From: Rhodothermus sp.
Lineage (GTDB): Bacteria; Bacteroidota; Rhodothermia; Rhodothermales; Rhodothermaceae
Assembly (NCBI GenBank): GCA_026989375.1
Contig: JALSJJ010000179.1
Location: 1 to 52,901, forward strand
Length of the DNA: 52,901 nucleotides
Direction: 5' to 3'
The position numbers and the translations under genes are program-made. Below the pieces are notes generated by a model. The model searched no databases. It saw only the letters and a program-made list of their open reading frames with translations, and had not been told where the DNA came from. The first letter of the stretch is position 1, and each line of letters starts with the position of its first letter. Shown one piece after another: positions 1-52,901 of this stretch.

Positions 1-2315
1 TGGTGCGGGCGTTCGTACGTGGTGTGCAGGATGCCGGCGCCATCGCGACGGCCAAGCACTTTCCCGGCCACGGCGACACGTCCATCGACTCGCACAGCGA
101 TCTGCCTGTGCTGCCCTTCGATCGCCAGCGCCTGGATACGCTGGAGCTGGTGCCGTTTCGGGCCGCGATCAAGGCCGGCGTGCGCAGTATCATGACCGGC
201 CACCTGGCCCTGCCCAATCTGGACCCTACCCCGGATTTGCCCGCTTCGCTTTCCCGCCGCATTACGCAGGATCTTCTGCGCAGCGAGCTGGGCTTCAAGG
301 GCCTGGTGGTCACCGATGCGCTGGAAATGGAGGGTGTCACGAAACACTTCGGCGTAGGCGAAGCAGCCGTCCGTGCCCTAGAAGCCGGTGCCGATATGCT
401 GCTGTTGTCGGAAGATGTTGAAGCGGCCCGTGCGGCCATCCTGCAAGCAATTGCCCGAGGCCGGCTCTCCAGAGAACGCATCGAAGCTTCGGTGCGCCGC
501 ATCCTGCTTCTTAAAGAATGGTTGGGCCTGCACCGGGAACGGTCGGTCGATCTGAACGCCCTGCCCTATGTGGTGGGCATTGCCCCTCATCAGGCGCTCA
601 GCCAGACCATTGCTCGTGCTTCGCTGACGCTGCTTCGCAACGAAAACAACCTGCTGCCCCTACCCGACGTGCTGGAAGCGCCTCGGCGACTACAAGTTAT
701 CATTCTCAGTGATAGCGACAATCCGACAACGGGGCGTTTCTTTGTGCAGACGCTTCGCGAGCTTGTGCCTGACGATCGGGTCACTTCTCGACTGCTGGAC
801 GTACGGTCCCATCCAGACGACTACCGCACCGCGTTGCAAGCGGCCGCTCGCGCCGACGTCGTGCTGGTCCCGGCCTACCTGTTTGTCCGTTCCGGCACCG
901 GACGCATTCGCCTGCCCGAGCGTCAGCGCGAATTTCTGGATGCGCTCATCGCACAGGGACGGCCTGTCGTATTGATCGCCTTCGGCAATCCGTACATGAT
1001 CATGGATCTGAAGCGTCCGCCGGCGGTCTACCTGGCCGCCTACGGTGGCAACACGTCTACGCAGCGGGCCGTCGTGCAGGCGCTTTTCGGCCAGGCACCG
1101 TTGAGTGGTCGTCTCCCCATCACCATTCCCGGCTACTTTCAACGCGGCGATGGCCTCCAGCTCGAACAGGTGGCCCCACGCCTGGCCTATCCTGAAGAGG
1201 TGGGTATGAGCACCCGGCGACTCTACCGGATCGACTCGCTCCTGCAGGCCGCCATTGCCGAGCGGGCCTTCCCGGGCGCGGCCGTCGCCATTGGTCGCGG
1301 CCCGGCCATCGTCTGGCTGAAAGGATACGGACACTTCACCTACACGTCCGACCAGCGCGTTACGCCGGAATCGGTTTTTGATCTGGCCTCTCTGACCAAA
1401 GTCGTGGTCACCACCACGGCTGCCATGCAGTTGTATGAAGCCGGCAAGCTGGACCTGGATGCGCCCGTGGTCCGTTACCTGCCCGAGTTCGGTCAGAATG
1501 GCAAGGAACGCGTTACGATTCGCCAGTTGCTATCGCACACAGCCGGTCTGGCCCCCTTCCACCCCTTCCATCGCATGGGCATTACCTCGGCCGAAGCCGT
1601 GCGGCAGGCGATTCTTTCCGACTCGCTGATCTACGAACCCGGCACGCAGGCACGCTACAGCGATCTGGGCATGATCGTGCTGGGCTGGGTCATTGAGCGC
1701 ATTACAGGCCAACCGCTGGACCAGTACGCAGAAACGCACATCTTCCGCCCGCTGGGCATGCGCCGTACGAGCTTTCGACCCGTCGGACAACCCGATACGA
1801 CCGTCGTGCCTACCGAGCGCGACACCCTCCTTCGCCATCGGCTCATCCAGGGCGAGGTGCACGACGAAACGGCCTGGATCCTGGGCGGGGTGGCCGGACA
1901 TGCCGGACTCTTTTCCACGGCGGCCGACCTGGCCCGCTTTGCCTACATGCTGGTCAATGAAGGCCGCATTGGTGGACGCCAGTTCCTGAAGCCGGAAACA
2001 ATCCGCCTGTTTACCACACCGGTCGATCCGGAGCGGGCCGGCACTCGCGCCCTGGGCTGGGACACCCGAAGCCCGGAAGGCTACTCCTCGGCCGGTCAGT
2101 TTTTCGGACCGCGCAGCTTCGGACATACCGGCTTTACGGGCACCTCCATCTGGATCGACCCGGACCAGCAGTTGTTCGTCATCCTACTGACCAACCGGGT
2201 CTATCCCACTCGGGAAAACCGTAAGCACCTGGCCGTCCGTGCCAAACTGGCCGACCTGGCCTACCAGGCCATCATTGGCCCACCCACGATGAACCTGAAC
2301 ACCCTCCTGCCGTAA
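1..2315 (+). CDS. Glycoside hydrolase family 3 (NagZ-like) fused to serine beta-lactamase-type hydrolase, 5'-truncated by window edge
   Basis: The visible 770 residues continue an open frame that runs off the left edge, so the true start is not seen. Residues about 1-380 are GH3. The NagZ signature KHFPGHGDT (18-26) leads to the Asp29/His31 dyad of DSH, and VVTDALEMEG (102-111) carries the probable nucleophile Asp105. Residues about 400-770 are a class C beta-lactamase/penicillin-binding-like domain: SLTK (463-466) gives the catalytic Ser and Lys, YSD (552-554) replaces the usual YxN, and HTG (708-710) the usual KTG. The GH3 half should remove N-acetylglucosamine from muropeptides or other beta-glycosides. 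The second half may be an esterase or peptidase acting on cell wall fragments. Such fusions are known in Bacteroidota; a signal peptide is expected but lies outside the window. Confidence 0.9.
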   Translation, partial: VRAFVRGVQDAGAIATAKHFPGHGDTSIDSHSDLPVLPFDRQRLDTLELVPFRAAIKAGVRSIMTGHLALPNLDPTPDLPASLSRRITQDLLRSELGFKGLVVTDALEMEGVTKHFGVGEAAVRALEAGADMLLLSEDVEAARAAILQAIARGRLSRERIEASVRRILLLKEWLGLHRERSVDLNALPYVVGIAPHQALSQTIARASLTLLRNENNLLPLPDVLEAPRRLQVIILSDSDNPTTGRFFVQTLRELVPDDRVTSRLLDVRSHPDDYRTALQAAARADVVLVPAYLFVRSGTGRIRLPERQREFLDALIAQGRPVVLIAFGNPYMIMDLKRPPAVYLAAYGGNTSTQRAVVQALFGQAPLSGRLPITIPGYFQRGDGLQLEQVAPRLAYPEEVGMSTRRLYRIDSLLQAAIAERAFPGAAVAIGRGPAIVWLKGYGHFTYTSDQRVTPESVFDLASLTKVVVTTTAAMQLYEAGKLDLDAPVVRYLPEFGQNGKERVTIRQLLSHTAGLAPFHPFHRMGITSAEAVRQAILSDSLIYEPGTQARYSDLGMIVLGWVIERITGQPLDQYAETHIFRPLGMRRTSFRPVGQPDTTVVPTERDTLLRHRLIQGEVHDETAWILGGVAGHAGLFSTAADLARFAYMLVNEGRIGGRQFLKPETIRLFTTPVDPERAGTRALGWDTRSPEGYSSAGQFFGPRSFGHTGFTGTSIWIDPDQQLFVILLTNRVYPTRENRKHLAVRAKLADLAYQAIIGPPTMNLNTLLP

Positions 2316-2409
2316 AAGCGCCGTCCGACAGACTGTCTGGGTGGAATACGATTTGTAGTAGCCAGGCGCCGAGTTTGCCGTAAGCTGTTAAACCAGAAGG
2401 GGTGTCACC

Positions 2410-2670
2410 ATGCCGACCTATGTGTACCGTCGTGAGGATGGAACCACCTTCGAAATTGAACAACGCATTACCGATCCACCACTGACGCATTGCCCGACCA
2501 CCGGCCAACGCGTTGAGCGCATCATCACGGGATCGGCCGGGCTGATCTTCAAGGGCAGTGGCTTTTACCTGACCGACTACGCCCGCAAAGGCAACAGCAG
2601 CGGATCCAATGGTAGCCAAGCGAAAAGCAAAGATCCTTCTCCTTCCAATGCAAAAAGCACAGGCGATTGA
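2410..2670 (+). CDS. FmdB-family small protein with degenerate zinc ribbon
   Basis: This 86-residue protein starts MPTYVYRREDG, the usual start of FmdB-family putative regulatory proteins, and keeps the family pattern through about residue 60 (THCPTTGQRVERI, then GLIFKGSGFYLTDY). The two CxxC pairs of the zinc ribbon are absent: the first knuckle is RREDG and the second retains only Cys33 in CPTTG. A purine-rich AGAAGGGG lies just upstream of the ATG. The tail after residue 60 is Ser/Lys/Asn-rich and probably disordered. The family's biochemical function is not established. The gene converges on the TPR gene downstream across a shared terminator. Confidence 0.85.
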   Translation: MPTYVYRREDGTTFEIEQRITDPPLTHCPTTGQRVERIITGSAGLIFKGSGFYLTDYARKGNSSGSNGSQAKSKDPSPSNAKSTGD

Positions 2671-2696
2671 TCGGGCATTTTAAATACAGTGCAGAG

Positions 2697-2722
2697 AAAG
2701 AGCCGGGGGTTCCCGGCTCTTT
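2697..2722. terminator. Bidirectional intrinsic terminator between convergent genes
   Basis: A perfect 11-bp inverted repeat, AAAGAGCCGGG (2697-2707) and CCCGGCTCTTT (2712-2722), encloses a 4-nt loop. It has T-rich sequence on its right and A-rich sequence on its left, so it can terminate both the FmdB-like gene on the plus strand and the TPR gene on the minus strand (stop at 2726). Confidence 0.85.
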
Positions 2723-2725
2723 CAT

Positions 2726-3610
2726 TTAACGGCAACGTACGCGGGCCATCTGCTGACGTAACCACGATAGCGCCCCCGGTGTGTTCTTCCAGTAAGGCAA
2801 CGCTACCGACACATAATCGACCGCTTCCTCCTCGCTACCAGGCTCAATGTATTCGGGCAACGGGCGTGGTAACTTCTTACGCCCCAGTAGATAATCCGGC
2901 ACGTGTGGATTGGCCAGACGTGCCTCGCGCAGGGCCTGGCGGGCAGCCAGCGTATTCCCTTCACTTCGATACAGCACAAGTGCCCGGCTGTAGCACCAGG
3001 CAGCCGATTCGTCGTCCGGATACATATCAATGAGCCGACGGAGCGCCTTCAGATCATTGCGAATCAACAGGGCCTCCAGCAGCAAATACCGCACGCGCAG
3101 GTGGTCGCTGGCATCCAGTCGAAGCAACTCCCAGAAGTGTTCAAGAGCCGCTTCTTGCTCGCCCAGCAGCCACAGGCACTGCGCCAGGCCCACGCGGGCG
3201 CGCAGATACGGACGCGCCTCCGGAATCTGCCAGAAGCATCCACAATCCTGCTCGAACAAGGCAGGCGGTAGCACACGCTCACCGGCAGCGACCCCTTCCC
3301 GATAGCAACGCAACGCTTCCGCTACCTCCTCCGCCTCCTCGGCCAACACTACCCAGGCATCGGCGCAATCGGGTGAACGGTCCAGCGCCTGTCGGGCCAG
3401 CTCAAGCCGTCGTGAGCGGTCCGGCTCATGCCAGGCCTGATAGATCAAAGCCTGGGCTTGCTCCAGGGGAGTGCTGCCGGGCGGCGCCAGCTCGACTTCC
3501 TGAAGCAGCTCATCAAGCCAGGCTTCCCAGTCCGCCTCCCCGTTCTGTTGGAAACGTGCGGATTTTCTGCTCTCCCGCTGACGTTGCGGATTGTATTTGC
3601 TTCTGGCCAT
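2726..3610 (-). CDS. TPR-type protein resembling bacterial ST7-like proteins
   Basis: 294 residues, highly acidic and helical, with no signal peptide, so probably cytoplasmic. The first 20 residues are basic (MARSKYNPQRQRESRKSAR). Helical hairpins with tetratricopeptide spacing run from about residue 50 to 230. The C-terminus, from YIEPGSEEEAVDY to YWKNTPGALSWL (about 255-285), matches a conserved block that I recognise from uncharacterised bacterial ST7/TPR proteins. AAGGA lies 7 nt upstream of the ATG, supporting this start. TPR scaffolds usually mediate protein-protein contacts; partner and role are unknown. It reads away from the hairpin-rich gap 3611-4097 and ends at the terminator shared with the FmdB-like gene. 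Confidence 0.85.
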   Translation of the reverse strand: MARSKYNPQRQRESRKSARFQQNGEADWEAWLDELLQEVELAPPGSTPLEQAQALIYQAWHEPDRSRRLELARQALDRSPDCADAWVVLAEEAEEVAEALRCYREGVAAGERVLPPALFEQDCGCFWQIPEARPYLRARVGLAQCLWLLGEQEAALEHFWELLRLDASDHLRVRYLLLEALLIRNDLKALRRLIDMYPDDESAAWCYSRALVLYRSEGNTLAARQALREARLANPHVPDYLLGRKKLPRPLPEYIEPGSEEEAVDYVSVALPYWKNTPGALSWLRQQMARVRCR

Positions 3611-4097
3611 AGGACGTCCTTCCTGGTTCTTTTTTGTCGATTCCCGCGGAACGTGCTATTGCCCACAGCAGCGCGCCGCCTTTGCCAAGCGGACCGCCTC
3701 TTTTCACCGGCGAGGCCTTCCTTTCCACGCCCCCTCCCCGCCGGGGAGGAGCTCAGGGGAAGGGACCTCAACCCTCCACTCCCGCCCAACACAGCCGCCG
3801 TGCCCCTTCTGCCCATCAGCCTCGCCAAACACCCCCCTCCGTCCTCCGCACAGCTCCCTCTCAAGGGAGAGCCAGCCTCTTCTCCAGACTAAACAGTCAT
3901 GCGCAAAAAGATGGCTCCCAAACTTAAGCAAATCACTTCCTTTTTCCCCCTCCGGGGAGGGGCTCCCACCAACCCTGCCTGATCAAACCGCCACCTTTCC
4001 CTTCAGGGCAGCGCAAAGCCGGCAAAGCACTTCCTCTGTTCTCCCTGAAAGAGAAAGCTCCGCGTTGCTCCAACCCGCCATGAAAGAAGAGGTTCGG
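3611..4097. repeat. 487-bp non-coding stretch with four diverged hairpin repeats
   Basis: No convincing gene is present on either strand. Four short palindromes occur at roughly regular spacing: CCTCCCC/GGGGAGG (3733-3749, 3-nt loop), CTCCCT/AGGGAG (3854-3869, 4-nt loop), CCCCTCC/GGAGGGG (3947-3962, 2-nt loop) and TTCTC/GAGAA (4039-4055). Each is followed by GCTC or a close variant. Units are about 90-120 bp apart and look like decayed copies of one element. The right end lies just past the ThuA-like stop; the left end must hold the promoter of the TPR gene. Confidence 0.5.
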
Positions 4098-4847
4098 TCA
4101 GCGTGCCCGTCCGGCTGCCCAGAGAATACCTCCCACCAGGTGCTGTCGAAAAAGCGGCTCCGCATAGCTCTGCGCTGTGTGTCCCATGGCCGTGTACCAG
4201 GCCCTGCCGCCATCATAGAGGTGGTACCATGAGATCGGATGATCCTCGCCCATCTGCCCTCCTTCGTAGGTACTTTCGTCCAGCACAGCCAGCACCTGCA
4301 CGCCGTTTACGCGCGGATTTTCACGGAAGTTGTACCATTCGTCGGTGCGCGTCCAGCTTGCCGGGAGCGCCTGCGTGGACGGATGCGCCTGGTCCACGAC
4401 GCGTACGACCGCCTCCTGGATACGTGGGTGGCTCTTGAAGTAGGTGCCGACCAGCCTGCCATACCAGGGCCAGCCGTACTCGGTGTCGCTGGCCGCGTGG
4501 ATCCCCACAAACCCACCGCCCCGTCGGATATATGCCTGAAAAGCTTCCTGCTGAAGCGAATCGAGCACATCGCCCGTGGTATTCAAAAAGACCACCACCG
4601 CAAACTGCGTGAGCGAGTCGGGATGGAAGTAGCCTGGGTCTTCGGTGGCCGTCACCTGAAAGCCATGCGCAACGCCCAACTCCTGAATTGCAGCAATGCC
4701 ATCCGGAATTGAGTTATGTCGGTAGCCCTCCGTCCGGCTGAATACCAGCACCTGAAAGGCGGCGGGTTTTTCGGGAGGGTCCTTTCCTACCAGGGAGCAG
4801 GCGCTCCATGCGAGCAATCCTCCCAGCAACAGACGAAGCATGGGCAT
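4098..4847 (-). CDS. ThuA-like (type 1 glutamine amidotransferase fold) secreted or lipid-anchored protein
   Basis: About 249 residues. The start at 4847 is chosen over 4871 because GGAGG sits 7 nt upstream of it and the protein then opens directly with a signal peptide (MPMLRLLLGGLLAWSAC). The Cys may be lipidated, although the Trp at -3 makes the lipobox imperfect. The mature part is a ThuA domain: VLVFSRTEGYRHNSI near its start, then GGGFVGIHAASDTE, then the conserved block ending in PISWYHLYDGGRAWYT. ThuA proteins occur beside sugar oxidoreductases and are implicated in disaccharide (trehalose-type) use; the reaction is not settled. It is last in the minus-strand operon that starts with the GMC flavoprotein and follows the TIM-barrel gene by a short gap. 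Confidence 0.85.
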   Translation of the reverse strand: MPMLRLLLGGLLAWSACSLVGKDPPEKPAAFQVLVFSRTEGYRHNSIPDGIAAIQELGVAHGFQVTATEDPGYFHPDSLTQFAVVVFLNTTGDVLDSLQQEAFQAYIRRGGGFVGIHAASDTEYGWPWYGRLVGTYFKSHPRIQEAVVRVVDQAHPSTQALPASWTRTDEWYNFRENPRVNGVQVLAVLDESTYEGGQMGEDHPISWYHLYDGGRAWYTAMGHTAQSYAEPLFRQHLVGGILWAAGRAR

Positions 4848-4885
4848 GCTATTGCCTCCAGCGGGCATCATCCAGGTTCCATGGT

Positions 4886-5896
4886 CTACGCCTGACGTTC
4901 ACGGGCAAAGGCGGCGTCAAAGGCAGCAGCAGACGGCGGAAAGTCCAGCGCTTTCACGCGCGCGCAGGCTTCGCGGGCGCCGTGCTCCCGTTCCATTCCG
5001 ATGTCTTCCCATTCGATAGAAAGCGGTCCGTTATAGCCGATCCGGTTCAGTGCCCGAATGATTTCTTCAAAGCGAATGTTGCCGCGGCCAATCGAGCGAA
5101 AGTCCCAGTAGCGGTCGCGGTGCCCGAAAGGCAGGTGTCCCCCGAAGACGCCGGAACGTCTGGGCACGGACGACCACCAGACGTCCTTCATGTGCACGTG
5201 ATAGATGCGATCCGCAAAGCGCTCGATGAAGGCCACGTAGTCGACGCCCTGGTATCCCAGGTGGCTCGGATCGTAGTTGAAGCCAAAGGATTCGCGGTAT
5301 CCGATGGCTTCCAGCGTGCGTTCGGCCGACGAAATATCAAAGGCAATCTCGGTCGGATGCACCTCCAGCGCGAAGCGCACGCCTACTTCCTCAAACACAT
5401 CCAGGATGGGATGCCAGCGGCGAGCAAAGTCTTCATAGCCTTTTTCAATCATGCCGGGTAGCAGCGGTGGAAAAGCGTACAGGAGATGCCAGATGCTGCT
5501 GCCAGTAAAGCCGTTGACGACCTTGACTCCCAGCTTAGCGGCTGCCCGGGCCGTATCCATCATTTCCTGAGCCGCTCGCTGACGCACCCCTTCCGGGTCG
5601 CCATCGCCCCAGACGTGCGGCGGCAGGATGGCCTGATGTCGCGCGTCGATGTTGTCGCAAACGGCCTGGCCAACCAGATGGTTGCTGATAGCCCAGACCT
5701 TCAGCCCGTAGCGAGCCAGCAACTCCAAACGCTCTTCGCAATACCCGTCTTCTTTAAGCGCGCGCTGCACGTCGAAGTGGTCGCCCCAACAGGCCAGCTC
5801 CAGGCCGTCGTAGCCCCATTCGGCTGCTTTCTGGGCGAGCGTCTCCAACGGCAGGTCGGCCCATTGTCCTGTAAATAGCGTAACCGGTCGTGCCAT
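4886..5896 (-). CDS. Sugar phosphate isomerase/epimerase-like TIM-barrel protein, cytoplasmic
   Basis: 336 residues with no export signal. It has the xylose-isomerase-like AP-endonuclease-2 barrel fold. Four probable metal ligands fit the family: Glu178 (ALEVHP), Asp209 (NYDPSHL), His235 (VHMKD) and Glu295 (SIEWED). Early strands carry [16 protein letters not shown]. Family members isomerise or epimerise sugars or hydrate keto-sugar intermediates using a divalent metal. Placed between a Gfo/Idh oxidoreductase and a ThuA protein, it most likely handles a 3-keto or 2-keto sugar formed by its neighbours. Its substrate cannot be read from sequence. It follows the upstream Gfo/Idh gene by 29 bp in the same operon. 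Confidence 0.9.
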
Positions 5897-5925
5897 TGCT
5901 TGCGCTGCGTTTTATTGTTGGCGGC

Positions 5926-7098
5926 TCATGCTCCAGGCGGTGTGTAGCGGGCGTCGACCCAGGCGCGGCGGCGGCCACTTTCAAGGGCCGTCAGGATGAA
6001 ATGCACGCCCCGCGCGCCATCCTGCACCGTTGGAAAGTCCAGATCCAGCGGATCGGGTTTTTCGCCGGCCAGCCGCGCTTTGAGCGCTCGGGCAAAATTC
6101 AGATAGATATTGGCAAACGCTTCAATAAAGGCCTCCGGGTGGCCCGAGGGCAGCCGGGAAGCGCGTCGGGCAGCCGGTGCCAGGTATTCGTTTCCTCGCT
6201 TGTAGACCTCTTCGGGCCGATCCGGATAGCGCACGTACAGATAGTTAGGCTCTTCCTGGTGCCACTCGAGCGAAGCCTTTGTGCCGTAGATCCGGATGCG
6301 GAGGTTGTTTTCTTCGCCGACCGACACCTGCGAGGCGTACAGAATACCCCGGGCGCCATTCTGGTAGTGCACGAGCAGGTTGGCGTCGTCCTCCACTTTG
6401 CGTCCGGGCACGAACGTGGTCACGTCGGCGCAGAGCCGATCCAGCTCCAGCCCGGTGATGTAGCGGGCCAGGTGCTCGGCGTGCGAGCCAATGTCGCCCA
6501 GGGCACCGGCCCCGGCCTGTCTGGGATCGGTGCGCCACGCGGCCTGCTTCTGGCCGGTTTGCTCCAGGGGCGTGGCCAGCCAGCCCTGCGGATATTCGAC
6601 CACAATCTTGCGAATCTCACCCAGCAGGCCCTCCTGCACCAGGGCTCGCGCCTGTTTGACCATGGGATAGCCCGAGTAGTTGTGCGTAAGCGCAAAAAGC
6701 ACGTTGTGGCGGGCTACCAGCCGGCACAGGTCTTCGGCCTCTTCGAGCGTGGTGGTCATGGGCTTGTCGCACACCACATGGAAACCGGCTTCAATGAACG
6801 TCTTCGCAATAGGGTAATGCAGATGGTTGGGCGTAACGATGGAGACGAAGTCGATGCGTTCTTCGGGGGGCAGGGCAGCCTCCTTTTCGGCCATTTCCTC
6901 GTACGAGCGATAGACGCGCCGGGGATCCAGATGCAACTGAGCCCCCATCTGGCGCGACTTTTCCGGATCCGACGAGAAAGCCCCGGCCACCAGCTCGATC
7001 TCTCCGTCCAGCGCGGCTGCCCGGCGGTGCACGGCGCCGATAAAGGCGCCGGGACCACCTCCCACCATGCCATAGCGAAGCTTCCGGTTTAACGACAT
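5926..7098 (-). CDS. Gfo/Idh/MocA family NAD(P)-dependent oxidoreductase, cytoplasmic
   Basis: 390 residues. The N-terminal Rossmann fold is shown by [12 protein letters not shown] (10-21). The family EKP motif appears as CDKP with catalytic Lys112, and [10 protein letters not shown] (201-210) holds the Asp and His of the active site. The C-terminal alpha/beta domain is typical. No signal peptide is present, so the protein is cytoplasmic, unlike the Tat-exported paralogue at 11928-13262. The likely reaction is reversible oxidation of a sugar or cyclitol hydroxyl, fitting a keto-glycoside pathway. It sits 14 bp after the Tat-type TIM-barrel gene and just before the cytoplasmic TIM-barrel gene. 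Confidence 0.92.
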
Positions 7099-7112
7099 CG
7101 CTTTCCGTAGTT

Positions 7113-7970
7113 TTAGAAGGCCAATTGCGACAGATAGGCGTAACTGCGCCGAATGCTGGCCAGTGGATCGTCAGGCCGGTCGTGCTCTACAAAATAGTGC
7201 TGGAGCTGCGCCTGCGCAAAGATCTTCGCGAAATCGATCGTCCCCTGCCCGACGTCTACCATCCGCCGATCCTCCGTCATGTCTTTTACATGGCAGAGCA
7301 GAAAGCGTCCGGGATGTTGCTGCAGGTACGGGATGGGATCCTGCCCGGCATAGGTGATCCAGTACAGGTCCAGCTCCATCTTGACCAGATCGGCGTCCGT
7401 TTCGGCCAAGAGCACGTCATAGGGAATCTGCTCCTCAACAGGAGCAAACTCGAAGTCGTGATTGTGATAGGCGAACTGTATTCCTGCCGCCCTGCAGGCT
7501 TCGCCCCAGCGGTTAAAGCGTTCGGCCCAGCGTCGGTAGTCGTCGAGGGTCTGGCGCTGCTCGGGAGGCAGCCAGGGAACCACCACATAGCGGTGCCCCA
7601 GCACCTGAGCAGTTTCCAGCGTAGCCTCCAGATTTTCCTCGAGTGCCTGATAGGGCACATGCGTCGCCGGGGCCGACAGGCCCAGGTGGTCAAGCATCTG
7701 GCGTAATTCCTGGGGCGTATAGTTAAAGTAGCCGGCAAACTCGACCTCCTGGTAACCGATTTCGGCCACGCGCTCAAGCGTCCGCGGCACGTTCTGCGCC
7801 ATGAGCGTCCGCACCGTGTAGAGTTGCAGGCCGACGCGTTCCAGGCGACGCGACCCAACGGTGGCGTTCTGGTCTGATTGTTCGCGGGAGGGCCGGCATC
7901 CCCAGGCAACGGTTGCCAGGCTTCCCAGGGCCAGTCCTCCGGCTGTTCGCAGAAAGTTGCGGCGGTTCAT
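7113..7970 (-). CDS. Tat-exported sugar isomerase/epimerase-like TIM-barrel lipoprotein
   Basis: 285 residues. The N-terminus [18 protein letters not shown] is a twin-arginine signal and AWGC gives a possible lipidated Cys25, so the mature enzyme should work in the periplasm. The barrel carries YHNHDFEF (168-175), MELDLYW (198-204), HVKDM (His227) and VEHD (Glu262), the metal-site pattern of the sugar phosphate isomerase/epimerase family. Periplasmic members often lie beside DUF1080 and Gfo/Idh proteins and may act on 3-keto sugars rather than phosphorylated sugars, which would not be available there. It lies between the small dehydrogenase subunit and a Gfo/Idh gene. Confidence 0.9.
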
Positions 7971-8009
7971 GGCGTCGACGGAATGGATTCCGGTAAAAAG
8001 GAAGGCGCA

Positions 8010-8675
8010 TCATGCCCAAGCGCGGCCGATCTGGTCGTAGGGCACGCAGGCGTCGTAGCGTCCCGGTACCAGGTTCAAGCGCAGCTCCTGCGTGGCCCCC
8101 ACCTCCGAGGTATAGTAGCCCACGATGGTTAGCTCTTTCATCATGCGGAAAAACGGCTGCAGCTCCACGGTCAACGTGCGTGGTGGACGTCCCCGCGCCA
8201 TGTCTTCCGCTGACGTGTCCGGGCCTTCAATCACCTGTCCGGTTGTCCGGTCGATGACCACGCGCTGCGGCTCGGTCTGCCGGGCCTCCGCTTCCAGTTC
8301 GCGTAGCAGTTGCACCTGCTGTTCCTCCGAGGCCTGCACGAACGGCTGCCCGAACCGCTCCTGCGCCCGCGCATCCACCCGGGCCAGTTCCTGCAGGAAG
8401 TGCTCGCGTTCGGCCGCATACATCCAGTCCGTCAACATCCGGTCGATGAACTCCGGCACGCCTGCCGCCCGGGCGCCAGGGGTGTCAGTCTCCGGAAGGA
8501 TCAACTCGGCGATTGTAGCCACCAGTTCGTGCTGATCGGACGAAAGCGTCTGCGGCTGATAGGTACCCGGCGCCGAACCAGCCCGGCAGCCCCCCAGGAT
8601 GCCCGCAATGGTCGACATCGACAGCGCCCCGCCCGTCAACAGTGCCAGATGCTTTAAAGCTTCTCGTCGATCCAT
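8010..8675 (-). CDS. Gluconate 2-dehydrogenase subunit 3-type small subunit with Tat signal (hitchhiker subunit)
   Basis: About 221 residues from the start at 8675, 13 nt after the GMC stop. A start at 8723 would overlap the GMC gene and bury the signal peptide. MDRREALKHLALLTGG is a Tat signal and ILGGC provides a lipobox. The mature part matches subunit 3 of gluconate 2-dehydrogenase and the gamma subunit of FAD-glucose dehydrogenases: a helical stretch with ELILPETDTPGA and a C-terminal FFRMMKELTIVGYYTSE. These subunits bind the flavoprotein and carry it through the Tat pore. Its partner is the adjacent flavoprotein, which has no signal of its own. Confidence 0.9.
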   Translation of the reverse strand: MDRREALKHLALLTGGALSMSTIAGILGGCRAGSAPGTYQPQTLSSDQHELVATIAELILPETDTPGARAAGVPEFIDRMLTDWMYAAEREHFLQELARVDARAQERFGQPFVQASEEQQVQLLRELEAEARQTEPQRVVIDRTTGQVIEGPDTSAEDMARGRPPRTLTVELQPFFRMMKELTIVGYYTSEVGATQELRLNLVPGRYDACVPYDQIGRAWA

Positions 8676-8688
8676 AGGTCTACGCAGT

Positions 8689-10407
8689 TTACAGATTGCC
8701 TTTTTTAAGCTGCTCGACAGCATAGTGCGCAGCCCGCGCCGTCAGCGCCATGTAGGTAAGGGATGGGTTCTGGCAGGCCGATGAGGTCATGCACGCCCCG
8801 TCGGTCACGAACACGTTCGGCACCTCGTGCATCTGGTTGTACGCGTTCAGCACCGACGTTTTCGGGTCCCGCCCCATCCGTGCTGTTCCCATCTCATGAA
8901 TGCCTTCGCCTGGCTTATAGTCATCCATGAAAGGCTGCACATTCTTCCCCCCGGCCGCCTCCAGCATTTCGGCCGCTGCGTTGGCCATGTCCTCCCGCAT
9001 CTTAAGCTCGTTCTCGCTCAACGTGCAGTGAATGCGCAGCACCGGAATGCCCCAGGCATCGGTCACTTCCGGATCCAGCTCCACATAGTTCTCATAGCGC
9101 GGCAACATCTCGCCAAAGCCCGTCAGTCCCATGCGCCAGGGGCCCGGATCGCGCAGGGCCTGCTTGAGCGAAACCCCAAATCCGTCCATCTCAGCTCCCC
9201 GCCACCAGCTCCCTCGACTGGCACCGCCCTGATAACCATATCCTCGCAGAAAGTCGGGATGCCGTGTGGCCCGATCTCCCAGGTTACGGAAACGCGGAAT
9301 GTAAATGCCATTGGGCCGATTCCCGAAGTAGTATTTCTCCTCAAATCCCGGGAATTCGGCCACCGCGCCTACCTTGAAATGATGATCCATGAGATAATGC
9401 CCCAGCACCCCGTTCGAATTTCCCAGGCCGTTTGGAAATCGCCGCGACTTCGAATTCAACAAAATCTGCGTGGTCCCCAGTGTCGAAGCGCACAGGAAGA
9501 TGATCCGTCCGTAAAACTCCAGCATCTCTTTCGTCTCCCGATCGATCACGCGCACCCCCACCGCCCGGTCCTTTTCTTCATCGTAAATCACGCTGTGCAC
9601 GATGCTGTTGGGCCGCAGGGTGAGATTGCCGGTCGCCTGGGCCGCCGGGAGCGTGCTGCTCAGGCTGCAGAAATAGGCACCCGGCGTGCAGCCCCGACTG
9701 CAGGGCCCACAGTAATGACAGGCACCCCGTCCGTTGTGGGGCACGGTCAACACTGCACAGCGCCCGATGGTCATTTTGCGACCGGGAAAGGCTCTTTCGA
9801 TGCGTTCCTTGACGTGCCGCTCGACACAGTTCATGGGCATTGGGGGCAGGAATTGCCCATCGGGAAGCTGCGGCAACCCTTCAGCCTGCCCACTGATGCC
9901 TGCAAAACGCTCGACGTAATCATACCATGGCGCAAGGTCTTTGTAGCGGATCGGCCAGTCAATAGCGATTCCCTCCCGCGCATTCGCTTCAAAATCCAGG
10001 TCGCTCAATCGGTAGCTCTGCCGGCCCCACATGATGGAGCGTCCCCCTACCTGATCACCACGAATCCACAGAAAAGGCTTGTCCGGATCGTAAGTGTAAG
10101 GATTCTCCCGGTCGTTAATAAAAAAATGAATGTTGTACTCATTAACGGGTCCGGCCTGCATCTGGATATAGTGATCTTCCAGCATCCGTCGGCGGCCTTC
10201 CAGCCCCCGGAAGGGCGTCTGCCACGGCGGCATATGCTCGGTGATATAATCCTTGCCATGGGTAATCGGTCGACCGCGTTCCAGGAGCAGCGTCTTCAAC
10301 CCCAGCTCGCAGAGCTCCTTGGCTGCCCACCCTCCTGCAATACCTGAGCCTACCACAATCGCATCATATACCTCCGGCGGACGTGCTACAAATACGCGCT
10401 TCTTCAT
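8689..10407 (-). CDS. GMC oxidoreductase, FAD-dependent sugar dehydrogenase large subunit (glucoside 3-dehydrogenase-like)
   Basis: 572 residues from the ATG at 10407; a strong AAGGAGG 5 nt upstream (10413-10419) decides this start over 10431. Domains in order: FAD-binding Rossmann motif GSGIAGG near residue 20, substrate domain, and C-terminal GMC block with catalytic His504 (IHEMGTARMG) and Asn547 (NPSLTYMAL). Cys230, 233, 236 and 240 form a tight cluster (CHYCGPCSRGC) at the place where related FAD-glucose dehydrogenases bind a 3Fe-4S cluster. With no signal peptide, export would depend on the Tat small subunit encoded next. The likely reaction is oxidation of a glycoside or sugar hydroxyl, with electrons passed through the Fe-S centre to a cytochrome. 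It begins the operon ending at 4098. Confidence 0.92.
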   Translation of the reverse strand: MKKRVFVARPPEVYDAIVVGSGIAGGWAAKELCELGLKTLLLERGRPITHGKDYITEHMPPWQTPFRGLEGRRRMLEDHYIQMQAGPVNEYNIHFFINDRENPYTYDPDKPFLWIRGDQVGGRSIMWGRQSYRLSDLDFEANAREGIAIDWPIRYKDLAPWYDYVERFAGISGQAEGLPQLPDGQFLPPMPMNCVERHVKERIERAFPGRKMTIGRCAVLTVPHNGRGACHYCGPCSRGCTPGAYFCSLSSTLPAAQATGNLTLRPNSIVHSVIYDEEKDRAVGVRVIDRETKEMLEFYGRIIFLCASTLGTTQILLNSKSRRFPNGLGNSNGVLGHYLMDHHFKVGAVAEFPGFEEKYYFGNRPNGIYIPRFRNLGDRATRHPDFLRGYGYQGGASRGSWWRGAEMDGFGVSLKQALRDPGPWRMGLTGFGEMLPRYENYVELDPEVTDAWGIPVLRIHCTLSENELKMREDMANAAAEMLEAAGGKNVQPFMDDYKPGEGIHEMGTARMGRDPKTSVLNAYNQMHEVPNVFVTDGACMTSSACQNPSLTYMALTARAAHYAVEQLKKGNL

Positions 10408-10412
10408 GAGAA

Positions 10413-10419
10413 CCTCCTT
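10413..10419 (-). promoter_or_regulatory. Strong ribosome-binding site of the GMC gene
   Basis: AAGGAGG on the minus strand, 5 nt before ATG 10407. It is one of the few near-perfect Shine-Dalgarno sequences in the window and fixes the start codon. Confidence 0.8.
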
Positions 10420-10580
10420 GCAAAGGTACAACCGAAAGCCCTTTCATCAGACAAATTGAAGATAACGTGGAGGCTATCATTTCGCAAATAATGAGACCGG
10501 TTCCAGCCTTAATCCGTGCGTCACCTTTGCTATTTTAGAAATTACAGGGGATTATAGAGGCAAACTTCTGGAACATCCCT

Positions 10581-11825
10581 ATGAAACGACTCGGTGTAGG
10601 CTTCATCGGAAGCGGCTTTATCACGCGCTTTCACATTCAATCCTGGCAGGCCGTCCGGGATGCGGACGTTCGCGGCATCTGGAGCCCGAACCGTACGCAC
10701 GCCGAAGCGGCAGCGGCGCTGGCCCGCGAGCTACGCGTAGGGGACGCCCGGGTGTTTAACTCCATTGAGGCGATGGTAGCTGATCCGTCGATCGACGCCA
10801 TCTGGATCTGCGGTCCCAACCATACTCGTCTTGAAAACCTGGAAGCCATTGTCGACACGCTGGAACGGGGTCGCGGCGAACTGGTCGGCGTGGCCTGCGA
10901 AAAACCGCTGGCCCGCAACGTGGCCGAAGCGCAGCGCATGGTGGCGCTGGTAGAGCGGGCCGGCCTGCTGCATGGCTACTTGGAAGACCAGCTTTTTACC
11001 CCGGCCATTCGACGGGGCCGCGAGATCCTCTGGAAACGCGGCGCCGCATTGACCGGCCGCCCTTATCTGGCCCGTGCGGCCGAAGAGCACAGCGGCCCGC
11101 ATGCCCCCTGGTTCTGGTTTGGTAACCTTCAGGGTGGCGGCGTACTCAACGACATGATGTGCCACAGCGTCGAGGTCGCCCGTTTTCTGCTGACCGAGCC
11201 GGGCAAACCCCGCCAGAGCATTCGTCCGGTCAAGGTCACGGCCCAGATTGCCAGCCTGAAGTGGTCGCGTCCGGAATATGCCGCCTGGCTCAGGGAACAC
11301 ATGGACCCGAGCCTGGACTACGAACATCATCCCGCTGAAGACTTTGCCCGGGCGACCATCGAATTCGTGGACGAAGCCGGCCGCCCGCTCATCGCCGAGA
11401 CGACCACTTCCTGGAGCTATGTGGGTCCTGGCCTGCGTCTGACCGCCGAGCTGTTGGGTCCCGAGTACTCCCTGCAGATCAACTCGCTGGACACAGGCGC
11501 CCGCCTGTTTTTCAGCCGGCGCGTGCAGGGCGAAGCCGGGGAAGATCTGGTCGAGAAGCAAAATGCCGAGCAGGGCTGGATGCCGCTGGTGGGCAACGAA
11601 GCGGCCGAGTACGGCTACGAAGGGGAAAACCGCTACTTCGTGCACTGCTTCCTGGAAAGGCGCCAGCCAGAAGAAGACTTTTATGCCGGCCTGGAAGTCG
11701 TAGAGCTGCTCATGACGGCCTACATGAGCGCCGAGCAGGAGCGCACGCTTCCCTGGAAGCCCGAGGGGCTGGAGACGTTTGTGCCGGCCGTTGCTCAGGG
11801 CACCTGGCAACCGATCCGGCGGTAA
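10581..11825 (+). CDS. Gfo/Idh/MocA family oxidoreductase, divergent from the GMC operon
   Basis: 414 residues and the only plus-strand gene between 2.7 and 41.7 kb. The N-terminal Rossmann fold begins GVGFIGSGFI (5-14) and CEKPL (106-110) contains catalytic Lys108. A conserved GGGVLNDMMCHSVE block in the middle supplies the Asp/His of the family. No export signal. The 173-bp gap to the GMC gene is AT-rich and must hold divergent promoters, so it may respond to the same signal. It is convergent with the Tat-type Gfo/Idh gene downstream. Function: NAD(P)-linked oxidation or reduction of an unidentified sugar derivative. Confidence 0.9.
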   Translation: MKRLGVGFIGSGFITRFHIQSWQAVRDADVRGIWSPNRTHAEAAAALARELRVGDARVFNSIEAMVADPSIDAIWICGPNHTRLENLEAIVDTLERGRGELVGVACEKPLARNVAEAQRMVALVERAGLLHGYLEDQLFTPAIRRGREILWKRGAALTGRPYLARAAEEHSGPHAPWFWFGNLQGGGVLNDMMCHSVEVARFLLTEPGKPRQSIRPVKVTAQIASLKWSRPEYAAWLREHMDPSLDYEHHPAEDFARATIEFVDEAGRPLIAETTTSWSYVGPGLRLTAELLGPEYSLQINSLDTGARLFFSRRVQGEAGEDLVEKQNAEQGWMPLVGNEAAEYGYEGENRYFVHCFLERRQPEEDFYAGLEVVELLMTAYMSAEQERTLPWKPEGLETFVPAVAQGTWQPIRR

Positions 11826-11927
11826 CGGAAACGGGTTGCTTGCGCGTAACGGTTACTGTACGGAAGACCTTCCTCTTTATCTGGAGACTGCATGTCCGCG
11901 TCCGTGCAGTACGCCTCATCCGGCGGA

Positions 11928-13262
11928 CTACAGTTGCCAGCCTTCGCGATAGGTTGGGCGGATGTATTCTTCCGGAACCTCGATGTTCGTCACGCGCATC
12001 GCAGCGGCATCCCATTCGATGGGGCCCCCCAGTCGTACGGCAAGGTTCCCCAGCAGCACCATTTCCGTGAGGGGTCCGGCATAGTCCGGGAAGTTCGAAC
12101 CGGTCTGTCCCCCTTCTTTGCAGGCCTGGATCCACTCCTGATAGACCCCGCGGGAACGGGGGTAGCGCGGCTCGGGAGCGGAAGCCAGCCATTCCTGATG
12201 CCGGTGCTCCGGCACCAGCCGCGGATCATCCCCATAGGGACCGGCGATGAGCACCCCTTCGTCGCCCACGAACATCTGTCCATTGGCCATGGGGGGCCAG
12301 GGCCGGTTCTTTTCCCAGAGGGGTGGGCGCGGCGGCGCCAGGCTCCCGTCACGCCAGATCAATCGAAGCGCCGGCCGGTTGTCGCGGGCCGCGAATTCGT
12401 AGGTCACGCGCGAAACCAGGGGCGCGGTCTCCGGGAAGACCGGAGTGGTTTCAGCCATCACGCGCACAGGATCGCGCAGGTCGAACGTCCAGAACGCGGC
12501 ATCCATGATGTGACAGCCCATGTCGCCCAGGGCCCCCGTACCGAAGTCCCACCAGCCCCGCCATTTGAAGGGCAGGTAGGCGGGATGGTAGGGGCGTTCC
12601 GGGGCCGGCCCCAGCCACAGATCCCAGTCCAGCGTGGGTGGCACATGGTAGGCTTCCAGCGGGCGCTTGAGGGCCTGGGGCCAGATCGGCCGGTTTGTCC
12701 AGCAGTGAATTTCCCGCACCGTGCCAATGGCCCCGGCCTCGATCCATTCTCGAATCAGGCGCGTCCCTTCACCCGCATGCCCCTGATTGCCCATCTGCGT
12801 CACCACGCCTTGCTCCCGGGCGGCCTCGGCCAGACGCCGTGCCTCGTAGATCATACGCGTGAGCGGCTTTTCACAGTAGACGTGCTTGCCCATCTGGATT
12901 GCCATCAGGGCCGCCGCCGCGTGCGTGTGGTCGGGCGTCGAAATGACCACCGCATCGATGCGCTTTTCTTCCCGCTCCAGCATGACGCGAAAATCTCTGT
13001 AGCGCGGGACGTCCGGAAAGGCGCGATAGGTCTCCGCGGCGCGCTCATCGTCCACGTCGCAGAAAGCCACCAGGGTTTCGCTGGCCACACCCCGTACGTT
13101 CCAGGCGCCGCGTCCTCCTACGCCAATGCAGGCGATGTTCAATTTGTCGCTGGGCGGTACGAATCCACGACCCAGCACGTGCCGGGGCACCACCATGAAG
13201 GCTGCCCCTGCAGTGGCCATCGTACCCAGAAACCGACGTCGTGAAATGTTCTGGCCCGCCAT
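11928..13262 (-). CDS. Tat-exported Gfo/Idh/MocA family oxidoreductase
   Basis: 444 residues. SRRRFLGTMATAGAAFMVV near the N-terminus is a classic Tat signal, giving a periplasmic NAD(P)-binding enzyme, as in Zymomonas glucose-fructose oxidoreductase, whose cofactor stays bound. The Rossmann motif is IGVGGRGAW (46-54), CEKPLTRM (130-137) carries catalytic Lys132, and GALGDMGCHIMD provides the active-site Asp/His. The C-terminal half resembles the bacterial-type Gfo/Idh domain found beside DUF1080 proteins. It is the last gene of the four-gene operon starting with the MFS transporter, 73 bp after the DUF1080 gene. Confidence 0.92.
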   Translation of the reverse strand: MAGQNISRRRFLGTMATAGAAFMVVPRHVLGRGFVPPSDKLNIACIGVGGRGAWNVRGVASETLVAFCDVDDERAAETYRAFPDVPRYRDFRVMLEREEKRIDAVVISTPDHTHAAAALMAIQMGKHVYCEKPLTRMIYEARRLAEAAREQGVVTQMGNQGHAGEGTRLIREWIEAGAIGTVREIHCWTNRPIWPQALKRPLEAYHVPPTLDWDLWLGPAPERPYHPAYLPFKWRGWWDFGTGALGDMGCHIMDAAFWTFDLRDPVRVMAETTPVFPETAPLVSRVTYEFAARDNRPALRLIWRDGSLAPPRPPLWEKNRPWPPMANGQMFVGDEGVLIAGPYGDDPRLVPEHRHQEWLASAPEPRYPRSRGVYQEWIQACKEGGQTGSNFPDYAGPLTEMVLLGNLAVRLGGPIEWDAAAMRVTNIEVPEEYIRPTYREGWQL

Positions 13263-13335
13263 TTTTCACGTCGGGTTGGTTTAGCCTTCGAAGATTTCTC
13301 TGCAGCACCCCGGTCCTCAACGGCCGTGCGCTCCG

Positions 13336-14061
13336 TCAGCGGAGCAGGCGAATCCGGATATTGCGATACCAGACCGGATCGCCATGATTTTGCAGCGCAA
13401 TGTGTCCCTCAGATGCCCTGCCGAAGTTCGGATAGACCCGAAACTTGCTGGCCGCCACGCGGGCGTTCCAGTCGTCGCTGCCCAGTTCGTATTCGACCAC
13501 TTTCTGGCCATTGAGCCAGTGTTCTACGTGCGTGCCGTCAACGACAATGCGCGCGGTGTTCCATTCTCCGGCCGGTCGCACCGCCTGCGGATCGGTCGGA
13601 TAGAGCGCATAGCAGGCGCCGGCGCTCGTTTTTGGGTCGTTGCCGTTTGGATGGCCCGCATTGTCCAGCACCTGATACTCCGGCCCGCTCATCCACGGCG
13701 CGTCGTACGTCTCGGTCACCCGGTACATAATCCCACTGTTGCCGCCCGGCGCTACCTTCCACTCCAGTTCCAGCACAAAGTCCGCAAACTGCTCCTTCGT
13801 GATCAGATCGCCGCTACCTTCGCCCGTGCAGTGCAGCGTTCCGTCTTCAGCGATCCGCCAACAGGGCGGAATCGTCTCGCTCCGGTAGCCGCGCCAGGCC
13901 TCCAGGCTGGTTCCATCGAAGAGGACGATCCAGCCGTTCGACGTGTCGGCCGCGGTTGCCTGCCGCTCCGACGAGGCGCCCGATTGCGACGATCCGCATC
14001 CGCCGGCCAGCACAATCAGGCCCAGCAGGGCACCTACCCGTAGAAGCGTTCGGTTCATCAC
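13336..14061 (-). CDS. DUF1080 (3-keto-disaccharide hydrolase / keto-glycoside lyase) lipoprotein
   Basis: 241 residues. The signal peptide ends in VLAGGC (Cys22), a good lipobox, placing it on the periplasmic side of a membrane. A Ser/Ala-rich linker leads to a jelly-roll DUF1080 domain from about residue 44: [25 protein letters not shown] (107-114), GPEYQVLDN (126-134) and the C-terminal [22 protein letters not shown]1080 members act on 3-keto-glycosides; as I recall, work on Bacteroides assigned them 3-keto-glucoside lyase activity. Its start overlaps the upstream TIM-barrel stop by 4 nt (ATGA), indicating translational coupling. Confidence 0.93.
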
Positions 14062-14987
14062 GGTGCTCCCTGATCGTTCCGGGTTGTTTCGGTCAACAGC
14101 GTGCGCACGCGCTCCAGCAGCCTTTTGGTCGCCCGAATGCCGCTGGGTTCATCCAATCGATGCCCTTCGTATTCAATGCCAATGTAGCCGCGATAGCCTG
14201 CCTTGTGCACGATGCGCAGCAAACGTACATAATCCAGCCGGGTCTCGTTACCTTCGGCGTCGAAGTCGTACGATTTGGCGCTCACTCCCCGGGCAAACGG
14301 CATCAGCTCGTCCAGCCCCTGATAGGGATCGTACCGGGTAGTGGCGTCGATGCGCCAGTTGCCGAAGTCCGGCAGCGTGCCACACCGCGGGTGATCCACC
14401 AGATGAATGACCCCGGCCAGCCAGGCACCGTTGCTGGACAGCCCGCCGTGATTTTCGACGAGCACGTTCAGCTCGTGCGCGGCAGCAAATTCGGTCAATC
14501 GACGCAATCCATCGGCCGCCAGCTTCTGCTGCTCCTCGTAGCTGCCTTCGCTGGCGGCGTTGACCCGAATGGAATGGCAGTCCAGAAAGCGGGCGGCCTC
14601 TACCCATTTGTAGTGGTTTTCAACAGCCTGGCGGCGCTTCTTCGGATCCGGGTCGCCCAGGCGCCCTTCCCGGTCGCACATGATCAGCAGGCTGCGCACG
14701 CCTTCGCCCTCGGCCCGTCGCTTCAGTTCCCGGAGGTAGGCCCGGTCGCGCGCCCGGTCGAAAAAGAACTGATTCACGTATTCGACCGCCTCAATTCCGA
14801 ACTCGCGCCGGGCCACCACCGGAAAGTCCAGAGCATCCAGCTTCCCGCCAAAGATTGTCCGGTGCAGCGACCACTGGGCCAGCGAAATTCGAAACCAGGG
14901 GGGCGCCTCGGCGCTACCGGCCTGCGGCCATCCCAGGCCAGCGACCAGTAACGCCGAAGTTCGCTGCAGAAAGTCCCGTCGATTCAT
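14058..14987 (-). CDS. Tat-exported sugar isomerase/epimerase-like TIM-barrel protein
   Basis: 309 residues. [19 protein letters not shown] is a Tat signal with probable cleavage near SAEA (25-28). The barrel has metal-site candidates Glu178 (LVENHGG), Asp207 (PDFGNW), Lys238 and Glu272 (GIEYEG). In the Bacteroides 3-keto-glycoside pathway, as I recall it, a protein of this fold hydrates the unsaturated keto-sugar left by the DUF1080 lyase. The coupling to DUF1080 here (4-nt overlap) suits that partnership. It follows the MFS transporter by 9 bp. Confidence 0.9.
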
Positions 14988-14996
14988 GGCGCCGCG

Positions 14997-16262
14997 TTAT
15001 TGCTCTACGGTAGCAGGGGCCCCGGTGGCTGCGGCCGGCGCCCGTTCCACTCGGTCGTTGAACAGCAGGCCGAACAGCACCATCACCACGGCAGCAAACA
15101 CCGCCGGAATGAACCAGAACTGCTGCCAGGCTTCCAGCGTCAGCGACCCGGCTTCGCTCAGGAAGCTGTTGTACAGATTCCCCGCTACCTGTGCCCCGAT
15201 GAGCATGCCCAGTCCATAGGTCACCAGCACGAGCATGCCCTGCGCCTGACCGCGAATCTCCGGGGTCGACTTTTTGTCCACATAGATCTGTCCCGTCACA
15301 AAGAAGAAGTCATAGCAGATGCCGTGCAGCAGAATGCCCAGAATGATCATCCAGAAGATCGTACTGGGGGCGGCCAGCGCAAACAGCACGTAGCGCAGTA
15401 CCCAGGCACCCATCCCCACCAGCAGCATCCATTTAACCCCCAACCGCGCAAAGAATACCGGCATCAGCAGCATAAAGACCACTTCGGACATCTGCCCGAG
15501 CGTCTGCGTGCCGGCAATGTTCTGAAATCCCGTCGCCTCCAGGAAAAGCTGCGTAAAGTTATAGTAAGCGGCCAGCGGAATGCTGATCAAAAACGAACTG
15601 ACCAGGAACACGTAGAACGGCTTACTACCCAGTTGTTCAAGTGCATCCAGCCCCACGATGCTCCTAATTGAAACACGCTGGCCGGCAGCCGGCGGGGGCG
15701 TATGCGGCAGTGTAAAGCTGAAAAACCCCAGGAGCATACTGGCCACGGCCGCTGTGTAGATGGGCAGCGGAGTCTGCTCGGGCAGGCGCCCCTCCGCAAC
15801 AAAAAACTTCAACACAAAGCTTACAAATAGTCCGGCGACGATCCAGCCAATGGTGCCGAACACCCGAATCAGGGGAAACTGCCTCTCCTGGCTCTGAATG
15901 TGATGGAACGCCAGCGAATTGGCCAGCCCCAGCGTGGGCATGTAACAAAGATTATAAAGCAGGAGCAGCAGAATAAAGAGAACGGGCGCTCCGCTGAACT
16001 GCGGCACCAGTAGCAAGACCAGACCGCCCAGCAGGTGCAGCACCCCCAGCACTTTTTCTGTGGCAAAGTAGCGGTCGGCCACCAGCCCCAGAAAGAACGG
16101 CGCGGCAATGGCCGCGATCGGATTGACGGTATAGGGCCAATGCGTGAGCGTGCCCATCCCCTCGGCAGCCATGTAGACGGCCACCGACGTATACCAGGCA
16201 CCCCAGATAAAGAACTCCAGAAACATCATCGCGCTGAGGCGCATGCCCAGGAAACGCTTCAT
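14997..16262 (-). CDS. MFS transporter of the nucleoside:H+ symporter (NupG-like) type
   Basis: 421 residues with about twelve hydrophobic helices and no N-terminal signal. LEFFIWGAWYTSVAVYM in the first helix and the loop GLVADRYFATEKVLGVLHL match the NupG-like family. In Bacteroidota such proteins are frequently encoded with TIM-barrel and Gfo/Idh enzymes and probably carry sugars, keto-sugars or cyclitols rather than nucleosides. It is the first gene of the operon reaching to 11928. A LacI-type palindrome lies 105 bp upstream of its ATG. Substrate is inferred from context only. Confidence 0.88.
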   Translation of the reverse strand: MKRFLGMRLSAMMFLEFFIWGAWYTSVAVYMAAEGMGTLTHWPYTVNPIAAIAAPFFLGLVADRYFATEKVLGVLHLLGGLVLLLVPQFSGAPVLFILLLLLYNLCYMPTLGLANSLAFHHIQSQERQFPLIRVFGTIGWIVAGLFVSFVLKFFVAEGRLPEQTPLPIYTAAVASMLLGFFSFTLPHTPPPAAGQRVSIRSIVGLDALEQLGSKPFYVFLVSSFLISIPLAAYYNFTQLFLEATGFQNIAGTQTLGQMSEVVFMLLMPVFFARLGVKWMLLVGMGAWVLRYVLFALAAPSTIFWMIILGILLHGICYDFFFVTGQIYVDKKSTPEIRGQAQGMLVLVTYGLGMLIGAQVAGNLYNSFLSEAGSLTLEAWQQFWFIPAVFAAVVMVLFGLLFNDRVERAPAAATGAPATVEQ

Positions 16263-16366
16263 AGCTACAGGGAGGCTGTTGGTAGGAGAAAACGCTTACT
16301 TTTCTCGTGAAGAAGTTTAGAACAAAATAATGGAAAAACTCAAGCCTGCCAACTGGCTTTCCTGAA

Positions 16367-16380
16367 TGGAAGCGTTCCCA
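16367..16380 (-). promoter_or_regulatory. LacI/GalR-type operator candidate upstream of the MFS operon
   Basis: TGGAAGCGTTCCCA (plus strand) is a near-perfect 14-bp palindrome with the central CG step typical of LacI-family operators. It lies 105 bp upstream of the MFS start, in the gap after the decayed TPR gene. A near-identical site occurs upstream of susC (33846-33859) in the same orientation relative to the gene. Confidence 0.6.
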
Positions 16381-16405
16381 TCTCCCGAGTAAGATTTTGT
16401 CTGAT

Positions 16406-17272
16406 CTATCTGTTCTTGAGGAGACCGAATAGATAATGGCGGGGTTCTGGACGATCAGGTGCCGGCCGAAGGGCTTGTTGCCAGGCGCGAGGGGCGGCTT
16501 TGGACGTTCTCAGTTGCTGCAGGGTACGCCCCAGGCTATAGTGGGCGGCCTGATGCCAGGGTGCTTCCCGCACTACAGCTTCAGGCAAGGAGTGGGCCTA
16601 CGCCGGTTGTTCGGTCAGCAGCAGATTGCCCCGGCGATCGCAGGCCATTAGACTTTGCGGGGCCAGCTCACGAGCGCGATGAGCTACCCGGAGCGCCTCG
16701 GCATAACGGCCTTCGTCTTCGCACAGTTCGGCCAGATCGAGCCAGGCTTCGGCATAGGTGCTGTCGTACTGAAGAGGCGGTCTTCAGCGCCAGACGTGCA
16801 CTGTCGGGTTGCCCCAGCTCCAGATAAGCCCGACCGATGCTGCGCCACGAGAGGGCATTGGGATGCCGGATCAGCTCCAGCCGGAACAGCACGATCGCCT
16901 TACGAAACCGCCCCAACGGGCCGCATTGTTGGCCAAGTTGTGCCAGAGATCCGGGCAGGCCGGTGCCTGCCGGGCCACCAGCCAGTACAGGCTGTCGGCT
17001 GCGTCAAGCAGCCGCATGTGCGTGTAGACGCGGCCTTTGAAAAAATAAAACATCTGGATGTTCGGGCTGAAGCCCCGTGGCACTATCTGCCAGTTGAACG
17101 GCGCGGATAAACTGTTGCCGCTGAAATGCCTGTTCGGCCCGGGCCAACAGCGCCCGGGTCCGGGGCAGAAGAGGGGGAGAGACCGGGGGGCTTTCTGGCA
17201 GGCACTGAACACGCTCAGCCCAAGGATCAGCCACCCGATCCGGCCGATGCGGCAGTGCCCTGTCATTTCCAT
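16406..17272 (-). pseudogene. Decayed TPR lipoprotein gene with four frameshifts and one in-frame stop
   Basis: Joining segments of two minus-strand frames recovers a TPR lipoprotein. It has a signal with lipobox-like VFSAC, then RALLARAEQAFQRQQFIRAV, then GRVYTHMRLLDAADSLYWLV, then KAIVLFRLELIRHPNALS, then TYAEAWLDLAELCEDEGR, a TAG at 16598-16600, and SLPEAVVREAPWHQAAHY to a stop at 16406. Frame changes fall near 17190 (C5/C6 runs on the minus strand), 17045 (A6), 16920 and 16775. The original ATG overlaps the stop of the UnbV gene by one base (TAATG), so it was translationally coupled to it. Sequencing error could explain single indels, but four shifts plus a stop favour real decay. Confidence 0.8.
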
Positions 17273-19005
17273 TAGAAATCAGCCTGCGCCAGCGTTCCCA
17301 GGGGCTGTCCTGTTCCTTCCACCAGTTGCACTTCCTGGTTGGCTTCAAACGGACCAAAGCGCTCGCGCAGCCCGGTTGCCCATTCGACCTCGACGGCTTC
17401 CACCCGCCGCGCGGTCCCCAGTCCAAACGTCAACGTCTTTTCGGAGACAGCCAGGTAGCTGCCTCCCGTGCGGACGCGTTGCTCCAGCCGTCGTCCCCCC
17501 ACCCACACCATTACCCGGCTGCTGATGCCCTGGGGATGGCTTTTCGTGCCGACGAGCTGCACCCGCAGATAATGCCCGGCTCCTCGGGTATCATTGCGCC
17601 ATAGATGTACCGGTCCGTTGTTTTCGATCACGAGGATGTCCACCAGCCCATCCCGGTTAAAATCACCGTAAGCAGCCCCACGTGCGACTATTGGTTGCGT
17701 CAGCACCCCCCCGGCTTGGGGAGCGACATCCTCGAAGAAACCATAGCCGTCATTCAAAAAGAGATGGGGCGGTTGCGCATAGGTGATGCCATCTTGCACG
17801 CGCTCAATCTCGTCCTGTACGTGTCCGTTGGCGGCAAACAGATCCAGGTCGCCATCCAGATCGACGTCGAACAGAAACAGCCCGAAGGTGAGCGTCTGCA
17901 GGCTCTGTCGGCCGATCTTTGAAACGGCAGCGCGATCGATGAACAGGTCATTGCCGATGTAGCGGTAAACGCCGATCATTTCTTTGGAGAAGTTGCCCAC
18001 GAACAGGCTGATCTGGCCGGTTGTGTCGACCACGCCCGCATCGAGCCCCATACCGGCACGCGCTTTTCCATTTTCATCATAGGCTACCCCACTGGTCAGC
18101 CCGATGTCTGTAAAAGTCCCGTCGCAATTGTTTCGGTAGAGTTGATCCGGCTGTGTATCGTTGGCCACGTAGAGATCCGGGCATCCATCGCGGTTGTAGT
18201 CGGTTTCGGCAACCCCCAGCGTTTTGCCGGGTGCTGGTACGAATCCGGCCTTTTCACTCTCGTCGGTAAACGTCCCATCGCCGTTGTTACGGAAAAAGTA
18301 GGGCGGAACGCCCTCATAGGCTTCAGGCGTGCAGTAGCCCTTGGTTTTCTCATCAAGCGAACACCAGATGTCGGTCTCTGGCGTCCAGTAGACGTAGTTG
18401 CCCACAAACAGGTCCAGATCGCCGTCGCGGTCCGCATCGAAGAAGATGGCCGAGCTGCTCCAGACCGAGTCGCCGGCCACCCCGGCTTCATCGGTCACGT
18501 CCGTAAAGGTGCCGTCACCGTTGTTGCGAAGCAGGATATTCTTCCAGAGCGTGGTAAAGTATAGATCTTCATCGCCGTCGTTGTCGTAGTCGGCGGCCGT
18601 GATCCCGATGCCATAGGCGTCCAACTGCCCAAGTCCTGCCTCGTCGGTCACGTCCGTGAACGTACCGTCACCATTGTTGCGAAAGAGCCACAGCGGCCGT
18701 ACCCAGTCTTTGTCGCTGTAGCCAGGCCAGACTCCCCCGCCCACCAGCACGATATCGAGCCAGCCGTCACCGTTGTAATCGAAAAAGCCACATCCCGGTC
18801 CCATAGATTCGGGGAACCACTTCTGCCCGAACGCCCCTGTCTCATGTCGGAAGGCCCCCAGTCCGGCCGCCTCGGTCACATCGGTAAAGGCAATCTGCAC
18901 GGTCACTATGGAGGCCGTTTCCTCTACGGGTTTTCGCACCTGCTCGGCACGCTCGCAGCCGACCATCAGGAGCGCCAGCAGGCTATATACCATGCATTTT
19001 CTCAT
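17272..19005 (-). CDS. CRTAC1-type FG-GAP/VCBS repeat lipoprotein with C-terminal ASPIC/UnbV domain
   Basis: 577 residues. The signal peptide ends LLMVGC (Cys17), a lipobox. At least six calcium-binding-like DxDxDG loops follow, for example DYNGDGWLD, DYDNDGDEDLY, DADRDGDLDLF and DVDLDGDLDLF, the FG-GAP pattern of a beta-propeller. The C-terminal ASPIC/UnbV domain starts at GAGHYLRVQLVG and ends with a block on WATGLRERFGPFEANQ. Function is unknown; the family occurs near TPR proteins, cytochromes and SusC/D in many bacteria. It is coupled to the multiheme cytochrome upstream (4-nt overlap) and to the TPR pseudogene downstream (1-nt overlap), so all three formed one translational unit. Confidence 0.92.
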   Translation of the reverse strand: MRKCMVYSLLALLMVGCERAEQVRKPVEETASIVTVQIAFTDVTEAAGLGAFRHETGAFGQKWFPESMGPGCGFFDYNGDGWLDIVLVGGGVWPGYSDKDWVRPLWLFRNNGDGTFTDVTDEAGLGQLDAYGIGITAADYDNDGDEDLYFTTLWKNILLRNNGDGTFTDVTDEAGVAGDSVWSSSAIFFDADRDGDLDLFVGNYVYWTPETDIWCSLDEKTKGYCTPEAYEGVPPYFFRNNGDGTFTDESEKAGFVPAPGKTLGVAETDYNRDGCPDLYVANDTQPDQLYRNNCDGTFTDIGLTSGVAYDENGKARAGMGLDAGVVDTTGQISLFVGNFSKEMIGVYRYIGNDLFIDRAAVSKIGRQSLQTLTFGLFLFDVDLDGDLDLFAANGHVQDEIERVQDGITYAQPPHLFLNDGYGFFEDVAPQAGGVLTQPIVARGAAYGDFNRDGLVDILVIENNGPVHLWRNDTRGAGHYLRVQLVGTKSHPQGISSRVMVWVGGRRLEQRVRTGGSYLAVSEKTLTFGLGTARRVEAVEVEWATGLRERFGPFEANQEVQLVEGTGQPLGTLAQADF

Positions 19006-21731
19006 GGTTTACTGCGTTCGTTTTGCCAGGCCAGCGCCGGCATGCGCTGTAACGATCCGCGGTCGTCCACCCGATGCAGTTCGTGTTCGTGGATAGGCTG
19101 TGCTTCGCGATTCGCCATAGGATGTCGGTGCTTGTAGGGCGTGCTCCAGGCCGAAGCTTCTTCGTCTACTTTGTGATATTCGTAGCGGGCTTTGGCGGCC
19201 CGGAATTCCTCGGTACGTCCCAGCGCGCCCAGCGTTAGCATCCGGTTGTAGAGGCCGCCCAGGTCCTCCGGATCGATCTCCAGAATACGATCGAACCAGC
19301 GAAGTGCCTCTTCGTAGCGGCCGGAAAGGTAATGGATGCGTCCGATTTCCTGGAGCAGCACCCGGTCGCGGGGATAGCGAGCGACCACCTGCATCCACTC
19401 ACGCAGGGCCTGGTCGTATTCGCCGCGGCGCTGATAGATCTTGCCTCGGAAATAAGCGGTTTTCAAATAGCCAGGACGCCGCCGCTCGGCTTCAGCCAGC
19501 GCCTCCATGGCACGATCGAGCTGCCCTTCGGCAATCAGAACACGCGCCACGTTAATGGGTCCTTCAGGATTGTCGGGTGCCAGTCGACTCACCTGCTCGA
19601 AGGCTTCCAGAGCCCTACGCGTATTGCCCTCCAGAAAGAGGCCGATGCCGTAGTCATTCCAGCGTTCCCAGAGCGGTACATTGCTTTCGGGTACCTGTCC
19701 GGCTACGCGCCGTGCCGAAGCAATGACGGTTACCGGCAACTCCGGTGCCTGGCGGTCTTTGGCCAGAATCCACCGCCGATAGTCCACTTCAGGCGTAGCC
19801 AGTGAGTCGGGCTGGCCGGGTGCTACCTGTCCCCGGAATGTCCAGTTATGGAAGTACCACTTGAACTTGCGATGCTTGAAGGCAACGGTTAGCTCGGTGA
19901 TAGGACGGCCAGGTGGCACAGTAAACCGGTAATGAACCGTACGGGCTGTGCCGGGATTGATCACGTTCACATAAACCGGCGTGCGGAAATCGTGCGGATT
20001 CCGCTTGTTGGCTTCCTGTCCGGCCCGGTCGACGAACACCGCTCCGAAGAAGTGCGCGGTAGAATCAACGCGGCCTTCCGGATCGAGCAACCCGGAGGCT
20101 ACCACAGCCTGTCCCTCACGGTCGCGTCCGATCACCTCCAGCCAGAGCTCGTTTGAGTCGTTCGTGCCACCGGGCAGGGCATGTCCCACCTTTCGGTTGC
20201 GCACGACCACGGTCAGTTCTACCTGATCGCCGGGCCGAAGCACCGGCATCGGCTCGTCGGGGCCATAGGTGTGGCCATTCACCCGTACCCGAAACAGATC
20301 GACCGTGGCAATGGAGTCCTGCAAAAACGCCTGCGTCGCCCGAAGCTGTTCATCATGTCCTTTGAGAAACGGCAGCGCTGTATTTGCGGCCAGAAAGCGG
20401 TGACTCCGTACGAAGCCGCCGTCGTTTCCCTGATCATTGGAGGGGACCAGGGGCATGTGGCAGTCGATGCACGTGCGTGGTTGTTCGGGCAGATAGAAGG
20501 AGCGGACGGTATTGCCCGAGACGCCACTCATCTGCCAGGCGTCGTATTCGTTCTGTCCACGTAACCAGCGGTAGTAATTGACCGCGGGTGGCAGCCCCAC
20601 TTTGTGGCAACTGCTGCAGAATTGTTCGGTGCGGTGCACCGGACGGAGCATCGCTTCCCGGTGGGGTTCTGGCTTGGCGAGGATAAGCTGGCGGTGTAGC
20701 CACTGTCCGATCGGATTTGTGCTCCGGGCAAACGGATATTCGTCCGGTTGGGCGATCACGTAGCGTCCGTTGCCTCGCAGGTCGCGCAGTCCCGTAATCG
20801 CATGGCAGGAAAGACAGGTGATCCCCTCATGTGCTGTCCAGTGTGTGGTGTCAAGCGGCATGCGATGCCCAAAGCGTCCGGAAAAGAGCATCACCGGATC
20901 ATGACAGGAGGCGCACCAGCGGGCGGCTTCAACCGGCCGACGCTGGAGCATGTATTCGATGGAGCGACGGTAATATGGATTGTTGAACGAAGAAAAGTGA
21001 TGGGCGGAAGCTGCCCACTGTGCGTAAATATCGGGATGGCAGCCTGCCTGTCCACACGTTCGGGAGCCCGACAACGTAGCCTCTTCAAAGAACTTTTCAT
21101 GGGCCAGCAATGCTTCAGCAGCCGCCAGAGGGTTTTCGGAACCGGTATCGAGATAGACCGGGTCGGGTTGTTTCAGCCAGGGCACCAGAAAGAAGGCAAT
21201 GGAAACTACCACCCCTGCACTGAAGGTCAGCGTCAAGGGATGGTACAGCAACCGCCTCCAATGCCGGACAGCTTCCCCTCTGGCCAGCAAGAATCGAAAG
21301 CGAACGCCCCGTTTGAGCGACACGTGTACAAGAAAGCCCAGCAGTGAGGTGAACATGGTCACCACATGGAGCGTCAGCAGCCAGCGCCGATTCAGCGTGG
21401 CTTCGCCCCAGAATAGCAGGATGCCGCTCAGCAGCAGCAACAACATGGAAAGCGCCGTAAACGCGCCAGCCGCCGCAGCGCGAAGATTCCAGCGCAGCGG
21501 CATCGTACGGAGGTGCGTCAGCAGAAACAGCAAAAACGGAATGATCAAGAGCAGCCCGAGCCCAACATGCAGCAGCACGTTGCTCATATAGATGAGCGCC
21601 GTTGAGCGATCAAATAGCACGAGCACCAGGCTGTTAAGCAGCAGTACGAGAAAGCCCCCCAGCAGGATACTCACCAGCCGACGTTGTCCGTGAGGCAGAT
21701 GAAATAGCTGCCTATTACGCGAGCGCCGCAT
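19002..21731 (-). CDS. Membrane-anchored pentaheme cytochrome c with TPR C-terminus
   Basis: 909 residues. Five hydrophobic helices fill residues 17-190. Two of them carry spaced histidines (His55/His73 and His122/His136) that could bind b-type haem. The periplasmic part has five haem c motifs: CGQAGCH (226-232, CX4CH), CASCH (273-277), CLSCH (306-310), CSSCH (372-376) and CIDCH (421-425), in a cytochrome c554-like arrangement. A beta-sandwich-like section follows (about 440-670), then about four TPRs (690-850) and a His-rich tail. It probably moves electrons between the quinone pool and a periplasmic partner. It is coupled by a 4-nt overlap to the UnbV lipoprotein. Confidence 0.9.
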   Translation of the reverse strand: MRRSRNRQLFHLPHGQRRLVSILLGGFLVLLLNSLVLVLFDRSTALIYMSNVLLHVGLGLLLIIPFLLFLLTHLRTMPLRWNLRAAAAGAFTALSMLLLLLSGILLFWGEATLNRRWLLTLHVVTMFTSLLGFLVHVSLKRGVRFRFLLARGEAVRHWRRLLYHPLTLTFSAGVVVSIAFFLVPWLKQPDPVYLDTGSENPLAAAEALLAHEKFFEEATLSGSRTCGQAGCHPDIYAQWAASAHHFSSFNNPYYRRSIEYMLQRRPVEAARWCASCHDPVMLFSGRFGHRMPLDTTHWTAHEGITCLSCHAITGLRDLRGNGRYVIAQPDEYPFARSTNPIGQWLHRQLILAKPEPHREAMLRPVHRTEQFCSSCHKVGLPPAVNYYRWLRGQNEYDAWQMSGVSGNTVRSFYLPEQPRTCIDCHMPLVPSNDQGNDGGFVRSHRFLAANTALPFLKGHDEQLRATQAFLQDSIATVDLFRVRVNGHTYGPDEPMPVLRPGDQVELTVVVRNRKVGHALPGGTNDSNELWLEVIGRDREGQAVVASGLLDPEGRVDSTAHFFGAVFVDRAGQEANKRNPHDFRTPVYVNVINPGTARTVHYRFTVPPGRPITELTVAFKHRKFKWYFHNWTFRGQVAPGQPDSLATPEVDYRRWILAKDRQAPELPVTVIASARRVAGQVPESNVPLWERWNDYGIGLFLEGNTRRALEAFEQVSRLAPDNPEGPINVARVLIAEGQLDRAMEALAEAERRRPGYLKTAYFRGKIYQRRGEYDQALREWMQVVARYPRDRVLLQEIGRIHYLSGRYEEALRWFDRILEIDPEDLGGLYNRMLTLGALGRTEEFRAAKARYEYHKVDEEASAWSTPYKHRHPMANREAQPIHEHELHRVDDRGSLQRMPALAWQNERSKP

Positions 21732-21746
21732 ACGTTCATCGTATGT

Positions 21747-22198
21747 TTAAAAGTCAGGCTGCCATGCCACTTCAGCCACATACTGTCGCAAGGTAGCATC
21801 CTGCGAGCGATAGCGCAAGACCTGTAACCGTGCCCGACGTGCCGCTTCGTACTGATGCCGCCGGGCAGTACTACGCCCATGACATCTGCCAGCCTCGAAT
21901 CATGTTGCAGCAGCCGGTAATAGCACTGCACGACATCAAGGGTATCACCCAGCAGTAACGACAGATTGGCTCGATCATTTTGCGACGTTGGGTTGTTCGG
22001 CTCCCAGAAAATGGCCACAGCCAGCGCTTTTCGTGCCTCCTGCAATTGCCCCGCCCGAATCAGCAACCTGGCCAGCTTCCGCCAGGAGCGCGCATGTTGG
22101 CTCTGGTAGGCATGTCGCATTGCCTGGCCGATCTTGCCAGAGAGTTGCCGAATCTGCTGCGCACGTTCCAGAAAAAACTGCCCTGCTCGTCCAGCCTT
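21747..22198 (-). pseudogene. 5'-truncated, frameshifted TPR gene remnant
   Basis: A TPR-like helical segment reads from 22198 (just inside an in-frame TAG at 22199-22201) through ARSWRKLARLLIRAGQLQEA and AIFWEPNNPTSQNDRANLSL to about 21870. There a one-base shift moves coding into another frame, which continues RRHQYEAARRARLQVLRY and ends QPDF at a TAA (21747-21749), 16 bp before the cytochrome start. No plausible start codon or signal peptide remains. It is a second decayed TPR gene of the same cluster as 16406-17272. Confidence 0.7.
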
Positions 22199-22218
22199 CT
22201 ACCTTACCTCCGGTAGCT

Positions 22219-22284
22219 TCAGAAGGTAAGTTGAAGTCCGAGACGCTGTACGTTGTCGAAGGTACCGAACGAGGTATAGACAGC
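22219..22284 (-). pseudogene. C-terminal scrap of an outer-membrane beta-barrel protein
   Basis: Directly after, and in the same frame as, the stop of the large FG-GAP gene (22285-22287) come 21 codons reading AVYTSFGTFDNVQRLGLQ plus LTF and a TGA at 22219-22221. Alternating polar and hydrophobic residues ending in Phe are the hallmark of the last strand of TonB-dependent receptors and other barrels. A natural stop upstream and a TPR remnant immediately downstream suggest a deletion scar. Confidence 0.5.
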
Positions 22285-25200
22285 TCAGCGCCCACGCCGC
22301 TGCAGCGCAAGTGCTATAACGGATGTGTCGTTACGGGCTGCCAGCAACCAACGTTGACCATCTGGACGTTGTAGCCAGGCAAGACGACGCACCTGGCCCC
22401 GTAGCCTTAGTCCAGAAATGCCTGGTCGTAAGGGCGTAAGTGTCCCTGCTGCCGTCTGCACCAGCACGACACCCGGGCCATGGCCGTAGTGCCCCAGCGC
22501 CGGATTGGCCTCGTCAAAGTTGCCGGCCGCGATCACGTCCGGTAGCCCGTCCCCAGTTACATCGCCGACGTGTAGCGCACGCACCGGAAACCATTGCGCC
22601 GGCTCGGGGAGTGGATGCCACGTGAACTGTCCCCGCCCATCGTTCTCCACCCAGACCGACGCAAAGGTGTAAGCAGACAGAACCGTTGCTTGCTGCACAA
22701 CCTCCTCTCCGAAAAGTGCCTGCAGCGTTCGCGCTCCCCAGGCATGGTAGCTTTCAAACCGCCGGCCCAGCTCTGGGAAACGCTGCGCCAGCAGATCAAT
22801 CGTTGCCACCGGATAAGCGTTTTCATCCCAGTAAGCTACCAGCACTGGATCGGTCTGTCCATCCCGATCGAAGTCGTGCAGATAGAGCTGTGCCGGTCGC
22901 TCGGGTGTTGCTTGCAGCGTCGCATTTAATCCCAGATTACCCGCCACGAAATCCAGGTCTCCGTCGCCGTCCAGATCAGCCGCCTGCACGCTAAACCACC
23001 ACCCTTCCGTGTCTGGCAGCGGGGTGGGGGCCAGCCGACCATCTGGCTGCTGAAAGAACACAGTCAGGGGCAGCCACTCGCCCACCACCAGCAAATCCAG
23101 CCGTCCATCGCCGTTGAAGTCGCCCCAGGCGGCATCGGTCACCATCCCCACGCGGGCCAGCGCAGGCGCCCGTGTTTCGGTAACCTCCACGAAGGTGCCA
23201 TTTCCCTGATTTTCCAGCAGGTAACTGCGGGGAGTTTCTCCGTAGCGACGGGCTTCGACCCGTCCTCCCACGAACAGGTCCAGATCGCCATCCCCATCGT
23301 AATCGGCCACCCGTACGCAACAGCCGTTCGCGAACAGGTCTGGCAGGGCTTGTTCGTCGCGGACGAACTGCCCGCTTCCATCGTTGCGGTAGAGCCGATC
23401 CCGCAGCGCTTCGGCCTGTCCCCACCACTCGTTGCCCGCACTGACCACGTACAGGTCCAGATCACCGTCACCGTCCGCATCAAAAAAAGCAGCATCTACG
23501 TCCTCATAGCGCCTTTCGGCTTCCCAGAGCGCTTCATTGGCGGGATGAAAGGTTCCGTCGCGTTGCTGCACAAGCAGTCGGGCTGGCTGCCATTTGGCCC
23601 CACCCAGAAACACGTCGTCCAGGCCATCCCCGTTCACGTCACCCACAGCCAGCGCCGGGCCTTCGCGCGAGAGGCGATGAGGCTGGAGGGGTTCGCGAGT
23701 AAAATCCACAAACGCATTTTCTTCGTGACGATACGCCAGCGCATTGGGCACCTCTCGAAAAAGAGGCAAAGGGGCTGCCGGCGGGCGATACAACGCCTGT
23801 GCCTCAGCCTGGCGAAAGACCAACGTCTGATCGGCTGCCACATGACGGCGCACCTCGTAGCGACCGTCAGGCCAGACGACTACTACCGAATCCACGCGTG
23901 TGTGCCCCCCCAGCCCGAAGTGCAGCACTGGCTCGACGGACGAGAGCCAGCCACGTACCGGCTGCTGCTCGCGAAGCTGAAGGCTGTCGCCGTAATGCAC
24001 AGTTACCCGGGCGCCGATACCCCAGCGATTCATGCCTTCGCCTTCCAGCACCACCCGTAGGTAGTGGGCACCGGTGCGCTCGCGCGTGTGGTTACGGTAC
24101 ACAGCCGCCGGTGCGTTGATCTCGCTGGTTACCAGGTCCAGATCCCCATCGCGGTCCAGATCCACGTACACCGCGCCGGTGGAGAAGCCAGGCTGCCCCA
24201 GTCCCCATGCCTGGGCCCGGTTTGTGAAGGTTCCGTCTCCGTTGTTATGAAAAGCGAAATTAGGTTGGGGCACCTGCGGCATGCGTTGCAGCAGGTCCTC
24301 TAAAAGCTCCGGCGTAATGCCCCGGGCCAGGGCTTCCTGAATTTCAGGTTGACTGACGTAGCGGATATAGTCCAGATCATTAGGTCGATGATAGATGCCG
24401 TTGGTCACAAACAGGTCCTGATAACCATCGTTGTCCAGGTCGGCCAGCAGAGCTGCCCAGCTCCAGTCGGTGGCGGCTATGCCGGCCTGGAAGGCAACGT
24501 CCACAAACTGCCAGGCACCCAGGTTACGCAACAGCACATTATGGGGATACTGAGGGTAATACCCGAACTGTCGTTTGCGCTGAAATAGCGTGAAAGACTC
24601 CGGCCCATCAGCTGTTTTGAAAATAACGGGGTCAAAGGGCATCATGTCGAGCACCACCAGATCCGGCAGCCCGTCGTTGTTAATATCCCCTGCATCTACC
24701 CCCATGGAAGCCTGTGAGGTGTAGGCTGTAGCTATGCGGAGCACATCAGTAAAGGTGCCGTCGCCATTGTTGCGGTAGATCCGGTCGTCCTCGTGGAAAT
24801 CGTTGGCCACATACAGATCGGGCCAGCCGTCCAGGTTCAGATCGCTCACCACGACCCCCAGCCCATAACCAATCAGTCCGTCTACGATGCCGGCTGCGGC
24901 AGTGACGTCCACAAAATGCCCGTTATCGTTGCGCAGCAGGCGATCGCTGGCGTTTGGATCAAAGCGATGGCGGAGACTTTCGGCCGGACCAAAGCTCTCG
25001 TCTGTGTGCAGGGCGCGGTTCAACAGGTACAGGTCCAGATCCCCATCGCGGTCATAGTCGAAAAACACGGCCTGCGACCCATAGGCGGCAATATCCAGCC
25101 CGAATTCGGCGGCAGCTTCTCGAAAGCGTGGAATGCCTTCGGCGTCCGGTCCTTGATTCAGGAAGAGCTGGTTGTGCCCGGTGCGGTCCAGGTAGTTACT

Positions 25201-25590
25201 GAAAGTGATCACGTAGAGGTCGAGCCAGCCGTTGCCGTCCACGTCGGCCACCGCGACGCCCGTGTTCCAGTTGCCCGATCCGACCACCCCGGCTGTTTCA
25301 GTTACATCCTCAAAGCGCCAGTTGCCGCGATTCAAGTACAGGCGGTTGGGTCCCTGGTTAGCGACAAAGTACAGGTCTGGCCAGCCGTCCCCGTTGAAAT
25401 CGCCGGCCGCCACTCCTGCTCCGTCGTAGTAATACATATAGTTGATGATATTGAAAGCCGTATCGAAGGGCACCTCGTTAACGAAAGTGATCCCCGTTCG
25501 ATCGGGATCCATGCGCTCGAACAGCGGCGGTTCGGCAGGCCGGCAGGCGGCCAGCCCGGCAAACCAGAACAGCAACCAGGTTTTTCGCAT
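22285..25590 (-). CDS. Large CRTAC1-type FG-GAP/VCBS lipoprotein with internal ASPIC/UnbV domain (paralogue 2)
   Basis: 1101 residues. The signal peptide ends FAGLAAC (Cys16), a clear lipobox. The N-terminal half contains about seven FG-GAP loops (DFNGDGWPDLYF, DVDGNGWLDLYV, DYDRDGDLDLYL, DLDNDGYQDLFV and others). An ASPIC/UnbV domain in the middle starts GAHYLRVVLEGEG. About seven more loops follow (DADGDGDLDLYV, DYDGDGDLDLFV, DFNGDGRLDLLV, DLDGDGDLDFVA), suggesting two beta-propellers joined by UnbV. The loops probably bind calcium. Function is unknown. It starts 5 bp after its paralogue's stop, and the two are similar along their whole length, so they arose by tandem duplication. In Bacteroidota such proteins often follow SusC/SusD. 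Confidence 0.93.
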   Translation of the reverse strand: MRKTWLLFWFAGLAACRPAEPPLFERMDPDRTGITFVNEVPFDTAFNIINYMYYYDGAGVAAGDFNGDGWPDLYFVANQGPNRLYLNRGNWRFEDVTETAGVVGSGNWNTGVAVADVDGNGWLDLYVITFSNYLDRTGHNQLFLNQGPDAEGIPRFREAAAEFGLDIAAYGSQAVFFDYDRDGDLDLYLLNRALHTDESFGPAESLRHRFDPNASDRLLRNDNGHFVDVTAAAGIVDGLIGYGLGVVVSDLNLDGWPDLYVANDFHEDDRIYRNNGDGTFTDVLRIATAYTSQASMGVDAGDINNDGLPDLVVLDMMPFDPVIFKTADGPESFTLFQRKRQFGYYPQYPHNVLLRNLGAWQFVDVAFQAGIAATDWSWAALLADLDNDGYQDLFVTNGIYHRPNDLDYIRYVSQPEIQEALARGITPELLEDLLQRMPQVPQPNFAFHNNGDGTFTNRAQAWGLGQPGFSTGAVYVDLDRDGDLDLVTSEINAPAAVYRNHTRERTGAHYLRVVLEGEGMNRWGIGARVTVHYGDSLQLREQQPVRGWLSSVEPVLHFGLGGHTRVDSVVVVWPDGRYEVRRHVAADQTLVFRQAEAQALYRPPAAPLPLFREVPNALAYRHEENAFVDFTREPLQPHRLSREGPALAVGDVNGDGLDDVFLGGAKWQPARLLVQQRDGTFHPANEALWEAERRYEDVDAAFFDADGDGDLDLYVVSAGNEWWGQAEALRDRLYRNDGSGQFVRDEQALPDLFANGCCVRVADYDGDGDLDLFVGGRVEARRYGETPRSYLLENQGNGTFVEVTETRAPALARVGMVTDAAWGDFNGDGRLDLLVVGEWLPLTVFFQQPDGRLAPTPLPDTEGWWFSVQAADLDGDGDLDFVAGNLGLNATLQATPERPAQLYLHDFDRDGQTDPVLVAYWDENAYPVATIDLLAQRFPELGRRFESYHAWGARTLQALFGEEVVQQATVLSAYTFASVWVENDGRGQFTWHPLPEPAQWFPVRALHVGDVTGDGLPDVIAAGNFDEANPALGHYGHGPGVVLVQTAAGTLTPLRPGISGLRLRGQVRRLAWLQRPDGQRWLLAARNDTSVIALALQRRGR

Positions 25591-25595
25591 TGTTT

Positions 25596-28500
25596 TTATT
25601 GGCGTACCACAAAAAACCGAGGAGTGTCGTCGTTACGGGCTACCAGAATCAGCGAGGGCTGGCCCGGACGATTCAGCTTCTGGATATCTCGCACCTCACC
25701 CCGAACAAAGAAGCCACTATCACGTGGTAACACTGCTGTAAAGTGTCCGCTTCCATCCCCCCTGAGCCACAGGCCGTAGATTGCCTCCATCAGGCCCAAG
25801 CTGGTCTGAGCCCAGCGAAAATTGCCCCCGGCCAGTACGTCCAGATGACCATCGCCATCAAAATCATCGACCAGTAGCCCGTAGATTGGCGCCCATTGTG
25901 CTTCCGGGGGCAGCGGATGCAGACGGAAGCGACCGTTTCCGAGATTTTCTACATACAGACTACGCAATTCTCGAATTTCCAATACAGCCGCTCCATCTAA
26001 TTCATCTGGCTGCATGAAGTCCTCCAGCATCATGCGGGCATACGTAGCATGTGAAGGGATGCGAGCGTTCAGGAAAGGCAGCTGACCGAGCAGTTCGCGG
26101 CGCAGATTCAGCGGGCGGTGCCGGAGTCCGGTCGCTGTGCTTTCGGGATGGGCCAGCAGGTGATCGGCAAAGCCGTTCTGATCAAAGTCCTTGACAAAAA
26201 GCCGAAGCGGTGTTTCCGGAGACGCTCTCAGGGGCGTATTCAGCCCCAGATTCGTGGCGATGAAGTCCGGATCGCCATCGGCATCAAAGTCGGCCACAGC
26301 CACGCGGTGCCAGATGCCCGAAGTAGTGACCAGGTCGGGCAGCTCCCAGCGTTCCAGCCGACCGTTCCCGATATTGCGGAAGATGGTAAGCGGCATCCAT
26401 TCGCCCACGACGAGCAGGTCGAGCCGTCCGTCGCCGTCAAAGTCGGTCCAGGCCGCATCGGTGACCATCCCGATCCGGGATAGACCAGGCGCAAGGGCAT
26501 CCGCGACGTTTACAAAGCGGCCGTGGCCATCGTTCTGCAGCAGCAGGCTTTTGGGCGCCATGCCGTAGAACCAGGGTTCGATACGCCCCCCGACAAACAG
26601 ATCAAGGTCGCCGTCGCCGTCATAGTCGGCAACAGCCACAGGTCCGCCGCTGCTGCGGATTCGAGGTAGATGATCTACGGCTTTCCGGAAGCGGCCCCGG
26701 CCGTCGTTCAGGTACAGCCGGTCCTGCAGCGCCGGTGTTCGGGGAGCATAGGCATTGCCCCCGCTGACCACGTACAGGTCCAGGTCGCCGTCCCCGTCCG
26801 CATCGAAGAACACAGCGCCTAAGTCTTCCGAGAGCGCGTCGGCGGCGAACAGGGCCTCGTTGGTGCGTATGAACCGGCCGTCGGCCTGCTGCACGAAGAG
26901 CGTGCCGGGAGATCCCTTAGCGCCCCCGATATAGAAATCGTCGCGGCCATCACCGTTCACGTCGCCCACGGCCACCCTGGGTCCCTCGCGGGAACGCATC
27001 CATGGCATGAGTCCTTCCCGCAGGAAGTCTGCGAAAGCGTCCTCTTGATGTCGATAGTCCAGAGCCACTTGCTCCGTTACGTCGGTAAAGCGCGGAGTCG
27101 CACGCGCCGGCAGGAGGGGAAGATCGGGCTGGCCGAGCGTTGCCTCCTCCTGGCGAAATACCAGTCGCTGGTCAGCAATTACCTGACGGCGCACCTCATA
27201 GCGGCCGTCAGGCCAGACCACAACCACCGCGTCGACCGTGTCGTGCGTCCCCAATCCAAAGGTCAGCACCGGGTCGACCGACGACTGAAATCCTCGGTTG
27301 GGCATCTGCTCCTGATAGAAGCGCTGGTTGCCTGCCAGCACGGTTACCTGGGCTCCGATGCCCTGGGTGTTGGGCGGTATGCCGATCAGTTGCACCTGCA
27401 GGAAATGTCCGCCGAGGCGCTCACGTGCCCGGTTACGATAGACGCGAACCGGACCGTTTACATCATTGACGATCAGATCCAGATCGCCATCGCCATCCAG
27501 ATCCCCGTAGGCGGCGCCGCTGGAAAAACCGGGCTGTCCGAGCCCCCATTCCTGCGCCCGGTTGGTGAAGGTGCGGTCGCCGTTGTTGCGAAAGGCGTAG
27601 TTTGGCAGGGGATGGGAGGGCATTTTTCGGATCAGCGTCAGGTAATCGACCCCTTCCTCGCGGATGACCGCCCGCATGGTTTCTTCGGCCGACAGGTATT
27701 CGAGATAATCCTGGTCGATCACATCCCAGAAGATGCCGTTAGCCACGAAGATGTCTTTGTAGCCATCCAGATCGACATCAAAGATCAGCGCCGCCCAGCT
27801 CCAGTCGGTAGCGGCCACTCCGGCCCACATCCCGATTTCGCTGAAGGTGCCGTCGCCGTTGTTGTACTGCAGCGTGTTGCGGGTAAACTGATGATAAAAT
27901 CCGTTTTCCACCTTGGTCTGGTAGAGCATCCACCCTTCGAAGGTGGTGGTTGTTTTCAGCCGCGCGTCGTCTTCGGGCAGCATGTCCGTCACGAAAAGCT
28001 CTGGGAAGCCATCATTGTCCAGGTCGGCAGCATCCGCCCCCATGGAGGAGAGACTGATAGCGGCCATGGCCTCCTCCAGGACTTCCCGGAAGGTGCCATC
28101 GCCCTGGTTCAGGTAGAGGTAATCGCGCTCGAAGAAATCGTTGGAGATGTACAGATCGGGCCAGCCATCGCGGTTCAGGTCAGCCACGGTCACGCCAAGC
28201 CCAAAGGCAATTTCCGGTCCGTAGATGCCGGCCTCAGCGCTGACGTCCACGAAACGACCACCGTCATTCCGGTACAGGCGGTCTCCCCCTTCGTGGTTGC
28301 GTTCGTGACGCGTGTTGCGAAAGTCCAGGCTGATGATGGGCCGCATCGAATTGTTCAGCACGTAGACATCCAGGTCGCCATCCCGATCGTAGTCAAAAAA
28401 AGCAGCATGGACCGAAAAGCCGGTATCGGCCAGTCCCAGCTCGGCAGCGGCTTCGCGAAAGCGCGGGATACCGGCTTCGTCCGGCCCCAGGTTCAGGTAG

Positions 28501-28964
28501 AGCTCGTTGGCGCGAAGGCTATCAGCAAATGGTCCGGCATAACACACGTACAGATCGAGCCAGCCATTGCCGTCTACATCGGCTACAGCCACACCTGTAG
28601 CCCAGGGCTTTGTGCCGGCCACTCCTGCCTTTTCGGTAACGTCTTCAAAATGCCAGTTGCCCCGATTCAGATACAGCCGGTTTGCCCCCTGATTGGCCGT
28701 CAGAAAGACGTCGAGGTGCCCGTCTCCGTTAAAGTCACCCAGCCCAACGCCGCCGCCGTTGTAGAAATTGCGGTAGATAAAGATGTTGAATTCCTGGGTT
28801 TCGCGCAGGCGATTTTCAAAGCGAAGGCCCGTCTGCCCGGGCGACAGCCTTTCGAATAGCGTATCGGCCGATTCATCGGCGGTGCGACAGCCGACCAGCG
28901 CCAACAACAGACCCAGTGCTATGCCCCTGCGAAGCAAAACAGCACCCGCTAATACTGACTGCAT
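25596..28964 (-). CDS. Large CRTAC1-type FG-GAP/VCBS lipoprotein with internal ASPIC/UnbV domain (paralogue 1)
   Basis: About 1122 residues from the start at 28964, chosen because the protein then opens with a signal peptide ending LLALVGC (Cys26). An ORF start at 29051 would run through the terminator hairpin. Architecture matches its neighbour: FG-GAP loops (DFNGDGHLDVFL, DVDGNGWLDLYV, DYDRDGDLDVYV, DLNRDGWPDLYI, DLDGDGDLDLIV), central ASPIC/UnbV domain starting GGHFLQVQLIGI, and a second loop series (DADGDGDLDLYV, DYDGDGDLDLFV, DFDGDGRLDLLV). It is probably surface- or periplasm-anchored. It follows SusD but is separated from it by an intrinsic terminator, implying partial read-through or its own promoter. 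Confidence 0.93.
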   Translation of the reverse strand: MQSVLAGAVLLRRGIALGLLLALVGCRTADESADTLFERLSPGQTGLRFENRLRETQEFNIFIYRNFYNGGGVGLGDFNGDGHLDVFLTANQGANRLYLNRGNWHFEDVTEKAGVAGTKPWATGVAVADVDGNGWLDLYVCYAGPFADSLRANELYLNLGPDEAGIPRFREAAAELGLADTGFSVHAAFFDYDRDGDLDVYVLNNSMRPIISLDFRNTRHERNHEGGDRLYRNDGGRFVDVSAEAGIYGPEIAFGLGVTVADLNRDGWPDLYISNDFFERDYLYLNQGDGTFREVLEEAMAAISLSSMGADAADLDNDGFPELFVTDMLPEDDARLKTTTTFEGWMLYQTKVENGFYHQFTRNTLQYNNGDGTFSEIGMWAGVAATDWSWAALIFDVDLDGYKDIFVANGIFWDVIDQDYLEYLSAEETMRAVIREEGVDYLTLIRKMPSHPLPNYAFRNNGDRTFTNRAQEWGLGQPGFSSGAAYGDLDGDGDLDLIVNDVNGPVRVYRNRARERLGGHFLQVQLIGIPPNTQGIGAQVTVLAGNQRFYQEQMPNRGFQSSVDPVLTFGLGTHDTVDAVVVVWPDGRYEVRRQVIADQRLVFRQEEATLGQPDLPLLPARATPRFTDVTEQVALDYRHQEDAFADFLREGLMPWMRSREGPRVAVGDVNGDGRDDFYIGGAKGSPGTLFVQQADGRFIRTNEALFAADALSEDLGAVFFDADGDGDLDLYVVSGGNAYAPRTPALQDRLYLNDGRGRFRKAVDHLPRIRSSGGPVAVADYDGDGDLDLFVGGRIEPWFYGMAPKSLLLQNDGHGRFVNVADALAPGLSRIGMVTDAAWTDFDGDGRLDLLVVGEWMPLTIFRNIGNGRLERWELPDLVTTSGIWHRVAVADFDADGDPDFIATNLGLNTPLRASPETPLRLFVKDFDQNGFADHLLAHPESTATGLRHRPLNLRRELLGQLPFLNARIPSHATYARMMLEDFMQPDELDGAAVLEIRELRSLYVENLGNGRFRLHPLPPEAQWAPIYGLLVDDFDGDGHLDVLAGGNFRWAQTSLGLMEAIYGLWLRGDGSGHFTAVLPRDSGFFVRGEVRDIQKLNRPGQPSLILVARNDDTPRFFVVRQ

Positions 28965-28985
28965 GTTGTACACCTGTCCTCCCCC

Positions 28986-29033
28986 TAAGAAAACACCGCC
29001 GGAGCCCTGCCGCAAAGCAGCGCTCCGGCGGTG
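28986..29033 (-). terminator. Intrinsic terminator or attenuator after susD
   Basis: A perfect 12-bp stem, CACCGCCGGAGC (28994-29005) with GCTCCGGCGGTG (29022-29033), and a 16-nt loop. On the minus strand it is followed by TTTTCTT. It lies between the SusD stop and the first FG-GAP gene and could lower downstream expression. Confidence 0.8.
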
Positions 29034-29058
29034 CATCATCGTGCAGTTCACCGGCGCA

Positions 29059-30675
29059 TCAGTAGCCCGGATTCTGGACCAGGTTCGGGTTGGCGTCGAG
29101 CTGTTGCTGCGGGATGGGCAACAGCAGCACTTTGGGATCGCTCTGCGGCTTGAACTGGTAGGCTCGCGTGAATTTGCCGTGGCGGATCAGGTCCTGCCGC
29201 CGTTTAGCTTCCCAGGTAAACTCGAAAAGCCGTTCATTCAGGATGGCTTCCCGCATCGCCTCCTTGGTGGGATAATCCGCCAAACTGATTGGCTTGTCCG
29301 GTTCAAAGACCCGATTGCGCACGGCATTAATCAGGTCGACCACCTCCTGCGTCGGTCCGTTCAGTTCGTTAAGCGCCTCGGCTTTGATCAGGTACATTTC
29401 GGGCAGCCGGAACCATGCATAGTCATTCCCATGATCCCCGCCTACATGGTTCGGGTCCGGCCCATACTTGAGCACGCGTACTCCTTCGTATTCGGTAGCA
29501 TTGAAGATGTTTTGAATCTCTGGCGTATAGATCAGGGGATTGCCGGCCCGGTCCGTAAGCGGCTCACCCTGCGAATAGCACTGCCGGCCAATACAATTGC
29601 CCCGAGGCTCGGCATACTGCTGTCCCTCGAGGAAGATGGTCTTTCGCAGGTCGTCATCATCAAACAGATTATATGTTTCTGCCAGGATGGCATGGCCATT
29701 CCAGGGTGAGGGCTCCAGCTGGAAGTAGTGGAGCGTTCGCATCTGGAAGTTCATGCCCAGCCCGGGTTCGGGCAGATGCTGCGTGGCAAAGATGATTTCC
29801 GGCGAGTTTTCGTTGTTGGGAAGGAAATTCTGGAACCACTCCTCTCCCTCGGCTAACCGGAAATAGCCGGAGTTGATCACGTTATCGGCGTGCTGAATAG
29901 CCGCCTGACAGGCGTTCTGGCCGCCACTTGTCTGCACATCCATGCAGGAGTTATAGCCATTGGGATCCAGCTCGGTGCTGTTTTTGGTAAACACGCCGGC
30001 ATTGAGATACAGGTTGGCCAGCAGCGCCTCTGCCACCCACTTGGTCACCCGGCCTGGTAACGGTGGGGTTTCAGGAAGGTTGTCTCGTGCAAACAGCAAC
30101 TCACTCTCCACAAAACGGAAGACCCTACTGCGCGGCTCTGTCGCGGGGGGGTTGTTGGGATCCACCACGTATTCGTCATCCCCTACAATCGGGACATTGC
30201 CAAAGAGATCTAACAGGAAGTAGTAGTAGAGGGCCCGCAACAGCCGCACCTCGGCTTCCAACTGCGCTTCATTCGGCGCCTCAATTTCGGCCAGGGTCTG
30301 GAGCAGCCCATTTGCGCGCGCAATACCGGTGTATAGATCCACCCAGGCACCGTTAAAGTCCACCTGCGTGGGTTGGAAGTTGTGCTCATGGAGGTTGAGC
30401 CAGCGGCGGTCGTCAAACCAGTCCTGCCCGCGCGTTGGCACCACCGTTTCGTCGGTGGTTACCTGACTCATCGTCCAGTAGCTCCACTCCAGGGCGCGCA
30501 ACTGCGCGTAGATAGGCGCTAACGCGGCGGTGATTTCCTTTTCGGTCCTATAGAACTTGTCCGGAGTGATGACCGAGAATGTCTCTTCACTCAGATCCGT
30601 ACACCCTCCGAACAACAGGAGCGCCAGCAAGGCAACCCCTGCCACGCGCCGCGTATTATGATTCCATCGCATCAT
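29059..30675 (-). CDS. RagB/SusD family outer-membrane nutrient-binding lipoprotein
   Basis: About 538 residues from 30675. This start gives a compact signal peptide ending LLLFGGC (Cys25); the longer frame from 30720 would add an unusual leader. The N-terminal part has the SusD helical TPR-like region (YTGIARANGLLQTL), and the C-terminal RagB/SusD domain includes RLPEMYLIKAEALNELNG and ends IPQQQLDANPNLVQNPGY, a hallmark of the family. SusD lids the SusC channel and captures oligosaccharides at the cell surface. It lies 66 bp after the SusC stop. No glycoside hydrolase is encoded between SusC/D and the FG-GAP genes, so the ligand is not obvious. Confidence 0.95.
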   Translation of the reverse strand: MMRWNHNTRRVAGVALLALLLFGGCTDLSEETFSVITPDKFYRTEKEITAALAPIYAQLRALEWSYWTMSQVTTDETVVPTRGQDWFDDRRWLNLHEHNFQPTQVDFNGAWVDLYTGIARANGLLQTLAEIEAPNEAQLEAEVRLLRALYYYFLLDLFGNVPIVGDDEYVVDPNNPPATEPRSRVFRFVESELLFARDNLPETPPLPGRVTKWVAEALLANLYLNAGVFTKNSTELDPNGYNSCMDVQTSGGQNACQAAIQHADNVINSGYFRLAEGEEWFQNFLPNNENSPEIIFATQHLPEPGLGMNFQMRTLHYFQLEPSPWNGHAILAETYNLFDDDDLRKTIFLEGQQYAEPRGNCIGRQCYSQGEPLTDRAGNPLIYTPEIQNIFNATEYEGVRVLKYGPDPNHVGGDHGNDYAWFRLPEMYLIKAEALNELNGPTQEVVDLINAVRNRVFEPDKPISLADYPTKEAMREAILNERLFEFTWEAKRRQDLIRHGKFTRAYQFKPQSDPKVLLLPIPQQQLDANPNLVQNPGY

Positions 30676-30741
30676 GGCTGTTCGATTAGGCACGTTTGAT
30701 AGACGTTCGACTGATCGCATTGCTCTCGTTGCTTGTCCGTG

Positions 30742-33700
30742 TTAGAAGCCCAGGCTGACCCCCAGCGTGAAGCTTCGAGCCCGTGGATACTGGGCGTAGT
30801 CAATGCCCAGCGAAGCCAGCCCGGCATTGATGTTCACCTCTGGATCGTAGCCCGAGTAAGGCGTAATGACCAGCAGGTTCTGGCCCGTGACGTAGATGCG
30901 GGCACGCCGCACATAGCGTCCCCAGACACCGCCCAGATTGTTGAAGGTATACCCGATCGTAACGTTGTCCACGCGGAGGAAGGAACCATCTTCAATCCAC
31001 CGGGACGAGAAAATAGCCGGCTCATCGAGGGCATCCGGGTCATCCAGCGCCGCTTTCAGGAAGTTCTGGTTCTGCAGCACAGCGCTCTTTGTCTGATAGA
31101 CCAGGGCAGTGTTGTTGAAGACATCACGGCCCTGCTCTCCTCGGATAAAGATGTTGATGTCGAAGTTACCCCAATAGATATTGGTGCGAATCCCGTAGGT
31201 GAAGTCCGGCTGCGCATTGCCAATGATGGTGCGATCCGCATCGGTAATCTGTCCGTCCCCATTGAGATCCCGGAACTTCTGGCGACCGTTTTCGACGCCC
31301 TCGAAAATCCATCCATAGAAGGTACCTACCGGCTCGCCAGGAATCAGCCGCTGGGCAAAGGTGCCGGACTGACCGCGCCCACTGACAATCCCGGTTACGA
31401 TGAACTCATGGGGGCCCAGGCTAACCACCTCATTTCGGTTAGCACTGAAGACCAATCCGAAGAGCACGCTCAGATTCGGTCGGTCAACCGCCAGGGCATC
31501 GAGCGAGAGCTCAAAGCCCCGATTGCGGGTCTTGCCGATATTTTCGATCCGGGTAGGCACGGGCGCCGGTTGTGGCACGGGGATCTCCAGCAAGAGATTA
31601 CTGGTGTTCTTGACGTAATACTCGATCGTACCGGAGAACTTGCCGTTGAGCAGGTTATAATCAAGCCCGATGTTAAAGGTCGCTGTTTCCTCCCACTTCA
31701 GGTTTGGATTTGCATAGTTGACCGGAGCAAATCCGGTAAATGCCGTCTGATTGAAAACGGCCTGAAGATCCTGACGGGCCCCAAGCTGCGCCAGCGACAG
31801 ATAGTTTCCGATTTCCTGGCTTCCCGTAATCCCATAGCCAACCTTCAGGCGCAGGTCTGTAAGCCAATCCAACCCCTGCAGGAAAGGCTCGGCACTCAGA
31901 CGCCACGCCGCGGAAACCGCGGGAAATAGCGCCCACTTGTTGCCCTCACCGAAACGTGAGGAGCCATCATAACGGAGCACGCCCGTCAGGTAGTATTTAT
32001 TCTGGTAGTTATAGTTCAGGCGCGTAAAGAACGAAACCAAGCGGCTTTTTTCTTTGAACGAGAAGCTTCCCTCCTTTACCAGCTGAGCACCTGCCTGCAC
32101 CGCGTTATACAACGTAGCATCTGTTACATAATCACGGCCCTCCACGCCGAATTCCTCTGTCATATACTCGTTGAACTCATAGCCCCCTAACAGCTCCACA
32201 TTGTGCACCTGTGCAAACGTACCACGGTAGGTCAGGTAGCTCTGGAAGGTCATGGATGAATGCTCCCGGTTGCGCAGCAGGGCACGTCCACCAAACTCGG
32301 CACCGGTTGGATTTTGCTGAGGGAAATACTGACGGCGGCTTGACTGGGCCCGATCTGCGCCGAAGTTTACCTTAACCGTCAGTCCTCGCATCAGGTCCAG
32401 CTCGGCCGCAATGTTCCCCAGCGTCCTCGTCGTTTTGGCAATATCCTCAACCTGCTCGGCCATCGCCACCGGGTTACGCACCGAGGTGCGGCCGTCTGAA
32501 ACCTCAAAATAGCCATCGGTAGCCGGCGTGCCATCCAGATTGCGTTCTGCATAAATGGGATAGGTAGGATTCATCTGGAACACATTCGAAAGCACGCCGC
32601 CTTCAAAGCCGGCCGTCTGGTTATAGGGCAACAGGTCATCAAACTGGAATGACCCCGTCAGGTTAAGCTGCAAACGGAGCCGTCCATCAAAGGCCTGATG
32701 ATCCGCATTGAGGCGTCCCGTCAGCCGCTCCAACCCAGAATCGATCACCTGGCCCTGCTGATTCAGGTAGCTGACCGACGCACGGTACCGCGTCTGACTG
32801 GTCCCCCCTGAAAAAGCCAGGTTATGGAACTGGGTGATCGCCGTACGCATCACAGCCTCTTCCCAGTCCGTATTGGCATTCCCCAGCACCTCGCGGGCAC
32901 TGGCCGGCAGATTCCCGGCTTGAATCTGCTCTTCCACGAACCGCCGGTATTCCTCCCCATTCAGCACATCCATCTTTTTATAGGGAGAGGCTGCGGTGAT
33001 ATACGCGTCGTAGTCTACCTGCAACTGCCCCTGACGTCCTTTTTTCGTTTCTATCAGAATGACGCCGTTAGCACCCCGCGACCCGTAAATAGCCGTGGCC
33101 GCCGCGTCTTTCAGGACCGTGATCGACTCAATGTCGTTCGGGTTAATCAGGCTCAGCGGGTTACGCGGAGGTGGCGGCGCCCCATTGATACCGGCCCCCT
33201 GCGGCATCAGCGGTACGTTATTAATCGGGACCCCATCGATCACAATCAGGGGCTCGTTACTGGCGCTGATCGAGGTACCACCCCGCAAGCGAATGTTTAA
33301 CCCCGCCCCCGGCTCGCCATTGTTTGCGAAAATAGTCAAGCCCGCTACGCGCCCCTGAAGTAGCTGATCCGGTGAAATGTAATTGCCCTGATTCACATCA
33401 TCAGCATTGATCATGGCCACCGATCCGGTCACGTCTTCACGCCGCTGCACGCCATACCCCACTACGACAATTTCTTCCAGCACCTCAACGGTGGGCTGCA
33501 TGCGCACGTTGATGACCGTGCGATCCCCTACAACCTCCTGCACCTGCTCATAGCCTACAAACGAGAAAACCAGCACGGCCTCCGGACCGGGCACTTCGAT
33601 CTGATAGCGTCCTTCTACATCGGTCGTTGTGCCCGTCATGGTGCCCAGCACCACGATGTTAACGCCGGGCAGCGGTTCACCGGTCGAGGCATCGGTTACC

Positions 33701-33798
33701 GTCCCGGTTACCGTCCGGGGTTGTCCGATGGCAACGCTTACACTCCAACACATCAGCAACAACCCCAACCAAAGGCTCCGTTGATGCAGCTTGCTCAT
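30742..33798 (-). CDS. SusC/RagA family TonB-linked outer-membrane receptor
   Basis: About 1018 residues from the ATG at 33798, where a signal peptide begins (MSKLHQRSLWLGLLLMCWS). The longer frame to 34008 is rejected because it would place the LacI-type palindrome inside the gene. Next come a carboxypeptidase-like domain (VTGTVTDASTGEPLPG), the SusC box EEIVVVGYG with the TonB plug, and a 22-strand barrel ending SFTLGVSLGF with a terminal Phe. It imports glycans or other large ligands with SusD using TonB energy. It is the first gene of the susC-susD-FG-GAP set. Upstream control by a LacI-type operator is likely. Confidence 0.95.
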   Translation of the reverse strand: MSKLHQRSLWLGLLLMCWSVSVAIGQPRTVTGTVTDASTGEPLPGVNIVVLGTMTGTTTDVEGRYQIEVPGPEAVLVFSFVGYEQVQEVVGDRTVINVRMQPTVEVLEEIVVVGYGVQRREDVTGSVAMINADDVNQGNYISPDQLLQGRVAGLTIFANNGEPGAGLNIRLRGGTSISASNEPLIVIDGVPINNVPLMPQGAGINGAPPPPRNPLSLINPNDIESITVLKDAAATAIYGSRGANGVILIETKKGRQGQLQVDYDAYITAASPYKKMDVLNGEEYRRFVEEQIQAGNLPASAREVLGNANTDWEEAVMRTAITQFHNLAFSGGTSQTRYRASVSYLNQQGQVIDSGLERLTGRLNADHQAFDGRLRLQLNLTGSFQFDDLLPYNQTAGFEGGVLSNVFQMNPTYPIYAERNLDGTPATDGYFEVSDGRTSVRNPVAMAEQVEDIAKTTRTLGNIAAELDLMRGLTVKVNFGADRAQSSRRQYFPQQNPTGAEFGGRALLRNREHSSMTFQSYLTYRGTFAQVHNVELLGGYEFNEYMTEEFGVEGRDYVTDATLYNAVQAGAQLVKEGSFSFKEKSRLVSFFTRLNYNYQNKYYLTGVLRYDGSSRFGEGNKWALFPAVSAAWRLSAEPFLQGLDWLTDLRLKVGYGITGSQEIGNYLSLAQLGARQDLQAVFNQTAFTGFAPVNYANPNLKWEETATFNIGLDYNLLNGKFSGTIEYYVKNTSNLLLEIPVPQPAPVPTRIENIGKTRNRGFELSLDALAVDRPNLSVLFGLVFSANRNEVVSLGPHEFIVTGIVSGRGQSGTFAQRLIPGEPVGTFYGWIFEGVENGRQKFRDLNGDGQITDADRTIIGNAQPDFTYGIRTNIYWGNFDINIFIRGEQGRDVFNNTALVYQTKSAVLQNQNFLKAALDDPDALDEPAIFSSRWIEDGSFLRVDNVTIGYTFNNLGGVWGRYVRRARIYVTGQNLLVITPYSGYDPEVNINAGLASLGIDYAQYPRARSFTLGVSLGF

Positions 33799-34521
33799 AG
33801 CACTTTTTAGATCCAGTTGTTTGAATAAAGAGCTTTCATACATGATGGAAACGCTCCCAATCTGCATGCTTTCTGCCGGAAAAGCAAGCCCTTTTTTAAG
33901 GGACACCCGCCAAATTAACCGGTTTAGTTGTAACAATCCTGCAACCCTTAACATAATATTCACAATGAAGACAACCCAATACCACGCAACAAAATGCCAT
34001 CGATCCAAACAGCGCCAATCTCTTATCTACTCGCTCCCCAACCGCTCCGGTGAGACTTTGAACCCAACGTTCGTGTAAGCCTTTTCTTCTTCGCTTTGCA
34101 GGCATGACACTGTTCGCATCATGCGACCCGTAGGGCCTCGATACCGTGATCGATGCGACAACATGCGCGTTCAAAAAAGAGAGGAAGCCGCTCACCATCG
34201 GCGAACCAGGAGCCTTCTTCGGCTAAATAAGGCCTGCTGGCTCCGGCTCTTCGCTGTCAGTGCATCGTATGCCTATCCACATCCGCACCTGGGTCACTGC
34301 AGGGCCCTTTCCGAGCCGTGTCCCACTCGCTGACCGAAGCGATCACCGAATCCCGTGCGAGCTGAGGAGCTCCTGCGCATTCAATGCCCGGCCCTTTGGT
34401 TCAGTCCAGGCTTTCTACGTGACCGTCCTCCCTGCCGCTCTCTTTTTATGCCCGGGCACATCGTATTTCCCTCCAGATCAATTAAGGTGCGGCGCACTTT
34501 TGTCCCCCTCTTTTTTTGGCT
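33799..34521. other. 723-bp intergenic region upstream of susC
   Basis: This holds the susC 5' region on the left, including the LacI-type palindrome at 33846-33859 and AT-rich DNA to about 34030. The right part up to the glycosidase stop (34522) has only antisense shadow frames and I recognise no gene, RNA or transposon remnant there. A short GGAGCTCC palindrome occurs near 34370. No terminator for the glycosidase gene is evident. Confidence 0.5.
33846..33859 (-). promoter_or_regulatory. LacI/GalR-type operator candidate upstream of susC
   Basis: TGGAAACGCTCCCA (plus strand) lies 48 bp upstream of the chosen susC ATG. It matches the MFS-operon site at 12 of 14 positions, both fitting TGGAARCGYTCCCA, and approximates the LacI-family palindrome TGGAAACGTTTCCA. 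No LacI-family regulator is encoded in the window. Confidence 0.6.
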
Positions 34522-37125
34522 TCACTGCAGCGGCAGGCGCAGCACACGCCGCACGTAGCCTGTGCCTTCCTCGCCCAGACGTACGTGCAGGCGATAGCCA
34601 TCCGGTGCGGGCTCAAGCTGCACCCCTTCGATGGCCTGCAGGCGGCGGGGGGTGCGCACCTGCAATGCGTACGTTCGGCCCACACGTCCCTCCAGCACCA
34701 GCAACAGGTGGTCTGCCTCGGCCCGCACGCGCAGCACGCGCAGCCCCTGGTTCTCCATACCGGGCGTCAGTGGCTCGGGCGCTACATACACGTCGGTGCC
34801 TGGCTGCATGCGGTAGCGGACAGTGGTGGGACCGACCACCGGCACGCGAATGCGCACGCGCCGCAGATCCCCTTCCTCCCGTACCTCGAACACGGCTGGC
34901 CGTTCGTTCACGGTTACGGCCTCTACGCGGGCATCCAGCGGAAAGGCTGGCGCCAGATCCAGGGATATCGGCGCCGCTTCACCTTCAGGCGTTATCTGTA
35001 TCTGGAAGGCCTCCGCGGTCCGACGGATACGAATGGCGTACCGATCACTTCCCACGGGCACGCGCCGCAGCTGCAGCGAATCCCACGTAGCCGGCAATTG
35101 CGGCGCCAGCCGCAACACACGTCCCCCCTCTTGCACCTCCAATCCCAGCAGTCCGCGTACCAGGGGGGTTACCACCATGGCTTCTGACCAGATCTGATGA
35201 TACGACGAGCGTCCAAAATCACGGTTAAAGGCCCCCGACAGCAGCTCGGTCACATATCCCAGCGCTCCCTGATAGGTGAGGAGCACGTTTGCCATCAGCG
35301 CCTGGTAACCGATATGTGGCTTCTCATAGCGGTAGGCAGCCATCGAGGCCCAGCCAGTAAACAGCGGCCAGACCGAGCCGTGGTGATAGGAAAGGGGATC
35401 GTACCGGCTGCTGGTGCTTGCAAGGATCCGGGTACCCCAGTCAGTAGCCATCGCAGCGCTGCCCACATGCTCCAGTGCCCGACGGGCTCGTTCTGGATGG
35501 AGCAGTCGCCACCAGAGCGGCACTGCCTGCAGCACGGTATTTTCCGGGAGCAGTTCGGAGGTAGCGGCTCCGTCCGGCTTCCAGGTGGCAAAGGCATAGA
35601 ATCCTTTATCGTCTAACCAGTAGGTACGTTCGATGGCTGCCCGCACCTGTAGCGCCTGCTTCCGTGCTTCGGCCGCCAGGTCGGTCTCGCCCAGCGCCGT
35701 GGCCATGGCGACCATTCCTTCCAGCGCGGCCAGCCATACGCCCTGCTGGTATAGCTCCTCATGTGGCGGGTACAGCAATCCGCCTTCTACCCAGCCATGT
35801 CCCACGCCGGTATTTTCCACCAGATCGTTGCCGTCGGTATCAGTAGCTGCTGTGAAGCGATAAGCCCTGACCAGCGAGGTCCAGTGTTGCCGGATGTAGT
35901 CCAGATCACCGCTGGTCTGCCAGTAGTCGGCGTGGGCCACGATGAACAGCGGCGTAGCATCGGCCGACGCCCAGGGATACGGGTAATCCTTGAACCAGTC
36001 GATCAGCGCCGCACTCTGGGAGATTTCATGGGGAATCTTGCCGTCTTCTCGCTGGAACTTGCGCAGGAAGTCCAGCGCTGTGCGTGTCGTCTCGAAATGT
36101 CCAACAGCCGTTGTGGCCAGCACGGTCCAGAGCGCATCACGTCCAAAGAACCAGGCAAAGCCAGGCCGTTCACTATTGCCTGCGGTGCGAAATCCTGCCA
36201 GCAGCCCGGTTCCCAGATAGGGATTGGTCGCCAATCCTTTGTCGATCCCCACCAGCGCCCAGGCATAGGCCGTGTTCAGCGTCGGATCCGGAGTTTCGAG
36301 GTGCAGGGCCGTGTCCAGCAGCCGTTCATAGTGTGCCACGTTCTGGTGATAGTAGGAGGCTGCCCGATCAAGCAGCCGGCGATAGGCTGCAATTGCTTCA
36401 TCGATACCCTCGACGCTGCCTGTGATCACCACCGGAATGTAATAGCGCTTGGCCAGCTCAGGCGTCACCTCCAGCTCAAACTGGTTGGGCAGATCTTTGG
36501 GCTCCTCCTGGTAGGGTTGTACGGAAATATCCCGGGCCAAAGGCGAGCCGATCACACCGGCAAAGCGCCGGGTTTCCTCCGTAATCGTGTAGTAGTGTGC
36601 TTCGTCGTTCCACCCAAGATAGCCGGTCATCAACCCGGCCGGCCACATGAGCCGCAGGTCGGGCCGAAACGCCACGCGAATCGTTAGCGGCCGTACGGTC
36701 TGCACATCAAATAGCATCACAACGCCCGGCTCATGCAAGGGGGCATACAGAATCTGCCGCACGGTAAAGGCGGCATGGCTATAGGTAAGTATGGTAGCTT
36801 CTGGCCGTACTTCAATAAAAGCCAGCGTCTCCTCACCGCTCAACGGGATCGGATAGTCAGCGATCTGAAAGGTCAGGCGCAGGTCGCGCAGGATCTTCAA
36901 GGGATAGATCCAGACTTCGAACGGGCGGTGTTCGTAGCCGAGCAGGGCCGCCCGTCGCCCTATCACGTCCAGAAACGCCCCGGCCTGCGTGGGTCGCGTT
37001 AGCACCAGGCGACCGGTCGGTCGTTCAAAACGGGGAACCAGTCCTTCTATTTCCTGCGCCGGTACCTTCGCGGTTCCAAGCATCCAGCAGCCAAACAGTC
37101 CAAGTAATCCTATCAGTGTGCGCAT
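34522..37125 (-). CDS. Secreted six-hairpin glycosidase, amylo-alpha-1,6-glucosidase/debranching-enzyme-like
   Basis: 867 residues. A signal peptide (MRTLIGLLGLFGCWMLG) probably cleaves near PAQ (22-24). Residues about 30-270 form a beta-rich N-terminal domain. An (alpha/alpha)6 barrel follows, with WFFGRDALW (325-333), the conserved signature of GDE-C and related glycosidases, then YHHGSVWPLFTGW and YHQIWSEAMV. A C-terminal beta domain is present. It should hydrolyse alpha-glucosidic or related bonds in the periplasm or outside the cell; which linkage cannot be judged. It is a single gene between the susC region and the terminator at 37160, and could feed the adjacent SusC/SusD system. Confidence 0.82.
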   Translation of the reverse strand: MRTLIGLLGLFGCWMLGTAKVPAQEIEGLVPRFERPTGRLVLTRPTQAGAFLDVIGRRAALLGYEHRPFEVWIYPLKILRDLRLTFQIADYPIPLSGEETLAFIEVRPEATILTYSHAAFTVRQILYAPLHEPGVVMLFDVQTVRPLTIRVAFRPDLRLMWPAGLMTGYLGWNDEAHYYTITEETRRFAGVIGSPLARDISVQPYQEEPKDLPNQFELEVTPELAKRYYIPVVITGSVEGIDEAIAAYRRLLDRAASYYHQNVAHYERLLDTALHLETPDPTLNTAYAWALVGIDKGLATNPYLGTGLLAGFRTAGNSERPGFAWFFGRDALWTVLATTAVGHFETTRTALDFLRKFQREDGKIPHEISQSAALIDWFKDYPYPWASADATPLFIVAHADYWQTSGDLDYIRQHWTSLVRAYRFTAATDTDGNDLVENTGVGHGWVEGGLLYPPHEELYQQGVWLAALEGMVAMATALGETDLAAEARKQALQVRAAIERTYWLDDKGFYAFATWKPDGAATSELLPENTVLQAVPLWWRLLHPERARRALEHVGSAAMATDWGTRILASTSSRYDPLSYHHGSVWPLFTGWASMAAYRYEKPHIGYQALMANVLLTYQGALGYVTELLSGAFNRDFGRSSYHQIWSEAMVVTPLVRGLLGLEVQEGGRVLRLAPQLPATWDSLQLRRVPVGSDRYAIRIRRTAEAFQIQITPEGEAAPISLDLAPAFPLDARVEAVTVNERPAVFEVREEGDLRRVRIRVPVVGPTTVRYRMQPGTDVYVAPEPLTPGMENQGLRVLRVRAEADHLLLVLEGRVGRTYALQVRTPRRLQAIEGVQLEPAPDGYRLHVRLGEEGTGYVRRVLRLPLQ

Positions 37126-37153
37126 GATACTCGACCTTCAGTAGTTTGCCAAC

Positions 37154-37191
37154 AAAAAACCCGTCCGGCAAGAAAGCACCGGACGGGCCTT
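37154..37191 (-). terminator. Intrinsic terminator after the DUF4340 gene
   Basis: A 9-bp stem CCCGTCCGG (37160-37168)/CCGGACGGG (37179-37187) is flanked by A6 on the left, which gives a T6 tail on the minus strand. It ends the ABC operon and insulates the glycosidase gene. Confidence 0.85.
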
Positions 37192-37210
37192 TTGGTCAAG
37201 TCCCCGGTCC

Positions 37211-38125
37211 TCAGCTGGACCGTGCGCGAAGCGAGGTAACTTCGGGCAGGAGTTGCGTGCGCCGGTAAGCATAGAGGCGAAACACCGTATCATCATCTCC
37301 GCGCACCAGCGCCCATCCATTACTATGCTCTTTAAAGTAAAGGACCTGCTGCACGCCACCGGGTAAGCGGAGCGTCAGCACATAGTCGGGGGCCTGTCGG
37401 ACCGAATCGGCCGACAGCTCATCAAAGAATCCATTTGCCCGCAGGGGGTCAAACTGGCTGGCCCAGCGCACGACAGCGATCGAATCGGCACGACTTATCT
37501 GACCGTTTTCCAGAAGCTCCCACCCAGCTTCTCCGCGCCGCACTTCATAGGTCTTTCCTTCGCGTTTTAACGCCAACGCTTCAAGCTGGGCGGCGGGCAC
37601 GTCCAGCACAATCTTATTACGCCAGCGGCTCAGGTCTTCAGGTACCGTCAGATCGGTACGCGCCAGAAAGACGCGTGCGTCCCCTCCTAACCGCACATAA
37701 CGCGTCTGGAAGTCTGGCCCTGCATTGCCCCAGAACAGGCGAAGGGAGTCGCCATTTTGCTGATAGGATACCAGCAGGACGGCGTTTGAATCAGCTACGC
37801 CATAGTTACCATAGCGCGCTGGATTGGTCGAGACAACGCTCTCCAGCTCTATTTCTGCCAAGTTCTCCACAAAGCGACGCACAAAAGATGAATCGGCCGG
37901 ATAGTGAATCGGTGCCGTTAGTTGCCAGCTTGCGCCGCTTCGTTCCAGCACCAGCGGTGCCTTACCTGGCCATGTCAACCGAATGCGCGAAACCTGTTCG
38001 GCCCGAAGCTGCCATTCCGGCACGTCAATCGTCGAGGGATTCCGTTTAAAGGCTCCAGTGGCCCAGGCTACCACAAGCAGGACTACCAGCACGGCCGAAA
38101 GGATCACAACCGGATTTTTCCGCAT
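37211..38125 (-). CDS. DUF4340 protein of a GldA/F/G-type ABC operon
   Basis: 304 residues. One N-terminal helix (NPVVILSAVLVVLLVVAWAT) acts as membrane anchor, and the rest is a periplasmic beta-rich domain of the DUF4340 type, with a repeated pattern of Trp-containing strands (SGASWQLTAPI, then GEAGWELLENGQ). DUF4340 proteins are commonly encoded after GldG-like proteins and an ABC-2 exporter. Their biochemical role is unknown. It follows GldG by 20 bp and is the last gene before the terminator. Confidence 0.88.
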   Translation of the reverse strand: MRKNPVVILSAVLVVLLVVAWATGAFKRNPSTIDVPEWQLRAEQVSRIRLTWPGKAPLVLERSGASWQLTAPIHYPADSSFVRRFVENLAEIELESVVSTNPARYGNYGVADSNAVLLVSYQQNGDSLRLFWGNAGPDFQTRYVRLGGDARVFLARTDLTVPEDLSRWRNKIVLDVPAAQLEALALKREGKTYEVRRGEAGWELLENGQISRADSIAVVRWASQFDPLRANGFFDELSADSVRQAPDYVLTLRLPGGVQQVLYFKEHSNGWALVRGDDDTVFRLYAYRRTQLLPEVTSLRARSS

Positions 38126-38145
38126 GGCTTTTTCTTGGATTGGTT

Positions 38146-39672
38146 TTAGGCGCTCAGCACGATCTGGCGTTGACGCCGCATGCGCCAGCGGATCAATCCG
38201 AAAAGGACCACCAGGATCACTGGTCCCAAGATGTTTGCATACTTAATGAAGGGACGCAGGTTTTCGCTTACTGGCTCAAGCGCTCGCGGCGCGATCGACT
38301 TGGTACGAATTGCCAGGAGGGCTTCATCCTGCCCAAGCCAGTCGGCAATGTTCAGCACAAAGGCCAGATTGCCCGGCGGCAACTGTCCCCCGTAACGCTG
38401 CTCGTTGACCAGATCGCCATCGCCTACCACAACCAGCCGGGCAGGTTGTCCTACCCGGGTACTGTCGTAGGCGCTCGGGAAGCTGCCGTGCAGCGCTACC
38501 GCCAACACATAGGGTCCTCCGTGGAAGTTTGTGGCATCTGGCAGCATAGCAGGTTGGATGGTAAAGAAGCCCTCCTGCGTGGTGCTCTGGGGCGTCGAAT
38601 ACACCAGCGGAATGCGTTCGACACCCTCCGGTAGCGCTACGCTCGTATCGATTGAGCTGACATAGTAGAAAAACACCTCCCGCAGCCGACTGACCATGGG
38701 ATGCTCCGGATTAAAGCGCGTAGCAATAGGAAAGAACGGATACTCCACCATCTGCGCCACCCGGAAGAAGCCCACGGTTCGCTGGAGCGTTACCACCGAA
38801 CTCTGGCGGTCCATCACCAGATCGGGCCGCACCACCACGCCATAGTGGGCCAGCAGATCCTCCAGCCCGGTTTGCTGTTCGCTGGCAAAGCCGAACTGCA
38901 GGTTTGCATTGACCCGGTTAAGCAACGCAGCTATCCGGCCACCTTCCATCAAGTAGCGGTCGATTGCTTTCAGGTGCGCTTCCGGAAAGGTGTCGGTTGG
39001 CGCAATGATAAAGAGCAGGTCGGGCCGAGGATCCAGCGTACTATCCTTTACCGATACGGTGCGCACCTCGTAATTGCGCTCCAGTCCCCGCCAGAACATT
39101 TCAATAGCCGCACGCCCCGGCTCTCCGTGCCCCGTCAGCACACCCGCCACCGGCAACCGATCCCGCGTAAGCTTGCGAATAGCACTGGTCAGGTCGTATT
39201 CCAGCGTCGATAGGTCCTCGATCACCGGGATCGTCTCGCGCTTACCTCCGTACTCGACCACCAGCCCCATGTAGGCATTCTTGATCTGCAGGTTGTCATT
39301 TTCGATCACCTGCACCTGCACGGGGGGAATATTGTAGCGGGCTGCTTCTTGCTGGAGCGATTCATCTGCACTTGGATCCAGAAATTCATACTGAAATTTA
39401 TTGCCCCCATAGGCCCGATATTCGTCCAGTTTATCCCGCAAAAAACGCCGATAACTACTGTAAGGCGCAGGTAGATCGGCCGTAAAAAACACGCGCACCG
39501 TGACCGGATCCTCAAGCGCACGCACCGTCTCGATCGATGCATCTGAGAGCGAGTAGACCCGGTCGTCGGTCAGGTCTATGCGAAAGAAAACGTTCAGGCC
39601 GATCAGGTTGAGCACTACCAGAATCAGTCCGACCAGCAGCAGGGTTGTGCGGGTGGTCCAGTTCCGTTGCAT
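38146..39672 (-). CDS. GldG-like auxiliary protein of an ABC-2 transporter
   Basis: 508 residues. An N-terminal helix (LLLVGLILVVLNLIGLNVFF) is followed by a periplasmic domain starting RIDLTDDRVYSLSDASIETV, the signature of GldG/ABC-type uncharacterised transport proteins. A C-terminal helix (ILGPVILVVLFGLIRW) with a basic tail closes it. In Flavobacterium GldG works with GldA and GldF in gliding and secretion. The family is also widespread in non-gliding bacteria, so gliding should not be assumed. Only 3 bp separate it from the permease stop-start pair. Confidence 0.9.
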   Translation of the reverse strand: MQRNWTTRTTLLLVGLILVVLNLIGLNVFFRIDLTDDRVYSLSDASIETVRALEDPVTVRVFFTADLPAPYSSYRRFLRDKLDEYRAYGGNKFQYEFLDPSADESLQQEAARYNIPPVQVQVIENDNLQIKNAYMGLVVEYGGKRETIPVIEDLSTLEYDLTSAIRKLTRDRLPVAGVLTGHGEPGRAAIEMFWRGLERNYEVRTVSVKDSTLDPRPDLLFIIAPTDTFPEAHLKAIDRYLMEGGRIAALLNRVNANLQFGFASEQQTGLEDLLAHYGVVVRPDLVMDRQSSVVTLQRTVGFFRVAQMVEYPFFPIATRFNPEHPMVSRLREVFFYYVSSIDTSVALPEGVERIPLVYSTPQSTTQEGFFTIQPAMLPDATNFHGGPYVLAVALHGSFPSAYDSTRVGQPARLVVVGDGDLVNEQRYGGQLPPGNLAFVLNIADWLGQDEALLAIRTKSIAPRALEPVSENLRPFIKYANILGPVILVVLFGLIRWRMRRQRQIVLSA

Positions 39673-39675
39673 GGC

Positions 39676-40383
39676 TCACTCCGGACGTCGTGCCAGATGA
39701 TACGCGGTCAGCAAACCGGCAAAAGCCGTCAGCGACAGGTAGTAAAGCACGTCACGCGAGTCAATTACGCCACGCATCAGGTTGCGATAGTGGAAATCAA
39801 TGCTCAGATATTCCAGAACGGAAGCCAGCCAGCCCGGCACAAAGATCGTGACTTTATCCAGCAGATACAGCCCGAAAATCATGGCAAACCCCAGGATAAA
39901 GGCCACGATCTGGTTACGCGTCAGGCTGGAGGCCAGCAAGCCCAGGGCGCTGCAGGACAGGCCCAGCAGAGCCAGCCCCAGGTAGCCGCCCAGCGTACCG
40001 CCATTGTCCGGATCCCCCAGCACAGCCAGCGTCAGCACATAAATGCCGGTCAGCGCCAGCGCCACCAGCAACACCGTCACTACCGACAGCAGCTTGGCGA
40101 CAATAACCTGTCCGTCACGCACCGGCAATGTCAGTAGCAACTCAATGGTACCAGCCCGACGCTCTTCGGCAAAGGTCCCCATCGTAAGGGCCGGGATAAA
40201 AAACATAAACAGCACCGGCGCCAGATCGAAGAACGATCGTAACGACGCGACATTCTCAACAAACAGCGTGTTACCGAAGAACCAACCGGTAATTAACAAA
40301 AACACACTCAGCACAATGTAGGCAGAGGGACTATCAAAAAACGCACGCAATTCACGTCGCGTGAGAATCCAGACTTCCCGCAT
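39676..40383 (-). CDS. ABC-2 type permease (GldF-like)
   Basis: 235 residues with about six transmembrane helices. ELRAFFDSPSAYIVLSVFL at the N-terminus and PALTMGTFAEERRAGTIELL in the second loop are typical of the ABC-2/NatB/GldF permease group. It pairs with the ATPase encoded 13 bp upstream and the GldG-like protein downstream. The transported substrate is unknown. Confidence 0.92.
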   Translation of the reverse strand: MREVWILTRRELRAFFDSPSAYIVLSVFLLITGWFFGNTLFVENVASLRSFFDLAPVLFMFFIPALTMGTFAEERRAGTIELLLTLPVRDGQVIVAKLLSVVTVLLVALALTGIYVLTLAVLGDPDNGGTLGGYLGLALLGLSCSALGLLASSLTRNQIVAFILGFAMIFGLYLLDKVTIFVPGWLASVLEYLSIDFHYRNLMRGVIDSRDVLYYLSLTAFAGLLTAYHLARRPE

Positions 40384-40396
40384 GGTTGCCGTTCGT

Positions 40397-41344
40397 TTAG
40401 TTCATCGTGAGCTGACGGAACACTTCCTCCAGATCCACACGCTCCCGATGAAGCTCGGTGAGCGTCCAACCACGCTCGACAGCCAGCCGGAACAACTCTG
40501 GTCGCAGGTCCTGCTGGCCATCGGTGCTCAGGCGAAACAGCAGCGTGCCGTCACCTTCTGCCCGCGCGTCCTCCACCCTGACGCCATCGACCCGCTCCAG
40601 CGCAGCACGCACCTCGGACTCCGATGCCTGCACGCCAAACAGGATACGCTGCCCTCCATGAGCGGATTGCAGCTCATCGGGCGTTCCGTCGGCCACGATT
40701 CGTCCGCGGTGAATGATAAGCACCCGGTCGCACGAAGCCTGCACCTCGGGCAGGATATGCGTCGAAAGGATCACCGTCTTTTCGCGCCCGAGCGTTTTGA
40801 TCAGACTGCGGATCTCCACGATCTGATTGGGGTCAAGCCCGGAGGTCGGTTCGTCCAGAATTAGAATGGGCGGGTCGTGCACCATGGCCTGAGCCAGTCC
40901 AACGCGCTGGCGGTATCCCTTCGAAAGGGTATCAATGCGCTTGTTGAGTACCTCTCCCAGACCACACACTTCGATTACCTCCGCCAGGCGCCGGCGCCGC
41001 ACCGCCCCGTCGAGCCCCCGCATGGCCGCCATGAATTCCAGATAATCGTAGGTGACCATGTCGGGATAAAGCGGCGTGTTCTCAGGCAAATAGCCAATCT
41101 TCTGTCGGATGGTCAGGCTATCCTGCCGCACATCCAGGCCATCTACCAGGACGGTGCCTTCGGTCGGAGGCAGGTAGCAGGTAATGACCTTCATCGTGGT
41201 GGTCTTTCCAGCCCCGTTGGGGCCCAGAAAGCCCAGCACCTCACCCGATCGCACGGAGAACGAAATGCGATCGACAGCAACCTCCGACCCGTACCGCTTC
41301 GTCAGCTCGCGTACCTCAATCATGACACGCGTGCCGGTATTCAT
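40397..41344 (-). CDS. ABC transporter ATP-binding protein (GldA-like)
   Basis: 315 residues. Walker A is GPNGAGKTT (41-49), the signature motif LSKGYRQR (140-147), Walker B ILILDEP (160-166), and the switch His196 is in STHIL. A C-terminal extension of about 80 residues resembles that of the GldA/NatA group. An alternative start at Met8 (41323) is possible, since neither ATG has a good ribosome site. It is the first gene of the four-gene exporter operon and is transcribed divergently from the porin gene. Confidence 0.94.
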   Translation of the reverse strand: MNTGTRVMIEVRELTKRYGSEVAVDRISFSVRSGEVLGFLGPNGAGKTTTMKVITCYLPPTEGTVLVDGLDVRQDSLTIRQKIGYLPENTPLYPDMVTYDYLEFMAAMRGLDGAVRRRRLAEVIEVCGLGEVLNKRIDTLSKGYRQRVGLAQAMVHDPPILILDEPTSGLDPNQIVEIRSLIKTLGREKTVILSTHILPEVQASCDRVLIIHRGRIVADGTPDELQSAHGGQRILFGVQASESEVRAALERVDGVRVEDARAEGDGTLLFRLSTDGQQDLRPELFRLAVERGWTLTELHRERVDLEEVFRQLTMN

Positions 41345-41700
41345 GGTCGTGGTGCGACGCTATCAGAAAAGCGCTACAAGCTCCCTCCTTCCACCACCCC
41401 TATCAGAAAAATACAAACGAATTACCTGACCATTTAGTGCGTTCCCGAACAACACCTCATCAATTCTTTGCAATGGCATGGGCCTGCCGCAGCCCGAGCA
41501 AACAAACGACCAGCACTTCCACATAATCCCTAAAGTACTTCCGTAAGCAAATTAGCGCGATCAGCCTTGCAAATCCGGCATCGTAACCTTTTTGCAAGGA
41601 TACAAATACCCCCTTACTACACGTCCCGCTTGCGCCACTTATCCCGGTTGCGTATCTTAACAGGCGTTTTTAGTTATACCTAAAACCTTAAATCATCCAA
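41345..41700. promoter_or_regulatory. 356-bp divergent promoter region with a 9-bp inverted repeat
   Basis: This lies between the ABC operon (minus) and the porin gene (plus). It contains CCTTGCAAA (41565-41573) and TTTGCAAGG (41591-41599), a perfect 9-bp inverted repeat with 17 nt between arms. That could be an operator, or a hairpin about 100 bp before the porin ATG. The segment TTGCGCCACTTATCCCGGTT and the following GCGTATCTTAAC resembles a promoter. A near-repeat TATCAGAAAA occurs twice near 41360 and 41402. No gene is seen. Confidence 0.5.
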
Positions 41701-42882
41701 ATGCTGGCGCTGGTGCTGGGCGGCTGGTTGCTGACTGCTGATACCAGCCAGTTCACGTACAAACTGGAGGTAGCCTACACGATGGACCTGATGAGCCCTC
41801 TGGCCGGCGCTTCAGCCCAGCCGGTGTGGCTGGACAACGTAGACGTAACCCTGACGCTTCGGCTTACCTCGCAAACGGCGCTCTTCTTTTACGGGCTGGG
41901 CAATCAGGGAAGTGCCATCAGCGAACGCGTTGGCGTTGCGCAGACCCTCAGTAACATCGAAGCCCCCACTTCCTGGCGCCTCTACGAGGCGTTTGTCGAG
42001 CATGTGATGGGTCAGGGGCATCTCTCCCTGCTGGCTGGTCTCTACGACCTGAACAGCGAGTTCGACGTCCTGCCGGCAGCCGAGCTGTTCCTGAACAGCT
42101 CATTTGGCATAGGACCTGAATTTGCCAATAGCCGGGCTGAGGGGCCTTCTATTTTTCCTGTGACGGCTTTGGGCCTGCGCATTCGCTTTGCCCCCTGGTG
42201 GACGCCCAATCACGCTGGATATGTGCAAGCTGTTGTGCTGGACGGTGCGCCGGGACACACGCATACCCGGACAGGCACCTACATTCTTTTTGGACGCAAT
42301 GATGGATGGCTCCTGGCAGCCGAAGCCGGTGCGTTCGTTCACCCGAAAAAATCTGAACTTCCCCTTTCGCCAACGCTGCTGGTCAGCCGCCTGCGCGAGC
42401 ATCCCTACGACCACAAGCTGGCGCTGGGCTTCTGGTATTACACGGCCCGCTTTCAGTGGCTTGACACCGATCACGCGCAGCGCGGCAATTGTGGGGGCTA
42501 CCTGCTGGGTGAGGCCTGCCTCTACTGCACAGCCACCCGAACGCTCTGGATGTTTCTGCGTGTGGGGTGGGCACACCCTCGGGTGAACCGATTCGGTGCC
42601 TACACGGGCGGTGGCCTCAGTGGCCAGGGCTGGTTGCCGGGACGGCCGCACGATCGCATGGGGCTGGCTGTCGCTGCAGCTCACAATAGCAAGGCTTATC
42701 GCCGTCTGCAACACCAACACGGCGCACCGGTACGCCACACCGAATGGGTGCTGGAAGGCACCTATCTTTTTGCCCTCAGCGCTGGGCTATCGCTTCAGCT
42801 TGATCTACAATGGGTCCTGTACCCCGATACCCGCCCCGGCAGCGTGCTGATCGGAGCGTTGCGCCTGTTGGGACATCCGTAA
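41701..42882 (+). CDS. OprB-like carbohydrate-selective porin
   Basis: 393 residues. The ATG at 41701 follows an in-frame TAA only a few codons upstream, so no longer start exists. The N-terminus (MLALVLGGWLLTADT) is hydrophobic but lacks the usual basic residues, so the signal peptide is atypical. The core matches OprB: GLYDLNSEFDVLPAAELFLN, then SSFGIGPEFANS, then GPSIFPVTALGLRIRF. The protein should form a 16-strand outer-membrane barrel passing sugars by diffusion. The C-terminus (LRLLGHP) lacks a terminal aromatic residue. It is convergent with the signal peptidase gene, with 8 bp between stops and no obvious terminator. Confidence 0.85.
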   Translation: MLALVLGGWLLTADTSQFTYKLEVAYTMDLMSPLAGASAQPVWLDNVDVTLTLRLTSQTALFFYGLGNQGSAISERVGVAQTLSNIEAPTSWRLYEAFVEHVMGQGHLSLLAGLYDLNSEFDVLPAAELFLNSSFGIGPEFANSRAEGPSIFPVTALGLRIRFAPWWTPNHAGYVQAVVLDGAPGHTHTRTGTYILFGRNDGWLLAAEAGAFVHPKKSELPLSPTLLVSRLREHPYDHKLALGFWYYTARFQWLDTDHAQRGNCGGYLLGEACLYCTATRTLWMFLRVGWAHPRVNRFGAYTGGGLSGQGWLPGRPHDRMGLAVAAAHNSKAYRRLQHQHGAPVRHTEWVLEGTYLFALSAGLSLQLDLQWVLYPDTRPGSVLIGALRLLGHP

Positions 42883-42890
42883 TGGGCCGG

Positions 42891-43949
42891 TCAGCGGACA
42901 GGACGTAACAGACGTTCCCATCGAAGTCGGTGCCGCTCAGCGTCCCAGGACAGATAGATCATCAGGGCTTTCCCCACCACATGATCGGCCGGTACCAGTC
43001 CCCAGGCACGACTGTCCAGGGAATTATCTCGGTTATCGCCCAGTACAAAGTAGTAGTTTTGTCGGATCACGCAGTATCGTCCGGGACGTCCATCGATCAG
43101 AAACGTCCCATCAGGACGGGGATAGATCTGATGCCCTTCATAACGAACCAGCAGTTCCCGGTAGAAGGGCCAGGTCTGGGGGGTCAGATAAAGGGTGTCG
43201 CCACGCCCTGGAATATAGACAGGTCCCCACCTTTCCCGCTGGCGTGCTTTTCGGGCGGTGGCTCCCTGCAGAAGCACCGCCTCCGAGTAGGGTTGCAGGG
43301 TATCGACTTCAGCAAAGCGGGCAATATGGTGGGCTACCGCCACCGTTGCATCAAAAAACAGGAGGGTAGCCCGATAGGCTGAACGCGCCACGTTGCGCGC
43401 ACCGATCGCCTGCAGCGAATCTGGAGAAAGCCGGGCCCCGGGCCGCAGCCGCAGCATCCAGCGCTGCTGCACCAGGTCAGGATCAGGGAACGGCCGACCG
43501 TTCACGTAGACCACTTTGTTTTCAATCCAGAGCGTATCGCCCGGTAGCCCTACCACGCGTTTGATATAGGGCGTCTTGCGATCGATCGGACCCGTTTCAA
43601 CCGGATAGTTAAATACTATCACATCCCCGCGCTGAATCTCCGTAAACCCGGGCAGGCGCAGATAAGGAAGGCGGATGTCTGGCACATACCACGCTGTAAA
43701 GGGCAATCCCAGGGACACGGGCAGCCGGGGCCCATAGTGGAGCTTGGAGACCAGCACAAAATCGCCTACGAGCAGGGTCTGCTCCATCGAAGGAGAAGGA
43801 ATGCGATAAGCTTCCAGGGCCAGGAGGCGGATCAACAGGGCCAGGCCCATGGCCAACCCCAGCGCTGTCAGCCAGTCACGCATACGTCGCTTCCAACTGG
43901 CGGTATCGGCCGACCGGAGCGTCGCCCCCATCTTGTTCGCCCCCGTCAC
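42891..43949 (-). CDS. lepB: Signal peptidase I (second of two tandem copies)
   Basis: 352 residues. A single helix (ALGLAMGLALLIRLLALEAY) anchors it. Catalytic Ser54 lies in PSPSMEQTLLVGD and general base Lys130 in YIKRVVGLPGD; the C-terminal box is LGDNRDNSLDSRAWG. It removes signal peptides from exported proteins. It is longer than Gram-positive enzymes because of a roughly 100-residue insert between the Lys box and the C-terminal box, as is usual in Bacteroidota. It follows its paralogue by 9 bp and the two share all catalytic boxes, so this is an old tandem duplication. Confidence 0.95.
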   Translation of the reverse strand: MTGANKMGATLRSADTASWKRRMRDWLTALGLAMGLALLIRLLALEAYRIPSPSMEQTLLVGDFVLVSKLHYGPRLPVSLGLPFTAWYVPDIRLPYLRLPGFTEIQRGDVIVFNYPVETGPIDRKTPYIKRVVGLPGDTLWIENKVVYVNGRPFPDPDLVQQRWMLRLRPGARLSPDSLQAIGARNVARSAYRATLLFFDATVAVAHHIARFAEVDTLQPYSEAVLLQGATARKARQRERWGPVYIPGRGDTLYLTPQTWPFYRELLVRYEGHQIYPRPDGTFLIDGRPGRYCVIRQNYYFVLGDNRDNSLDSRAWGLVPADHVVGKALMIYLSWDAERHRLRWERLLRPVR

Positions 43950-43958
43950 TTCTGCTTG

Positions 43959-45185
43959 TCAGCGTATGGGTTTAAACAGACGATCCAAGCGGGGGAGATG
44001 ATGTTTACCGTCCCAGGAGAAATAGATAAACAGGGCCTTGCCCACCACATGGTCCATAGGCACGAATCCCCAGAAACGGCTATCCTCTGAATTGTCCCGG
44101 TTGTCCCCCATGACAAAGTAGTAATCCTGCCGAAACGTGTAAGTGCGCGCTGGCCGACCATCGATCAGGAACGTTCCATCGCTCTGACGGCCGGTTGTAT
44201 GTCCCTCAAAGCGCCGAATTACAGGCTCTACGATCGGCCAGTTTTCTTCGGTCAGCGTGATCGTCTGACCGCGGGCTGGAATGATCACCGGCCCGTAATT
44301 GTCGGGCGAATAGCCCTTACCTGGTGGATACATCAGGTCGCTGTAGGTATCACCCTGAGGGATAATCAGTGGCTCCACACGCTCCACATAAGGCCACTGG
44401 GCAAGGGTTTCAACGGCACCGGGTGTTGCCATTACCAGCACCTGACGGGGGTCCGGCGTTGGCTGCACCTCCTCGATCCCCAGCTCTGCCAGGCGCACTT
44501 CGGGCAGCATGATACGTGGATCGCTTTTGATCACCCGCCAGTACTGCTGCATGGTGGAGCGCAGGGGTTGCGGTTCTCCGTTCACATAAACCACTTTGTT
44601 TTCAATCCAGAGGGTATCTCCCGGCAGCCCCACCACACGCTTGATGTAGTGCGTCTTGCGATCAACCGGTAGATCTTCGGGCGGATAGTTAAACACAATC
44701 ACGTCGCCCCGCCGTATCTCGGTAAATCCTGGCAGGCGCGTGTGTGGCAGCTCGACGCCTTTCAGGTAGATCTTGGTAAATGGAATGCCCAGAGAAACCG
44801 GCGTGCGCACCCCGTAATGCAGCTTGGAAACGAAAAGATAGTCCCCTACCAGTAGCGTCTTTTCCATGGAAGGAGTAGGTATGCGAAAGAGATCGAACAG
44901 GAACGTGCGCACGACCAACATGACCACCAGCGCAAAGGCCAGCGCCTCTACCCATTCGCGCAACTTGCTCTTGGGAGGCCGGGCCTGTCCATCCGCCGAA
45001 GGAGTAGTGGGCGCGCTCACCTTACCTTTACCCCGACGCCTGCGGGTGCGCCCCTTCGTGGTCGACTCAGAATGCGTAGTTGCCAAGGCTCGGTGGGGTT
45101 TGGTCTGAACAACGTCGAAAAAAACGTCATAAAGCCGCTTCGGTTCAATCGATGTCCGAGAGACGGGGACGACCAGGCAGCACAT
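43959..45185 (-). CDS. lepB: Signal peptidase I (first of two tandem copies)
   Basis: Up to 408 residues. The open frame starts at 45185, overlapping the previous gene by 41 bp; a TTG at 45086 is an alternative and neither has a clear ribosome site. A basic, probably disordered N-terminal region (TKGRTRRRRGKGK) precedes the transmembrane helix. Catalytic Ser106 is in PTPSMEKTLLVGD and Lys182 in YIKRVVGLPGD; the C-terminal box is MGDNRDNSEDSRFWG. Role as for its paralogue; which of the two handles most substrates is unknown. The insert differs from that of the paralogue and contains IEEVQPTPDPRQV. Confidence 0.93.
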   Translation of the reverse strand: MCCLVVPVSRTSIEPKRLYDVFFDVVQTKPHRALATTHSESTTKGRTRRRRGKGKVSAPTTPSADGQARPPKSKLREWVEALAFALVVMLVVRTFLFDLFRIPTPSMEKTLLVGDYLFVSKLHYGVRTPVSLGIPFTKIYLKGVELPHTRLPGFTEIRRGDVIVFNYPPEDLPVDRKTHYIKRVVGLPGDTLWIENKVVYVNGEPQPLRSTMQQYWRVIKSDPRIMLPEVRLAELGIEEVQPTPDPRQVLVMATPGAVETLAQWPYVERVEPLIIPQGDTYSDLMYPPGKGYSPDNYGPVIIPARGQTITLTEENWPIVEPVIRRFEGHTTGRQSDGTFLIDGRPARTYTFRQDYYFVMGDNRDNSEDSRFWGFVPMDHVVGKALFIYFSWDGKHHLPRLDRLFKPIR

Positions 45186-45978
45186 AAGGCCGTCGAATGG
45201 GTTTCAGAAAGAACTGTTGACCGTCAAAACCGGTCAGGTACCAGGTGTCAGTCTCGCGCTGATAATAGTAATCCACAAATGGCGCCCGGCGGGGGTCACT
45301 GATCAGGCGCCCCAGCAACGTTTGTCGTATTATCCAGAGTTGATCCCGATAGCGCGGTGCGCTGGCCACCACCAGGCCCCGCTCGAAGGGACCGTTTACG
45401 TCCATAATCCGAAATGGAATCGAATCGTTCAGCACCAGCCAGTACTCAAACTGGATGTATTCTTCGCGGGGACGTTGCTGATGCAGATCCACCTCGGCCA
45501 GCGTACGCGTTGGATTACCGAAGTGTGCCTGCAGACGGGCACGTAGCTCAGTGGTGCGCAGCGTGTCCAGCGGGGTCCAACTGCTGCTCCCCAGATAAGC
45601 CCAGCCATCCTGTCCGAAGCGCCGCTGGAACCAGCGCTGCTCGAAGCGACGCACAACCCGCCAGTTCGCCAGCACAAAAGCCGATAGGGGCTTCTTCTGA
45701 GCCGTTGCCTGCGCGATCAGACGACCCAGCATTGGATAGCGCTCATAGAGGGCAAGCGGCACCGGCTCCGGTGGGCGCGGAGGCAGCATGCTCGCCCATT
45801 CGGCAGCCTGCTGTCTTAACCAGGCGGTTCGGTACGTCCATACCAGCGCCCGCTGCGCCTGAATGTGGTGCAGCAGTCGATCCATGTCGTTTTCCTGTGC
45901 CAGCACCCCTCCGACCAGCAGCAGGCCAAGTAGCCAGCTCCCCCACCACCTGCTGTAAGCTATCGAGCCCCTGAGCAT
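45145..45978 (-). CDS. Hypothetical exported protein
   Basis: 277 residues from 45978, where GGGAG lies 7 nt upstream and a signal peptide begins (MLRGSIAYSRWWGSWLLG, cleavage near LAQ). The longer frame to 46116 would overlap lepA and is rejected. I recognise no family. The mature protein is rich in Arg and Trp: an N-terminal helical part (RLLHHIQAQRALVWTYRTAW), then a stretch resembling small Bacteroidota proteins with VYVNGPFERGLVV-like character, and a Tyr-rich C-terminus (VDYYYQRETDTWYL). The position between lepA and signal peptidase genes suggests an envelope role, nothing firmer. Confidence 0.75.
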   Translation of the reverse strand: MLRGSIAYSRWWGSWLLGLLLVGGVLAQENDMDRLLHHIQAQRALVWTYRTAWLRQQAAEWASMLPPRPPEPVPLALYERYPMLGRLIAQATAQKKPLSAFVLANWRVVRRFEQRWFQRRFGQDGWAYLGSSSWTPLDTLRTTELRARLQAHFGNPTRTLAEVDLHQQRPREEYIQFEYWLVLNDSIPFRIMDVNGPFERGLVVASAPRYRDQLWIIRQTLLGRLISDPRRAPFVDYYYQRETDTWYLTGFDGQQFFLKPIRRPYVLPGRPRLSDID

Positions 45979-45980
45979 CT

Positions 45981-47786
45981 TCAGTCTCCCACCGAAAGCA
46001 CGGCCAGGAAGGCCTCCTGAGGGACCTCGACCCGTCCTACTTGCTTCATGCGCTTTTTGCCTTCCTTCTGGCGCTCCAGCAGCTTCCGCTTTCGGGTTAC
46101 GTCGCCTCCGTAACACTTGGCCGTAACGTCCTTGCGAAGGGCTTTGATCGTCTCGCGCGCAATCACGCGCGACCCGATAGCTGCCTGAATGGCCACGTCA
46201 AACAGTTGCCGCGGAATCAGCTTGCGAAGCTTCTGCGTCAGCTTTCGTCCTACCTCGTAGGCTTTACTCCGATGTACAATGGTCGAAAGCGCATCGACCG
46301 GCTCACCGTTAATCAAGATATCCAGCCGCACCAGATCACTGGGCCGATAGTCCAGCATCTCATAGTCGAACGAAGCATAGCCCCGGCTGACGCTTTTCAG
46401 CTTATCGTAAAAGTCAAAAATAATCTCAGCCAGTGGGAGTTCATACTGCAGGTTGACGCGCGTGCGGTCCAGGTAGATCTGATTCCGATAAATGCCGCGT
46501 CGATCCTGGCAGAGTTGCATCAGCGGACCGATATACTCGGTGGGTGTGATAATATCAGCGCGCACATAGGGCTCCCGAATCTCGGCAATCTTACCAGCGT
46601 CAGGCATCTCGCTGGGATTGTCCACCGTGATTATCTCACCGGAGCGCAACACGACCTGATATTCCACGTTCGGCACGGTCGTAATAATATCCAGGCCAAA
46701 CTCGCGCTCCAGTCGCTCCTGGACGATTTCCATGTGGAGCAATCCCAGGAATCCGATGCGAAAGCCGAACCCCAGTGCCGCTGACGTTTCCGGCGTGAAC
46801 GTCAGCGAGGCATCGTTCAGTTGCAGCTTTTCCAGCGACGCCCTCAGGTCTTCGTATTGATCCGGATTGGTCGGAAAGACGCCGCTGAATACCATGGGCT
46901 TGACCTGCCGAAAACCCGGAATGGGCTCGGCCGCCGGACGACGGGCCTGCGTGATCGTGTCGCCTACCCGTGCCGAACGGATGTCTTTGATGGAGCCAAT
47001 CACATAACCTACTTCGCCCGCCCGGAGCATTTCCACCGGCTGCCGCTCCAACCGCAGGATACCTACTTCCTCCGCTACGTACTCGCGGCCGTTTGACATA
47101 AAACGAATGCGCTCGCCTTGCTTCAGCGTGCCGTCAAACACGCGCACGTAGACGACGGCTCCGCGGTAGGGATCAAAGACGGAGTCGAACACCAGCGCTC
47201 GCAGCGGGTCCTCCGGCGCTCCTTGAGGTGGAGGAATACGCTGCACGATGCGTTCCAGCAGTTCCGGTACCCCTTCGCCTGTTTTCGCACTGATGCGTAG
47301 GATGTCCTCGGCCGGCTCTCCGATCAGCTCCTCGATCGACTGGGCTACTTCATCGGGGCGGGCATTGGGAAGGTCGACTTTATTCAGTACCGGAAGGATC
47401 TCCAGGTCATGCCCGAGCGCCAGATACAGGTTGGAAATGGTCTGCGCCTCAATACCCTGCGAAGCATCAACTACCAAGATTGCCCCTTCACAGGCCTTGA
47501 GTGCTCGCGAGACCTCATAGGTAAAGTCGACGTGTCCAGGCGTATCGATCAAGTTCAGAATATACGTCTCGCCATCGCGCGCGCGGTACGTCATACGAAT
47601 TGCATGGCTTTTGATCGTGATCCCGCGCTCGCGCTCCAGCTCCATGGTATCGAGCACCTGCTCCTGGAGCTCTCGCTCCGAGAGCGTACCGGTAAGCTCC
47701 AGGAGTCGATCGGCCAGCGTGCTCTTGCCGTGGTCAATATGAGCAATGATGCAGAAATTTCGAATGCGATCTCGATACGAAGCCAT
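45981..47786 (-). CDS. lepA: Elongation factor 4 (LepA), translational GTPase
   Basis: 601 residues, the normal length. The P-loop is AHIDHGKS (15-22), followed by DTPGHVDF and NKVD of the GTPase domain, and the C-terminal LepA-specific domain with [15 protein letters not shown]. It binds ribosomes and affects translation or ribosome assembly. Its stop is 3 bp before the start of the hypothetical exported gene. Order ileS, dksA-like, lspA, lepA, lepB is a plausible envelope/translation operon. Confidence 0.98.
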
Positions 47787-47864
47787 CGTCTACGCGACAC
47801 CACACAAATCTACAGGAATGCAGCGCTGATATACCGCGCAGAATATCCGGGTTCCACCGGCCGG

Positions 47865-48455
47865 TTATATCTCTTCGACCGGCTGCTTCGGAGACGCTTC
47901 TGTCGAAGGGGCCTCGCTTGCTTGCTGACGACGGTGAAACTCCTTCTGAAACAGCAGCATTCCCACTACGCCGATGACAATGGCCATATCGGCTACATTC
48001 CAGATAGGAAACAAAGCCACGTAGGCGCCTCCGATAAAAGGAATGGCTTCGGGCAGGTAGCCGCGCCAGAGGTCAACGTGGATAAAATCGACCACACGCC
48101 CATGAAAAAAGCCGGCATAGCCGTAGATCAGGCCATAAAACAGACGGTCGATAATATTGCCCAGCGCCCCTCCCAGGATCACTGCCAGGCTGGCCAGGTA
48201 TGGCACGTAGCCCTCACGAACGCGGTAGAGGTACCAGGCAATCAGAATCGTCGCCACAATTGCCAGTACTGCCACCGTTCCCGGCGGCCCAAATGACAAC
48301 CCGAAGGCCATACCGGGATTTTCTGTGTAGGTGAGCTTAAGCCAGTCGTCGAGAATAGGAATAGACTCACCTGGATACATGGTCTGGACTACCAGCACCT
48401 TGGTAAGCTGGTCTACCAGGACCACCAGCAGCGTAACCCAGAGTATCCGCATCAT
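47865..48455 (-). CDS. lspA: Lipoprotein signal peptidase (signal peptidase II)
   Basis: 196 residues with four transmembrane helices. Conserved motifs are NPGMAFGL (46-53), GGALGNIIDR (95-104) and VVDF, containing catalytic Asp123, then NVADMAI with Asp156. It cleaves prolipoproteins before the lipidated Cys. The many lipoproteins in this window would be its substrates. The C-terminal tail is polar and variable. It is encoded 28 bp after the DksA-like gene. Confidence 0.97.
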   Translation of the reverse strand: MMRILWVTLLVVLVDQLTKVLVVQTMYPGESIPILDDWLKLTYTENPGMAFGLSFGPPGTVAVLAIVATILIAWYLYRVREGYVPYLASLAVILGGALGNIIDRLFYGLIYGYAGFFHGRVVDFIHVDLWRGYLPEAIPFIGGAYVALFPIWNVADMAIVIGVVGMLLFQKEFHRRQQASEAPSTEASPKQPVEEI

Positions 48456-48483
48456 CTGGCCGATCCCGTACGTCTGACAATGG

Positions 48484-48915
48484 TTACCTTTTGTGCTTTA
48501 GCTTGGCCTCAATAGACACTTCCGTGTGCGGCACCGCTTCCAGACGCTCCCGCGGGATCGGCTTGCCTGTCACTTTACAGATGCCGTAGGTCTTGTTTTT
48601 GATGCGTTCAAGCGCCCGATCCAGGTGGCTAATGTACTTCTGCTGGCGCGCAATCATCAGAAAGAGCTTTTCGCGCTCCATCGCGTCGGTGCCCGCATCA
48701 GCCATGTGGAAGCTATAGGCCGTATCGGTTCCTCCCTGATCCCGGGCATCTTCCAGCTGCGCCTTCATACGCTCGATATCTTCCACCGCCTGCCGACGCC
48801 GCTCCAGGATCAGTTGCCGGAAGTATTCCAGTTCCTCGTCCGTAAATGGCGTTAGACGCCCAGAGGCTGTCGTCTGGTTTTCCTGCACTGGATACTGCTC
48901 GTGCTTTTCGGCCAT
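48484..48915 (-). CDS. DksA/TraR-family protein without zinc cysteines
   Basis: 143 residues. The N-terminal coiled coil (about 28-100, with FRQLILERRRQAVEDIERMK) carries acidic residues in the tip region (DAGTDAMERE), as in DksA. The C-terminal zinc-finger block reads YGICKVTGKPIPRERLEAVP and ends TEVSIEAKLKHKR, with only one of the four zinc cysteines (CKVTG). This form is common in Bacteroidota. It probably binds RNA polymerase through its secondary channel. The gene follows ileS. Confidence 0.9.
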   Translation of the reverse strand: MAEKHEQYPVQENQTTASGRLTPFTDEELEYFRQLILERRRQAVEDIERMKAQLEDARDQGGTDTAYSFHMADAGTDAMEREKLFLMIARQQKYISHLDRALERIKNKTYGICKVTGKPIPRERLEAVPHTEVSIEAKLKHKR

Positions 48916-48961
48916 AGTCGCTGCTGCTGAACTTTAACGTTACCACCCCACGCCTGTTTGT

Positions 48962-48991
48962 AAAAAACAAAAGGCAGCAGACCATCGCTGC
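48962..48991 (-). terminator. Possible intrinsic terminator or attenuator between ileS and the dksA-like gene
   Basis: On the minus strand GCAGC (48987-48991) pairs with GCTGC (48974-48978) and is followed by CTTTTGTTTTTT. The stem is only 5 bp, though GC-rich and with a strong U tract. Confidence 0.4.
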
Positions 48992-48996
48992 AAAGA

Positions 48997-51900
48997 TCAG
49001 GCCTGCTGTCCTGTGGTCGTCTCGGCTGGTACGCGCTGCACACCTACCGTAAAACGCTCTCCATCAATGTCAAACGTCTCTACATGCGTTCCTGCAGGCT
49101 GCTTGGATGATTGCAACGCTACGGCCAGCGTCTCGTTCCGAATCCACTCGCCGTGTCGCGTCAGCGCTTTGGCCAGTTGGCCGCTGGCCTGGTAGCTGAT
49201 CATAATGCGGTCAGTCACCGCAAATCCTGCCTTTTTACGCAGGTTCTGGATACGGTTAATCGCTTCCCGAGCCAGTCCCTCCAGGATCAGTTCTTCGGTC
49301 CGGTTAGTGTCAAGCGCCACGGTTACCCCCTCTTCCTGGCCCACCAGCCAGCCTTCAATCCCTTCACTTTTGATCTCCAGATCTTCTGGTCCCAGCTCTA
49401 CCCGTTGCCCCTCTACCTCCAGCACCAATCGCCCCTCACGCAAATATCGGTCGATTTCCGCTTCAGTAAGCTGCGCGACACGGGCCGCCACGCCTTTCAT
49501 CAGCTTCCCCAGTCGCTTGCCCAGCCGCGGATAGTTAGGCCTGGCCGTGCGACGCACCACTCGGCTGGTACCCTCCACGTACTCGATCGCTTTAACATTG
49601 ACCTCCTCCAGAATAAGCGGCCGCACCGACTCGACGACCTCACGATCAACGCCTGTCCCTGTTACCACCAGAATACGGGGCAGCGGTTGCCGTACGTTAA
49701 TCCGGGCCTGATTGCGAAGCGCCAGCACAATGGAAACGATGGTGCGCGCCAGGGCCATGCGCTGTTCCAACGTCGGATCGATAACATCTCGGTTCACTTG
49801 CGGGAAATCGGCCAGGTGCACCGACTCCGGCCCCTTCACCTCACTGCCCTCTTGCAATGCCCGATAGAGCCATTCGCTAAAGAACGGCGCAATGGGCGCC
49901 ATCAGCAGCGCCGTAGTCTCCAGGCATTCATAAACAGTCTGGTACGCCGCCTGTTTATCCCGCTCATTCTCCTGCTCACCTGTGCGAGCGCTCCAGAAAC
50001 GCCGCCGCGACCGCCGGATGTACCAGTTCGACAGTTCATCCACAAAACGCTCAATCGCCCGGGCGGCCCGCGTCGGATGGTAGTCTTCGTAAGCAGCCTC
50101 TACCTCAGCGACCGTGCTGTTCAGCCGACTGATAATCCAGCGATCCAGTTCGGTCCGCTCCGCCACCGGCATCTGCGTGGCCGGATAGACAAAATCGTCT
50201 ACATTGGCATAGAGCGCAAAGAACGCATAGACGTTCTCCAGCGTGTTAAAGAAGCGGCGTCGTGTCGCCTCCAGCTCACGTTCCGAGAAACGAATGTTTT
50301 CCCACGGCGGTGCGTTGCTGATCATATACCACCGCACCGGATCCGCTCCGTAACGCTCGACGACGTCGAAGGGGTCAACCACGTTACCCTTCGACTTGGA
50401 CATCTTTTCGCCTTTTTCATCGAGCACCAGGCCGTTAACCACCACGTGCCGGAAGGCCACACTGTCCATCACCATAGTGGCAATGGCATGCAGCGTGTAA
50501 AACCAGCCGCGGGTCTGATCCACGCCCTCTGCAATAAAATCAGCCGGGAAGGTGCGCTGGAAAGCTTCCTGATTTTCAAACGGATAATGCCACTGGGCAA
50601 AGGGCATGGCTCCCGAATCGAACCAGACGTCGATCAGATCAGGCACGCGGCGCATCGTGCCTCCGTCGGGGGCCGGCCAGGTAAGCCGATCCACATACGG
50701 CCGGTGCAGATCAAGCTCCCCGGTTTCCGGATTGTAGGCTTCGGGCGGAAACGTGCCTCCCAGCTTCTGACGAAGCTCCTCAATGGAGCCAATTACCTCG
50801 ATATAATCAGGATTACGATCGCTCTGCCAGATGGGCAGTGGAGTCCCCCAGTAGCGCTGGCGACTCAGCGCCCAATCCACGTTATTCCGCAACCACTCTC
50901 CGAAACGCCCCTGCCCGATAGCCGGCGGATGCCAGCGAATCGTCTCGTTCAGTTCAATCATCCGATCTTTGACCGCCGTGGTCCGAATGAACCAGCTTTC
51001 GACCGGATAATTCATCAGGGGCGTGCCCTTACGCCAATCGTGTGGATAGTTGTGCCGATAGGTCTCCTGCCGGAACAGCAGGCCACGCTGCCGCAGATCT
51101 CGCAGAATGACGCGGTCGGCATCCTTAAACCATAGGCCGGCCACCAGCGGCGCCTCGTCGGTAAACGTACCTTCCGGGGTGATCGGATTGATCATCGGCA
51201 GCCCTTCTTTCCGCGCAGCCTCATAGTCTTCCGCACCGAAGGCCGGCGCCAGATGCACAATGCCGGTTCCTTCTTCGGTCGAGACAAAGTCGGCCGCAAT
51301 GACTCGCCAGGCTTCCCCTTCCTTAAAACGATCCTTGAAGTACGGGAACAGCGGCTCGTAGCGCATGCCCACCAGCGCTCGCCCTGGAAACGTTTCGACC
51401 ACCTCTACCGACTCGTCCCGCAGCACGTCCATCCGATCCTGAGCCAGCATCAGGTATTCGGTTCCCCGTTCCGGGTCTTCCCGACGCACCTTGACGTAGG
51501 AAATGTCCGCACCAACCGCCAGTGCCACGTTGGAAATGAGCGTCCAGGGCGTCGTCGTCCAGGCCAGCAGATAGGTGCGCTCAACCCCTCGTACCGGGAA
51601 ACGCACGTAAGCGCTGGGATCATCTACCTCTTTATAACCCAAGCTCACCTCGTGCGAAGAAAGCACAGTGCCGGAGCCCGGACTGTACCACTGAATCTTG
51701 TATCCTTTGTACAGAAGGCCTTTCTCATAAATCTGCTTAATCAGCCACCAGAGGGTTTCGATGTACTTGTTTTCGAAGGTGATGTACGGGTGCTCAAGAT
51801 CTACCCAGTAGCCAATGCGCTCGGTGAGCTGGTCCCAGAGTTCCTTGTAACGCAGGACGCTCCGGCGGCAAGCTGCATTGTACTTTTCAATGCCGAACGC

Positions 51901-52230
51901 CTCCACCTGCGCCCGTCCTTCCAGCCCCAGTTCCTTTTCGACCTCGATCTCAACGGGCAGCCCATGCGTGTCCCACCCCGCCTTGCGCTCTACGCAAAAG
52001 CCCTTCATGGTTTTGTACCGGCAAAAAATATCTTTGATCGTCCGAGCCAGAACGTGGTGGATGCCGGGCTTCCCGTTCGCCGTGGGCGGCCCTTCGTAGA
52101 AGGAGAACGTGGGCCCCTGCGCCCGCTGCGCAATGCTCCGGGAAAAGATCTGGTGTTCCTTCCACCAGTGCAGGATCTCGCGCTCGATTTCCGGATGCCG
52201 AAACCGTTCCACCTGTTTAAATCGCTTCAT
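48997..52230 (-). CDS. ileS: Isoleucyl-tRNA synthetase, type 2 (eukaryote-like)
   Basis: 1077 residues, the length of IleRS2. The class I HIGH signature is altered: TANGKPGIHHVL gives G56-I-H-H59 in place of HxGH. The KMSKS loop is normal (GEKMSKSKGN). The CP1 editing domain lies at about 185-390 and the C-terminal tRNA-binding region after about 650. It attaches Ile to tRNA. The GxHH form has been linked to very strong mupirocin resistance in some bacteria. It begins the minus-strand cluster ending at 42891. Confidence 0.97.
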   Translation of the reverse strand: MKRFKQVERFRHPEIEREILHWWKEHQIFSRSIAQRAQGPTFSFYEGPPTANGKPGIHHVLARTIKDIFCRYKTMKGFCVERKAGWDTHGLPVEIEVEKELGLEGRAQVEAFGIEKYNAACRRSVLRYKELWDQLTERIGYWVDLEHPYITFENKYIETLWWLIKQIYEKGLLYKGYKIQWYSPGSGTVLSSHEVSLGYKEVDDPSAYVRFPVRGVERTYLLAWTTTPWTLISNVALAVGADISYVKVRREDPERGTEYLMLAQDRMDVLRDESVEVVETFPGRALVGMRYEPLFPYFKDRFKEGEAWRVIAADFVSTEEGTGIVHLAPAFGAEDYEAARKEGLPMINPITPEGTFTDEAPLVAGLWFKDADRVILRDLRQRGLLFRQETYRHNYPHDWRKGTPLMNYPVESWFIRTTAVKDRMIELNETIRWHPPAIGQGRFGEWLRNNVDWALSRQRYWGTPLPIWQSDRNPDYIEVIGSIEELRQKLGGTFPPEAYNPETGELDLHRPYVDRLTWPAPDGGTMRRVPDLIDVWFDSGAMPFAQWHYPFENQEAFQRTFPADFIAEGVDQTRGWFYTLHAIATMVMDSVAFRHVVVNGLVLDEKGEKMSKSKGNVVDPFDVVERYGADPVRWYMISNAPPWENIRFSERELEATRRRFFNTLENVYAFFALYANVDDFVYPATQMPVAERTELDRWIISRLNSTVAEVEAAYEDYHPTRAARAIERFVDELSNWYIRRSRRRFWSARTGEQENERDKQAAYQTVYECLETTALLMAPIAPFFSEWLYRALQEGSEVKGPESVHLADFPQVNRDVIDPTLEQRMALARTIVSIVLALRNQARINVRQPLPRILVVTGTGVDREVVESVRPLILEEVNVKAIEYVEGTSRVVRRTARPNYPRLGKRLGKLMKGVAARVAQLTEAEIDRYLREGRLVLEVEGQRVELGPEDLEIKSEGIEGWLVGQEEGVTVALDTNRTEELILEGLAREAINRIQNLRKKAGFAVTDRIMISYQASGQLAKALTRHGEWIRNETLAVALQSSKQPAGTHVETFDIDGERFTVGVQRVPAETTTGQQA

Positions 52231-52308
52231 ACCTTACGGTACTAATCGGTTGACGAATTGCCGCTGCACGCTCGAGAATCCCTGAAAAATACGCAATTCA
52301 GACACTGG

Positions 52309-52325
52309 ACGGGCCATTGGCCCGT
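52309..52325. other. Hairpin in the ileS leader region
   Basis: ACGGGCC (52309-52315) and GGCCCGT (52319-52325) form a perfect 7-bp stem with a 3-nt loop about 80 bp upstream of the ileS start. There is no U tract. It may be structure in the ileS leader or a protein site. Confidence 0.35.
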
Positions 52326-52368
52326 TAAGAATGCTGGAGAAACGCCCTATCTCTCTGGCAGGTCCGCT

Positions 52369-52399
52369 AAAAAAGTACGCTCCCTGATGGGGAGCGTAC
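52369..52399 (-). terminator. Intrinsic terminator after malate synthase
   Basis: A 10-bp stem GTACGCTCCC (52375-52384)/GGGAGCGTAC (52390-52399) with a 5-nt loop; on the minus strand it is followed by T6. It ends the malate synthase transcript before the ileS promoter region. Confidence 0.9.
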
Positions 52400-52434
52400 A
52401 AAATGGCTTGCAATCGGCTGATTTTCTGAAACGA

Positions 52435-52901
52435 TCAGCCCGGCACGGTCTCCATCTGCAGCAGCCGCTCGTAGGCTGGAAGCGTCAAAAATTCGACAAA
52501 CGAATCGGAAAGCACCAGCTCGTCGAGCACTTCGGCGGCCTCTCGATAGTGCGCCGTTTCCCGTCCGCCCAGCTTGGTCAGTTCTTCCTCGCGCATCTGG
52601 GCGTACAATTCGGGCGTGATCGGCCTACCGTCATCCAGCCGAGCCTCGCGATGGACCCATTGCCAGAGTTGTGCCCGCGCGATCTCGGCCGTGGCTGCAT
52701 CTTCCATCAGGTTAAAGATGGCAGCCGCTCCATTGCCTGAAAACCACTGGTTCAGATACTGCAAAGCCACACTCACATTGTTACGCAGACCAGCTTCGGT
52801 GATGCGTCCACCCGGCACTCGGAAGTCCAGCAGGTCGTCGGCTGTCACCTGTACATCTTCGCGTAACCGCTCCTTCTGGTGCGGCCGATCGCCCAGATAG
52901 C
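52435..52901 (-). CDS. aceB: Malate synthase A, C-terminal part (5' end beyond window)
   Basis: The open frame enters from the right edge with [17 protein letters not shown] and continues to a stop at 52435, giving about 155 C-terminal residues. Motifs [18 protein letters not shown] and [20 protein letters not shown] are characteristic of malate synthase A. The enzyme condenses glyoxylate with acetyl-CoA in the glyoxylate shunt. The partner isocitrate lyase is not visible. The catalytic core lies outside the window. Confidence 0.93.

Follow-up and report, generated by a model that had tools for sequence, protein, structure and literature searches.

The window, that is, the whole analysed stretch of 52,901 nucleotides from a Rhodothermus sp. 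genome (3.07 Mb in 257 contigs), probably holds two neighbouring systems: a SusCD uptake operon with dedicated UnbV partners (module A), and a separate electron-transfer unit (module B) that was set beside it by a deletion. The link between large UnbV proteins and SusCD is real and broad, and the partner of the module B cytochrome is the small type of UnbV, not the large one.

Gene Content and Layout of the Window

By ORF and profile searches, all the genes described in the earlier note were found, encoded on the minus strand and ordered as it stated, and they are intact except for two TPR genes (Table 1). These had been described as decayed, and tblastn with the intact copies of relatives confirmed that both are real. 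In module A the genes are closely spaced, with 21 bp between SusC and SusD, about 91 bp between SusD and UnbV1 and 5 bp between UnbV1 and UnbV2; a gap of 553 bp containing gene debris then separates UnbV2 from the cytochrome gene, which in turn overlaps the UnbV3 gene by 4 bp. This spacing pattern argues for two units and not one. The glycoside hydrolase (GH) gene is separated from SusC by several hundred bp and, given this gap, may have its own transcript. Promoter-like sites in the window are at chance level (6 vs 6.9 expected) and terminator-like sites number 22 (16.3 expected). The genome is a MAG, and individual frame-shifts in it could still be sequencing errors.

Table 1. Genes and gene remnants of modules A and B, with the sequence evidence for each.
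Feature	Module	Coordinates	Strand	Evidence
GH: secreted (alpha/alpha)6-type glycoside hydrolase, family unassigned, 867 aa	A	34522..37125	-	PF22422 48 bits; weaker PF17389, PF04685, PF06202
SusC TonB-dependent receptor	A	30742..34008	-	TIGR04056 845 bits, TIGR04057; probable start near 33801
SusD lipoprotein, acidic export signal (CTDLSEE)	A	29059..30720	-	PF07980, PF14322, lipobox and acidic residues
UnbV1: large FG-GAP + UnbV + FG-GAP lipoprotein	A	25596..29051	-	PF13517, PF07593; probable start 28967
UnbV2: tandem paralogue of UnbV1, about 52% identical	A	22285..25590	-	PF13517, PF07593; alignments
PorV-family remnant: last 20 codons	B	22222..22281	-	tblastn with G004 PorV residues 325-344, 80% identity
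TPR gene 1 remnant: 3' part, frame-shifted	B	about 21750..22187	-	tblastn with G004 TPR1 residues 268-416, 72-77% identity, two frames
Multiheme cytochrome c: membrane-anchored, c554-like, C-terminal TPRs, 909 aa	B	19002..21731	-	PF13435, TPR families, heme motifs
UnbV3: small CRTAC1-type FG-GAP + UnbV lipoprotein	B	17272..19005	-	PF13517, PF07593
TPR gene 2 remnant, frame-shifted	B	16421..17266	-	tblastn with intact G003 and G004 copies, 46% identity, several frames

Sequence and Predicted Fold of the UnbV Proteins

Bacteria commonly encode UnbV proteins, for which we know of no firm function. All three UnbV proteins of the window score above the PF07593 and FG-GAP cut-offs and carry an N-terminal lipobox, in agreement with their earlier description as lipoproteins. 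In UnbV1 and UnbV2, each of about 1100 residues, FG-GAP repeats flank the UnbV domain on both sides; UnbV3 is a shorter form with a single FG-GAP region. The earlier count of some fourteen DxDxDG loops in each of the two large proteins holds with the loose pattern Dx[DN]x[DNS]G, which gives 14 in UnbV1 and 13 in UnbV2, but not with the strict one, which gives 9 and 7, respectively.

The AlphaFold model of UnbV1 is a confidently predicted multi-blade structure (pLDDT 94.7, pTM 0.93), for which the top Foldseek match in the PDB is murine CRTAC1 (9etn; E 2.6e-26, TM 0.70 over the target), also the best match by sequence. It covers the first half of UnbV1 and is the sole good PDB match; the remaining top-50 matches have poor TM-scores, and we read the list as a general multi-propeller resemblance. 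The likeness to CRTAC1, of the ASPIC-UnbV type, lies in an FG-GAP propeller followed by a UnbV domain, whereas UnbV1 and UnbV2 differ from it in their extra C-terminal FG-GAP region, their lipoprotein nature and their tie to SusCD. Long UnbV reading frames of 1600-2800 aa were considered as possible informative fusions and discarded: they matched only UnbV profiles, or the long frame lay on the opposite strand.

Linkage of Large UnbV Proteins to SusCD

In a survey of 40 relatives, gene positions obtained from Pfam searches were compared with the expectation under random placement, separately for large (1000-1320 aa) and small (540-830 aa) UnbV proteins. Among the UnbV matches listed, from genomes that are related to one another and in which PF07980 can miss SusDs, a SusD lies within 10 kb of 35 of the 56 large UnbV genes (0.95 expected) and of only one of the 80 small ones (0.90 expected). 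When the genus members G001-G006 are left out, 22 of 43 large UnbV genes listed, in 13 genomes, are still linked to SusD (0.52 expected).

The same tie appears in 80 loci of named genomes, collected by a UnbV-profile scan and ranked by similarity to UnbV1 alone, SusCD being ignored. These loci, which by their ranking are not a random sample, span Bacteroidota together with Calditrichota, Gemmatimonadota and KSB1, and 43 of them hold two or more large UnbV genes. Where at least 6 kb of upstream sequence is available (53 loci), SusD is found within 6 kb in 45 and directly upstream on the same strand in 33. For comparison, Arenibacter C-21 encodes 39 SusDs in 5.67 Mb (PMC5064120), a density at which random placement would put a SusD within 6 kb of about 8% of the loci. 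The association between UnbV and SusC/D, which the earlier note had proposed to check in other genomes, has therefore survived that check, and is strong for the large two-part proteins.

The partner SusDs also belong mostly to a single clade. On a tree of 70 SusDs the UnbV-linked members cluster: their labels change 12 times, compared with 21.3 times under shuffling, and none of 500 shuffles gave so low a value. The tree was built quickly and has several long branches, and the label shuffles take no account of near-copies. One clade of 34 rows contains 31 UnbV-linked SusDs and two more whose SusCD is divergent from UnbV, and the SusD of the window sits inside the UnbV-linked clade. The other neighbours are variable and for the most part related to carbohydrates. 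The carbohydrate-related ones comprise GH65, GH127, GH37 trehalase, GH13, GH30, sulfatase, FGGY kinase, SSF, LacI and 3-keto-disaccharide hydrolase; some, such as amidase, PAD-like deiminase, carbon-nitrogen hydrolase, DUF1501/1553 and haloperoxidase, are not related to carbohydrates. Since the enzymes change between genomes and SusCD and UnbV stay, UnbV would be part of the uptake machine and not a substrate-specific enzyme.

Module A as a Probable SusCD Uptake Operon

Module A has the make-up of a SusCD polysaccharide-utilisation-type locus: its SusC, of the SusC/RagA family, adjoins SusD on one strand, and a carbohydrate-active enzyme, the GH, is encoded with them. Homologues of this GH are linked to SusCD-UnbV in three relatives (G001, G003 and G006) and lie at other positions in four (G008, G022, G032 and G033); by sequence, its closest PDB entry is 7vma (E 3e-13), a glycogen debranching enzyme of the archaeal type. 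On these sequence features, the set GH-SusC-SusD-UnbV1-UnbV2 is filed as a variant of such loci.

The system would import, most likely, an oligosaccharide, with SusC as the TonB-driven channel, SusD as the surface lid and the GH as a secreted hydrolase. UnbV1 and UnbV2 would be dedicated partners of one SusCD lineage: lipoproteins at the outer membrane, with propellers stabilised by calcium. Beside the SusC channel, we infer, they would bind the ligand, keep it in place or serve as a scaffold for enzymes, possibly in physical contact with SusCD. Module A resembles the levan and dextran utilisomes of Bacteroides thetaiotaomicron (PMC7618045) in that a single cluster encodes a SusC channel, a SusD lid, further lipoproteins and a glycoside hydrolase. 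It differs from them in its accessory lipoproteins, which are large FG-GAP/UnbV propellers, mostly without the acidic export signal.

This signal, experimentally described in other Bacteroidota and not for Rhodothermus (PMC5080379), was scored, in sequences with a recognisable lipobox only, as two or more acidic residues among positions +1 to +6 counted from the cysteine. It is present in 41 of 47 SusDs (87%) and in 38 of 118 large UnbVs (32%). A surface complex, which the earlier note suggested alongside a periplasmic one, is uncertain because most large UnbVs lack the signal that SusDs carry: from these counts, surface exposure of the large UnbV lipoproteins is doubtful, and they may instead face the periplasm, a location that the counts favour without being decisive for Rhodothermus.

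Module B and the Junction With Module A

The module B cytochrome contains four CXXCH and one CX4CH heme motifs, a c554-like domain and TPRs. In line with its earlier description as a five-helix multiheme protein with TPRs, five hydrophobic segments can be made out by eye at its N-terminus; they suggest an inner-membrane anchor. The cytochrome and UnbV3 genes are intact and conserved together in the genus, and are 83-96% identical in other Rhodothermus genomes. Module B would be a separate unit for electron transfer, formed by a membrane multiheme cytochrome and the small UnbV3. A partial precedent is a CRTAC1-type FG-GAP gene found beside hydrazine-synthase-like subunit genes (PMC12758564), to which module B can be likened as a CRTAC1-type gene adjoining the genes of a multiheme redox complex; the cytochromes, however, are different, and no hydrazine-synthase subunit was identified in module B.

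The two modules are not adjacent in most of the genus members compared. After UnbV1-UnbV2, G001-G004 first have a second TonB-dependent receptor, not of the SusC type, then a PorZ-like protein weakly matching a sorting domain, a protein of the PorV family and a TPR gene (416 aa in G004); the cytochrome, UnbV3 and another TPR gene come behind these. G005 has the same intervening genes, although overlapping frames in simple gene calls obscure part of them. Either side of the A/B junction, the window matches G004 at about 88% identity; at the junction itself it has 94 bp where G004 has about 7.7 kb, and the absence of this segment has brought module B next to module A. What the junction retains is the end of PorV, 20 codons long, and a 3' portion of the TPR gene; with these remnants in place and the rest colinear with G004, an assembly artefact is unlikely. 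G006 is also devoid of the intervening segment even though, by identity, the nearer relative of the window is G004, so that the segment may have been lost twice.

Alternative Explanations

According to the earlier note, SusCD, the three UnbV lipoproteins and the multiheme cytochrome may form one system, at the surface or in the periplasm, that captures or oxidises a ligand. Such a system would account for the common direction of all the genes in the window, for the presence of UnbV proteins in both modules and for the same arrangement in G006, and cytochrome and SusD do lie within 10 kb of each other in 5 of 75 cases (0.9 expected). These five cases, however, all come from three genomes of a single genus, and none of the 75 falls within 5 kb in the 40 relatives; the second SusD-cytochrome locus, on contig C90, is interrupted by a glutamine synthetase gene of the opposite strand as well as by other genes, and was rejected as an operon. 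Among the UnbV matches listed in the survey, a c554-type cytochrome is near 14 of the 80 small UnbVs (0.90 expected) and near four of the 56 large ones, all four at two fused loci, those of the window genome and of G006. The intervening genes were lost in precisely these two genomes and kept in G001-G005. The proposed linkage is supported in its SusC/D half and not supported in its cytochrome half. The oxidation of a ligand finds no support in the genus, and related operons elsewhere often carry a haloperoxidase. The survey refutes the single integrated system as a general arrangement, and on synteny and survey together we discard it, assigning it a very small probability.

It has also to be considered that the large UnbVs act as enzymes themselves, or process in the periplasm a ligand delivered by SusCD, the tandem pair degrading or modifying the imported oligosaccharide. 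This would agree with the scarcity of the acidic export signal, and residues that are invariant in the alignment outside the calcium loops, for example in the TDWSW segment (W389, W391), could form an active or binding site. On the other hand, the operons already contain dedicated, changing hydrolases, UnbV being constant across different predicted substrates, and no enzyme matched the UnbV1 model well among the top-50 Foldseek results, the top one, CRTAC1, not being an enzyme to our knowledge; we regard such a role as unlikely. Less likely still is that the core partner of the large UnbV is a vanadium iodoperoxidase, SusCD supplying the substrate for oxidative or halogen handling and the Rhodothermus operon having lost the peroxidase. 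The PAP2 gene near many large UnbVs is a close homologue of the Zobellia enzyme (E 2.8e-139 and 9e-150), the latter value being that of the L056 protein against the Zobellia galactanivorans structures 4CIT/4USZ. Taking the iodoperoxidase as the query in 148 Bacteroidota genomes, a large UnbV was in view within about 8 kb at 29 of the 40 loci examined, all carrying the peroxidase gene, and mostly adjacent to it; of 121 loci examined, 26 carry the peroxidase gene, always on the UnbV strand. Against this, no homologue was found in the window genome or in G001-G006, the peroxidase occurs in only 21 of the 80 named large-UnbV loci, a much lower share than that of SusD, and only 13 of the 26 peroxidase sequences pass all three simple active-site patterns, conservation of the catalytic residues having been checked residue by residue in L056 alone. 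The two-system reading, with UnbV as a constant part of SusCD uptake, is the one we retain as the most probable.

Significance for UnbV Proteins and for Rhodothermus

A full-text search of the open-licence literature, a coverage that makes it weak evidence of novelty, returned no paper on a partnership of UnbV with SusCD, nor any on the link between iodoperoxidase and UnbV. It is conceivable, if improbable, that the large two-part UnbVs mark an undescribed branch of SusCD systems in Bacteroidota, Calditrichota and Gemmatimonadota, many members of which would carry the vanadium iodoperoxidase and couple uptake to halide oxidation. Should the tie between iodoperoxidase and UnbV be confirmed, it would point to a shared place to look for what both families do, testable in cultured flavobacteria. 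For the large UnbVs in general, the size-class-specific tie to one SusCD lineage offers a concrete place in which to seek their function, and Rhodothermus marinus, which has the same genes, is culturable.

Gene neighborhoods of the UnbV modules

The adjacency of a sugar-oxidation gene cluster to module B (the multiheme cytochrome, the small, CRTAC1-type UnbV protein and TPR genes) is kept in relatives. At L036 and L043 the genes that come after the receptor of module B encode a PorZ-like and a PorV-family protein, an order that hints at a connection with type IX secretion. Another pair of small UnbV and multiheme cytochrome occurs in the same genome as the window, with 37% and 33% identity to the window pair.

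Homologues of the Zobellia-type vanadium iodoperoxidase adjoin large UnbV genes (the two-part FG-GAP lipoprotein type) across Bacteroidota. In 17 loci the large UnbV genes adjoin a family of proteins of about 196 aa, in which a lipobox is frequent and for which a Pfam scan of two members gave no match.

Features in the window and in loci from other contigs or genomes (L-numbers)
Feature	Position	Strand	Remarks
Sugar-oxidation cluster	5926-16262	mostly minus	Gfo/Idh/MocA oxidoreductases; two TIM-barrel isomerase-like genes; GMC oxidoreductase with gluconate-2-dehydrogenase subunit 3; 3-keto-disaccharide hydrolase; nucleoside-symporter-like MFS gene
OprB-type carbohydrate porin	41701-42882	plus	neighbors on other strand
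S26-family signal peptidase genes	42891-45185		two, side by side
Receptor, PorZ-like, PorV-family	L036:85-3393; L043:2299-5701		
Second UnbV-cytochrome pair	L049:1151-4931		
~196-aa family	L076:5132-5710; L078:9346-9954		15 more loci
Iodoperoxidase homologues	L051, L054, L055, L056; L155-L194		21 of the 80 loci picked by UnbV1 similarity alone; L155-L194 fetched starting from the iodoperoxidase protein

Follow-up and report, generated by a model that had tools for sequence, protein, structure and literature searches.

The gene at positions 19002-21731 (minus strand) of the window, by which we mean the whole 52,901-nucleotide stretch of Rhodothermus DNA analysed here, raises the question of whether a single polypeptide could carry electrons between the quinone pool of the membrane and the periplasm. 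The gene is an intact open reading frame with an ATG start and encodes 909 amino acids. A preliminary description had read the product as a b-type membrane domain, a pentahaem c domain and TPRs fused in one chain, and this was borne out by the reading frame, helices, motifs and Pfam matches, with five predicted transmembrane helices, five c-haem motifs and TPRs observed. The order along the chain is b-type membrane domain, pentahaem c domain, beta domain and TPR arm, and we refer to the protein as the fused cytochrome. Its reading frame was uninterrupted in all seven Rhodothermus genomes searched, with the other six being 83-96% identical, and an AlphaFold model made from 74 sequences had a mean pLDDT of 86.5 and a pTM of 0.84. 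The Rhodothermus protein very probably carries haem both within the membrane and outside it. Genes of the haem c maturation families CcmE and Cytochrom_C_asm were present in the window's genome, and ResB (system II) was absent from it.

The pentahaem c domain was placed at approximately residues 216-460 (20352..21086, minus strand) by fold and profile matches to 5ze8, the cytochrome c552 of Thermochromatium tepidum. Motifs for all five of the c haems claimed beforehand were found in the sequence: CGQAGCH at residue 226 (21036..21056), CASCH at residue 273 (20901..20915), CLSCH at residue 306 (20802..20816), CSSCH at residue 372 (20604..20618) and CIDCH at residue 421 (20457..20471), each on the minus strand. 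Cytochrome_C554 (PF13435) matched residues 230-310 with 30.0 bits (cut-off 20.8). A beta (Ig-like) domain, placed by the model and a fold match at approximately residues 475-677 (19701..20309, minus strand), lies within the c552-type fold. When residues 216-677 were compared to 5ze8, VIA gave a Z of 17.0 over 345 residues at 3.6 A, while the c part of the fused cytochrome matched the same entry with E-values of 5.3e-9 (Foldseek) and 4.9e-11 (sequence profile). The NCBIfam ExtKL model NF040886 scored 22.4 bits, below its cut-off of 250. The TPR arm spans residues 687-857 (19161..19673, minus strand) and was assigned from fold matches and from Pfam TPR families, which scored above their cut-offs at residues 687-850.

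Histidines were counted over 106 rows, obtained by reducing 134 ORFs at 95% identity. The first c motif had been singled out earlier as CX4CH rather than CXXCH; the motif is present as described, but it is not unusual, as 47 of the 106 family rows carried CX4CH and 59 carried CX2CH, and CX4CH is a variant of the family and not a broken site. The proximal histidines at 232, 277, 310 and 376 were His in every row, and that at 425 in 105. Four histidines outside the motifs (244, 357, 444 and 517) were also His in 106 of 106 rows and are therefore candidate distal ligands for four of the c haems. A further histidine, His346, was His in 86 rows, with Ser, Asn, Asp or another residue in the remaining 20, and is retained in the window protein, where it may serve as the distal ligand of the fifth c haem, or this site may be open.

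The membrane domain (residues 14-186; 21174..21692, minus strand) is DUF4405-like, as judged from the models, the K+R bias and an hhalign alignment to a DUF4405 protein of Shinella. Five helices were observed in both models, at residues 14-39, 45-76, 83-108, 113-139 and 165-185/186. The preliminary description had placed His55 and His73, spaced 18 residues apart, and His122 and His136, spaced 14 apart, in helices, and all four were found, within helices 45-76 and 113-139. His55 (21567..21569) is the proposed ligand of a haem b on the periplasmic side, with His122 (21366..21368) as its proposed partner, and His73 (21513..21515) is the proposed ligand of an optional haem b on the cytoplasmic side, with His136 (21324..21326) as its partner (all minus strand). 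Conservation of these residues in homologues, on which the haem assignment had been made to depend, was complete for His55 and His122 but partial for the other two. His55 and His122 were His in 103 of 106 rows, corresponding to all 103 rows that retain the membrane domain; the other three are without the region (L022, with an in-frame TAA and only the later ORF used; L032, at the end of its locus; and L097, from which the domain is absent). Both His73 and His136 were kept in only 47 of the 103 rows, neither in 51, and one alone in five (three and two). Among 71 aligned membrane domains with a mean column identity of 24%, only H55, G59 and H122 were invariant, and the central histidines were the most conserved residues of the domain.

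His136 was the membrane-domain column best correlated with His73 (0.90), followed by Gly89 (0.83), and the two histidines ranked third of 10197 pairs by MI-APC. A tree computed from columns elsewhere in the alignment (residues 222-640) showed three changes of His73 and four of His136, giving three independent pairs; we describe the covariation as a pattern to which no significance can be assigned, because it reflects mainly one evolutionary event and only these three pairs. The spacings of 18 (55 to 73) and 14 (122 to 136) were observed in all 47 four-His family rows. In a chance control, 11 of 2311 six-frame ORFs lacking c motifs contained H-x3-G with His spacings of 18 and 14, versus 47 of 106 family rows. 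In the model, His55 is residue 11 of its helix and His122 residue 10, while His73 and His136 are each the fourth from the end of theirs, depths that suit the pairs 55/122 and 73/136 at two levels. The K+R fraction was 0.23 in inside loops versus 0.08 outside, with the inside value higher in 96 of 102 rows. The positive charges would place the N-terminus inside, so that the pair 55/122 would be towards the periplasm and the optional pair 73/136 towards the cytoplasm. The conservation pattern fits two bis-His haems, 55/122 and 73/136, with the second optional. The bis-His pairing suggested earlier is thus supported, with the histidines behaving as these two pairs and the same spacings found in a DUF4405-type homologue. 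We infer that haem b occupies this domain, and consider such binding highly likely.

The membrane domain of the window protein had no match in Pfam, including DUF4405 (PF14358) and b561 (PF01292). Three relatives (L133, L134 and L139) matched DUF4405 below the cut-off, and the best score of a relative against b561 PF01292 was 21.7 bits (L133; gathering cut-off 30.1). A Foldseek search with the domain gave nothing at E <= 0.001, the b-domain profile had a best E of 0.38 against PDB sequences, and phmmer with the membrane domain of the paralogue described below gave no match. Matches from VIA included the dihaem 4D2, cytochrome b6, NADPH oxidases, FdnI and b561, with dihaem bundles scoring up to Z 13.7; these are suggestive only, because FAT domains, which bind no haem, reach 11.7 as well.

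A translated plasmid search led to records in which the two halves of the protein are separate genes. The order in Shinella sp. HZN7 was imelysin, DUF4405 protein, multihaem cytochrome and FTR1, with overlapping ends, and in Nitratiruptor sp. YY08-14 it was OprD porin, ferritin, imelysin, a 141-aa protein, multihaem cytochrome and FTR1. Both halves were also seen in a second Shinella by reading the ORFs of an unannotated record. The split-form cytochromes of Shinella and Nitratiruptor contained five CX2CH motifs each, and the split-form membrane proteins (P0002 and P0004) had the His spacings of 18 and 14 seen in the fused family. By hhalign, the c half aligned to P0003 with a probability of 100 (E 2e-39), and the b half aligned to P0002 with a probability of 57 (E 1.1e-4) and, using alignment A4, to P0004 with a probability of 15 (E 0.0017), with all four histidines in register in both instances. 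P0004 passed the DUF4405 cut-off of 26.7 bits with 31.9, while P0002, annotated as DUF4405, fell just short with 23.7. A study of DUF4405 reports that four central histidines are the most conserved and that a purified member showed haem B absorbance in vitro (PMC11334425). This homology is the best external support for haem b in the membrane domain, as a distant homology only, since the window domain has no Pfam or significant Foldseek match. As far as sequence comparison can tell, both halves of the fused protein are homologous to the two-gene unit of a DUF4405-type protein and a pentahaem cytochrome. The fused family joins this two-protein electron-transfer unit, encoded by separate genes elsewhere, into one chain with a docking arm. 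The Shinella and Nitratiruptor operons hold both halves as adjacent, overlapping genes with iron-transport neighbours, and in contrast to the fused form have no TPR and no CRTAC1. No description of an operon of imelysin, DUF4405, pentahaem cytochrome and FTR1 was found in a literature search. We take FTR1 in these operons to be of the iron permease family, and a redox step in iron uptake is a possible role for the iron operons (L147, 5360-9800; L148, 4440-9390).

Across the order, 60 genomes were searched (the window's own included) and 32 contained the fused family; in the phylum, 20 of the 296 genomes searched did. A scan of named genome contigs gave 579 candidate stretches encoding relatives, from which the best 80 were kept, so that the taxon counts are those of a sample. 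The 73 non-redundant members of these best 80 of 579 included 52 from Acidobacteriota, 5 from Gemmatimonadota, 4 from Rhodothermota, 2 each from Bacteroidota, Fidelibacterota, Calditrichota and Latescibacterota, and 1 each from KSB1, Poribacteria, Planctomycetota and Actinomycetota. Alignment A2 held all 73 non-redundant loci and A5 held 70 of 72 (L062 and L117 left out), while A1, A3 and A4 held 15, 42 and 46 loci, respectively, each with the window added and the loci selected to represent the breadth of the family. All seven Rhodothermus genomes contained a further relative that is shorter and lacks TPRs. In the window's genome this paralogue (L144, G000:C90, 2940-4931) encodes 664 aa, adjoins a CRTAC1 gene of its own and has the same four histidines with 18/14 spacing. 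Six peptide patterns of the query gave no match in viral contigs.

The gene next to the fused cytochrome encodes a CRTAC1-type FG-GAP/UnbV propeller by its Pfam matches (17272..19005, minus strand) and overlaps the cytochrome gene by 4 bases. CRTAC1 was the commonest conserved neighbour: of the 61 non-redundant loci whose downstream flank extended for 1.5 kb or more, 44 had it on the same strand and no more than 1 kb downstream. When only loci with both flanks were counted (n=56), 41 had CRTAC1 on one or both sides, 4 had an FAD oxidoreductase and 11 had neither partner. The cytochrome-CRTAC1 pair of the window is flanked by fragments of TPR genes (16668-17272 and 21671-22120, minus strand). 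In other Rhodothermus (L141-L143), an intact downstream TPR gene of 404-484 codons was observed in three of three, and an upstream one of 427-429 codons in two of three. To our knowledge CRTAC1 has no redox role. Across 53 aligned CRTAC1 rows taken from the loci, only H54, H395 and M319 were conserved as possible His/Met ligands, and a crude lipobox pattern was found in 9 of the 53. CRTAC1 was also considered as a haem or copper protein and rejected, as no Cys was conserved at 93% or more among the 53 rows. In some taxa, according to one paper, genes of the CRTAC1 family are located between those for hydrazine-synthase-like subunits (PMC12758564), which is another instance of CRTAC1 next to multihaem proteins; two other papers simply list ASPIC/UnbV domains (PMC3174227, PMC3909097).

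Within one Rhodothermales group (L041-L044, L046, L047 and L039), an FAD oxidoreductase (PF12831) was observed directly upstream of the cytochrome gene, and no CRTAC1 match was found in the seven FAD-oxidoreductase loci with approximately 7 kb of flank. All seven FAD oxidoreductases with a visible N-terminus carried the twin-arginine motif S/T-R-R-x-F, a Tat-type export signal, which points to an exported electron donor as the putative product of the neighbouring gene. Six Acidobacteriota rows (L051-L055 and L057) were without an adjacent CRTAC1; in L052, L053 and L055 it was found 1.9-5.0 kb downstream, and no clear partner was seen among the inspected neighbours of L051, L054 and L055.

We propose that the fused cytochrome would be an electron adaptor in a single chain, linking the quinone pool of the membrane to the periplasm. 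The helices at its N-terminus would bind two b haems by bis-His ligation, one through His55/His122 close to the periplasm and the other through His73/His136 close to the cytoplasm, and these would exchange electrons with a periplasmic pentahaem c domain of the Thermochromatium c552/ExtKL type. The TPR arm would dock a secreted partner, in most cases the CRTAC1 protein of the next gene, and the usual flow would be inward, from a periplasmic donor to quinone. We give this whole mechanism, with inward flow, an even chance of being correct; we infer the quinone site, the role of the TPRs, the function of CRTAC1 and the direction. Inward flow is favoured because of the exported flavoenzyme neighbour and because Rhodothermus is an aerobic heterotroph. 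That partners differ between lineages suggests a general adaptor whose chemistry is set by the partner.

The main rival to this mechanism is the same wire run outward, in the way proposed for CbcL: menaquinol would be oxidised and its electrons passed to an acceptor in the periplasm or outside the cell. The TPR and propeller partners could belong to such a route. CbcL also has a dihaem b membrane domain joined to multihaem c in the periplasm, and is required for acceptors of low potential (PMC9129911), and ExtKL, related by fold family, has been proposed to take part in extracellular electron transport (PMC11976967). No match to an MtrB/PioB conduit was found in the genome, but no control genome passed the cut-off either, so this point is weak. 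The FAD oxidoreductase neighbour in one group, which suggests an electron donor, and the aerobic heterotrophy of Rhodothermus argue against outward flow, which we therefore consider possible but rather unlikely. A different proposal makes the pentahaem part an enzyme, in which the b haems would supply electrons to one five-coordinate c haem that reduces or oxidises a small molecule. Related pentahaem proteins have been grouped as possibly catalytic owing to a five-coordinate haem (PMC11976967), and only four extra histidines are invariant in the family, with His346 replaced in a portion of the rows. The window protein does, however, have His346, so all five of its c haems could be bis-His, and its neighbour genes suggest no substrate; we regard an enzymatic function as improbable.

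Two further readings concern parts of the protein rather than the direction of flow. The membrane part could be a haem-free anchor, as might be supposed from its lack of a Pfam or significant fold match and from some relatives that do without it (L097 and Granulicella P0006). Such an anchor would leave unexplained both the invariance of His55 and His122 in a domain otherwise so divergent and the identity of the His spacings with those of a DUF4405 protein, and we consider it very improbable. The fused cytochrome had also been suggested as a stand-in for the cytochrome missing from the GMC operon of the window, which would make it the dedicated electron acceptor of that dehydrogenase. The window does contain a GMC gene and its Gluconate_2-dh3 partner with no cytochrome gene beside them, the GMC accessory gene and the cytochrome share contig and strand in six of seven Rhodothermus genomes, and Gluconate_2-dh3 was found in 31 of 32 genomes with the cytochrome versus 19 of 28 without (Fisher p 0.004, uncorrected for relatedness). 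The suggestion nonetheless proved weak, since the accessory gene is never adjacent to the cytochrome, for which CRTAC1 is the commonest neighbour. In the window the two genes are 10.5 kb apart, with a plus-strand gene (10581-11825) between GMC and cytochrome; in five other Rhodothermus genomes the distance is 10.8-27.9 kb, and in the sixth they are on different contigs. In addition, 19 genomes have Gluconate_2-dh3 but lack the fused cytochrome. A dedicated GMC acceptor is the least probable of the alternatives.

The fused cytochrome is DUF4405-like and of the c552/ExtKL type, and is not a CbcL. Like the window domain, the DUF4405 cytochromes b (PF14358) are small, with four conserved central histidines in helices; the members described in PMC11334425 have six helices where the window domain has five, and are tied to flavinylated proteins and not to pentahaem cytochromes, whereas the window domain is fused to c haems and TPRs. 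Five c motifs and an Ig-like domain are shared with c552 (5ze8), ExtKL, Gsu2801 and the cable-bacterium sPHC (PMC11976967), but these proteins are soluble, while in the window protein the pentahaem part is joined to a membrane domain of b type and to a TPR arm. The same source groups c552, ExtKL, Gsu2801 and the cable-bacterium cytochromes by structure and raises a possible tie to archaeal cytochrome nanowires. CbcL of Geobacter resembles the fused cytochrome in having dihaem b and periplasmic multihaem c in one chain and in being proposed as a quinone link, but it has nine c haems and six helices (PMC9129911), versus five c motifs and five helices here, and no TPR. The CX2CH motifs of CbcL are in its N-terminal portion (PMC6295460), so that its order of c and b is opposite to that of the fused cytochrome. 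Neither ExtKL nor CbcL was among the fold-search matches, which excludes nothing. The modules are individually known, and we did not find the fusion, its spread, the change of partners or the paired loss of one haem site described. No description of the fused family (b, pentahaem c and TPR) was found in our literature searches, outside which subscription papers largely lay.

On a wider and more tentative reading, to which we give somewhat less than even odds, these proteins would represent undescribed, widespread modular adaptors between quinone and periplasm, built from a DUF4405-type b domain and a pentahaem c domain. In Proteobacteria and Campylobacterota the two would be separate genes next to an iron permease, while in Rhodothermota, Acidobacteriota and other phyla they would have been fused and have gained a TPR arm. 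The partners would be FTR1/imelysin, a Tat flavoenzyme or CRTAC1, depending on lineage, and one branch would have lost the cytoplasm-side haem, turning a two-haem wire into a one-haem wire. If true, a self-contained b and c electron wire would join the short list of quinone-periplasm links, and would do so in Acidobacteriota, Rhodothermota and Gemmatimonadota, phyla where such links are poorly known. If partners do depend on lineage, CRTAC1/UnbV propellers would be part of a redox system, and these proteins, common in bacteria and with no bacterial role found, would gain a testable redox context. Because the family combines its pentahaem partner with membrane domains of either two haems or one, it would also offer a natural experiment on whether quinone chemistry becomes electrogenic through the second b haem; the two forms may differ in whether that chemistry moves charge across the membrane.

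Several other features of the window were observed. A single plus-strand frame at 3-2315 contained glycoside hydrolase family 3 domains together with a beta-lactamase-type domain. A cluster at 4098-16262 contained ThuA, sugar isomerase-like TIM barrels, Gfo/Idh/MocA, GMC with Gluconate_2-dh3, a 3-keto-disaccharide hydrolase and a nucleoside/H+ symporter-type transporter, and resembles a 3-keto-sugar pathway. A tandem pair of signal-peptidase (Peptidase_S26) genes was observed on the minus strand at 42891-45185.
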